Positions 1 through 42,169 of a stretch of 42,169 nt of DNA are shown in pieces (position 1 is the stretch's first letter; every line of letters begins with the position of its first letter). The stretch spans positions 1 through 42,169 of the forward strand of contig CANJNZ010000040.1 in NCBI GenBank assembly GCA_947476045.1. Reading direction: 5' to 3'. Both the position numbers and the translations under genes were made by a program. A model generated the notes under the pieces. That model was given only the letters and a program-made list of their open reading frames with translations. It searched no databases and was not told the origin of the DNA. Source of the stretch: Chthoniobacteraceae bacterium. Lineage in GTDB: Bacteria; Verrucomicrobiota; Verrucomicrobiia; Chthoniobacterales; Chthoniobacteraceae.

Positions 1-98
1 TACGCCCGCACCAAATTCGGGAGCCACCCCCAGCTCCGAAAACACCCCCATTGACACACCAAAACCAACCATGAAACTGTAACCAAAGTCCACGGCAG

Positions 99-145
99 GT
101 GTTACCCATGTCCTGACCCATATGTGTTACCTATGTCCTGACCCA
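99..145. repeat. 22-bp direct repeat pair, period 25
   Basis: Two copies of a 22-bp word starting gtgttac and ending gtcctgaccca lie at 99-120 and 124-145, separated by tat and differing at one position (C versus T). The arrangement resembles repeated transposase-binding words near insertion-sequence termini. No IS gene is present in the window to confirm this. Confidence 0.7.
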
Positions 146-166
146 CGCCGATGGAGCGGCGCAGAT

Positions 167-192
167 TCACCAGTCACCAGTCACCAGTCACC
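167..192. repeat. TCACCAG heptamer tandem repeat
   Basis: About 3.7 copies of the 7-bp unit TCACCAG run in tandem. It is non-coding and sits beside the 22-bp direct repeats. It could be a length-variable microsatellite. No function can be assigned. Confidence 0.75.
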
Positions 193-337
193 GCAACATA
201 AACACGCAGACTCCCACCCGTCGGGACGACACGGTTGCCAGCGCCCTCCAGCGCTGCCCTTCGGGCTGCCTGCGGCAGGCGATGTCGCTCCGCTCCATTC
301 CCGCCTCCCGACACTCGCTACTCTCGGGGGGCGGCGC

Positions 338-763
338 TCACTTCGCTGGGCAGATGACGGGGATCAACTGCCTGCCGTGGCGGCGATAGACTTTGAAGTC
401 GGCGTCGAGCGTTACGAGCGGGAGCTTCGGGTGCAGTTCGGAGAGGCGCACGAGGCAGGCGTCGGCGAGGGACATCGGCACGTTGACGTAGCGATCCATG
501 AGCGCGCTGATAGCCGCCGCCTCGTCTTCGAGGTGGAAGGACAAGTCGAAGACTCCATCCGCGAGCATCGCGCGCAGCCGTGCGAGGTGTCGTGGCAGAC
601 GGCGCAGGAGGAACCACGCCTCGCTGATGACAGCCTCGCAAGTGATGAGCGTGCCGTCGTGCTGGCGGAACTGTTCCACCGCCCATGTGTGAAACTGCTC
701 GTCCTCAGCGAGCCACGCCACGAGCGGGCCGGTGTCGAGGAGGATGCCTCTACTTGCGGCCAT
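338..763 (-). CDS. vapC: PIN-domain ribonuclease toxin (VapC family)
   Basis: This 141-residue protein has the length and layout of a VapC toxin, a Mg-dependent PIN-fold endoribonuclease that cleaves RNA and is neutralised by its cognate antitoxin. Visible PIN acidic positions are Asp10 in LLDTGPLVA, Glu48 in VISEAWF, Asp101 in SLADACLV, and Asp120/Asp122 in TLDADF. The ATG at 761-763 lies inside the 3' end of the upstream antitoxin gene (14-nt overlap), the usual coupled antitoxin-toxin arrangement. The RNA target cannot be told from sequence. All catalytic acids appear intact, so I expect an active toxin. Confidence 0.88.
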   Translation of the reverse strand: MAASRGILLDTGPLVAWLAEDEQFHTWAVEQFRQHDGTLITCEAVISEAWFLLRRLPRHLARLRAMLADGVFDLSFHLEDEAAAISALMDRYVNVPMSLADACLVRLSELHPKLPLVTLDADFKVYRRHGRQLIPVICPAK

Positions 764-1004
764 AGCCGTCGAGGTGCTTGGGATTGGAGGCGAGATCCTT
801 CACACCCGTCGCCCCCGCGCCCTGGTATTTTTGCAGGCGTTCGTGCAGAGAGGGGCGCGCCTTTTTTCGCGACACCGGATGCGCGGGCATCGCCTGAAGA
901 AGGAGATCGCGGACGATGGCGGATTTCGTCTGTTTGCGGCTCGCCGCCGTCGCGTCCAAAGAGGCATTCAGGAAGTCGGGCAGCTTGATCGTGATCGTCT
1001 TCAT
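750..1004 (-). CDS. ribbon-helix-helix antitoxin
   Basis: This 84-residue protein starts MKTITIKLPDFLNASLDA, a beta strand followed by two helices typical of CopG/MetJ-type ribbon-helix-helix DNA-binding antitoxins. The basic, less ordered C-terminal half (about 45-84) is where such antitoxins usually grip the toxin. It precedes and overlaps the PIN toxin gene by 14 nt, so the two are almost certainly co-transcribed. By family precedent the antitoxin would repress its own promoter, in the gap to its right. The pairing with the PIN gene supports the call more than the sequence alone does. Confidence 0.8.
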   Translation of the reverse strand: MKTITIKLPDFLNASLDATAASRKQTKSAIVRDLLLQAMPAHPVSRKKARPSLHERLQKYQGAGATGVKDLASNPKHLDGYGRK

Positions 1005-1084
1005 GCGGGAAAGGTAATACCTCCAGATAGCATGGCAATACGGAATTCGCCGAGGATGTGGTGTCCTGTGCTGCTGTTGTTTTT

Positions 1085-1213
1085 AACTACAGAGGGCACA
1101 GAGAGCACGGAGAGGCAGAGGATACGGTTTAACATCTCAACACTCTTTTTCGTTTGCTGTCGGCGTCTTAGCGAATCACCCGCTTCTCCGTGTCCTCTGC
1201 GTCCTCTGTAGTT
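1085..1213. repeat. inverted-repeat element ('cacagag' type)
   Basis: Two 31-nt arms face each other at 1085-1115 and 1183-1213. The left arm begins aactacagagggcacagag, and the reverse complement of the right arm begins aactacagaggacgcagag, with about 26 of 31 positions matching. The centre is non-coding. Similar purine-rich acagagg/cacggag repeats are scattered between genes in many environmental bacteria, and this appears to be a mobile or palindromic intergenic repeat. It occupies most of the 1005-1326 gap. The rest of that gap holds only a 6-bp hairpin at 1264-1278 (ccgctt/aagcgg) and presumably the tig promoter. Confidence 0.7.
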
Positions 1214-1326
1214 TCATCTGTAGAGCTCCGGCTCGGGATGAAATGTGATTTTTCTCGAATTGACCGCTTGGCAAGCGGCCAGTCCCCGCTATTTTCGCCG
1301 CCCTTTTCAACCACGCAAACAACATC

Positions 1327-2655
1327 ATGAACGTCGCTTTTGAACCACTACCGAACTGTCTCGCCACCCTCCGCATCGAAGTGGAACCGGATTCAGTCAA
1401 GAAAACCTGGGATGGCGTGGCCGGCCAGTATTTCAAACAAGCCAAGCTGCCGGGTTTCCGCGCCGGCAAGGCTCCGCGCTCGGTCGTGGAGAGGAAATTT
1501 ACGAAGGAGATTCGCGAGGAAGTCACCAAGCAGGTGCTCACGGATGCGTGCCGCGAGGCCATCAAGGACAAGGGCCTGCGCGTGCTTTCCCTTTCCGAAG
1601 TGCAGGACGTGGTGTGGGGCGATGACAAGTCGCTGAAATTTAGCGCGACGCTCGTGTTGCATCCGAATTTTGATCTGCCGGACTACAAGGGCATCGCGGT
1701 GACGGCTCCGGGCGCGGAAGTGGCGGAGAGTGAAATTGACGAGGCGCTCGAAAACCTGCGCGACCAGCAGGCGGACTTCCCGGATGTGGAGCCTGCGCGC
1801 CCTGCGGCGATGGGCGATTTCGTGGTGGTGGACTACGACGGCCTCATCGAAGGCGAGCCTGCGCACGTGAAATTCCCGAAGGCGGGCAAGCCGCTTTCGC
1901 ACAACACGGATTTCTGGATCAAGATGACGGACGAGGCGTTTTTCCCCGGCTACTGCGCGCAGGTCGTCGGCATGAATGTCGGCGAGACCCGCGAGTTCGA
2001 CATCGAGGTTCCTTCGGATTTCCCAGTGGAAGGGATGCCCGGCTCGAAGATTCACTACAAAGTGACGCTGAAGGGGCTGAAGGCGCGCACGCTGCCTGAG
2101 CTGAACGATGCGTTCGCCGACACGGTGGCGAAGGGCAAGACGCTCGCGGAAGTGCGCATCATGGCGCGCGAGGAATTGCAGAAGCAGAAGCACGCGCAGA
2201 TTGATGCAGCCAAGCGCAACGGCGTGATGTCGCACCTCATCTCGAAGGTGGAATGCGAACTGCCGACGCAGATGGTGCGCAGCCAGACGCAGACGATCCT
2301 TTCCGAAATCGTCCGCGAAAACACGACACGCGGCGTGACCGAGGATGTGATGAAAGAGCATGAGCGTGAGTTGGTCGGCAGCGCAGCGCAGAGTGCGCGC
2401 GACCGCATCAAGGGAACGTTCGTGCTGCTGCGCATCGCCGAGCAGGAAGGCATCAAAGTGACCGAGATGGAACTGCGCCAGCGCATCAGCTCGCTCGCCC
2501 GCAAATACCAGATGACCTTCGACAAAATGCTCAAGGAACTCCAGAAGCGCGGCGCGATTGATCAAATCAGCGAGGAAGTGCTCACTGCAAAAACACTCGA
2601 TTTCGTGACCTCACATGCAACCGTCACCGCAGCGGCAAACGAAGAAGCCAAGTAA
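1327..2655 (+). CDS. tig: trigger factor, ribosome-associated chaperone
   Basis: Trigger factor binds the ribosome exit tunnel and shields nascent chains, and also has prolyl isomerase activity. The 442-residue length is typical. The N-terminal ribosome-binding signature GFRAGKAP is at residues 43-50. An FKBP-like domain follows (about 160-250, with GDFVVVDYDG and ETREFDIEVPSDFP), then the helical C-terminal substrate cradle to the end. The ATG at 1327 has no clear Shine-Dalgarno sequence, like many genes in this window. The stop is 6 nt before clpP, so the two form the conserved tig-clpP pair. clpX, which often follows, is absent here. Confidence 0.96.
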   Translation: MNVAFEPLPNCLATLRIEVEPDSVKKTWDGVAGQYFKQAKLPGFRAGKAPRSVVERKFTKEIREEVTKQVLTDACREAIKDKGLRVLSLSEVQDVVWGDDKSLKFSATLVLHPNFDLPDYKGIAVTAPGAEVAESEIDEALENLRDQQADFPDVEPARPAAMGDFVVVDYDGLIEGEPAHVKFPKAGKPLSHNTDFWIKMTDEAFFPGYCAQVVGMNVGETREFDIEVPSDFPVEGMPGSKIHYKVTLKGLKARTLPELNDAFADTVAKGKTLAEVRIMAREELQKQKHAQIDAAKRNGVMSHLISKVECELPTQMVRSQTQTILSEIVRENTTRGVTEDVMKEHERELVGSAAQSARDRIKGTFVLLRIAEQEGIKVTEMELRQRISSLARKYQMTFDKMLKELQKRGAIDQISEEVLTAKTLDFVTSHATVTAAANEEAK

Positions 2656-2661
2656 CACACC

Positions 2662-3327
2662 ATGTTTTTACCACCACACGACAAGACCATCATGACCCCA
2701 CGCGCCGGCATCTACAGCCCGGTGATTTACGAGCAGGACGGACGCGGCGTTTTCCAGTTCGACGTTTACTCGCGCCTGCTGAAGGACCGGATCATGTTCA
2801 TCGGCACGGAGATTGATGACCTCGTGGCCAACGCGATCATCGCCCACCTGCTCTACCTGCAAATGGAGGACGGGAAAAAGGACATCCATCTTTATATCAA
2901 CAGCCCCGGCGGTTCCATCACCGCCGGCCTCGCGATCTACGACACGATGCAATTCCTGACGTGCGAAATTAACACCTACTGCATCGGCATGGCCGCGAGC
3001 ATGGGCGCAGTGCTCCTGTGCGCAGGAACAAAGGGTAAACGCTACGCGCTGCCGAACAGCGACATCATGATCCACCAGGCCAGTGGCGGCGCACGCGGCA
3101 CTGCTGCGGACGTGGAGCGCACGGTCGAGTTTCTTTACAAACTGAACAAGCGCACCAAAGGCATCATCGCCCGCCACACTGGGCAGACGGTGGAAAAGGT
3201 GAACCACGATTGCGACCGCGATTTCTTCATGTCCGCACTCGAAGCCAAGGAATACGGCCTCGTGGACGAAGTGGTAAGCTCGCGCAAAGATGTGCCCAAT
3301 TTCGCCGAGCTGACAAAGCCCGCGTAA
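2662..3327 (+). CDS. clpP: ATP-dependent Clp protease proteolytic subunit
   Basis: ClpP forms the barrel-shaped serine protease core that degrades proteins fed by Clp ATPases. The 221-residue protein carries the complete catalytic triad: Ser113 in GMAASMG, His138 in MIHQASGG and Asp187 in CDRDFF. The oligomerisation and substrate-groove segments [10 protein letters not shown] and [10 protein letters not shown] are also present. The first ATG (2662) gives a short leader; an alternative ATG at 2692 begins MTPRAG. It follows tig by 6 nt and ends just before a strong hairpin, so no downstream clpX is co-transcribed. Confidence 0.96.
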
Positions 3328-3352
3328 ATCGGAACGAACCATTCAAACCAAC

Positions 3353-3388
3353 AAGAGCACGAAGTCCTCAAAGGATTTCGTGCTCTTT
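3353..3388 (+). terminator. hairpin terminator after clpP
   Basis: A 16-bp stem (3353-3368 with 3372-3387, one G-T wobble) encloses a 3-nt loop, with the core aagagcacgaa/ttcgtgctctt. It starts about 25 nt after the clpP stop. The T-run is short, so efficiency is uncertain. Confidence 0.7.
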
Positions 3389-3474
3389 GAATTTGGAGGC
3401 GCGACGCACAGCGATCACTTTCACAAGTGCCGCGCTTGACTTCCATGCGCCGCAAGATGCCAATCCGCGCCTGC

Positions 3475-4323
3475 ATGAAACTACTCCTTACACTCGCTGC
3501 GCTGGCACTGCCCGTCTTTGCCGCCGATCCCATTCCCGAAAACCTCAAGCAAGGTGGCTTCGCCATCGGCTGTCAGGCTTGGACCTTCAACAAGTTCACC
3601 GTCTTTGAAGCCATCGAAAAGACCGAACAGGCTGGCGGCAAAGTGATCGAATTTTTCCCCGGCCAGCGTCTCTCGAAGGAAGAGCCGAATGTAAAATTTG
3701 ACCACAACGTCTCGAAGGAAGTTTTGGAAAAAGTGCAGGCCAAACTGAAGCAACACAACATCACGCCCATGGCCTACGGCGTCGTCCCTCTTTCCAAAAA
3801 CGAGGAGAGCTGCCGCAAAGTTTTTGAATTCTCGAAGGCGCTCGGCATCCGCGTTATCAACACCGAGTCCGTGGACGCGATTGATACCTTCGAGAAGCTC
3901 GTGAAGGAATTCGACATCAAGGTCGGCTTCCACGATCACCCGAAGCAGCCCAACAACCCCAACTACAAAATGTGGGATCCCGAATACATCCTCTCCGTTG
4001 TGAAGGATCGTGACGTGCGCATCGGCTCCTGCGCCGACACCGGCCACTGGGTGCGCTCGGGGTTGAAGCCCGTGGACTGCATCAAAATCCTCAAAGGCCA
4101 CATTGTCAGCAGCCACCTCAAGGATCTCCACGCGCCGCTCCCGAGCGGCCACGACGTGCCCTACGGCACCGGCGTGAGCGACGTAAAAGGCATCCTCGAT
4201 GAATACAAAGCGCAGGGCTTCGCAGGACCAATCTCCGTCGAATACGAATACAAACAGGACAACAACCTCGACGACGTGAAGCTGTGCATTGACTACGTCC
4301 GCAACTACGACGCGAAGAAATAG
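3475..4323 (+). CDS. exported sugar phosphate isomerase/epimerase-like TIM-barrel protein
   Basis: The protein belongs by pattern to the xylose-isomerase-like/AP-endonuclease 2 TIM-barrel superfamily, which isomerises or epimerises sugars using a divalent metal. Likely metal and substrate residues sit in INTESV, GFHDHP, SCADTGHW, SSHLKDL and SVEYEY. I chose ATG 3475 because it opens directly with a signal peptide, MKLLLTLAALALPVFAA (residues 1-17); the frame is open to 3427 but that extension would bury the signal. The mature part is about 265 residues, normal for the family. Such periplasmic members are abundant in Planctomycetota and Verrucomicrobiota, and their substrates are mostly unknown. 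It stands alone between two terminators. Confidence 0.85.
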   Translation: MKLLLTLAALALPVFAADPIPENLKQGGFAIGCQAWTFNKFTVFEAIEKTEQAGGKVIEFFPGQRLSKEEPNVKFDHNVSKEVLEKVQAKLKQHNITPMAYGVVPLSKNEESCRKVFEFSKALGIRVINTESVDAIDTFEKLVKEFDIKVGFHDHPKQPNNPNYKMWDPEYILSVVKDRDVRIGSCADTGHWVRSGLKPVDCIKILKGHIVSSHLKDLHAPLPSGHDVPYGTGVSDVKGILDEYKAQGFAGPISVEYEYKQDNNLDDVKLCIDYVRNYDAKK

Positions 4324-4340
4324 TCGCCTTTAAAAGAAAG

Positions 4341-4376
4341 AGGGCGGGCTTCCAAATCGGAGGCCCGCCCTTTTTT
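4341..4376. terminator. strong bidirectional intrinsic terminator
   Basis: A 13-bp GC-rich stem (agggcgggcttcc with ggaggcccgccct, one wobble) has a 5-nt loop and is followed by six Ts at 4371-4376. On the other strand the flank is also T-rich (ctttctttt). It separates the converging isomerase-like gene and the cyclophilin gene and probably ends both transcripts. Confidence 0.9.
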
Positions 4377-4397
4377 CTGTCGTGAAAGTGTGCGCGA

Positions 4398-4895
4398 CTA
4401 GCCGAGCACCTTGTTCCACTTGTCGAGATTCGCCTTCTCCTCGGCGAAAAGCTCGTCCGTGGAATCGAGAACATCAATGGTCTTGATTTTGTCGCCAGCG
4501 CGGATGGCGTCCACGATGTCCTGCCCCTTTGTCACTTCGCCGAAGACGGCGTGCTTTCCATCAAGCCACGGACACGGGACGTGCGTCACAAAGAACTGGC
4601 TGCCGTTCGTGGCGGGGCCTGCATTTGCCATCGAAAACATGCCGGGTTTCGTGTGCTTGAGGGAGCGATCAATTTCATCGGCAAACCGGTAGCCGGGGCC
4701 GCCGGAGCCGGTGCCGGTCGGGTCGCCGCCCTGAATCATGAAATCAGGAATGACGCGGTGAAATTTGATTCCGTTGTAGTAACCGCGCTTGGCGAGGTTC
4801 AGGAAGTTTGCGCAAGTCATGGGCACTTTGCTCGAAAAGAGCGTGGCCTCGATGCTGCCTTTGTCGGTGTGAAGAATAATGCGGGTATCAGTCAT
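4398..4895 (-). CDS. ppiB: cyclophilin-type peptidyl-prolyl cis-trans isomerase
   Basis: This enzyme speeds proline isomerisation during protein folding. The 165-residue single-domain cyclophilin has no signal peptide, so it is probably cytoplasmic. Active-site positions are present: Arg47 and Phe52 with Gln55 in [15 protein letters not shown], Gln100 and Phe102 in GSQFFVT, and Trp110 with His115 in [11 protein letters not shown]. It lies 58 nt downstream of the AlgD-like gene in the same direction and ends just before the bidirectional terminator, so it may be the last gene of the leftward operon. The symbol follows the cytosolic-type layout and is provisional. Confidence 0.93.
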
Positions 4896-4953
4896 GGCCG
4901 CCGAAACTGCCGCCCCGCCCTCCGCGTGGCAACATGGAACTTAGAATCGAACA

Positions 4954-6267
4954 CTAACCGCAAAGGCGCTCGTAACGAGCGGCAGTCTCGGGCGTGCGGC
5001 CTGAACTGGTGAGATCAATTACGCGCTGCTCGGCGCTCAGCGTTTTCAATGCGGAGAGGTAGGCGTCGTTGATGTTACCGAGGAGCACGATGTCGGTTTC
5101 TTGCACGGCAGCGGCGGCGCTTTCCACCATGAGACGCGCGAGGTGCGGGATGTGTTGTTCGATGTAGCGGCGGTTTGCACCGACGAGACGCGCGGTGTTC
5201 ACATGCGGATCGAAAAGACGTAGCTCGCAGCCTTTTCCGAGCAATGTTTCGATGACAGTGACGACGGGGCTTTCACGCAAATCATCAGTGCCGCCCTTGA
5301 ATGCGAATCCGAGCACGCCGATGCGCTTGCGTCCATCCGCCGTGATGAGGCGCACGGTGTTTTTGATCTGCGCGTCGTTGCTCGTGGTGATGTTGGCGAG
5401 CATCGGGATTTCCACGTCGCGCGAACGTGCCGCCCATGTCATCGCGCGTAGGTCTTTCGGCAGACACGAGCCGCCGTAGGCAAAACCGGGCTTCAAGTAG
5501 GCGGGCGAGAGGTTGAGCTTCGTGTCCTGACAGAAAATGCGCATCACTTCGTGCGCATCCACGCCAAGCGCCTTGCTGAGCATGCCCACTTCGTTGCCGA
5601 AGGTAATCTTCAGCGCGTGAAAAATATTGTCGCAGTATTTCACCATCTCGGCGACGCGGATTGCGGTGTGAATCATCGGGCCGGGCAACCCGTCGTATAG
5701 CTTCGCCACCAGCGCTCCGTCGGCGGCGTTCGCGCTGCCGATGACCGTCTTTGGCGGCGCGTAAAAATCGCGCACCGCTGTGCTTTCGCGCATGAACTCG
5801 GGGTTCATCACTACGCCGAAATCACGGTCGAACTTTTTGCCGGACGAACTTTCCAGCGCGGGAATTACGATGCTCTCGATAGTGCCCGGCAGCACAGTCG
5901 AACGAACGACAACCACGTGGCGTGACGTTTTTTCGCGCAACGCAGCGCCGATGTCCTCGCACACACGTCGGATGTAAGTGAGTTCGAGTTCCCCGCTCGG
6001 CTGCGATGGAGTGCCGACACACAAAAGGCTGAGTTCGGTTTCCATCACCGCCGCCTTCGCATCCGTGCTCGCGCGCAAACTGCCATTCGCCACAGCATCG
6101 CGCAGGACGTCTTCGATCTCCGCCTCGATGATCGGCGAGCGCCCGCTGTTGATGAGGTCAACTTTCGTCTGCTCGGTATCCACGCCAAGCACGCGATGCC
6201 CCGCTTTCGCGAAGCAACCTGCGATGACGGTGCCGACATAGCCGAGGCCAAAGATGGAGAGATTCAT
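4954..6267 (-). CDS. algD: GDP-mannose 6-dehydrogenase (AlgD-like UDP-Glc/GDP-Man dehydrogenase)
   Basis: Enzymes of this family oxidise a nucleotide hexose twice with NAD+ to the uronic acid. The 437-residue protein starts MNLSIFGLGYVGTVIAGCFA, a Rossmann NAD-binding loop. It has RSTVLPGT (122-129), NPEFMREST (155-163) and the catalytic nucleophile Cys268 in GGSCLPKD, and a C-terminal sugar-nucleotide domain with FKGGTDDLRESP. From memory of Pseudomonas AlgD, local motifs and the Cys268 position match GDP-mannose dehydrogenase better than UDP-glucose dehydrogenase, so GDP-mannuronic acid is the likely product. It follows the GT4 gene by 35 nt in the leftward operon and would supply an acidic precursor. 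No other alginate gene is in the window. Confidence 0.9.
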   Translation of the reverse strand: MNLSIFGLGYVGTVIAGCFAKAGHRVLGVDTEQTKVDLINSGRSPIIEAEIEDVLRDAVANGSLRASTDAKAAVMETELSLLCVGTPSQPSGELELTYIRRVCEDIGAALREKTSRHVVVVRSTVLPGTIESIVIPALESSSGKKFDRDFGVVMNPEFMRESTAVRDFYAPPKTVIGSANAADGALVAKLYDGLPGPMIHTAIRVAEMVKYCDNIFHALKITFGNEVGMLSKALGVDAHEVMRIFCQDTKLNLSPAYLKPGFAYGGSCLPKDLRAMTWAARSRDVEIPMLANITTSNDAQIKNTVRLITADGRKRIGVLGFAFKGGTDDLRESPVVTVIETLLGKGCELRLFDPHVNTARLVGANRRYIEQHIPHLARLMVESAAAAVQETDIVLLGNINDAYLSALKTLSAEQRVIDLTSSGRTPETAARYERLCG

Positions 6268-6302
6268 GGTGTGTTCAGTGCTCAGTAGTTAGTCACGGAG
6301 AG

Positions 6303-7508
6303 TCAAGCGGCTCGTTTTGCCGCAACGGCTGTGAGGTAGTTATCAAAGACATCCGTCACTGCCGACCATCCGAAATTTGCACGAACGTAGTCGCGACCCT
6401 GCACTGCAATAGCGTTGCGGCGGTTGTCATCACGAAGAAGTGAGGAGATGGCCTCGACAAAAGCGGTGGGAGTATCGGCGAGAACGATATGTTCGCCGTC
6501 GTTCAGCGGCAGGCCCTCGGCGCCGATACTCGTGCTCACGACCGGCAGTCCGGCGGCGATGCCCTCGTAAATTTTGATGCGCGTGCCGCCTCCGATGCGC
6601 AGCGGGACGATGAGGATTTCACTTTCCGCCAGATGCGGGCGCACGTCCGGCACTGTGCCGGTGACTTTCCAGCCGGGCTGCTCCGCGAGGGCGCGGATGT
6701 TTGCGGGCGGGTTGCGTCCGACGACGGTGATGGTGAGGTCGGGAAATTGCGCACGGAGCGCGGGCCACATTTCGGAGGAAAACCACAGGACGCTGTCCTG
6801 ATTCGCCATCCAATCCATGCTCCCGAGGAAGACGAGCGAACGCGGGCGCGGCGAGCGGGCGTCGTTGCGGAAATGTTCGGTGTCCACACCGGTCGGCACT
6901 GCGCCAAGGACGTTGGTGAGCGAGTATTCGCGGCGGTGCGCCTCTGCGTCCTCTTCGCTCACCGTCACCACGCCATCGAAACGTGCACACGACCCGGCCT
7001 CGAAGCGTCGAAGCTTCTGCCATTGCTTGCGAAAAAACCAGCGGTGCAGCGGACGCGTTTCGTTCTCGGCTATTCGCTGCCAGATGCGCGCTTCGACGTT
7101 GTGCTGGAAAAGAAGCGACGGCGCACGCGAGGGCTGCCAGTTCACTGCGGGCGTGAGGAAGTCACACACGACAGCATCACACTTGCAGTCGAGTTCGACG
7201 AAGCGTGTAGTCATTTCGCGCGAGCGATATTTTGAAATGACGTAGGGCAGAGGCGAAAAGAGGTTACCAAGCAACTCGGTGAAAAATCCGGCAGAAAACT
7301 TTTTTTTTCCACTCCATGGCACCCAGATTTGTTTTGCGGAATATTCTTGTGCGCTTTCCAGAATTTCGCGCGGTGTCTCCGGAGGGCACAGCGCCAAAAA
7401 TGTCACCTCGTGCCTGCGCGAAAGTTCACGGAGCATATTGTAGGTGCGCAGCTTGCCGCCAGTGTCGAGCGGATGGAGCGGACCGGATTTGAGCCACAGG
7501 AGCCGCAT
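6303..7508 (-). CDS. GT4-family glycosyltransferase (sugar transferase Stp1-like)
   Basis: This retaining GT-B enzyme would transfer a sugar from a nucleotide donor to a lipid-linked glycan at the cytoplasmic membrane. The N-terminal acceptor domain starts MRLLWLKSGPLHPLDTGGK. The C-terminal donor domain has GSMDWMANQDSVLWF, PDVRPHLAESEILIVPLRIGGGTRIK and YEGIAAGLPVV, the usual donor-phosphate-binding loop. The ATG at 7506-7508 overlaps the preceding stop by one base (TGATG), implying translational coupling; a GTG one codon earlier is possible. The overall pattern recalls the sugar transferases found with PEP-CTERM/exosortase polysaccharide loci, although no exosortase is seen here. Confidence 0.88.
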   Translation of the reverse strand: MRLLWLKSGPLHPLDTGGKLRTYNMLRELSRRHEVTFLALCPPETPREILESAQEYSAKQIWVPWSGKKKFSAGFFTELLGNLFSPLPYVISKYRSREMTTRFVELDCKCDAVVCDFLTPAVNWQPSRAPSLLFQHNVEARIWQRIAENETRPLHRWFFRKQWQKLRRFEAGSCARFDGVVTVSEEDAEAHRREYSLTNVLGAVPTGVDTEHFRNDARSPRPRSLVFLGSMDWMANQDSVLWFSSEMWPALRAQFPDLTITVVGRNPPANIRALAEQPGWKVTGTVPDVRPHLAESEILIVPLRIGGGTRIKIYEGIAAGLPVVSTSIGAEGLPLNDGEHIVLADTPTAFVEAISSLLRDDNRRNAIAVQGRDYVRANFGWSAVTDVFDNYLTAVAAKRAA

Positions 7509-8926
7509 CACGGCTTGCGGCAGACGGCGACGGTGGAGAGGCCGGTGCCGGGCATGATTTTATCCCACAGACGGAAGACTGGCGTGAGGAGGTTGTAGAT
7601 ACGCATTTTTGCTGCGGTGATCTTGCGCTGCTTGCCGAGGGTATTGACGAGATACCACGCGACCTTGCCAGCTTTGTTGAAATAGAACTGCGTCTCCACG
7701 TCGAAACCCGCCTCCTTCATTTTGGTTTCTAGTTCGCCTTTTTCGTAGCGGCGGAAGTGGCCCAGCTCTTTGTCGAAGTCGCTGTAAAGCTTCATGCCGA
7801 ATGGGACGAGGATGACGATGCGGCAACCGACGGGCACGTGGTCGTAAAGATTTTTCAACACCGCGCGGTCATCTTCGATGTGTTCGAGAACGTTGAGGAA
7901 AACGATACTGTCAGGCGCATACTTCGTGAGCACGGCGTAGTCGTCGCGCTGCGTCATATCGAGTTTGGCGAAGGAGAGGTTTTTTTTCTGCCCCCACTTG
8001 GCGCGCAGTGGATCAAGGTAATCGTCGCGGTAGTCGGTGAGCATTACCGTGTCGTGACGACGGAAAAAGTTGCTCATGTTACCGCGACCGCAGCCGAGTT
8101 CCGCGACGCGCTTGCCGAGGAATGGCTTCACGCGATCATACATCCATCGGTTAAATTTCGGCGCCTGCTCGATGGCGTCGAGCGTGACTTTTCCGGGGTC
8201 GCTGTATTTGGAGCTGAAGCGGTATTTGAAAATGAACCACAGCGCGGCGACGCCGTCCTTCCAGTTGATCTTTTTGCCTTCGTCGTAGCCGCGTCCGTTG
8301 TAGTTGATCGGCACCTCAAACATCCGGAAGCGGTTGCGCGCGACCTTTGCGGTGATCTCAGGCTCGATGCCAAAACGATTGGAAAACAGAGGCATGGATT
8401 TCAGCGCAGCGGCGGTAAACGCCTTGTAGCACGTCTCCATGTCGGTCCAGTTCGTGTCGTTCAGCATGTTGCTGAGGAAGGTGAGAAGTTTGTTCACCTG
8501 CGTGTGCCAGAAGAGCAGCACCTTCCGCTCAGCGCCTGCAAAGCGACTGCCGAAGACAACCTCGGCGCGGCCATCGAGAATCGGCGCGAGCATTTTCGGG
8601 TATTCGTTCGGATCGTATTCGAGATCGGCGTCTTGAAAAATCGCGAGGTCGCCGGTCATCTCCGAGATGGCGCGGCGGATGGCTGCGCCTTTGCCCATGT
8701 TTTTTGGCTGGGAGAAAATGCGGATCGTATCTGCGTGCTCTGCTGCGAGCGCCTGCATCACTTCCCATGTCGAATCCTTGCTGCCGTCGTTGACGATGAC
8801 GATTTCTCGCCTCAGCCCGCCCGGCAAAGGCGCGGCGAGCACGGCGGCGATACAATGGCGCAGACTTTCCTCCTCATTGTAGGCAGCCATGAGGATGGAG
8901 AGCTTTGTGAAGGTGGGTGCAGGCAT
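7508..8926 (-). CDS. fused GT2 glycosyltransferase and SAM methyltransferase
   Basis: Two domains sit in 472 residues. Residues 8-240 form a GT2/dolichol-phosphate-mannose-synthase-like transferase with VNDGSKDST (45-53) and the metal-binding QDADLEYDP (98-106), which would load a sugar onto polyprenyl phosphate. Residues 265-400 form a class I methyltransferase with the SAM loop AELGCGRG (275-282), an acidic LTDYRDDYLD segment and VFLNVLEHIEDD. The C-terminus resembles GT-associated methyltransferases. The product may feed the neighbouring PMT/ArnT-like enzyme, which uses polyprenyl-phosphate sugars. It lies 46 nt after that gene and overlaps the GT4 by one base. The methyl acceptor is unknown. 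Confidence 0.88.
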   Translation of the reverse strand: MPAPTFTKLSILMAAYNEEESLRHCIAAVLAAPLPGGLRREIVIVNDGSKDSTWEVMQALAAEHADTIRIFSQPKNMGKGAAIRRAISEMTGDLAIFQDADLEYDPNEYPKMLAPILDGRAEVVFGSRFAGAERKVLLFWHTQVNKLLTFLSNMLNDTNWTDMETCYKAFTAAALKSMPLFSNRFGIEPEITAKVARNRFRMFEVPINYNGRGYDEGKKINWKDGVAALWFIFKYRFSSKYSDPGKVTLDAIEQAPKFNRWMYDRVKPFLGKRVAELGCGRGNMSNFFRRHDTVMLTDYRDDYLDPLRAKWGQKKNLSFAKLDMTQRDDYAVLTKYAPDSIVFLNVLEHIEDDRAVLKNLYDHVPVGCRIVILVPFGMKLYSDFDKELGHFRRYEKGELETKMKEAGFDVETQFYFNKAGKVAWYLVNTLGKQRKITAAKMRIYNLLTPVFRLWDKIMPGTGLSTVAVCRKP

Positions 8927-8972
8927 GGGAGCGCGGAATGTTGTTCAGAGTGGAGCGTCTGGCAAGCGCGGC

Positions 8973-10604
8973 TCACTGCCTGCCGACGATGTGGTATAGG
9001 CGCAGCGACTTTGCCTGCTGTTCGTTCTCGCGGATGATCGGGGTTTCGGCGACCGCCACGAATGTGCCGGTGTGATCTTCAATCACACGACGGAGTTGAT
9101 CGTGATAACCAGCGCGTTTTTCCTCGGGAACTGCGTCGTCGAGGACGACATATTCGATTTTTCCACCCGTCAAAAAAGCGAGAAGCTGTTCGTCGTCGCT
9201 ATATTTTTCGTGGAGATTTTTGCCATCCCAAGTGCGTCCTTTAGGATCTACCAAGGCTTTGCTGGCGCGCTCAACGGAGAGGTTTGGACGATGATCGCGC
9301 ATGGCAATTTCGGAAATAAACATCCCTTCCCCCCGTGCATCGGACGAGACCAGGATGCGTGCACCAGACGGCGCGGTTTTCAGCAACTCCGAAGCGATGG
9401 GGCGGAAGCCTGAATAGCCTTTTTGTTCACGATGCATGAACGCAAATGGCAACGTAAGTAGAAGTAGGAGAACGACCCACAAATACTCGCGGCGCTGTTG
9501 TTCTTGCCCATCACTGCGAAGCTTGCGGTTTCGCGCGAACGCGAAAAGGCCAGCGATTGAGAGCAAGACCAAGGCTGCGGTAGCGGGGAGAATGTGCCTC
9601 GCCTCGTATCCCACAGGAATCAAACTTTGGAATGTGAGAATCCCCAGAACAAGCGAGCTGATGGCCGCCCATTTCCCATTGCTGCGAGCGCGCACAAGGA
9701 GGCCGATGAGTGCGAAGACAGCGACAGCAATCCCGATAGCGATGCTCATTTTCTGCAAGTAGTAGGGCACGGCCTGCGAGGTGAATGACCACGAAATCCC
9801 GCCGCTATTGTCCTCCCAACCGCCAACGCGTGTGCCTTCCTTGCGGAAAATCCACGTCCACGGACCGGCGAGCACCGCAACGATCACCACCGCGATCCAA
9901 AGTGGATGCTTGGTGAATACTTTCCAGCGACGCACGAGCAGCAGTGAAAATGCGCACATGAGCACGAGGGCGAGGCCGCTGCCTTTCGTCATGATCGCAG
10001 CAGATGCAAGGAGCGCAAAAAACACGGCGTCGCGTTTGCGTCCGTCATCGAGGAAACGACCCCAAAACAATGTGGCACCTAGCATGGTGAGCGTGCCGAG
10101 CGTCTCGGCCATGATCATGCTGTAGTATTCACGCGCCAGCGGGCCGCAGAGCCATAGCAGTGCAGCGGCAGCGGCGGGCAGGATGCCGAATTCGCGCCGC
10201 AGCGCTCCGTAGATGAGCGTGGCTACGCCAGCGGCAAGAGATGCCATGAGCAAGAGCACGCTCATGCGCGACACGCCGAATGGCAGCGTCCACACACTCT
10301 GCACGAGGTAGAAAGACGGTGGCCAGACGCCGAGGGCGACCTTCGGATAATGCTCATAAAAACCACCGGGAGCTGATGGACCAAACGCTTTCAGCGGAAC
10401 GATAGAACGCTGCGCTACGCAGGAAGGCACCGTCTTGATCGCGTCACGCACGAAAAGGCCCGTGACGTAGTGCGCGGCTTCGTCGGGATGCGCGCCAAAT
10501 TCGCTGTCATAGGCGCCGCCAAACTTTTGCAGGAGAAATGCAATATCGAAGGCAATGGCGAAAATAATCGCCCATCGGGCAAAAATGCGGAGTTTTGTAT
10601 TCAT
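8973..10604 (-). CDS. polytopic membrane glycosyltransferase (ArnT/PMT-like, GT39/GT83 superfamily)
   Basis: This 543-residue protein has about ten hydrophobic segments and then a soluble periplasmic C-terminal part (about 400-543). The first outer loop carries AHPDEAAHY with Asp41-Glu42, the acidic pair typical of GT-C enzymes that use polyprenyl-phosphate sugars. It would transfer a sugar to a lipid, glycan or protein on the periplasmic side. Its start overlaps the EEP gene's stop by 4 nt (ATGA at 10601-10604), so it is co-translated. The upstream-to-downstream order with the DPM-synthase-like fusion fits donor synthesis and use in one pathway. The acceptor cannot be told. Confidence 0.82.
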   Translation of the reverse strand: MNTKLRIFARWAIIFAIAFDIAFLLQKFGGAYDSEFGAHPDEAAHYVTGLFVRDAIKTVPSCVAQRSIVPLKAFGPSAPGGFYEHYPKVALGVWPPSFYLVQSVWTLPFGVSRMSVLLLMASLAAGVATLIYGALRREFGILPAAAAALLWLCGPLAREYYSMIMAETLGTLTMLGATLFWGRFLDDGRKRDAVFFALLASAAIMTKGSGLALVLMCAFSLLLVRRWKVFTKHPLWIAVVIVAVLAGPWTWIFRKEGTRVGGWEDNSGGISWSFTSQAVPYYLQKMSIAIGIAVAVFALIGLLVRARSNGKWAAISSLVLGILTFQSLIPVGYEARHILPATAALVLLSIAGLFAFARNRKLRSDGQEQQRREYLWVVLLLLLTLPFAFMHREQKGYSGFRPIASELLKTAPSGARILVSSDARGEGMFISEIAMRDHRPNLSVERASKALVDPKGRTWDGKNLHEKYSDDEQLLAFLTGGKIEYVVLDDAVPEEKRAGYHDQLRRVIEDHTGTFVAVAETPIIRENEQQAKSLRLYHIVGRQ

Positions 10605-11659
10605 TGCGCAGGGTTAAAGCGAGCCAGCACGGCGCGGTGTTGGGAATGCATATCGTTTCCTACACGGCAGTCCACTGCGGTCCAGCCTTTGCCTGCAAAC
10701 CAATAATCAAGCCGGAGCCAGTGCCCGAGGAGTGCGGTGATGCGGCCATCCCGCGCACCGGGGAAGGTCAGACCCCATCCATGCCCTTCACTAGCGAAAG
10801 CATCCGTAAGCTTGCGTGCGAAGGTGTGATAAACCATGCCGTGGTCCGGCATATTAAAGTCACCGCCGACGATGAATGGAAGCGGCTCCTTTTCAAATAC
10901 GCCCACAAGCGAACGTGCAAGAGTAACACGCGCATCCAACCAATCTCGATAGCTGGAAAAACCATCCGTAGGAGCCTTGGAGAGCCACAGCATTTCGAGA
11001 GCGACGCGCGGACTGAAAACATGCTTCAGTGAACTGCGTGGAGTCGGGAGGTGGACATTGTATATGGCCAAGGAACGCCCGCCGACTTTGATCACAAAAC
11101 GCGCAGCAATCGGCTTTCCGCGCCATAGGGCTCCGATGACTGGTTCCGCGCTCTCGATTTCATGGGGAGTGAGCAGGATGAATTGTGCAACGCCCCTGTT
11201 GCGATAGGACGGATAGCGACGACGATATTCCGTTTCACGAAAGTCTGCATGAGCAACATCTTGAAGAAGGACAGCGTCTGGTTTTTCAGCGGGAAACGAA
11301 TCCACAAAAGCGGCTCGATTCCCCTGCCCCACGTTATGGGTGATCACAGTCAACTCCGCATTTGAGCCGGGGCTGTGAAGGCGGTATGTTGTAAAAAACA
11401 ACAGCACCGCCGCTAAACATGCGAGATGCACACCGCAAAGCGACCAACAGCGCGTCCAAAGTGCAAGCGGCGCAAGAACAGCGAGCGGTAGTGCGAAAAG
11501 GATCGGTGGAGCAAAGATGAGGAGACCTAGTGGCAGCCATGCTTCAGCCCACCACTCCAGCGCGACGAGCAAACAGAACAGAAAAATAGCGTAGCCGACC
11601 GTAAGTTTACGCAGGAGGCGGTGAGCACGGGCGGCGCCGATTGGAGCGCTCTCAGTCAT
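10601..11659 (-). CDS. membrane-anchored endonuclease/exonuclease/phosphatase (EEP) fold protein
   Basis: The N-terminus (about 20-92) holds two or three membrane segments, followed by an EEP-fold domain (about 102-352) with THNVG (108-111), YNVHLP, GGDFNMP and LDYWF. Two catalytic positions differ from the family norm: the usual Glu is Asp134 in LLQDV, and the final S-D-H motif reads SQH. EEP members include nucleases, sphingomyelinases and inositol phosphatases, so a phosphodiesterase or pyrophosphatase on a lipid carrier is conceivable, but weak or altered activity is also possible. The gene overlaps the ligase-TPR gene by 8 nt and the GT39-like gene by 4 nt, tying it firmly to glycan assembly. 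Confidence 0.8.
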   Translation of the reverse strand: MTESAPIGAARAHRLLRKLTVGYAIFLFCLLVALEWWAEAWLPLGLLIFAPPILFALPLAVLAPLALWTRCWSLCGVHLACLAAVLLFFTTYRLHSPGSNAELTVITHNVGQGNRAAFVDSFPAEKPDAVLLQDVAHADFRETEYRRRYPSYRNRGVAQFILLTPHEIESAEPVIGALWRGKPIAARFVIKVGGRSLAIYNVHLPTPRSSLKHVFSPRVALEMLWLSKAPTDGFSSYRDWLDARVTLARSLVGVFEKEPLPFIVGGDFNMPDHGMVYHTFARKLTDAFASEGHGWGLTFPGARDGRITALLGHWLRLDYWFAGKGWTAVDCRVGNDMHSQHRAVLARFNPAQ

Positions 11660-13766
11660 TCGCCTTCACGCCAAACTGCTCATCTTCAGGAGTCACAGAC
11701 TCAAAATCCATATTCTCGAGTGGATCTCCATACGCCTCGACGAACTTGGCATCTCCAGACAAAGCGCGAATGCGCTGAACGTCATTCAATCCTTCTCTGG
11801 CAAGATTACAGTCACCATCCAGCGACAGTGCCTTCAGATAATAAGCCTCGGCTCGATTAATTTTCCTCTGTAGCCAAAGGTGAAAGCCAAAACTCGCGTA
11901 GGTATTACCGAGGTTCGGATCAAAGCGCATCGCATTCATCAAAACCTCCGCCGCTTTGTCGTAGAGACCGAGGTTGTCGTAGGCACGCCCGAGTTTTAAC
12001 TGCAATCGGGCATCGTGTGGATACAACGCAAGTCCCTGTGCATAAGCCTCGGTCGCTGCAGCGTGACCTGCCCGAAACTTCGCAGGGGTTTCTTCACGCA
12101 TAGCCAGAAAATGGCGCGCCTCACCCAGATAATAATAAAGGTCCGGGTTTTTGGTTTCCTTTTGAATGCCGCGTTCAGCAAAAGAAAGGGCGTCCGTAAG
12201 CAGACGCTGCCTTTGTTCATCCGCAGCCAATTGTGATTCACCACCGGACGCCGGCAGCGGCTGGCCAATACCGGTTCCAGACGCACTTAATGCAACCGCT
12301 GCATTCGTGTTCGATATTACATCCACGAAAATCAAATTCCGGAGGTGAATGCGCGCCCATTCGGCACAATACTCGCCACGTAGCAGTGGAAATGCGAGCA
12401 AACCAAGTGCAAGACCGACCACAGGTAGTGCAAACCTCGCCAAGCGCATCTGGACTGTTGGTGCAGAAGGCGTAGTTTCCGAATCCGTGGATGGGCTCGC
12501 TAGTATCCCAAATAAAAACGCAAAAAGAAGAGTATTGGCCGGGATGTGAAAATTGAAATCTATGACCGAATGAATCACCAGTGCGGCCAGAGCGGTGAGA
12601 ACCCCGGCGACCAGTGCCAGTTCATTACTTGTAGTGCATCCGGCGGGCTGCATCCGGCGGTTCACGATACTGACCAACGAACGCCAGCCAGACTGGATAT
12701 GCAGGAGCAAAAATATCGCGAACAAGCCAGCGCCGACAAAGCCGTATTCACAAAGCAGTTCCAGATAGTCGTTGTGAACGTGCATGGGATCATTTTGCAC
12801 ACGCGCATCTCGGAAATGACGTCCGTAGTAAAGGTAGGTGCCACTCCCGGTTCCAAAAGCAGGGTTCAGTGCGTATTGCTTCAGTGCTGCCTGCCACATC
12901 AAGGGGCGCATATTCCCCGTATCGACCACCTGACCCATGCGATTTTCCAGGACAGTGCTTTGCGACATACCCCAAATCGCCCCCCCTATCAGAGCGACAG
13001 CCAGCAAAGATGCAGTCAGAGTAGTGATGGCAAAGAGCGCCGGGCGCAGCTTTTTCACCGCCCACAAAAGCAACACAAGAAGAACCCCTACCCCGCCAAT
13101 AGTGCTTATATAGCCTCCCCGGCTCCCTGTGAGGGCGATGCCGACAACACAACTCAGCGCAACATACCCCAGAATGACACGATGCCGCACTTTAAAATCA
13201 CCAAGGCAACAAGCCGCAATCGCAATCAAACCGAGAGATTCCAGCAAGCCGGCGAGGTGATTCGGGCATATGTAAAAGCCACTCGCCCGCCAGCCATAAT
13301 CGGGCCGAAAAAACTTCGGCAGCGGTGCTCCTTCCGGAAGCATGGATAACAGCATGAAGTTGTCATCCCTTGTAAACTGCAGGATACCGCACACTGCATG
13401 GATGAGTGCAAGGGCGAACAAGACATAGAGAATGACCAGGCGCTGCCGTGAACGTGTGAGATAAAATGCGGTCAGCAGATAGACCGCTAACGCAGCCAAA
13501 ACCATGAAGAAATCAGCCCGGGCAAGATAATCCACTGGCGATAGACGGCTGCGGATCAGAACGTAAATGGCAAGAGCGAGAGTGAATGACACCGGCCAAA
13601 GTCGCGCGCTTGAGTTCTGTTTACGCGTGGATATCGCAATTGGAATCAACGCCGCCACTGCAATGGCGAGATAAGCCGGGATTCCAAAAAATAATGTGAC
13701 TCCACCAATCAGAATTTGTGAGGCGCATAGCCCAAGAACAAGGAGAATGGAAATCAGGAAATACAC
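11652..13766 (-). CDS. O-antigen ligase/polymerase-like membrane protein with C-terminal TPRs (copy A)
   Basis: The first 450 or so residues are polytopic, with the Wzy_C-type region GTGSGTYLYYG followed by HVHNDYLELLCEYG, as in O-antigen ligases, Wzy polymerases and PglL-type protein O-oligosaccharyltransferases. Residues about 540-665 form TPR-like helices (NPDLYYYLGEARHF, ARLQLKLGRAYDNLGLYDKA). The start codon is GTG at 13764-13766. It is paralogous to the plus-strand gene at 17438-19318 along its whole length. It follows the Ala-rich protein gene after a terminator-like hairpin and overlaps the EEP gene by 8 nt. Whether it polymerises, ligates to lipid A core, or glycosylates protein cannot be decided from sequence. 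Confidence 0.88.
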   Translation of the reverse strand: MYFLISILLVLGLCASQILIGGVTLFFGIPAYLAIAVAALIPIAISTRKQNSSARLWPVSFTLALAIYVLIRSRLSPVDYLARADFFMVLAALAVYLLTAFYLTRSRQRLVILYVLFALALIHAVCGILQFTRDDNFMLLSMLPEGAPLPKFFRPDYGWRASGFYICPNHLAGLLESLGLIAIAACCLGDFKVRHRVILGYVALSCVVGIALTGSRGGYISTIGGVGVLLVLLLWAVKKLRPALFAITTLTASLLAVALIGGAIWGMSQSTVLENRMGQVVDTGNMRPLMWQAALKQYALNPAFGTGSGTYLYYGRHFRDARVQNDPMHVHNDYLELLCEYGFVGAGLFAIFLLLHIQSGWRSLVSIVNRRMQPAGCTTSNELALVAGVLTALAALVIHSVIDFNFHIPANTLLFAFLFGILASPSTDSETTPSAPTVQMRLARFALPVVGLALGLLAFPLLRGEYCAEWARIHLRNLIFVDVISNTNAAVALSASGTGIGQPLPASGGESQLAADEQRQRLLTDALSFAERGIQKETKNPDLYYYLGEARHFLAMREETPAKFRAGHAAATEAYAQGLALYPHDARLQLKLGRAYDNLGLYDKAAEVLMNAMRFDPNLGNTYASFGFHLWLQRKINRAEAYYLKALSLDGDCNLAREGLNDVQRIRALSGDAKFVEAYGDPLENMDFESVTPEDEQFGVKAND

Positions 13767-13948
13767 AGGTGAGGAGATGAGCGGGATATTCTACCATGTT
13801 TTAGCTGCTGCCTATATTGCTGCAAGACATGAACTGGAAATTTTGACTTCCACTGAATTCCGATGCCTTCAGCAGGGTCACAATTATTGTAACAAGCAGG
13901 GCTTGTATCCTCTCAGAAAACCTGACGATGTTCATTTAAAACAAAGAA

Positions 13949-13976
13949 CCCCTGCGACCAATAGAGGTCGCAGGGG
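13949..13976 (-). terminator. hairpin terminator after Ala-rich protein A
   Basis: A perfect 11-bp stem (cccctgcgacc with ggtcgcagggg) has a 6-nt loop. Read leftward it is followed by a T-rich run (ttctttgttttaaat). It lies about 23 nt past the leftward stop codon and probably terminates or attenuates transcription before the ligase-TPR gene. The remaining 180 nt to that gene's start hold no other gene. Confidence 0.85.
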
Positions 13977-13998
13977 CCTGTGTTGGATTGAATCAGAT

Positions 13999-16900
13999 TT
14001 AGAATAGGTTAAGCGCAGTAACTGGAGAATTCAAGCCACTGTGATGAGTGTAGTTGCGAAGTCCAGCTGCACCTGCGCCCATGGTTCCAGCGCGGAACTG
14101 GGCAGCGCCAGTCATCGCTGCATTGATGAGCTGTGTTTCGCTGAAGGCCAATGAAGCCGATGTAAGCGCAGTTACAGTCGCATTGGTCAACGTTCCGACT
14201 CCCAAGAGAGCCCGAGCGATACTTGCGAAATCCGCGAAGAGTGCGGTAGGAGTTCCGGAAACCACACCAGCAGTGGAATTAGCCACTGCTTCTGCCGCAG
14301 CTCCCGCTGCTTGTGCAAAGGCAAGTGCGTGACTCTTCATGGCTTTTGCAGCCGCATTAAGAACCGCTGCCGCAAGAGGATTGAGAGACACTGCACCTTC
14401 GGTTTGCAACTGGGCAACTGAACCAGTGACAACAGCAGCCGTTCCTTTGGAGCGTTTGTTGGTTACGTCTGCAACAGTGGAACCAGCACCAGTTGCTTCA
14501 GGGAAGTTTGCAACTGCTCCTTGTAACCCATTTTTGTCATCAACCGGCTTCAATGGATTGGTGACATTGTTATAGTTGGTAAACAGAAGAGATGCCTTCA
14601 CCATGCCTGTTACAGCGCCAGCCATTAAGCTTTGCTCTTTCTTCTGTGCAGCCAACAGGGCAGTTCCACTAAGGTTAATCGTCAGTTTGGCGTCTTTAAG
14701 GCCAAGGACTGCCCCCGATGAGATGGCTGCAACAGCAGCTGGGTCATCGGCCGGATTATCACGCATATGAGCAAACTGTATTGCTGCACCAGCGGTCTTT
14801 TGCACTGTAGTAGGTGAGCGGAATGCTGCTGCCCTAGCTACATAGTGTGCGTATTCAGGACGTGCAGCGACTGCAGCCTGCGTAATTTCTACTGAAGCTG
14901 TTGTATTTGTGGCGATCTTGTGGTCAACAACATCAAATAGATTTTCCGGATGTGCTATGACATCTTGTGCCGTTTCGTAGCCAAGACGAATGACCGATTC
15001 CTTTGTTTTGTTCAAGGAAATCGCATAATTGAGCATATCGGCACCTGTAACTCCGCTACCAAGCCTGAGCGCGGCAGCCAGCACTGGAATTGTGAGTGTG
15101 TTATTTGCCGCACCAATACCGAAGAGCACAGCGCGAGGATTTGCAGCCCCTGAAACGGTTGTTCCGGGGATTTCATTTCCGGGCTTAGTGGGCGACATAT
15201 CTGTGTCGATGCCAGCAAGAGTGCCATGAAGTGCAGCAACAGCATCGTCAAACTGAGTTTCAGTAGATGCTTTAGCGCGAATAGCCAACTCGGTCGCAAG
15301 CGTTACACTATTGCTCAATCCAGCGCCACCTTTTGTAAGTGCCGCAGCAATTGCTGCAGCCTTGTTGTTGGACAGTGGTGATGGCAACACATCCTTGGGA
15401 TTATTGGCAATCACAAATGCTGCAACAGCCTCTTCCCATCCGCTTGGAACAGTCGCGATTGCTGTTTCAACTAATTGGTTGTCAATATCTTTGCGAGCCA
15501 CAGCTGCAGCTTCCGCGATATCAGGCAATGCCCTCTCATAGCCAGCCGTGTCGGCTGCAGTAATGGCGGCCGCCAATACCGCCTGCGCATCACTGACACT
15601 CAACGCTGGCCTTGGGCTGCCGCCGTTTTTGATAGCCGCAGTGAGAGCCAGTCCGCTTTGCAACTCTGTAGCAGCAGGAATTGCAGCAGCAACCGCAAGG
15701 TCTGGAGCTAAACCATTCACGGCCTTAATGGCACTGGATACAATCGAGGAAATTGACGCGAAATTGCCAGCGATTGCACCTTGGATGATGCTTTGTTTTT
15801 TAGCATCATCAAGGGCACTCAATAAATTGCCTTTATCGATAGCTGCCGTAACAAAGTTTGCAGCCTTTGCAGCCTTGAACTGAACGGCGCCACTCATTGC
15901 GGCATAGATATGATCAAAATCAGTTGCTATCAGTTCGCTCGTAAATTTAACCACCAAATCCCCATTGATGAGTTGCTCTTGGCGTAATGCGATATTGATT
16001 CTGGCACCCACGGCTACGGCATCATGAAGGGCTCCAGTCGCACCGATTGTAGCAGTATCAGCCAGCAAGGCATCACGCACATCAGTGCCAAAATTACCAG
16101 CTCCCTGATTAGGAAGGATATCCGCACCCTGTATCGCACCCATTGCGAAGTTTACAACGTTTTTTTCTGTTTTTGCAACCAAATGTGTATTGAACGCCGC
16201 AAGCATTGCCTTTGTAATATCGGTCTTGGTGACGTTCCCTGGAGGAAAACCTTGAACGCCAGAGACACCGCCGCGAGCCACATCATCAATGTAGAGTGCT
16301 GCGTTGCTATCTGTAGCCAACACATCCGCAAGGAAGGCATCCATCAATTTTGCTGCGACAGCTTTTGCAGCGACCGCCTGCGCGCTCGTCGGGCTCTCCG
16401 AGCCTGTGGCTGTTAGAGGAAGGGCTTTTTTCGTAGATGCCACTGCGGTTTTGGCAACATTGAAAATCACAGCACGCGTGGATGCATTCACAGCGGCAGC
16501 TGCGGCGTCAGCCATCTTGCCATTATTTGCCCCCACGAGATCGCTAGCGATAATGCCTAAAATCGCCCCGGCAGCGGCATCGGCAGCCTCGTCGGGAAGC
16601 ACTAATGAAGCAGCACCTACAGCTTGAGGGGCTACGCTTGGATTTAACTTTGCCACCTCAGTGAGTATCAGCTTCAGTTGCGAAGGCATGAACTGAACAC
16701 CAGCCGCAACGATACCAGCCGCATTGCCCGGAGCCGCTTGAACAGCTTGAGCAACCGCAACTGCGAACTTTGCTCCTGCGGGCGCGATGTAATAAGGCTT
16801 ACCCAATCCATCGAGACCGAGGGGCTCTGGCGAAAGAACCGTATCGCGGTTGCTGGAGGTTGCGAGAGCACCGGTTCCGTCAACGAGTGCATCTAGTTTT

Positions 16901-17139
16901 GCCTGAATGGCAGAAAGGTAATTATTGTAGTTGTCCAAGTTTACCGATACCGAACTTGTAATCCCGCCGTGATTCAATCCAGTGCCGGTTGGATCTGTAA
17001 TTGTATTGGTGTCAATCGGACTATTCGCAGGTGCAATATAGCGATTCGGCGACTGTGCGTATGCGCCTACGATGCTTAGGCCTGCGAAAGCTGCAACTGC
17101 TACGAACTTAGTGATGCGATGGTTACTGAGTGGTTTCAT
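13999..17139 (-). CDS. very Ala-rich exported helical repeat protein (A), function unknown
   Basis: I do not recognise a named family. This 1046-residue protein starts with a clean signal peptide (MKPLSNHRITKFVAVAAFAG, then AYA at 26-28). The mature chain is dominated by Ala, Val, Ile, Ser and Thr, with one Trp and no cysteine seen. Around 125-200 it forms helix-like units with prolines at exactly 137, 152, 167 and 182, a 15-residue period. Later, degenerate units recur with short words such as GAVQF, GAIQG, AAIQF and GAAQF. This suggests a long alpha-solenoid or fibre outside the inner membrane. No anchor or PEP-CTERM tail is visible. It is upstream of ligase-TPR copy A and divergent from copy B. 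It could be a surface, sheath or matrix protein, perhaps a glycosylation substrate. Confidence 0.8.
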   Translation of the reverse strand: MKPLSNHRITKFVAVAAFAGLSIVGAYAQSPNRYIAPANSPIDTNTITDPTGTGLNHGGITSSVSVNLDNYNNYLSAIQAKLDALVDGTGALATSSNRDTVLSPEPLGLDGLGKPYYIAPAGAKFAVAVAQAVQAAPGNAAGIVAAGVQFMPSQLKLILTEVAKLNPSVAPQAVGAASLVLPDEAADAAAGAILGIIASDLVGANNGKMADAAAAAVNASTRAVIFNVAKTAVASTKKALPLTATGSESPTSAQAVAAKAVAAKLMDAFLADVLATDSNAALYIDDVARGGVSGVQGFPPGNVTKTDITKAMLAAFNTHLVAKTEKNVVNFAMGAIQGADILPNQGAGNFGTDVRDALLADTATIGATGALHDAVAVGARINIALRQEQLINGDLVVKFTSELIATDFDHIYAAMSGAVQFKAAKAANFVTAAIDKGNLLSALDDAKKQSIIQGAIAGNFASISSIVSSAIKAVNGLAPDLAVAAAIPAATELQSGLALTAAIKNGGSPRPALSVSDAQAVLAAAITAADTAGYERALPDIAEAAAVARKDIDNQLVETAIATVPSGWEEAVAAFVIANNPKDVLPSPLSNNKAAAIAAALTKGGAGLSNSVTLATELAIRAKASTETQFDDAVAALHGTLAGIDTDMSPTKPGNEIPGTTVSGAANPRAVLFGIGAANNTLTIPVLAAALRLGSGVTGADMLNYAISLNKTKESVIRLGYETAQDVIAHPENLFDVVDHKIATNTTASVEITQAAVAARPEYAHYVARAAAFRSPTTVQKTAGAAIQFAHMRDNPADDPAAVAAISSGAVLGLKDAKLTINLSGTALLAAQKKEQSLMAGAVTGMVKASLLFTNYNNVTNPLKPVDDKNGLQGAVANFPEATGAGSTVADVTNKRSKGTAAVVTGSVAQLQTEGAVSLNPLAAAVLNAAAKAMKSHALAFAQAAGAAAEAVANSTAGVVSGTPTALFADFASIARALLGVGTLTNATVTALTSASLAFSETQLINAAMTGAAQFRAGTMGAGAAGLRNYTHHSGLNSPVTALNLF

Positions 17140-17224
17140 GGATGTTTTAGGGTGATGTTTGATTGAGGAGTTGTGAGGTAGATTGATTTTTATTCTGGGG
17201 CCTGCGGATGGAAGACTTTGGAGA

Positions 17225-17270
17225 CTTTTATCAAAAAGCGCATCATGTCAATTTTTTTTTGAATTTTTTT
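17225..17270 (-). promoter_or_regulatory. candidate sigma-70 promoter for Ala-rich protein A
   Basis: Reading leftward, a perfect -35 TTGACA (17251-17246) is followed after 15 nt by TAAAAG (17230-17225), or slightly earlier by GATAAA. Upstream are two A-tracts (17252-17260 and 17264-17270) that look like an UP element. It lies about 90 nt before the ATG at 17139. The -10 is weak and spacing is not ideal, so this is a candidate only. The whole 17140-17437 gap is the divergent control region of the two arms; I see no clear promoter for the rightward gene. Confidence 0.42.
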
Positions 17271-17437
17271 ACAAGAAGGTTGGAAGCAAAGCAGTTTTAT
17301 TGCCTTATTACTTGCCAAAAAGAGTTGGCTGTCAGCTTTTGAGTATCCACCTGCGCCGGATGTAGGGGAGTTAAAATTTCCGGGACACTACTTCTGTGGT
17401 TGTATGTAGGTGGTTTTGTCATATTCATGCCTTTCTT

Positions 17438-19318
17438 GTGAATTCCTTTCTCGCCGCACTCTTCGCGTCTGCTTTCGTTTTTATTCAGTGCTATATCAGC
17501 GGGACGCGGCTGGCTTTCAGTCTTCCTGCCTACGGGATACTCGCGCTGGCAGGCGTGCTTTCGTTTTGGGGGCGCTCGGAACGAGTGAAGCGTGCGGGTG
17601 TCTGCCTCGCGGCGACGGCGGTTCTTTTTACCTACGTGCTTGTGCGCGCCGGGACATCGCCGGTGGAATATCTGGCGCGCAGGGATATGCTGATGGTTCT
17701 TGCTTGTCTGATCGTTTATTTCCTGACCGTGCGCCATTTCGCGGCGGGGCATTTACGGGCAGCGATTTTGTTTGTGATGTTTGCGCTGGTAGTGGCGGAG
17801 GTGATCATCGGCGCGCAGCAATTTGCCTACGGAAATGAATGGATGCCTTTCGGACTGATTCGCCCACCCAGCCGTGAGCGGGCGAGCGGGATGTTTATCA
17901 GCTCGATCCATTTGGCGGGACTCCTGGAGGCGCTTGGGCCTTTTGCTCTGGCGCTGGCGCTGTGGGGCACGAAAAAGACACTCGTGCGGATCCTGGCGGG
18001 TTACATTGCCTTGATGTGTTACTTCGGCGTGGGAATCACTGGGAGTCGAGGCGGTTGGTTGAGCGCGACTTTTTCGCTCGGAGTTTTCACTTTGTTTGGT
18101 CTTGACGTTATCCGACGGACAAACCGCGCACTTTTTCCCAGCGCCGTATATATCACGCTCCTCACTACTCCGCTGCTGATGACGGGCGCTTTCCTGCTCG
18201 GTGCGCAAAGCAAGATGATCCTTGAGCGCATGGAACTGCTGGGAAAAATCACCGAGTCGCGCAAGGAGGGGGTTTACGATGTTCGTGTCTTTAATTGGCA
18301 GGCGGCGCTCGACCAATGGCGCGTTTCAAAATGGACCGGCACGGGCTCCGGCACCCATCTTTATTTTGGGCGGCTATATCGGCGCCCGCAATTGCAGGTG
18401 GATCCGGAGCACGCGCACGGCGACTACCTCGAAATGCTTGCAGAGTATGGGATCATCGGCGCAGCGGGGATGGCCTTCTTCTTGTTTGCGCATGTGCGGC
18501 GTGGCTTTCGGAGTTACAAAGATCTCGTGACACAGCATGCGGAGGAGCCGCACCGCTCATCCATCGAACTTGCGCTGCAAGTGGGCGCACTTTCAGCGGT
18601 GAGTTCCTACCTCGCTCACTCCGTGGTGGACTTCAATCTCCACCTGCCTGGAAATGCACTGCTGTTCGGTTTTATTTTCGGCATCCTGGCAAATCCCGGC
18701 TACTTGACCGGAGTGCAGGATGATTCCACCACGAGGCAACGCGTCCATTTTTTTTCACGGCTCATATTGCCTTCGCTTGGCCTTTGGCTGGCGGTGGTCG
18801 GAATGCCAAAATTGCGCGGAGAGATTTACTGCGAAAGAACACGCGTAGCGGTGCGCGAGGGGCTCTACGATGAGGCCGTCGAACTCGCCCGCCTTGGGCT
18901 GCAGTCGGAAAAGAAAAATCCTTTTCTCTATTACCATCTCGGCCAGGCGCATCGCCTGCATGCGATGAAAGCGCCTCGTAGTGTTCGTAGAGCGCAGCTC
19001 GAACTGGCGGAGAAAGCCTTCCGCGCAGGACTGGAGCACTTTCCTCAAGATGAAGATTTATGGATTCGCCTCGGGCAGACACTGGATGCGCTCGGCGACT
19101 ACAAAAATGCGCGCACCGCCTACGAAACGGCCCTCCATTTAGATCCGAATTTAGGCCTGCTCTATGCATACTATGCAAAGCATCTCAAGGCAGTCGGGCG
19201 CGACGACGAAGCCGAAGAAGCCCTTGCAAAGGGTCAGCGACTGTCAAATCTAAATCTCGCCACTTTGCTCAACGGCCCGCTGCAAGCGCCAGACGCACCC
19301 GAAGAACAACCAAAATGA
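17438..19318 (+). CDS. O-antigen ligase/polymerase-like membrane protein with C-terminal TPRs (copy B)
   Basis: This is a full-length paralogue of the leftward ligase-TPR gene. Ten or more membrane segments include GTGSGTHLYFG and HAHGDYLEMLAEYG (Wzy_C region), then TPR-like helices at about 480-600 (NPFLYYHLGQAHRL, DEDLWIRLGQTLDALGDYKNA). The frame is open from 17396, but I prefer the GTG at 17438 because it places the N-terminus in exact register with copy A: the conserved Pro before Ala-Tyr is residue 30 in both. It is followed after 88 nt by a second Ala-rich exported protein. Roles considered are glycan polymerase, lipid-core ligase or protein O-oligosaccharyltransferase. Confidence 0.87.
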   Translation: MNSFLAALFASAFVFIQCYISGTRLAFSLPAYGILALAGVLSFWGRSERVKRAGVCLAATAVLFTYVLVRAGTSPVEYLARRDMLMVLACLIVYFLTVRHFAAGHLRAAILFVMFALVVAEVIIGAQQFAYGNEWMPFGLIRPPSRERASGMFISSIHLAGLLEALGPFALALALWGTKKTLVRILAGYIALMCYFGVGITGSRGGWLSATFSLGVFTLFGLDVIRRTNRALFPSAVYITLLTTPLLMTGAFLLGAQSKMILERMELLGKITESRKEGVYDVRVFNWQAALDQWRVSKWTGTGSGTHLYFGRLYRRPQLQVDPEHAHGDYLEMLAEYGIIGAAGMAFFLFAHVRRGFRSYKDLVTQHAEEPHRSSIELALQVGALSAVSSYLAHSVVDFNLHLPGNALLFGFIFGILANPGYLTGVQDDSTTRQRVHFFSRLILPSLGLWLAVVGMPKLRGEIYCERTRVAVREGLYDEAVELARLGLQSEKKNPFLYYHLGQAHRLHAMKAPRSVRRAQLELAEKAFRAGLEHFPQDEDLWIRLGQTLDALGDYKNARTAYETALHLDPNLGLLYAYYAKHLKAVGRDDEAEEALAKGQRLSNLNLATLLNGPLQAPDAPEEQPK

Positions 19319-19406
19319 TTTTAAAAAACGGATTGCGTTCTGCCAAAGATTCGGCAATTTCAAGAAACAGAATACCCCAACTCCAGCAATTCTACTTTAA
19401 AAAGCC

Positions 19407-21725
19407 ATGACGACCACACGAAAAACCACCCGTTCACTTTGCGTCTCACGCATGCTGCCAGCCATCGCAGCTATCACCCTCGCCCTCACAGGCGCAGATG
19501 CGCTTGCATCGGTAGCTGGTCGCGCTGCCATCAACGCCAAGTTGACCCCGGCCAATATTCCGACCCTCAAATTAAATGGCGACGCAGCGACAGCCGAGCA
19601 GGCTGATCTCCTGCTAGCACTCGCACTCGCACTGCAAGACCCGGCAAATTCAGGCCTCACTGCGGCCGAGATTGCCGAAGGAGCACTCGAGCCCGGAGCA
19701 ACAGGAAAGACACGCGCCGACAAAGACAAACTCTCAGGCCAGCTCATCGCCACAGCGGTTGCCTCTCGCAACCTCGCCAGTAACGCAGCGCAACTGGCAG
19801 CTGTGACCGCAGCCGTTTTCAACGTCAACGGAGCAAACTTAAATACAAAGCTCCGACTCACAGACGCGGGAAAAGCCATCGCTTTTGCTGCTGCGATCAA
19901 ATCCACCGGAACCGCCAGCGCAGGCAACGACATAGGAAAGGCCGTCGCAACAGTCTACAGCGGCGATTTAGCCACCCTTCTCACCAACACTACAAAAGCG
20001 CTTGGAACCAGCAGCGCCGCAGCCTCGGGAGCGCTTCAAAACGCTGTGGATGGGCTTTTTGATCAAGGAGCAGTCGTTGCAGGAAACCGTCAGGCCTTCA
20101 CCAGGCTGGTGGCGGAAAAAATCGCCGCAACCAATCCTTCTGCTGCAGGCTCCCTGTATGGCGGGCTCGTGCTGAATAACCCCAACAGCCAATACACCGG
20201 CGATACGGGCCTGCAAACCCTAGCTCAAGACTTTCTCAGCGATGCCAAACTCGCAAAGGCATACGGCGAAATTCTCGCCAACACGATGGGTGCCCATACC
20301 AGCAAGGCAACCCTTGCGGCTGCACTCGTAGCCGGGCAAAAACTCCCAACACAATCCCTCATCGTGCAAGGAATACTCCGCGCAGGCACAACATCTGATG
20401 TCAGTGGAGTCATTAATGCAGTCATTGGCGGCGTTACCGACCGTGCCGGTTTTTCGGGAATCGTTTCCTTCGGCAACGGGAACGACGCAACCAAGCTTGA
20501 TGCGATCGTTAAAAAAATCGCCGACAATCAGGATGTCACCTCCAAGACCAAGATTGGCGCTGCGGTAATCGGCGCAGTAGGCACGGTAACGCCAAGTGCG
20601 GCAAATGCTGCGACAAAAGCAATTTTTGACAGCGCCGGAGCAACATTTGCAGACGATATAAGCCGCACCAAATTCGGAACGGACAACGTTGCCAAAATCA
20701 AGAGCTTCTCGGCCGCTGGTTACATGGCCTCAGCCATCGCCGAGCGAAACATCGCAGACAGTGCAAACAAAGCCAACGACGCAGCTGATATCGCCGTGGC
20801 GATCATGACAAAAGGTTCCAAAGCAGCCACCGATATCGCCCAGCAAATTTCCGCGCTCGCCACCATCACGGACCGTCCTGGATTTGCCGAATTGATTTCA
20901 GACAAGAATAAAAAATTCGTTCAAAATGCAGCCGTAGGCGTATCGATTACCGACCCGACAAACTCCGAGACCATCACCCTGCGTGCCATCACTCACGATG
21001 CTACTCTCGTTGGAACCAAACTCGTAGGCGACCTTGCGGCGCTTGCAAAGACCGCAGTCATCGCTGGGGCTGTAGCCTCCGCAGTGGATGAGGAAAAAGC
21101 TGCGGACATCGGCTCCAAACTCGCGGAAGCGATGAGCGTCAACGGAACGAAAACCGCAGGAAAACCAATCAAGCTTTCCGGTGCCACGGCACTAGCAACC
21201 TCTCTCGCAAAAGCCATTCAAGCTAAGCCCGGAGTGAAGACTACCAACCGCATGGATGAACTTGGAGAGGTTGCAGCCTCCATTGTTTCTTTTGTTCTAG
21301 GCAAAAATGGCAACGACACCAAAGGACTCGCGGCTGAGGCCAAACTAATCAGCGCAGTTGGAAGCGCCATTTTGAAAACGCTGTCCACTACGCCGGTCAA
21401 CGAAACTCAGGCACTCGCAGACCGAAGCGAAGCACGCGATATCGCAGGAAGTATTGCGCAGACCATTTTTGCAGCCAGCACTTCGGTGGTGCCAGCCACG
21501 CAAAAAAACACACTACTGGGCGTAGTGAGCGGCATGACGCACACGCAGGGGCTGCTTGAAAAAGCATTTCTCAAACTTGCCGGCCCGAAGAGCACGACAC
21601 TCAAGCCGAACGCGGACTATGACAACGTAGTGAAGGCGTTTCAGGATGTGCTTTCAGGCGCCGGCGGCAGCAAGTTTGAAACCGGCTCGGTTTCCGACAA
21701 GGAAACTGATACGAAGAACGGATAA
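19407..21725 (+). CDS. Ala-rich exported helical repeat protein (B), function unknown
   Basis: No known family is recognised. The 772-residue protein begins with a basic stretch and hydrophobic signal segment (MLPAIAAITLALTGADALA, ending near residue 34). The rest is Ala/Thr/Ser/Ile/Val/Lys-rich, predicted helical, with many units of the form xxIAxAVxxxxP and no cysteine seen after the signal. Similarity to Ala-rich protein A is in composition, export and architecture rather than obvious residue identity. The C-terminus is hydrophilic (GSVSDKETDTKNG) with no anchor. It sits directly after ligase-TPR copy B and is closed by a terminator at 21751, so the two form a transcription unit. It may be a structural matrix protein or a glycosylation target; this is inference. 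Confidence 0.78.
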   Translation: MTTTRKTTRSLCVSRMLPAIAAITLALTGADALASVAGRAAINAKLTPANIPTLKLNGDAATAEQADLLLALALALQDPANSGLTAAEIAEGALEPGATGKTRADKDKLSGQLIATAVASRNLASNAAQLAAVTAAVFNVNGANLNTKLRLTDAGKAIAFAAAIKSTGTASAGNDIGKAVATVYSGDLATLLTNTTKALGTSSAAASGALQNAVDGLFDQGAVVAGNRQAFTRLVAEKIAATNPSAAGSLYGGLVLNNPNSQYTGDTGLQTLAQDFLSDAKLAKAYGEILANTMGAHTSKATLAAALVAGQKLPTQSLIVQGILRAGTTSDVSGVINAVIGGVTDRAGFSGIVSFGNGNDATKLDAIVKKIADNQDVTSKTKIGAAVIGAVGTVTPSAANAATKAIFDSAGATFADDISRTKFGTDNVAKIKSFSAAGYMASAIAERNIADSANKANDAADIAVAIMTKGSKAATDIAQQISALATITDRPGFAELISDKNKKFVQNAAVGVSITDPTNSETITLRAITHDATLVGTKLVGDLAALAKTAVIAGAVASAVDEEKAADIGSKLAEAMSVNGTKTAGKPIKLSGATALATSLAKAIQAKPGVKTTNRMDELGEVAASIVSFVLGKNGNDTKGLAAEAKLISAVGSAILKTLSTTPVNETQALADRSEARDIAGSIAQTIFAASTSVVPATQKNTLLGVVSGMTHTQGLLEKAFLKLAGPKSTTLKPNADYDNVVKAFQDVLSGAGGSKFETGSVSDKETDTKNG

Positions 21726-21750
21726 ATTTGTTTCGTTCACGATAAATTCA

Positions 21751-21785
21751 AAGAGCCAGACCTTACGAAGTCTGGCTCTTGTTTT
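21751..21785 (+). terminator. hairpin terminator after Ala-rich protein B
   Basis: An 11-bp perfect stem (aagagccagac with gtctggctctt) has an 8-nt loop, followed by gtttt. It begins about 25 nt after the stop codon and separates the ligase-TPR/Ala-rich module B from the export genes downstream. Confidence 0.85.
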
Positions 21786-21893
21786 GTAAAATGAAAGTCA
21801 CAAAAAAATGTTTGCGCAAAAAGCACCTCTCTGATTTACAAGCAACGCCTCAGTCCAAAAGCACCTTCAGCTTGCGATAAAAGGCTCCGTCCT

Positions 21894-22211
21894 ATGCGCG
21901 AAATCTTCAGCCGTTTTACATTTCAAGAATCAAAGCTCACCACGCTGATCTGGCTCTTTGCTGCAATGCTCTGGCTGTTGGTTGTGTCCTGCGCCGTTGC
22001 GAGTGTTTGTGCACAGCCATTTAGTAAGCGCCAGCGGTATATTTGGATCGCACTCATCGTGTGCGTTCCGATTCTTGGGCTGCTTGCATATCTACCATTT
22101 TCAATTCGGCGAGATGAGCTACCCACGGCATTCCTCATGCGGGGCACTTCGAAAGATCGAAAAAAGAATAACACCACCCACACGCTCTCGTCCAAATCCC
22201 AGCGCCCCTAG
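21894..22211 (+). CDS. small two-helix membrane protein, PLDc_N-like
   Basis: This 105-residue protein has two membrane helices (about 17-40 and 48-69) and a hydrophilic, Lys/Ser/Thr-rich tail. The second helix, RYIWIALIVCVPILGLLAYL, has the W-x(n)-VPxLGxLxY pattern of the PLDc_N (phospholipase D N-terminal) transmembrane domain, which also occurs alone in small proteins of unknown function. It lies 32 nt upstream of the barrel protein gene in the same direction. It is probably real, given intact membrane segments, an ATG start and operon position, but no function can be assigned. Confidence 0.65.
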   Translation: MREIFSRFTFQESKLTTLIWLFAAMLWLLVVSCAVASVCAQPFSKRQRYIWIALIVCVPILGLLAYLPFSIRRDELPTAFLMRGTSKDRKKNNTTHTLSSKSQRP

Positions 22212-22243
22212 CCCCCATTCCAATAGCACTTACAGCCCTTAAA

Positions 22244-23902
22244 GTGATTACCCGCCTATCCACCTTTGCAATCGCGTGCCTATACGGCCTTGGCGTAAGC
22301 GCTGCCGAACAAGCCAGTGAGATTCCAGTCAATGATGGAACTCCCCCTGCTCCGACAGACAACCTCGAAAGGATCCCCGGTGATGCGTATAACCAGTCTC
22401 CTGCGATCGGAATCCCCTATCACAGCCTTTTTCGGGAAACCAGCGTTCCAAATTTAAACACCATTCGTGACGTAAGCCTTACGCCTTCGTTCACACCTGC
22501 GGAATCCGTAAGCGCCGGAGCACGAGTTGATTTACCGGACTTCCGTGGGCGCTTTCCCCTATTGCAAAGAGGTTTTGCGCCAGAAAGTGCCGATTTAAAA
22601 ATTGGCCGACTGTATTTCAAGCTCCGCCATATTTCGGCTGCTGTTCTTGCAAGCGACAATATCAACCGCTCTGCAACGAATCGAGAATCAGGGGCGCTCA
22701 GCATTATAAGCATCGGCGGTCAAGTCATGGCGCAGATCACTGACAGATTTTCTATTGCCGCTTCAGGCTCCTACGTTTATTTTCCATTTGAGGGGCGAGG
22801 GGGATTTTCCGGATCCTTGGGGCGCTATAATTCTTCCTTTGGCATTTCAAACGCAAGAACACTACAAACTCAAATCGCTTGGGAGCCTACTATTTTTGGA
22901 CTGCCATTTGTAATTGCAGACGAATTTAGAGTTGGACTGTTCCGTTTTTCCAACACGCTAAATGACAGTTTCGAATACGGAGATGACGGAGGTTTTGACG
23001 CCACAACACATGAAGGTGCCTACACGCTGGGAGGCAGGAGGTTCAATGGAAACAAGAACTTCAATAATAATTACAATGAAATAAGCGGGGAGCATATTTA
23101 CTACAGTAATTTAGCAAGTATTTCGACGAGCGGCACATTGCCGGGGGAGCATATTTTCAACTTTAGGGCATCCCATGAAAACCTGTGGTATCAAGATGAC
23201 TTCTCTGGCCAATACAATCTCCCGTCCCAGCGAGATCGCGCATCCCTTCACATACAATCCGTGCGTGAAAGCCTCCGATTCAAGCCGTATTTGCACTATG
23301 ACTTCAATCGTAGAAACAACCCCGAGATAACATACAACACATTTCGAGTTGGCATGAAGGGACCGATTACGGATTTGATCACAACGCGAGGCGAAGCCGG
23401 CTATTCAGTGAGCAATGATCGCAGTCACATCCTCTGGCGTCTCGGGCTATACCATACGGCCAGCCCCTACATGCATCATGCGCTGGAATACAATCGGGGT
23501 ATTTCCGACTTCAATGATGAAATTTCCGAAAATGTGATTTACCGAATCTACAAAACACTTGGTCCAGACCTTTCTGGTTCTGCTTCTATAAGCTACCATC
23601 GTGTCGAAGATCTATATGGCGCTTCTTCAAGCCGGAAAGAATGGCGAACCGGATCGCTACTTTCCTATCATGTGAGTCCGCGCACACAGCTGAGCCTGCG
23701 CACATACTATGCAAATATTGATTACGATGACGGCTCAGGATCCGCAACATCGTGGCTGACTCGATTCAATTGCGAACATCGCTTTCTTGAGCGACTGCAC
23801 GCGCGGTTCATTTATCAACATGAGCACCGCAATGCGGATCGTCGCTCAAATTCCTACGATGAAAATCTTGCATATCTCAGCTTGTCCTGGCTTTTCGAAT
23901 AA
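22244..23902 (+). CDS. putative outer-membrane beta-barrel protein of the polysaccharide locus
   Basis: Starting at GTG 22244, the protein has a signal peptide (about 1-20, MITRLSTFAIACLYGLGVSA). From about residue 115 it has alternating aromatic/polar strands rich in Tyr, Phe, Arg and Asn, ending in LAYLSLSWLFE, the look of a beta-barrel. An N-terminal stretch of about 90 residues rich in Pro/Ser is probably periplasmic. Its position immediately before the Wza-like and Wzc-like genes suggests an outer-membrane role in glycan export or secretion, similar to the outer-membrane proteins reported in PEP-CTERM-type EPS loci. I cannot name a family with confidence. Confidence 0.72.
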   Translation: MITRLSTFAIACLYGLGVSAAEQASEIPVNDGTPPAPTDNLERIPGDAYNQSPAIGIPYHSLFRETSVPNLNTIRDVSLTPSFTPAESVSAGARVDLPDFRGRFPLLQRGFAPESADLKIGRLYFKLRHISAAVLASDNINRSATNRESGALSIISIGGQVMAQITDRFSIAASGSYVYFPFEGRGGFSGSLGRYNSSFGISNARTLQTQIAWEPTIFGLPFVIADEFRVGLFRFSNTLNDSFEYGDDGGFDATTHEGAYTLGGRRFNGNKNFNNNYNEISGEHIYYSNLASISTSGTLPGEHIFNFRASHENLWYQDDFSGQYNLPSQRDRASLHIQSVRESLRFKPYLHYDFNRRNNPEITYNTFRVGMKGPITDLITTRGEAGYSVSNDRSHILWRLGLYHTASPYMHHALEYNRGISDFNDEISENVIYRIYKTLGPDLSGSASISYHRVEDLYGASSSRKEWRTGSLLSYHVSPRTQLSLRTYYANIDYDDGSGSATSWLTRFNCEHRFLERLHARFIYQHEHRNADRRSNSYDENLAYLSLSWLFE

Positions 23903-23920
23903 AATAAATCGATTCAACTG

Positions 23921-23950
23921 TTGACCTGAAAATCCAGAGCATTACTCTTA
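23921..23950 (+). promoter_or_regulatory. possible promoter upstream of the Wza-like gene
   Basis: A TTGACC hexamer at 23921-23926 is followed 16 nt later by TACTCT, in an AT-rich gap of about 100 nt. The -10 matches only 3 of 6 consensus positions, so this is weak. Confidence 0.25.
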
Positions 23951-24006
23951 AATGCTAAATTTCTTATCCCTGAGTGTAAAAACCCTAAGTCCTGACCACA
24001 ACCTCA

Positions 24007-25311
24007 ATGCTCCAAATTACTAAAAGAACATTATTACGATTCGCCTTACTCGGATTTTTATCCACAACGATACTGTCGTCGTTTGCCCAGGAAAAAAATA
24101 CCGCCGAAGGATATTCTCTGCCTTCTACTAACGGGGGCACTGCGGCCGTTGAAACAGGAAAATCAGTGAATTTCCGCCCGTCGGCAGCGACATTAAATAA
24201 TGGGGAATCTGCTATTCAAGGGGATATCTCAAGTGCAACAAAGCGTGCAAACGTGATGGAGGAATTGGTGGATAGGCGTGATTCACTTGAGGGCGAAATC
24301 AAATACGGAAAAGGTAAGATAGATGCTGCACAAAAGCGCACTCAAATACTGAAATCCCTCGGCAAAACTGAGGAAGCAGAGCGTATGAGTAACGAGGCGA
24401 AAGACTGGCAGGCCCGCATCAACAACAGCCGCGAACAGCTTGCGCAGGTTGAAGAGGAAATCGCAAAGGTCAAAAAGCCCAACCACGAAGAAACAATTCA
24501 TGAAATCCAGAGCGGTGAGGAAGTCATTCTTCCTGGAAATAATCTGGAAATCTGGGTCAATGAAGATACCTCCTTCAATGGTCGTTACCAAGTGCGCCGC
24601 GGCGGCTACATCATCGTGCCGCAAATTGGGCGAGTGATTGTTGCTGGAAAAACAATTTCCCAAGCAGAGAGCGCTATCCGCAAAGCACTGCAAGCCACGC
24701 AGCTCAAACAGGCCAGCGTGACTCTGGAACGCTTTGAAGGGGTATCTGATGAGCCCGGTCCTTTGATTTACCTCTCCGGAGAATTTAAACACCCACGACC
24801 TTATCGCGTGCCTGCCGGCACATCCCCGACAATCGTTTCTGTTCTACTTAGTTGCGGTGGATGGACGGACCGCGCAGACCTGACACACGTCAAAGTCATG
24901 CGCATGGCCGCAAACAGGAGTGTTGTAGAAGAGGTAAATATTAAAAAGATTCTGGAAGGCAACCCGAGCGCTGGAGGTCTCGGCGGCGATCTCACGCTTA
25001 CTGAAGGCGATGTTCTCGTCATACCCAGCGGTGCAATGAACCTCGTTTACGTAACAGGCCGCGTTAGAAAAGCAGGAAGCTACAAGCTCAACGAAGGCGA
25101 AAAACTGACTGCTTACGGCGCAATACTCCAAAGCGGCGGCTTTAATCATTTTGCAGACAAGGACGGCGTCCACATCCTGCGAAGTATGCCCGATGGAACC
25201 AAAGCCAAACTGCCGGCCAGCATCAAAGATATAGAGAAAGGTCGCCGTCCGGACATTGTTCTTCAGGCCAACGACATCGTCGTCGTGCCAGAAAAATGGT
25301 TTAGTTGGTAG
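24007..25311 (+). CDS. polysaccharide export protein, Wza-like with SLBB domains
   Basis: Outer-membrane polysaccharide export proteins form the channel that works with a Wzc-type kinase. This 434-residue protein has a signal peptide (1-27, ending SFAQ), a charged coiled-coil-like segment (about 80-155), a polysaccharide-export domain (about 175-242, with VPQIGRVIVAGKTISQAESAIRKAL split around 204-228), a first SLBB domain (about 253-340) and a second (about 347-428, YVTGRVRKAGSYKL). Unlike E. coli Wza there is no lipobox cysteine, and the coiled-coil insert before the export domain is unusual. It is followed by the Wzc-like gene after 140 nt. Confidence 0.9.
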   Translation: MLQITKRTLLRFALLGFLSTTILSSFAQEKNTAEGYSLPSTNGGTAAVETGKSVNFRPSAATLNNGESAIQGDISSATKRANVMEELVDRRDSLEGEIKYGKGKIDAAQKRTQILKSLGKTEEAERMSNEAKDWQARINNSREQLAQVEEEIAKVKKPNHEETIHEIQSGEEVILPGNNLEIWVNEDTSFNGRYQVRRGGYIIVPQIGRVIVAGKTISQAESAIRKALQATQLKQASVTLERFEGVSDEPGPLIYLSGEFKHPRPYRVPAGTSPTIVSVLLSCGGWTDRADLTHVKVMRMAANRSVVEEVNIKKILEGNPSAGGLGGDLTLTEGDVLVIPSGAMNLVYVTGRVRKAGSYKLNEGEKLTAYGAILQSGGFNHFADKDGVHILRSMPDGTKAKLPASIKDIEKGRRPDIVLQANDIVVVPEKWFSW

Positions 25312-25345
25312 CACGTAAATTTTTCAACTCGAAAATGACGTGACG

Positions 25346-25369
25346 CAGTGCGTAAAAAAGTTCGCACTG
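25346..25369 (+). other. small hairpin in the export gene intergenic region
   Basis: A 7-bp stem (cagtgcg with cgcactg) with a 10-nt A-rich loop is followed by tctttaagattttt. It lies between the Wza-like and Wzc-like genes and might be a weak terminator or attenuator that tunes the kinase level. Support is limited to the fold. Confidence 0.35.
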
Positions 25370-25451
25370 TCTTTAAGATTTTTATAGCGAAATTTAAAAA
25401 AGAGCCGACTCTTGTCTAACCTCTCAGCTACACGCACAAGCTACTGAAACC

Positions 25452-27653
25452 ATGCTACCCGGCCTTAAAAAACGAGTCATCAATTTTCATGATGTGCTCA
25501 TGTATGTTGCCATCTTTCAGAAACACCTTCGATTGATGACGCTCATCGTCTGTTTTTCATGGCTTTCAGGGGTTGTATTTTATGTCTATGCGCGGCCGGT
25601 TTATTTCTCAAGGGCGCTCATCAAGGTTGATAGCGTCAACCAGCAAGTTTCAGTGGAGAAAGTTTTTTCAGAAAATACTCGGTATAACTCCCTGGTACCA
25701 CGACTGACAGCCTCACATATCATTGAACGCACTGCGGCAAAACTGGGGGTAATATCCGAATACCGGGAGTTGATGCGCACGAAAATCAAGAAACTCACTG
25801 GCAGAATCAATTCTGAAGGAAACATCGAAATCGAGTTTTATCCTTACAGCCTTGATTGGTCGAAGCGTTGGACTGAAACAATGTTGAAGGAGTTTTTGGA
25901 ATATCAAGAAAACCGTCGTGCGGAAGAATGGGAGCAACGTCGGACGAATATTCAAAAAGACATTGAAGATCTTCAAAAACTTGCCGAGCAAAATCAAATC
26001 AGCGTCAGTGAGATGAGGAGCCAATTGGATACAGATCGCGCAAAACTGCGGTTTGAAGAATTAATCAATCTGCCTACCGAACTCGTTCATGTTAAGCAGC
26101 GACTGGACGCATTGGGGCGCGTCCGATTGGATATCATAAATACCGATCTGACCACTATCGAAAAGCTCGCTCGTATCTCGGCAGTATCAGAAAAACTTCC
26201 AGTGGGCACAACGGTAACAAATAGCACCACCTCGCCCCCGCCGCCATCAAACGACACAGACCCTGCTTCTAACCAGCCTGTGCCGCGTAGCGACTCACTG
26301 AATATCCAAATTGTAACCCCAGGGGGAACACAATCCGGAGGAGCATGGCGCGAATTGGTGGATAAAATCCATAAGCTGGAAATGCAAAGGGAACAATTGG
26401 GTGTCAACTTTCTACCCACGCATCATAAGATGCAGGCGATCCAAAAACAGGTGGATGAAGTCAACCAGCAATTAGAGGGTGAACTGCAAAATGCAACCAG
26501 CCAGATCGAGATGGAGTTTTCCTATATACTTGACCGAGAAAAAGCGCTCGAAGCCAAATTTCCTGAATATCTCAAGAGACAAAACGAGCTAAAGGCGGCT
26601 CAACAAAAGGTGAGCTTCACCCAAGGCTCGCAGACGCGCTGGAATGGATACATGGCCAATCGGATGAAGCAGAAAGAAATAACTGACTATGCATTAGATC
26701 GCGAAAAAACGATCTTAACCTATTCGGGATTGATAGAATTTAGAGACCTTCCAATTTCGCCAAATAGATTTTCGCTTTTTCTCTATACCACATTGCTCGG
26801 GTGCTTTCTCGCTTTAGGCATCCCTTTTTTGATCGAATACCTCGACCATACTCTCTCCAACTTGGAGGAAGTTGAATCCACCTTCCAAATTCGAGGACTC
26901 GGTATTATTCCGAAAATGGAGGGCACCGAGGCTTCAGTAGCGCTCATTGATCGTGAGCACGCCAAGGAACACAACCTTTTGGAGAACTTCCGCGTCATCC
27001 GCACAAATCTTCTGAGCATGGGCTCGCTCTCAAAACCCCCACACGTGCTAATGATAACTAGCGCGATGCCGAAAGAGGGCAAGACCGTCGTCTCCACAAA
27101 TCTTGCGCTCTCATTTGCCCAAACAGGGGCAAAGACTGTATTGATGGATACCGACCTTCGCCGCGGCCGTCTCCATCGCCTCTTTGGCTATCGAAAGCAA
27201 CCTGGGCTCAGCGGCGTATTGCTTGGTCAACATTCCTTGGACGAAGCCATCCGCCCAACACCGCATGAGAACCTTTCGATCATCTCTGCAGGACAGCACG
27301 TGGATACAGGCACAGAATTGCTCGGCTCTCAAAAATTTACCGACATCATGACGGAACTCCGCAAAAGATTCGACCGTGTCGTTGTAGACACGCCGCCCGT
27401 GCTTGGTCTTTCCGAAACCTCAGTCCTTCAGGGGCAAATGGATGGTGTTCTCTTCGTCATCTGGAGTGCACACACACCCATTAAAGCCGTCAAATCCGCG
27501 ATTGAAATACTTCAAGGTAACGGAGCGAACTTTTATGGCTTCGTTCTCAACCGTCTCGACCTCAGCGCAACGGCTAACTACTACCAATATTACTACTACT
27601 CTCACGACTATTATTACCAGTATCAGCCTACGCATCAGTTGGAAAATTCGTAG
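25452..27653 (+). CDS. Wzc-like chain-length determinant fused to BY-kinase
   Basis: This inner-membrane co-polymerase controls polysaccharide length and export. The 733-residue protein has TM1 (about 28-47), a Wzz/GNVR periplasmic part with coiled-coil (160-420) and a Pro/Thr-rich insert (about 255-290), TM2 (about 440-462) and a cytoplasmic bacterial tyrosine kinase. The kinase shows Walker A SAMPKEGKT (537-545), Walker A' VLMDTD (563-568) and Walker B VVVDTPP (643-649). The C-terminus has ten tyrosines within residues 710-724, the autophosphorylation tail. It follows the Wza-like gene as usual. No cognate low-molecular-weight tyrosine phosphatase gene is in the window. Confidence 0.94.
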   Translation: MLPGLKKRVINFHDVLMYVAIFQKHLRLMTLIVCFSWLSGVVFYVYARPVYFSRALIKVDSVNQQVSVEKVFSENTRYNSLVPRLTASHIIERTAAKLGVISEYRELMRTKIKKLTGRINSEGNIEIEFYPYSLDWSKRWTETMLKEFLEYQENRRAEEWEQRRTNIQKDIEDLQKLAEQNQISVSEMRSQLDTDRAKLRFEELINLPTELVHVKQRLDALGRVRLDIINTDLTTIEKLARISAVSEKLPVGTTVTNSTTSPPPPSNDTDPASNQPVPRSDSLNIQIVTPGGTQSGGAWRELVDKIHKLEMQREQLGVNFLPTHHKMQAIQKQVDEVNQQLEGELQNATSQIEMEFSYILDREKALEAKFPEYLKRQNELKAAQQKVSFTQGSQTRWNGYMANRMKQKEITDYALDREKTILTYSGLIEFRDLPISPNRFSLFLYTTLLGCFLALGIPFLIEYLDHTLSNLEEVESTFQIRGLGIIPKMEGTEASVALIDREHAKEHNLLENFRVIRTNLLSMGSLSKPPHVLMITSAMPKEGKTVVSTNLALSFAQTGAKTVLMDTDLRRGRLHRLFGYRKQPGLSGVLLGQHSLDEAIRPTPHENLSIISAGQHVDTGTELLGSQKFTDIMTELRKRFDRVVVDTPPVLGLSETSVLQGQMDGVLFVIWSAHTPIKAVKSAIEILQGNGANFYGFVLNRLDLSATANYYQYYYYSHDYYYQYQPTHQLENS

Positions 27654-27713
27654 AACTAGCGTCCCAACTGCGCATAGAGGGCAACACGACAGGCCCGTGC
27701 TTAACCGCTAAAA

Positions 27714-28700
27714 ATGACAGCCTCCGCAATGAGCGAATGTGAGTCCTTCATTGAGGGAGTCAGCGTCGTCATTCCCGCCTACAATTACGCCCGCTTCCTT
27801 AAAGAAGCCATCTCATCCGCGTTGGCTCAGCCTTACTCTCCACTTGAGGTCATCGTCGTTGACGATGGTTCCACAGACGACACCCCTGCTCTACTCGCGA
27901 ATATCATCGATCCACGTCTTCGTGTCATTCGGCAGGCAAATGCGGGGCTCTCTGCGGCACGCAACACTGGCATCCGTGAAGCTCGCTACCCATTTATAGC
28001 CTTTCTCGATGCTGATGACCGTTGGGCAGAGGATTTTCTCCCAAAAGTCATGGCGCGCTTCCGTGAGTTGCCGGACGATTTCGTCATTGTCACTGGCGGT
28101 TCGCAGCGAATGACAGCGGATGGTCGCCTGGTCCAGAAACCACGTTCACAGACGCCCCCGCCTGCCACGCTCACAGCGCGAGATTTCATCCTTGTGAACC
28201 GCATGTTTCCCTCCGCTGTTGTTGCTCGTCGTTGCGCGCTCATCGAATGCGGCGGTTTTGACGTCACCCTCCGCAGTTCGGAGGATCGTGATATGTGGAT
28301 ACGCATGACCACCAATCACCGCACAGCATACATTCAAGACACACTCGCGCATATCCGCCGCCATGGTGAGAATATGAGCAAGCACGCAACAAGAATGCGC
28401 GAGAACACACTACGAACAATTGGGAAGGCATGGAATGCCGGTGTAGTCAGTAGGCTTAATCTGCCATTTTGGTTCACCGTGCGTGCTTTTTTTGAGTATC
28501 AAAGCGCTTGGACACACTTTTCGGCCGGGCGTCGTTTTAACGCTTTGCGCTTCCTCGCATTCTCATTTTTTTTGTGCCCGATTTTCCTGCGGCCGGGACG
28601 CGTAGGTGAAAAACACCTCTTCCGCCTTCGGGCTTTGCGCCATTTTTTGCTAGGCGCAGCCCAGAGCCCCACGCTCACACCGGTATCTACTCAAACGTGA
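27714..28700 (+). CDS. GT2-family glycosyltransferase
   Basis: This GT-A inverting transferase would add a sugar from a nucleotide donor. The 328-residue protein has the nucleotide-binding VIPAYNYARF near residues 19-28, VVDDGSTDD (48-56) and the metal-binding FLDADD (97-102), then a C-terminal acceptor region with RSSEDRDMWIRM. The first ATG at 27714 is used; a second ATG lies five codons on. It comes 60 nt after the kinase and overlaps the next glycosyltransferase or abuts it, depending on that start. The sugar and acceptor are unknown. Confidence 0.9.
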   Translation: MTASAMSECESFIEGVSVVIPAYNYARFLKEAISSALAQPYSPLEVIVVDDGSTDDTPALLANIIDPRLRVIRQANAGLSAARNTGIREARYPFIAFLDADDRWAEDFLPKVMARFRELPDDFVIVTGGSQRMTADGRLVQKPRSQTPPPATLTARDFILVNRMFPSAVVARRCALIECGGFDVTLRSSEDRDMWIRMTTNHRTAYIQDTLAHIRRHGENMSKHATRMRENTLRTIGKAWNAGVVSRLNLPFWFTVRAFFEYQSAWTHFSAGRRFNALRFLAFSFFLCPIFLRPGRVGEKHLFRLRALRHFLLGAAQSPTLTPVSTQT

Positions 28701-28702
28701 CA

Positions 28703-29809
28703 ATGAGAGTCCTCCATGTCGTCACGTCGCTGGATCCCGGCGGGATGGAAAACGGTATCTGTAATATCGCGCGGGGCCTCCACTCGCGAGGATGCGAGAC
28801 ACACATCGCGTGTTTGGAAAGGCGCGGAGCATTTGCCAATCGGCTGCCGCAATCCGAAAATGTAAGAGTGCTCGGAAAGCGCGGAGGTTTCAGCCTTCGC
28901 GCAGTATGGGCGCTCGCTCGAACACTTTGCCGCGTTCGACCGCACATCATTCACACGCACAATCTCGGCCCGCTCATCTACAGCTCTCTCGCCACACTCG
29001 GTGGGTGCACATACCCCATTCTCCATGGTGAACACAGCCAGCTTGCTCCATGGGAACTGGAGCCGCGACGCCTCCGTCAACGCCACAAACTCTACCGAGC
29101 CTGCCGGGCGATCCATACTGTATCTCAAAGCCAGCTCGATGAGCTCCTCAAGCTCGGTTTTCCAAGCGGGAAACTGAGCGCTATCGCAAACGGCGTGGAC
29201 ACTGTGCATTTCTCGCCCGCAGACCGTGCTGCTTCTCGCTGTGTGCTCGGTCTGCCTCCAGATGCACTTGTGCTTGGTCTGGTCGGTCGCTTCGGCCCCT
29301 TTAAAAAACACGACGTCCTCCTGGCCGCATTTGAGCAATTCGCTGCCGAGTATCCGCAAGTGCGACTCGTTTTCATTGGAGCAGCAGGCAGTGAAGAACA
29401 ACGCATTCGAGCACTCGCTTCGGCCAGTTCATTTCGTGAACGTATCCACCTACTGGGTTTCCACGCCGACCCCGCGCCCCTTTACCGTGCGCTCGATCTC
29501 CTGGTCATCCCCTCAGTAAATGAAGGCATGTCCAACGCAGCTCTCGAAGCCATGGCGTGTGCCGTTCCGGTGCTTGGAAATGCCGGGTGCGGCCACGAGC
29601 AATTGCTGACCTCTGGCACAGACGGTGTGCTCGCCGATCTCTCCACGCCCAATTTACTCTGCGCAGCAATCACTCCCCTGCTCTCAACTCCTCAAGCGCT
29701 CGTTGACATGGGCCTCCGTGCACGCACAACTGTAGAGTTTCGTTTTCCTCTCAATAAGATGCTCGACGCATACGAAAAACTTTACCGCGCATATGCGCGC
29801 ACTGCCTGA
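28703..29809 (+). CDS. GT4-family glycosyltransferase (sugar transferase Stp2-like)
   Basis: This GT-B enzyme starts MRVLHVVTSLDPGGMENGI, matching GT4 acceptor-domain N-termini. It has VGRFGPFKKHDVLLAAF in the hinge and donor domain, and PSVNEGMSNAALEAMACAVPV with the donor-phosphate Glu motif. I prefer ATG 28703; the GTG at 28697 overlaps the preceding stop by 4 nt (GTGA) and is equally possible. It resembles the sugar transferases of PEP-CTERM-linked EPS loci. The next gene begins 7 nt after the stop, so translation is probably coupled. Confidence 0.9.
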   Translation: MRVLHVVTSLDPGGMENGICNIARGLHSRGCETHIACLERRGAFANRLPQSENVRVLGKRGGFSLRAVWALARTLCRVRPHIIHTHNLGPLIYSSLATLGGCTYPILHGEHSQLAPWELEPRRLRQRHKLYRACRAIHTVSQSQLDELLKLGFPSGKLSAIANGVDTVHFSPADRAASRCVLGLPPDALVLGLVGRFGPFKKHDVLLAAFEQFAAEYPQVRLVFIGAAGSEEQRIRALASASSFRERIHLLGFHADPAPLYRALDLLVIPSVNEGMSNAALEAMACAVPVLGNAGCGHEQLLTSGTDGVLADLSTPNLLCAAITPLLSTPQALVDMGLRARTTVEFRFPLNKMLDAYEKLYRAYARTA

Positions 29810-29815
29810 CGTCAC

Positions 29816-31276
29816 ATGGACTTTACATGCATCGTCCTCTTTTTAGCGCTCTACTACCTCAAGCCGCAGGAGTGGACCTCTCTGTTTGCGACGATTCATT
29901 TCGTGCAACTTACCATGCTTGCATCCCTCAGCACCCTGATTTTCCGAGAGCGCACACTAAAGGCTCGTGACTTTTTTCGCACTCCGCAGGACTGGGCGGT
30001 TTATGGCTTTTTTTTATGGATGGTCATCTCCAGCATTGAGCCATTCGACATCCTGGAAACTGAAGTGCTGAATCGTCTGCTTTTCTACGTCGTAACCGTT
30101 CAAACAATTTATTCTCTGACACGATTAAATCGTTTTCTTGGTTGGTGGACTCTATTCCTTGTCATCATCGCCATTTTAGCACTTGCCGGAGAATTTTTTT
30201 GGGACCCGCTGGGTAGCTACGAAATTACTCATTACATCATGAAAGACCGTCTGGTGCTGAACATCTCAACGGTCAACAATCCAAATGCGCTCGCTCACGG
30301 CCTGGCTCCGGGACTGGCAATGTTGTATTATTTTACGATTTGGAAGCGTCCGGTTTTTTTCAAAGTCCTAGGGGGCATCGGTATCGCACTCATTACTTAT
30401 GCAATATATTTGACCGTATCCAAAGGTGGCTATCTCGTCACTGCTGCCACGATCATGGCGATGCTCACTTTCGGGCGGCCAAAATCTGCACAGATAGTCA
30501 TCGCAACCGTGCTTATATTGGCTGGTTCAAGCATCCTCTACCAGTTACCCCGCATGACAGACCTGAAAAATACGAAGGCCGAAGGTGGTATTCAAGGACG
30601 TGTGGCCTCTTTTACTCACGGCTACCATTACTACAAAACCTATGTCGGGGGTGTTGGTATGAATCAATTTATGAAACGGCAGCTTTCAGAGTTTCATTTG
30701 AGTAAGGCGCCACATTCCGTATATAATTGTATCGGCTCTCAACAGGGAATAGTAGGTATGTTTCTTTTTCTACTGATCATGTGGTCCAATTTACGCACCC
30801 TCGTGTTTATGAAGACCCAGAGTGTAGAACAAGAACGTGCGCGACGGGTCTTGTTCGCACTTGTCATCAGTTACGCGGTTTCAGGATGGATGGTGGATTT
30901 CGCATACCGACCCAGTTTCTTTCTATTCACGGCAGCCATCAGCGTGATGCATCGACTCTTCTGCCTTAGCCAAGAAGTTGAGCCGGAATCCAAAGGCTTC
31001 TCACTTGCTTGGAAAAAACAACCCATGGAAGCAGCGATTGCGCTGCCAAATCCTACAGCACAACTCGTCGCTATTCCCGCAGGTCCAAAACTCCCCTATA
31101 TGACACTTATGCAGGCAGGTAACCAGCACGCATGGCTTAGAACTGAAAGTAGTCAAACACCAATGGATCCGCCAAAAAAGACTCATCAGGGATTTAGCTT
31201 GCTGGATATTGGAGCGACACTGGTGGCTTTGAAACTGGTGGAAATGATCTGGGTTTATTCCATTAATCACATGTAG
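29816..31276 (+). CDS. Wzy-like O-antigen polymerase/ligase membrane protein
   Basis: This polytopic 486-residue protein starts MDFTCIVLFLALYYLKPQEW. It has about ten membrane segments and a Wzy_C-type loop region around FTHGYHYYKTYVGGVGMNQF and LSKAPHSVYNCIGSQQGIVG. It looks like the single-domain polymerase found in PEP-CTERM/EPS loci and has no TPR tail, unlike the two ligase-TPR genes. The last 100 or so residues form a cytoplasmic, Pro-rich tail and a final hydrophobic segment. It probably polymerises the repeat unit, leaving ligation to the TPR-bearing copies; this division is inference. Confidence 0.82.
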   Translation: MDFTCIVLFLALYYLKPQEWTSLFATIHFVQLTMLASLSTLIFRERTLKARDFFRTPQDWAVYGFFLWMVISSIEPFDILETEVLNRLLFYVVTVQTIYSLTRLNRFLGWWTLFLVIIAILALAGEFFWDPLGSYEITHYIMKDRLVLNISTVNNPNALAHGLAPGLAMLYYFTIWKRPVFFKVLGGIGIALITYAIYLTVSKGGYLVTAATIMAMLTFGRPKSAQIVIATVLILAGSSILYQLPRMTDLKNTKAEGGIQGRVASFTHGYHYYKTYVGGVGMNQFMKRQLSEFHLSKAPHSVYNCIGSQQGIVGMFLFLLIMWSNLRTLVFMKTQSVEQERARRVLFALVISYAVSGWMVDFAYRPSFFLFTAAISVMHRLFCLSQEVEPESKGFSLAWKKQPMEAAIALPNPTAQLVAIPAGPKLPYMTLMQAGNQHAWLRTESSQTPMDPPKKTHQGFSLLDIGATLVALKLVEMIWVYSINHM

Positions 31277-31286
31277 AGGGTGCCCT

Positions 31287-32489
31287 GTGCTTAGTATGTG
31301 GCCTCAAATAATTTTTTGGATAAGCCTCGCAGGCATCACTAGCACCTATGGATTCTACCCTTTGGTATGCCGCTGGCTTGCAAAGCACTTCCCTCATCCA
31401 CCAGCCAATAGTAATGAGATAGTCCTCCCCACGCTCACTGTCATCATCGTCGCACACAACGAAGCGGCACGACTCCCAAGACGCATTACCAATTTACTGA
31501 GTTCCGACTATCCACCTGAGAAACTGAGCATCTTAATCATGGACGATGGTTCCACCGATGCCACCTCATCTGTATTGGGGGCAATCAACAACAAGCGCGT
31601 GCGTTGGCAGCACCTCCCCGAACGCAAAGGCAAGCCCGCAGCGCTAAACATTGGCATCGCCGCCAGTTCCTCCGAGGTGTGCGTTTTGGCAGATGCACGC
31701 CAGACCTTCTCGACTGAAACAATCCGGCGTCTCGCCATCGCATTTTCCGACCCGGGAGTTGGTGCTGTCAGCGGCGAATTGGAAATAGCGGCGAGCACTT
31801 CCGCCATCGGGAGTGGAATCGGCTCCTATTGGAAACGAGAACGACAACTTCGGGCAGACGAGGCCGCATACGACTCCTGTATCGGCTGCACCGGTGCCTG
31901 CTACGCAATTCGCCGCAGTGAATTCCAACCGCTGCCTGAAGACACATTGCTGGATGACGTCGTAATCCCTCTCAGAATCGCAGTAAGAGGATTCCGCATC
32001 CTGCATGACAGACAGGCCCTCGCTTTTGACGAACAACCGCAAGAGCCTGAATTTGAAGCTCGGAGGAAGCGCAGGACACTCGCCGGCAATTTCCAAATGC
32101 TATTCCGCTATCCTGCGTGGCTTCTTCCAAAAGGGCATCGCCTATGGTGGCGTATCATCGCACATAAATACCTCCGCATCGCAGTGCCCCTCCTGCTCCT
32201 AGGCGCTGCAGTCGGGTCCGCGGCACTTTGGGAATCTACTTTCTACCGCACATCGCTCTACCTACAGGCGTTTTGTTACCTGCTTGGAGTATGCGGTCTT
32301 GTGAGCGGTAGTCGCTTCAAAATTTGCAGTTTACCCGCCGGGTTTCTGTTCTTGAACGCAATGGTGGTCGCCGCATTCTTTGATTACGCTACTGGTAAAA
32401 CAACGAGCAAATGGGCCACCGCCAATCTTGCAACAGAAGATCCCAAGCTAATCAACTCGACTCTCGACACCACGAATCCCCGCAGATAA
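31287..32489 (+). CDS. membrane-bound GT2 glycosyltransferase
   Basis: This protein resembles processive or lipid-linked GT2 enzymes of the BcsA/NodC type. An N-terminal membrane helix (about 5-27) precedes a GT-A domain with IVAHNEAARLP, MDDGSTDATS (85-94), LADARQTF (around 134-141), LLDDVVIPLR and RKRRTLAGNFQ, followed by three C-terminal membrane helices. The GTG at 31287 has an AGAGGG ribosome-binding-like site 6 nt upstream (31275-31280); an ATG at 31296 is the alternative. It starts 10 nt after the Wzy-like gene. The product is unknown, but beta-linked backbone synthesis is possible. Confidence 0.86.
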   Translation: MLSMWPQIIFWISLAGITSTYGFYPLVCRWLAKHFPHPPANSNEIVLPTLTVIIVAHNEAARLPRRITNLLSSDYPPEKLSILIMDDGSTDATSSVLGAINNKRVRWQHLPERKGKPAALNIGIAASSSEVCVLADARQTFSTETIRRLAIAFSDPGVGAVSGELEIAASTSAIGSGIGSYWKRERQLRADEAAYDSCIGCTGACYAIRRSEFQPLPEDTLLDDVVIPLRIAVRGFRILHDRQALAFDEQPQEPEFEARRKRRTLAGNFQMLFRYPAWLLPKGHRLWWRIIAHKYLRIAVPLLLLGAAVGSAALWESTFYRTSLYLQAFCYLLGVCGLVSGSRFKICSLPAGFLFLNAMVVAAFFDYATGKTTSKWATANLATEDPKLINSTLDTTNPRR

Positions 32490-32541
32490 CAAAACCTTTC
32501 TACCCGACAGAAACTTTTTAACTTTTTTGCCACAGCCCTTC

Positions 32542-33549
32542 ATGCCCCAAACCGTTTCCAAACGATTCTCTGTCATTACAACCATCCAAGCACCGACACC
32601 CTCAATGTTTCGGCTGGTCGAAAAACTTCAGAAAGCCGAAGCCCCACTTCTAGTGATAGGGGATAAAAAAGGCCCTCATGACTACGCGCTGCCAAATTCC
32701 GAATTGCTGACGTATGAGGCGCAAATGAAACTCCCCTATCGCTTGGCCAAACTACTGCCGACCAACCACTATAGCCGAAAAAATATCGGATATCTCATTG
32801 CGAGTAGTCGCGGCGCAGAGATGATCTACGAAACTGACGATGACAACGCCCCCTTATCTTCATGGACTTGGCGTCAACCGAAAGTTGCAGCCCGTCATCT
32901 CAATGGCATTGGCTGGATGAACGTCTATAAACTGTTTTCATCTGAATCAATCTGGCCGCGAGGTCTACCACTCACTCACACACAGACAGTTCCTTCCGTC
33001 GAAACGCCTGAGAAAACACGCGACGCGCAGGCGCTCATCCAACAGGGCCTCGCAAATGGTTCCGCCGACGTGGATGCGATTTGGCGCTTGCTACGCAATA
33101 AACATATCACCTTTCAAGACGCAGAAAGCGTGATGCTTTCCAAAGAGCAATGGTGCCCTTTCAATAGCCAGAGCACGTGGTGGAGCAAACCGGCTTTCCC
33201 TTTGCTCTACCTGCCAAGCCATTGTTCCTTCCGAATGACAGATGTCTGGCGCAGTTTCATCGCACAGCGCTGCCTTTGGGCATTTGGTTCAGGTGTCGCG
33301 TTTCACAGCGCCGAGGTATTTCAAGAGCGCAACGTGCATGACCTGATGCGTGATTTTAAAGAAGAAATTCCCGGCTTTTTGCAAAACGACAAAATTGCCA
33401 GCCTGCTGACCTCTCTGGATCTGGATAGCGATCCTAAAAGCATGGGAGCTAACCTGTTGACCTGCTACGAGCACTTGATCTCAGCCGGTATCTTTCCGCC
33501 GGAAGAATTACCCCTCACTCGAGCATGGCTCGCCGACTTGGCTGGATAG
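32542..33549 (+). CDS. STELLO-like (DUF288) glycosyltransferase
   Basis: The 335-residue protein carries features of the DUF288/STELLO family, first described in plants as Golgi glycosyltransferase-like proteins. It has VITTIQAPT, LLVIGDKKGPHDYAL, LPTNHYSRKNIGYLIA and the metal-site YETDDDN (96-102). Bacterial members occur in glycan clusters, and their donor and acceptor are unknown. The ATG at 32542 is chosen; a TTG at 32527 would add five residues. It begins 52 nt after the GT2 gene and is followed 9 nt later by an unrecognised protein gene, so it belongs to the rightward operon. There is no signal peptide, so it is likely cytoplasmic or peripheral. Confidence 0.82.
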   Translation: MPQTVSKRFSVITTIQAPTPSMFRLVEKLQKAEAPLLVIGDKKGPHDYALPNSELLTYEAQMKLPYRLAKLLPTNHYSRKNIGYLIASSRGAEMIYETDDDNAPLSSWTWRQPKVAARHLNGIGWMNVYKLFSSESIWPRGLPLTHTQTVPSVETPEKTRDAQALIQQGLANGSADVDAIWRLLRNKHITFQDAESVMLSKEQWCPFNSQSTWWSKPAFPLLYLPSHCSFRMTDVWRSFIAQRCLWAFGSGVAFHSAEVFQERNVHDLMRDFKEEIPGFLQNDKIASLLTSLDLDSDPKSMGANLLTCYEHLISAGIFPPEELPLTRAWLADLAG

Positions 33550-33558
33550 CCAAAAAAT

Positions 33559-34728
33559 ATGCCGTCGAGCATCCCAAAGATCACATTCTTTAAAATCCCC
33601 CCTAGGACGCTGGCATATTATGACTGGCTTTTTACAGGCCTCGAGATGCTGAGGGAAGCAGGGGAAATCGAAATCGAATATCGCGGTCATTGGTGGGATC
33701 GTTTGCTCCGCTGCCACCCCAAAATAATGCGCATCCTTCGCCGCGCCGCCCCAGACTTCGTAGATTTTTGCTCACCCGTTGATTTGATATGCGTCACCGG
33801 CTGCATGGAATACAAAGGTGCAGTCACAAATTTCGCCGTGGACATCGCAGACTCCCCCTTCGTCTTCGCCTTGGCACTGCTGGAGACTGTGGACGTTTAT
33901 TTCAAAATCCAATGCCCAAAAACCTTTGATCCCTCAGGCTTCCCCATCAACAAGCACATCCGTGCCCCCTACCATCCGGATGTCTTCACTTTTCAAAATA
34001 AAATCCGCCCGGGAATGCTCGGGCGACCACTCGCTCACAGCTTGAGCTTAACTAGAAACCTTCCCGTCTTGCGTCGCTGGGAGCAACTCGCAAAGACACC
34101 AAAATCCACCAGCATCTTCGCGTCATTCGGAACCGTGGACGAACTCCTCCCAAGAACATCACGCACTCCACTTCCGGCCCCGTATAACTATTTCAGCGAG
34201 CAGACCCTCCTCGCACGATACCGGGGAAAACTTCATTCCCCGAATCAAAAGCGAGCCAAAATCGTGAAGATGCTGCGCGACAGGAATAAGCCGGACATTG
34301 ATGCGCGACTCTGGCGCACCGAAGACCCCTCGCTTTATACCCCCGCTCTTACCGACGCCGAATACGCCCAGCACACAGCGCAGGCATCCACCGTAATCAA
34401 TATCTCCGGACTACGCCGCAGCATCCCCTACCGAATCTGCGACACCTTGCTCACGGGCGGTCACGTCGCCACCGACAACCTAGCTATAAAATGGTATCAA
34501 CCTTTTGAGCAATTCGAGGTCAGTGAAATTGGCGACCTCGGCTACGAAATGGAGGAAGACGTGGACTGGCCCGCCATCGCCAGCACTCTTGCCAGCATCC
34601 ACGCGAACTCCAACACCACGCCGGAAATCGCTCGCGCTAGATCCGACGCCTACGAGCGCAAATGGTCCCCTCGCGCATTCGCCCGATACTTTGTCTCACA
34701 ATGCGAGCAATCGCTAGCCGTCGCCTAG
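33559..34728 (+). CDS. unrecognised protein, possibly glycosyltransferase-like
   Basis: I cannot place this 389-residue protein in a family. It has no signal peptide or membrane helix. The C-terminal stretch around residues 270-315 (TVINISGLRRSIPYRICD, then TLLTGGHVATDNLAIKWYQPF) resembles the donor-binding segment of GT-B or exostosin-like enzymes, where a small helix plus Gly-rich turn binds the nucleotide. An earlier segment near 75-145 is rich in Cys and aromatic residues. It starts 9 nt after the STELLO-like gene, implying coupled expression and perhaps a shared step. A glycosyltransferase is the best guess, at low confidence. Confidence 0.6.
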   Translation: MPSSIPKITFFKIPPRTLAYYDWLFTGLEMLREAGEIEIEYRGHWWDRLLRCHPKIMRILRRAAPDFVDFCSPVDLICVTGCMEYKGAVTNFAVDIADSPFVFALALLETVDVYFKIQCPKTFDPSGFPINKHIRAPYHPDVFTFQNKIRPGMLGRPLAHSLSLTRNLPVLRRWEQLAKTPKSTSIFASFGTVDELLPRTSRTPLPAPYNYFSEQTLLARYRGKLHSPNQKRAKIVKMLRDRNKPDIDARLWRTEDPSLYTPALTDAEYAQHTAQASTVINISGLRRSIPYRICDTLLTGGHVATDNLAIKWYQPFEQFEVSEIGDLGYEMEEDVDWPAIASTLASIHANSNTTPEIARARSDAYERKWSPRAFARYFVSQCEQSLAVA

Positions 34729-34849
34729 CAACTCCCGTGTCCTGCCGTCTTCTTTTAAAAATAATCCCATCCGGTCTCCGCAACGCCACTACATCCGCAC
34801 CCCTCGCGGAGCGTTCCGCTTAAACAAGCGACACCATTACACAGACACG

Positions 34850-35941
34850 ATGGCCAAATCTCTCCAACGCTGGCTCCCCGCATGGCTCACACGCAAGCGC
34901 ACCACCGTGCCCGCCGAGCGCCATGTCTTCATCGCAGTGTGCGATCATTTCGAGCCGCTCCACGACGCCGATAAAACCACCGCCCTCGCACGCATCGCGC
35001 ATTGGCAGACCGAGTTTCAAAAAATCATCGCCCAGTATCGCGACAGCTCCGGCGCACCGCCGCGCCACACATTTTTCTACCCCATCGAGCAATGGGACCC
35101 CGACATCTGCGGAGCACTCGCGCAGCTCTGCCACACCACCGGCAGCGAAACCGAAATCCACCTCCACCATCGCGACGACACCTCCGAAAACCTCCGCCGT
35201 ATCCTCATCGAGGGAAAAGAACGCCTCGCCAGCATCGGTCTCCTCTCCCGCGACCCCGACGGCGAAATCCGCTACGGCTTCATCCACGGCAACTGGGCAC
35301 TCGACCACTCCCACCCCCGCGGTCTCGCCTGCGGCGTCCCCGACGAACTCGCCATCCTCCGCCAGACCGGCTGCTACGCCGACTTCACCCTCCCCAGCGC
35401 CCCCAGCCCCTGCCAAATCCCCACCATCAACTCCCTCTACTACGCCCGCGAAGACGGACGCCCCTGCTCCCATGCACACGGCGAACCCGCCCGCGTCGGC
35501 ACCATCCGCCCCACGCGCGACGACGAACTACTCCTCATCCAAGGCCCCCTCGCCCTCAACTGGCGCAGACGCAAATTCGGCATCCTCCCCCGCATCGAAA
35601 ACGCCGACCTCACCGGCGCCAATCCCCCCACCGCCCTACGACTCAGCCTTTGGGAGAAATGCCACATCCACGTCGAAGGCCGGCCCGACTGGTTGTTTAT
35701 AAAGTTGCACACCCACGGCGCCATCGAACGCAACAGCGCCACCCTCCTGGGTGAACCAATGCACGCCTTCCACCGCCACCTCGCTGCACGCGCCGCAGCC
35801 GACAGCCGCTTCCACTACCACTACGTCACCGCCCGTGAAATGGCCAACCTCCTCCACGCCGCCGAAAACGGCGCAACCGGCGACCCCACCCCCCACCGCG
35901 ACTGTATCTACAAGCCCATTCATTCCTCTCCGGGCGTTTGA
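34850..35941 (+). CDS. putative polysaccharide deacetylase-like (NodB-fold) protein
   Basis: This 363-residue protein has VCDHFEP (30-36), EIHLHHRDDT (102-111), a GFIHGNWALDHSHP segment and GCYADFTLPSAPSP. These match a conserved group of polysaccharide-deacetylase-like proteins in bacterial glycan loci. A metal-dependent de-N- or de-O-acetylation of the glycan is plausible: Asp32 and His104/His106/His107 are candidate ligands. No signal peptide is evident, which would suggest a cytoplasmic rather than periplasmic role. Third codon positions are strikingly rich in C, unlike the AT-richer genes to its left. The 120-nt gap before it is ordinary and holds no gene. Confidence 0.78.
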   Translation: MAKSLQRWLPAWLTRKRTTVPAERHVFIAVCDHFEPLHDADKTTALARIAHWQTEFQKIIAQYRDSSGAPPRHTFFYPIEQWDPDICGALAQLCHTTGSETEIHLHHRDDTSENLRRILIEGKERLASIGLLSRDPDGEIRYGFIHGNWALDHSHPRGLACGVPDELAILRQTGCYADFTLPSAPSPCQIPTINSLYYAREDGRPCSHAHGEPARVGTIRPTRDDELLLIQGPLALNWRRRKFGILPRIENADLTGANPPTALRLSLWEKCHIHVEGRPDWLFIKLHTHGAIERNSATLLGEPMHAFHRHLAARAAADSRFHYHYVTAREMANLLHAAENGATGDPTPHRDCIYKPIHSSPGV

Positions 35942-35956
35942 GCCAAACATTGTGAA

Positions 35957-36017
35957 CTCCGTGTCCCCCGTGCGATGCATTGAAATCTCTTTGCGCCTTC
36001 GTGACTCTGTGCGAGGC
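35957..36017. repeat. intergenic repeat related to the 'cacagag' element
   Basis: The stretch has ctccgtgtcc (35957-35966), also found in the right arm of the element at 1183-1213, followed by ctctttgcgccttcgtgact, wording typical of dispersed ttgcgtc/ctccgtgtcc repeats. It lies just before glcF and argues against starting glcF at 36020, which would sit close against the repeat. Confidence 0.5.
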
Positions 36018-36067
36018 AAATGTTCCCGCTTGCCGCATGGGTGTTTCTTTCCGCACGCTGCGCGGCA

Positions 36068-37426
36068 ATGCATCCGCCGACATTTGACGCACCGCTGCCG
36101 CCCTCGCCCGGCGCAAAGCCGATTTATTTGAAAGACCTCGATTTCGGAATCCTCGCACAGTGCATCCACTGCGGACTGTGCCTGCCCACCTGCCCGACTT
36201 ACGACGCGACTAAGCTCGAACGCCACAGCCCGCGCGGGCGCATCCAGTTGATGAAGAATGTCGCCGAGGGGCGGCTCGACGTGACGGAGGTTTTCGGCAA
36301 CGAAATGTATTTCTGCCTAGGCTGCCTCGCGTGCGAGACGGCGTGCCCGGCGGGCGTGGATTACACGCGGATGTTTGAGGAGGCGCGCGCAGACATCGAG
36401 CGCGCCGGCGTGCTGAACACGGAAAAGCGGAACTGGATTCGCAGCCTCACGCTGCGCGGAATTTTCACCCGCCCGTGGCTGCTGCGCGCCATCGGTCGTG
36501 CGCTGCGCATTTACCAGGCGAGCGGGATGGAAGCGCTCGTGCGCAAGCTCGGCCTCACGCGCCTGTTGCCGAAAAATCTCCGCGAGCTGGAGCCGCTCAC
36601 CCCGCGCATCCAGCAGGATTTTTCCGACGCGCTCATCGGCGAAATCGAAACACCGCCCGAGGGCGCGACGCGGCGCGTGGGGATGCTGACTGGCTGCGTG
36701 CAGGATCTCACTTACTCGCACGTGAATCGCGACACGGTGGACGTGCTGCTCGCGAATCATTGCGAAGTGATCACACCGCGAATGCAGCACTGCTGCGGTT
36801 CGCTGCACGGTCACAACGGCGAGGTGGACACCGCGCGCGACATGGCCCGGCGAAACATTGATGACATGGAACGCAGCGCGGGGCCGCTCGCAGAGCTGGA
36901 TGCCATCATCACCAACGCAGGCGGCTGCGGCACACACCTCAAGCACTACGATCATCTGCTGCACAACGATCCACGCTACGCCGAACGTGCGCGTATCTGG
37001 ACGACAAAGGTGAAGGACATCCACGAGTTCCTTTCCGCCATCGGCCCGGTAAAGCCTGCTGGCGCTGGCGCGGAACAAACCGTGACCTACCACGAGAGCT
37101 GCCATCTTTGCCACGGGCAGAAAATCACGAAGCAGCCGCGCGAACTGCTGAAGCTCATCCCCGGACTGAAGCTCGTCGAGTTGCCCGAGTCCTCATGGTG
37201 CTGCGGCAGCGCGGGCGTTTACAACATCACGCAGCCGGAGATGTCCGCCAAACTGCTCGACCGCAAAATGGCGAACATCGCAAAGACCGGCGCGAAGTGC
37301 GTCGCCAACGGCAACCCCGGTTGCAGCGTGCAGCTCGAAGCCGGCGTGCGTGCACGAGGCGATGACACGGAGATCGTGCATCCCATCACGCTGCTCGCTC
37401 GCGCCTATCGGGCTGGCAAATCGTAG
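36068..37426 (+). CDS. glcF: glycolate oxidase iron-sulfur subunit
   Basis: GlcF passes electrons from the flavin subunits of glycolate dehydrogenase to the quinone pool through two [4Fe-4S] clusters. Starting at ATG 36068 (MHPPTFDAPL), the protein has cysteines 32, 35, 38 and 42 (CIHCGLCLPTCP) and 83, 86, 89 and 93 (CLGCLACETACP). Two CCG-domain motifs follow, HCCGSLHGHNGE and SWCCGSAGVYN with the CHLC segment. The frame is open to 36020, but the extra N-terminus is not family-like. glcD/glcE are not visible in the window, so partners must be encoded elsewhere. It is not obviously linked to the glycan genes. Confidence 0.93.
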   Translation: MHPPTFDAPLPPSPGAKPIYLKDLDFGILAQCIHCGLCLPTCPTYDATKLERHSPRGRIQLMKNVAEGRLDVTEVFGNEMYFCLGCLACETACPAGVDYTRMFEEARADIERAGVLNTEKRNWIRSLTLRGIFTRPWLLRAIGRALRIYQASGMEALVRKLGLTRLLPKNLRELEPLTPRIQQDFSDALIGEIETPPEGATRRVGMLTGCVQDLTYSHVNRDTVDVLLANHCEVITPRMQHCCGSLHGHNGEVDTARDMARRNIDDMERSAGPLAELDAIITNAGGCGTHLKHYDHLLHNDPRYAERARIWTTKVKDIHEFLSAIGPVKPAGAGAEQTVTYHESCHLCHGQKITKQPRELLKLIPGLKLVELPESSWCCGSAGVYNITQPEMSAKLLDRKMANIAKTGAKCVANGNPGCSVQLEAGVRARGDDTEIVHPITLLARAYRAGKS

Positions 37427-37432
37427 CGTAAC

Positions 37433-40400
37433 TCAGCGCCTCAGCGGCGTGATGAGTAGCGTGCCGGCATTTTCTCCATTCAGGAAAAATCCGTTTACCG
37501 TATTGTAGCGCTGATCCACGACTCCGCGTAGCGTCATCAACTCCTGCGTGTTCGGGTGAATGAAGCTGCCGCGCACGACGCCGTTCGCGGGATTGATCGA
37601 GAGCGCGACGGCATCCGCGCCGGGCGGCGTGAATGTGAAGCTGTTGTCCGCTCCGAGTGACGCGTTTTTGATCAAGGACTCGATGAGTCCGCCCGCTTCG
37701 AGCGAGATCCAGCCATTGCTGAGTTGAAGGACTGGCTCGCCAGCTTGCGGAGCGGTGTATTGCGGCGCGGAAATATTCATCGTCGCAGTGAAGCCGCCGG
37801 AAAATGGCGCACCGTCTTTTGTTTGCGGACGACTCCAGAAAAGCTCGCCGCTGCCGAGCAAACCGCGCTGCGCGGTAAAGCCGGGCGCGCCGGAAAGTGA
37901 TCCTGTTTTTTTATAGAACGGCACATGCAACGGCAGAATTCCGGTGTCGGTGAAGAGCGCGCTGCTGCTCCAGTCCGTGCCATCCGCGAGCGTGCCGACA
38001 AACTTCGCCTTCCCACGTGCATCCACATTCAGCGTGGCAAAACCGTCGCCCTGCGGCGCGGGCAATTCACCATGCGGAAGTGTCACCGTGTAGGCGCCGC
38101 GCCATGGGCACGGATTTTTCGAGCCAAAGCTGGAGCGCTCTGCAAAGCCGGTGATGCTCCTGAAATCAAACGGCGAGGAGATTGAGCACCCGATGTGGTC
38201 GTTGTCCCCGTAGTTGTAATAGAGACTCAAGTAGCGTCCGTCGCCGCCCGGTTTAATCCGATCCCTCGGCCTTGGCCCCGGTCCGGGCCCGGGACCACCG
38301 CCAAGTTGTGCCGAGTAATAGCCATCCACATTGAACTGGCCCCTCAATTTGTATTGCTCACTGGCGACACGAAGGACGCCGGTGAACATTCCTGTAGGCG
38401 TGACGGTGAGCGTGACGATGCCCCGCGTTTCGTGTGTGATTGGGAAAAAGGGAGGAATGATGATGTCCCCGCCCGGCTTCTCCCGATCAATCCAGATGAT
38501 CTGCTCTGCATTCAAGAGCGCCGCGAACGTGCCTGCGCGCTGAGGCATTGGGTCGGGAATGAAGCGCGCGCGCAGGTAAGCGCCATCAGTCATGGTAAAA
38601 TCCACGCGTCTGCGGTTGCTGTAAACTTGGCCTGCCCAATCCGCGAGCACCCATCCCGGCGCAGGCTTTGCAACGAGCGTGTAAGCACGCCCAACCTCGC
38701 GAGCCGTGGTGCCGATGAAGCCGGGGGTGATCGTGCCCTCGCCTTCGATTTCCACAGTCAGCGGACGATACACGATGGAGTAAAAATGCAGGACGCTGAC
38801 GGTTGACGCCACACCGCCGCGAGCAAATGCGCGGACACGCACAACATTGTGGCCGGGGATGACTCCACGTGGTGCGTCGAGCAACACATGCCAGCTCTCG
38901 CGTCCCGTCGCCATGCGCCATGGGCCGTCATTCAGCGAGTAGCGCACTGCGGTGATGCCTGCAGCGTATTGGGCATTGCCGCGCAATTCCACGGTGCCCT
39001 CCGGCAGTCGCACGGCAGGTTGCGGATTCGTGATCCTCAGCGTTGGCAATTGGCGGATGCCGGGAGCCTCAAGCACTTCGATGAAAAATTCCTTTTCAGA
39101 AAAATCACCCTTCACGTCCGTCACTCGCACACGGAAGCTCAAGCCTGCATCCACCTTCATAGGTTTTCCGCTCAACACCCCATCCTCCGTGAGCGTCAAG
39201 CCTGCGGGAACCTCGCCACTCCACTTGTAGGGCGCAGTCCCGCGCGCGGCAGAAAACTGTGCGCGATATCCAACACTGCGTCGTGCCGTTGGCAAATGCG
39301 CGCCGGTCACGATACCCAAGGCGAACGGGTTTTGCTCCGGAAGAAAGAGCTGATTTTCGGTGATGAGCACGGGGTTTCCGAAGTTTCCCGAAAGCGAGAG
39401 GCGCACGCCAGCTATGCCGCCGGTATCCCGATATTCCAAGCGAATCGCATAGGTGCGCCACGCATCAAAATGCACATTTCCGTAGTTCTGATTCAGCGTC
39501 TGAGGCTCGCTGTCCCACGCATCAATGATGAGTTGATCATCAATCCACAGACGCACGCCACCCGCTGCATCCACGTAGAAAGTTGAGTCGCCGGAGCTGC
39601 GTGGCTGGAGCTGTCCGGTCCAGCGCACGCTGTAGTTTTTCACGGGCAGTCCGCTCGCAGGCGCGACATCGGTCCAGTCAAAATCAATCGGCCCGTCCGT
39701 GCGTGTGACGACCGCAGTGCCTGCGAGATCGGGGTTGTCGAAATACTCACCAAGCAAACCCGCGCCCGTGGATGGCGGGGCGAGTTGCACGGTGATGACG
39801 ATGGGATTTGAATCACTCACCGCACCCGAGTTGTCGGTCGCACGTGCAGTGATCTCGTGGCGACCGATTGAGGCACCTTTCCAAATGAGTGAGAAATCCG
39901 GCGGGGCTGCTGGATCGTTTGAAAGAGAGTCTGCAAAGCCAAGCGAGAGCCCGTCTGCAAAAAACTCCACGCTCTGCACCCTGCCATCGCTGTCGCGTGC
40001 GGTTGCAGCGAGGATGACATCGGCTGGCTGAGTGAAAGTCTCGTCGTTTTCGGGCTGCGTAACGATCACAGTTGGGGCGAAATTAAACACCGTCGGCAAT
40101 CCAGGCGTCGGGCCGTTGGCGAGCCACGAGGCGGGGTCATCGCCATAGAGTGCATTTGGCAAACGCTGGATTGAAGGGCCGCTGCCATCGGCGGCTGGCG
40201 GCCATGGCGAGTGATCGTCGTAGCGCACGCTATCCACGGTGATGAGCGAAGGCGCTCCCGATTCATCCAGCGGGCCGGGCTTGGAGAGCGTGAGTCGCTC
40301 GCCGCTGTTTTGCAGAACACCCGGCGCCGGGCCGAAGATGGGCACTTCGGCGGCGACGTTGTATTTTTCCCGAAACACATCGGGCTCCAGCGACACAACG

Positions 40401-42169
40401 AGTGCGACTCCCTCCGCAGCGATGCTCGCACCGGCTGGAAAAGTGAACGCCACTCCATCGATCTCCCATCCATCCATCGCGACGACTAAAGCCGTCGTAT
40501 TGCGCACCTCCACAAACTCATCGCCTCCGTTGCCGGGCTGATAGTTGATCTCATTGATCACAACTTCACCCTGCCTCGGACCTGCGTTCTGTGCACCGAT
40601 GGTGCTGGTGCTCTGCGCGACAAATTGTTCCTCGCCCACGCTGTTGAAATGACGCCCCACTGAAACACCTGCGTCCGTTGCTCCATATTTGAAACCGTGC
40701 GCATAGCCGGTGAGTTCTCCCGCGTTGTCGGCAGAAAATAGCCAGATAGATCCTCCCGTGCGCTTCAGCGTGAATGCAGAGGCGAAGCTCGTTTGAGGTA
40801 TGAAATAGTGGATGATCTGGACGGGAGGAGAGATAGCGACAGTTGGTTTGACAACAATAACACCTACCGACTCGATGCGGAACTTTTTGGGCTGCTTCGG
40901 ATCGTCGCTCAGCCACCACCCTATAGGCGAGCCGGGGCAGATGAATTCCACTGCATTTGAATTGGCCGCACTTGCGAGAACTTCATTCACAATGTTGTGC
41001 GGGATCTGCGGATCTGGATCGTCTGCTCCGGGTGAGCCGCCGATGTGCGCGCTCGCACGCCAGTTCGTGGCCTCATCATCATCGCCGTTGCTGGCAGGAA
41101 CCAAAGAAAACCCAAGACCATCCGCCGTGATGGGCCACGGAGCGCTGTCGCCATAGGTGACGCTCAGCACTTTGCCACCTTCGCGCGAAGCAAGCGTGAT
41201 GGTTTCGCCGCTGTCATCGAGTTTGCCATCGTAGATGCCTTTCGGAGTCACTCCGGGATGCGCTGCGGTAAAAGCCGAAGCATTGCGCGCCAGCACCCAG
41301 AACGCACCGGGAGCGAGGACCGCATTGTCGGGGAATGTGTAAACAATTCCCGAGGTAAAATGATAACCGCCGAGATTCAGCGGCGTTGCGCCGGAATTTT
41401 TTAGTTCGAGAAATTCTTGATCATCGCTCGCGGCACCCAGCCCCGGCGGGTGATAGAAAATCTCCGTGATACGCAGGCCGCTGAGATCCTGCGCAGGCAA
41501 GAACTCGGCAGACACGAGCGCACTCCAATCATTCCCGTTTTTCACACGCGCTTTCACTATTGTGCGTCGTTCCAATGAAAGCGGCGTGGTGTAGGGACGT
41601 GCGCTCGCTGTGATGGCACCGCCGAGACGACGCGGATCTTTTCCATCGAGCGTGTAATAAACAACTCCAGTGCCGCCGGGATTCGTAATCGTGAGAGCGA
41701 AGCCGGGCTGGAAATTTCCTCCGAACTGGTTGAACTCAGGTGCGGCAGTAGCCGGGTAAAGGTGCGCATCCTTGAATTGCTGAAGGACGATTTCGCTGCG
41801 GCCCGGGATGTAGTCTCGCAGTTCGCGCTCGTAGGTCGCCTTCACCCAGTCTTCGCGTGTGAATGGCTTGCGCTCTTCACCACCGCCATCTCCGCCGCCG
41901 TCAATCGGCGGAATATCAATGATGAGTCCGTTTTTCTCCACGAACGGTCCGGGAAAAAATCCGCCGCCCGCATCGCCCCACCGGGCACTTTCGCCGACCA
42001 CGGCACGATCCACCTTTTGCGCTAACCCAAGTTCCGCAGTTCGCAGTCCGCGGGAAAAAACTTTTCTCTGACGGGCTTCGTCCGTGCGTGGGCGGCGTCT
42101 CTGTTGGTCTGCGGGTTTGGGCGTTGTAGTGAAGAAGACCCCATTGCGGAACGCGGCGCGTTGGTGGGA
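37433..42169 (-). CDS. C-terminal part of a giant secreted CotH-like/lamin-tail multidomain protein (partial)
   Basis: The coding frame runs from the stop near 37433 to the right edge with no stop and no good start, so the N-terminus is missing. Readable domains, in order after the edge: a short tail ending VVGESARWGDA, as seen at the end of CotH-kinase regions; a chitobiase-type FN3-like unit (YYTLDGKDPRR, VKARV); two lamin-tail domains (LRITEIFYHPPG and VVINEINYQPGN); an Ig-like unit; a PA14-like unit (LLGEYFDNPDLAG, LWIDDQLIIDAW); a putative He_PIG unit (APYKWSGEVPAGLTL); a beta-rich repeat (TLVAKPAPGWVLADWAG) and two further C-terminal blocks. Such proteins are large surface proteins typical of Verrucomicrobiota. 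A GTG at 42013 is an internal codon. The CotH assignment rests on the tail and on family precedent. Confidence 0.8.
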   Translation of the reverse strand, partial: SHQRAAFRNGVFFTTTPKPADQQRRRPRTDEARQRKVFSRGLRTAELGLAQKVDRAVVGESARWGDAGGGFFPGPFVEKNGLIIDIPPIDGGGDGGGEERKPFTREDWVKATYERELRDYIPGRSEIVLQQFKDAHLYPATAAPEFNQFGGNFQPGFALTITNPGGTGVVYYTLDGKDPRRLGGAITASARPYTTPLSLERRTIVKARVKNGNDWSALVSAEFLPAQDLSGLRITEIFYHPPGLGAASDDQEFLELKNSGATPLNLGGYHFTSGIVYTFPDNAVLAPGAFWVLARNASAFTAAHPGVTPKGIYDGKLDDSGETITLASREGGKVLSVTYGDSAPWPITADGLGFSLVPASNGDDDEATNWRASAHIGGSPGADDPDPQIPHNIVNEVLASAANSNAVEFICPGSPIGWWLSDDPKQPKKFRIESVGVIVVKPTVAISPPVQIIHYFIPQTSFASAFTLKRTGGSIWLFSADNAGELTGYAHGFKYGATDAGVSVGRHFNSVGEEQFVAQSTSTIGAQNAGPRQGEVVINEINYQPGNGGDEFVEVRNTTALVVAMDGWEIDGVAFTFPAGASIAAEGVALVVSLEPDVFREKYNVAAEVPIFGPAPGVLQNSGERLTLSKPGPLDESGAPSLITVDSVRYDDHSPWPPAADGSGPSIQRLPNALYGDDPASWLANGPTPGLPTVFNFAPTVIVTQPENDETFTQPADVILAATARDSDGRVQSVEFFADGLSLGFADSLSNDPAAPPDFSLIWKGASIGRHEITARATDNSGAVSDSNPIVITVQLAPPSTGAGLLGEYFDNPDLAGTAVVTRTDGPIDFDWTDVAPASGLPVKNYSVRWTGQLQPRSSGDSTFYVDAAGGVRLWIDDQLIIDAWDSEPQTLNQNYGNVHFDAWRTYAIRLEYRDTGGIAGVRLSLSGNFGNPVLITENQLFLPEQNPFALGIVTGAHLPTARRSVGYRAQFSAARGTAPYKWSGEVPAGLTLTEDGVLSGKPMKVDAGLSFRVRVTDVKGDFSEKEFFIEVLEAPGIRQLPTLRITNPQPAVRLPEGTVELRGNAQYAAGITAVRYSLNDGPWRMATGRESWHVLLDAPRGVIPGHNVVRVRAFARGGVASTVSVLHFYSIVYRPLTVEIEGEGTITPGFIGTTAREVGRAYTLVAKPAPGWVLADWAGQVYSNRRRVDFTMTDGAYLRARFIPDPMPQRAGTFAALLNAEQIIWIDREKPGGDIIIPPFFPITHETRGIVTLTVTPTGMFTGVLRVASEQYKLRGQFNVDGYYSAQLGGGPGPGPGPRPRDRIKPGGDGRYLSLYYNYGDNDHIGCSISSPFDFRSITGFAERSSFGSKNPCPWRGAYTVTLPHGELPAPQGDGFATLNVDARGKAKFVGTLADGTDWSSSALFTDTGILPLHVPFYKKTGSLSGAPGFTAQRGLLGSGELFWSRPQTKDGAPFSGGFTATMNISAPQYTAPQAGEPVLQLSNGWISLEAGGLIESLIKNASLGADNSFTFTPPGADAVALSINPANGVVRGSFIHPNTQELMTLRGVVDQRYNTVNGFFLNGENAGTLLITPLRR

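Follow-up and report, generated by a model that had tools for sequence, protein, structure and literature searches.

We describe, in a genome of the Chthoniobacteraceae, two membrane proteins, LigL and LigR, each of which joins an O-antigen ligase domain to tetratricopeptide repeats (TPR) and is encoded beside an exported protein. We lean towards a reading in which each ligase and its neighbour form a dedicated O-oligosaccharyltransferase/acceptor pair, with a glycan transferred onto a Thr or Ser at the sixth position from the C-terminus of the neighbour (position -6). At the sequence level, the pairing is conserved across the Chthoniobacterales, and the tails of the neighbours suggest that the ligase attaches a sugar chain at this residue.

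Organization of the locus

The window, the whole 42,169-nucleotide stretch of DNA that was analysed, is a single contig of a 4.37 Mb genome, with gene calls made within this analysis. LigL, A1, LigR, and A2 are all open at the coordinates that an earlier note on this DNA had assigned to them. These genes, their parts, and their flanks are as follows:

7508..8926, minus strand: GT2-methyltransferase fusion, possible polyprenyl-phosphate sugar synthase (synteny)
8973..10604, minus strand: PMT_2 (GT-C) glycosyltransferase, linked to LigL by synteny
10601..11659, minus strand: membrane Exo_endo_phos protein, downstream of LigL and linked to it in several relatives
11652..13766, minus strand: LigL, O-antigen-ligase (WaaL-fold family) membrane protein with C-terminal TPR, 704 aa, with matches to PF04932 and TPR families; LigL clade of the ligase tree
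11811..12062, minus strand: TPR region of LigL (aa 569-652), on the catalytic-loop side of the membrane by transmembrane (TM) parity
12720..13160, minus strand: Wzy_C domain of LigL
13999..17139, minus strand: A1, exported Ala-rich partner of LigL, 1046 aa, whose orthologues adjoin LigL orthologues
14002..14025, minus strand: C-terminal tag of A1, PVTALNLF, with the -6 Thr codon at 14017-14019
17140..17395, no strand: divergent intergenic region between A1 and LigR, its A1-proximal part best conserved against the sister species
17396..19318, plus strand: LigR, second WaaL-fold/TPR membrane protein, 640 aa
18008..18469, plus strand: Wzy_C domain of LigR
18809..19264, plus strand: TPR domain of LigR (aa 472-623)
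19407..21725, plus strand: A2, exported Ala-rich all-helical partner of LigR, 772 aa, whose orthologues adjoin LigR orthologues
21699..21722, plus strand: C-terminal tag of A2, KETDTKNG, with the -6 Thr codon at 21705-21707, in a tail predicted to be disordered
22244..27653, plus strand: polysaccharide export genes on the LigR side (TIGR03016-like outer-membrane protein, Wza-like protein, Wzc-like tyrosine kinase)

The two modules are divergent, A1 preceding LigL on the left and LigR preceding A2 on the right, which bears out the reversal of gene order described in the earlier note. Sugar-transfer genes flank the module on the left and a polysaccharide export cluster on the right. The GTG at 17438 is the probable start codon of LigR, and similarity to the sister species sets in at this point. 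A simple scan of the divergent region revealed no sigma-70-like promoter, and no RNA elements were found in the window at gathering score. Elsewhere in the window, the gene at 32527-33549 matches the STELLO glycosyltransferase family (PF03385, E 1.1e-10), which is named from plants, and a gene at 34850-35941 that has no Pfam match lies in a region of strong GC skew where GC reaches 64%.

LigL and LigR as ligase-TPR proteins

Both proteins belong to the O-antigen ligase/Wzy_C family PF04932 (E 4.9e-21 for LigL and 1.8e-15 for LigR), with bit scores of 75.5 and 57.5 that lie above the curated cut-off of 31.7. As both also match TPR families and are 36% identical over 652 columns, the claim of two full-length ligase-TPR paralogues is upheld. 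LigL and LigR fall in separate clades of the ligase tree and are therefore old paralogues. Neither has a match to PglL_A (PF15864) or Wzy_C_2 (PF11846) at E 0.1 or better.

The AlphaFold2 model of LigR (pLDDT 90.6) has the WaaL fold, aligning with WaaL (7tpg) at a Z score of 26.3 and an rmsd of 4.8 over 386 residues; this likeness was found by fold only, as a sequence-profile search against the PDB did not match WaaL. Structural matches to the C-terminal part of LigR were TPR domains, including that of O-GlcNAc transferase. Four TM helices are predicted after the catalytic loop, a count that comes from hydropathy only, with one or two weak helices judged by eye, and this would place the TPR on the same, periplasmic, side as that loop.

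The exported partners A1 and A2

The earlier note had placed a very Ala-rich exported protein next to each ligase, and both neighbours fit this description: they start with a signal-peptide-like sequence and contain 22% (A1) and 20% (A2) Ala, ranking second and sixth among the 922 proteins of at least 250 aa from the same genome (median 11%). Among 1516 genes in 2.03 Mb of that genome, no further protein was recovered with the Ala-rich criteria used here. Neither A1 nor A2 matches any Pfam or NCBIfam family. Homology between them was considered and rejected: BLASTP gave no match, and the profile-profile E value of 0.35 was at the level of the reversed control. As A1 is not a duplicate of A2, only the ligases are paralogous, and the description of the locus as a divergent duplicated module stands for the ligases and fails for their partners.

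The model of A2 shows an all-helical body (pLDDT 77.9), with the last 11 residues (762-772) predicted to be disordered. Its fold has no clear relative in the PDB; the best match reached Z 9.1, a value that helical repeats may owe only to a common arrangement. An intact A2-type gene with the tail GAETDKRNR was also observed on the opposite strand in species G083 (L040:3707-6690), beside a broken A2 paralogue that matches residues 212-587 only.

Conservation of the ligase/partner pairing

Homologues of A1 and A2 were first sampled in 147 genomes of the order. Within this sample they occur in the same family only, and every one adjoins a ligase-TPR gene or, in G083, lies one or two genes away from it. 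An A1-LigL pair is also present in the cultured Chthoniobacter flavus Ellin428 (NZ_ABVL01000005.1; L068), with PVTDIFNL as the tail of the A1 homologue. Two further species have the divergent four-gene block, one at L039/L058 and one, which belongs to another genus of the family, at L045/L063. Because the block recurs and A1 and A2 homologues always lie near a ligase-TPR gene in these genomes, the module reflects more than chance.

When the ligase alignment was used to search GTDB genomes, 78 loci were recovered, and 77 ligases were placed in a tree. Three clades in this tree have tagged partners, namely those of LigR, LigL, and a third type (type III), and the partner lies downstream of the ligase in the LigR clade and upstream in the LigL (A1) and type III clades. 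At third-type loci the partner is small, and outer-membrane and Wzc genes usually come next, while the LigR pair recurs amid unrelated gene contexts. Within the tagged clades, some ligases (L067, L072, L075, L079, L095, L262, and L269) are not flanked by a tagged partner, and a large sister group of ligases from other verrucomicrobial orders is without tagged partners. The earlier proposal that each ligase is dedicated to its neighbour is strongly supported by these data, in that ligase-TPR and partner genes co-occur and the side of the partner follows the ligase clade.

In the sister clade (L102-L133, Limisphaerales and relatives), many loci have, after the ligase-TPR gene, a gene for a different kind of exported protein of 265-300 aa, FecR-like by eye, and then one for a protein of roughly 750-800 aa; the tag is absent there.

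A C-terminal tag with Thr or Ser at -6

The partners fall into eight groups that cannot be aligned once the last 16 residues are removed. They range from 121 to 1370 aa and include Ala-rich solenoids, small Lys-rich proteins, Pro-rich proteins, and a CBM-like protein; their common features are an export signal and, at the C-terminus, a tag in which Thr or Ser stands exactly at -6. This position holds Thr or Ser in 35 of the 37 collected partners, compared to 11% in the background (1514 genes of the same genome), and none of the other last 15 positions approaches this enrichment. Asn is found at -2 in 24/37 partners (background 3%) and Pro at -8 in 18/37. The usual forms of the tag are P-(E/V)-T-x-x-x-N-(G/R) and P-V-T-x5. 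By type, the tails read P-V-T-x5 (A1), (P/K)-E-T-x3-N-(G/R) (A2), and (T/S)-P-x2-N-R (third type), each with variants; PVT is invariant in 7/7 A1 orthologues and ET in 8/8 A2 orthologues.

Counted by majority within groups, Thr or Ser occupies -6 in seven of the eight (p 1.6e-6), a relevant unit since kinship within groups means that nominal per-sequence probabilities are overstated. When neighbours were chosen by position only, Thr or Ser was present at -6 in 31/37 on the partner side, 0/19 on the opposite side, and 3/37 in the sister clade (Fisher p 2.7e-11). Gene calling had overlooked the small partner in L084, which was recovered on a second look; it is counted among the 37 collected partners and not among the 31 tagged neighbours chosen by position.

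As the -6 rule was formulated after inspection, the true hold-out consists only of five ligases first met afterwards. Three of these, in other families of the order, have a tagged exported neighbour: a divergent partner of 530 aa with 18% Ala, ending PVTDTIGL, and two partners ending QVTSTTNK and PTPTQNQ. All three are also included in the 37 collected partners. In two relatives, the tail is similar and misses the spacing (PPESPTY in L070 and PPTSAH in L082).

Ala-richness was rejected as the link between ligase and partner, given that the tag or a close variant of it also ends partners that are not rich in Ala, such as those in L074, L082, L084, L100, and L059. The earlier note had explained the pairing by a preference of PglL-type enzymes for Ala/Ser/Thr-rich segments; this explanation did not survive, because many partners are not Ala-rich, the constant feature is Thr or Ser at -6, and PF15864 and PF11846 are absent from the ligases. 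A role for the tag as a genome-wide signal was likewise unsupported: P-x-(T/S)-x5 ends 15 of 1516 genes in the 2.03 Mb searched (roughly half the genome), A1 among them. The one other exported near-match of note in that portion is weak, a 257-aa protein (C2:132232-133005) whose last residues, QQPTTTNHNK, place Thr at -6 and Asn at -2; as far as seen, it is not near a ligase of the LigL/LigR family.

Proposed mechanism and alternatives

In the mechanism that we propose, the partner would be exported and would fold, A2 into its all-helical Ala-rich body, leaving the short disordered C-terminal tail exposed. The periplasmic TPR of the ligase, on the side of the catalytic loop, would recruit this tail. 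The flanking polysaccharide genes would probably make a polyprenyl-diphosphate-linked glycan, which the WaaL-type site would move onto the hydroxyl of the Thr or Ser exactly six residues from the C-terminus, and the product would be an exported protein with a terminally attached glycan. Conservation or prediction supports the pairing, the presence of the tag at a fixed spacing, the fold of the ligase, and the membrane side on which its TPR lies. Recognition of the tag by the ligase, the acceptor role of the -6 residue, and the nature of the glycan are inferred. Interchange of Thr and Ser at -6 fits an acceptor hydroxyl; against this role, known C-terminal enzymes use the last residue of a pilin, not position -6 of a non-pilin.

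We regard it as rather unlikely that the tag is instead a non-covalent docking or sorting signal, with the TPR or an outer-membrane export protein binding the C-terminus and nothing attached to the protein. The same estimate covers a role for the exported protein as a periplasmic scaffold or chaperone for polysaccharide polymerisation or export, with the ligase as a Wzy-type polymerase. TPR domains are frequent binders of C-terminal peptides, and the conserved tail could serve as a docking signal without modification; type III and some LigR loci also adjoin outer-membrane, Wza, and Wzc genes. A fixed distance from the C-terminus suits peptide binding and catalysis alike, but a strict Thr or Ser at -6 that tolerates Thr/Ser interchange exceeds the needs of docking. 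Moreover, LigR pairs lie away from polysaccharide export genes in several genomes, and the export cluster in the window already contains a further Wzy_C protein of its own (29816-31276).

Processing of the sortase type, in which P-x-T would be cut after Thr, the last five residues lost, and the new C-terminus joined to glycan or lipid, appears improbable. Although P-x-T resembles the LPXT of sortase signals and Pro is common at -8, the motif is followed by neither a hydrophobic span nor a basic tail, and the exosortase gene of this genome (C15:56746-57486) is on another contig, apart from the ligase locus. The ligase is the only gene common to the neighbourhoods of all partner types, and peptide cleavage is not known for WaaL-fold enzymes. 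Least probable of all is that the ligases are ordinary lipid A-core O-antigen ligases whose neighbours are functionally unrelated and inherited the tag by chance: PF04932 and the WaaL fold cannot separate lipid from protein acceptors (PMC12645811), but the conserved pairing with its side set by clade, the tag in unalignable partners, and the empty opposite-side control all argue against it.

Comparison with known systems

The dedicated enzyme/acceptor reading has its closest parallels in TfpO/PilO and TfpM, which act on a C-terminal Ser or Thr, are encoded beside a single dedicated acceptor gene, and have a Wzy_C domain without PglL_A or Wzy_C_2 (PMC12645811). Here, too, the candidate acceptor gene is adjacent, on a side that depends on the ligase clade. 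Those enzymes modify the last residue of type IV pilins, whereas the acceptors here would be non-pilin exported proteins with Thr or Ser at -6, and the ligases carry a TPR domain. WsfB of Paenibacillus alvei, a predicted S-layer protein O-oligosaccharyltransferase, has Wzy_C followed by a C-terminal TPR (PMC2943079), as do LigL and LigR; unlike them, it comes from a Gram-positive organism, its S-layer protein is encoded apart and glycosylated on tyrosine, and no C-terminal tag has been described for it. WaaL resembles the membrane part in fold, but the ligases here have an extra TM helix and TPR and are paired with a tagged exported protein. General PglL O-oligosaccharyltransferases share PF04932 and are encoded beside an acceptor gene in many species (PMC3643930), but they differ from LigL and LigR in their additional PglL domains, and the pair here appears dedicated rather than general.

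PEP-CTERM/exosortase systems likewise use a short C-terminal signal on otherwise dissimilar exported proteins encoded near polysaccharide genes (PMC1569441). The motif differs here, there is no TM helix or basic cluster, and the locus has no exosortase; the partner tails end five residues after the Thr or Ser, which leaves no room for the TM span of PEP-CTERM. PEP-CTERM-like proteins were observed divergent from the ligase in L074, L082, and L100. The best reading, by analogy, is that the ligase/partner pairs would work like TfpO/TfpM and WsfB but lie outside all these families as defined, the differences being the type of acceptor, the -6 position, and the combination of Wzy_C-TPR with a C-terminal acceptor.

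A search of titles and abstracts found nothing evidently about verrucomicrobial protein glycosylation, and none of the papers searched joined O-antigen ligase and tetratricopeptide with Verrucomicrobia. From the Wzy_C domain by itself, a lipid ligase cannot be told apart from a protein-glycosylating enzyme; a fixed tail on the product of the neighbouring gene would supply such a criterion, together with a directly testable acceptor residue. More tentatively, with a confidence slightly short of even, we suggest that the Chthoniobacterales, a group of soil and freshwater bacteria, may possess a protein-anchored glycan system in which WaaL-fold ligases with a TPR domain would join polysaccharide to tagged exported proteins, and in which the tag is a portable conjugation signal, independent of the protein body. 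If real, a short tag that works at the ends of unrelated proteins would be a useful signal for conjugation.
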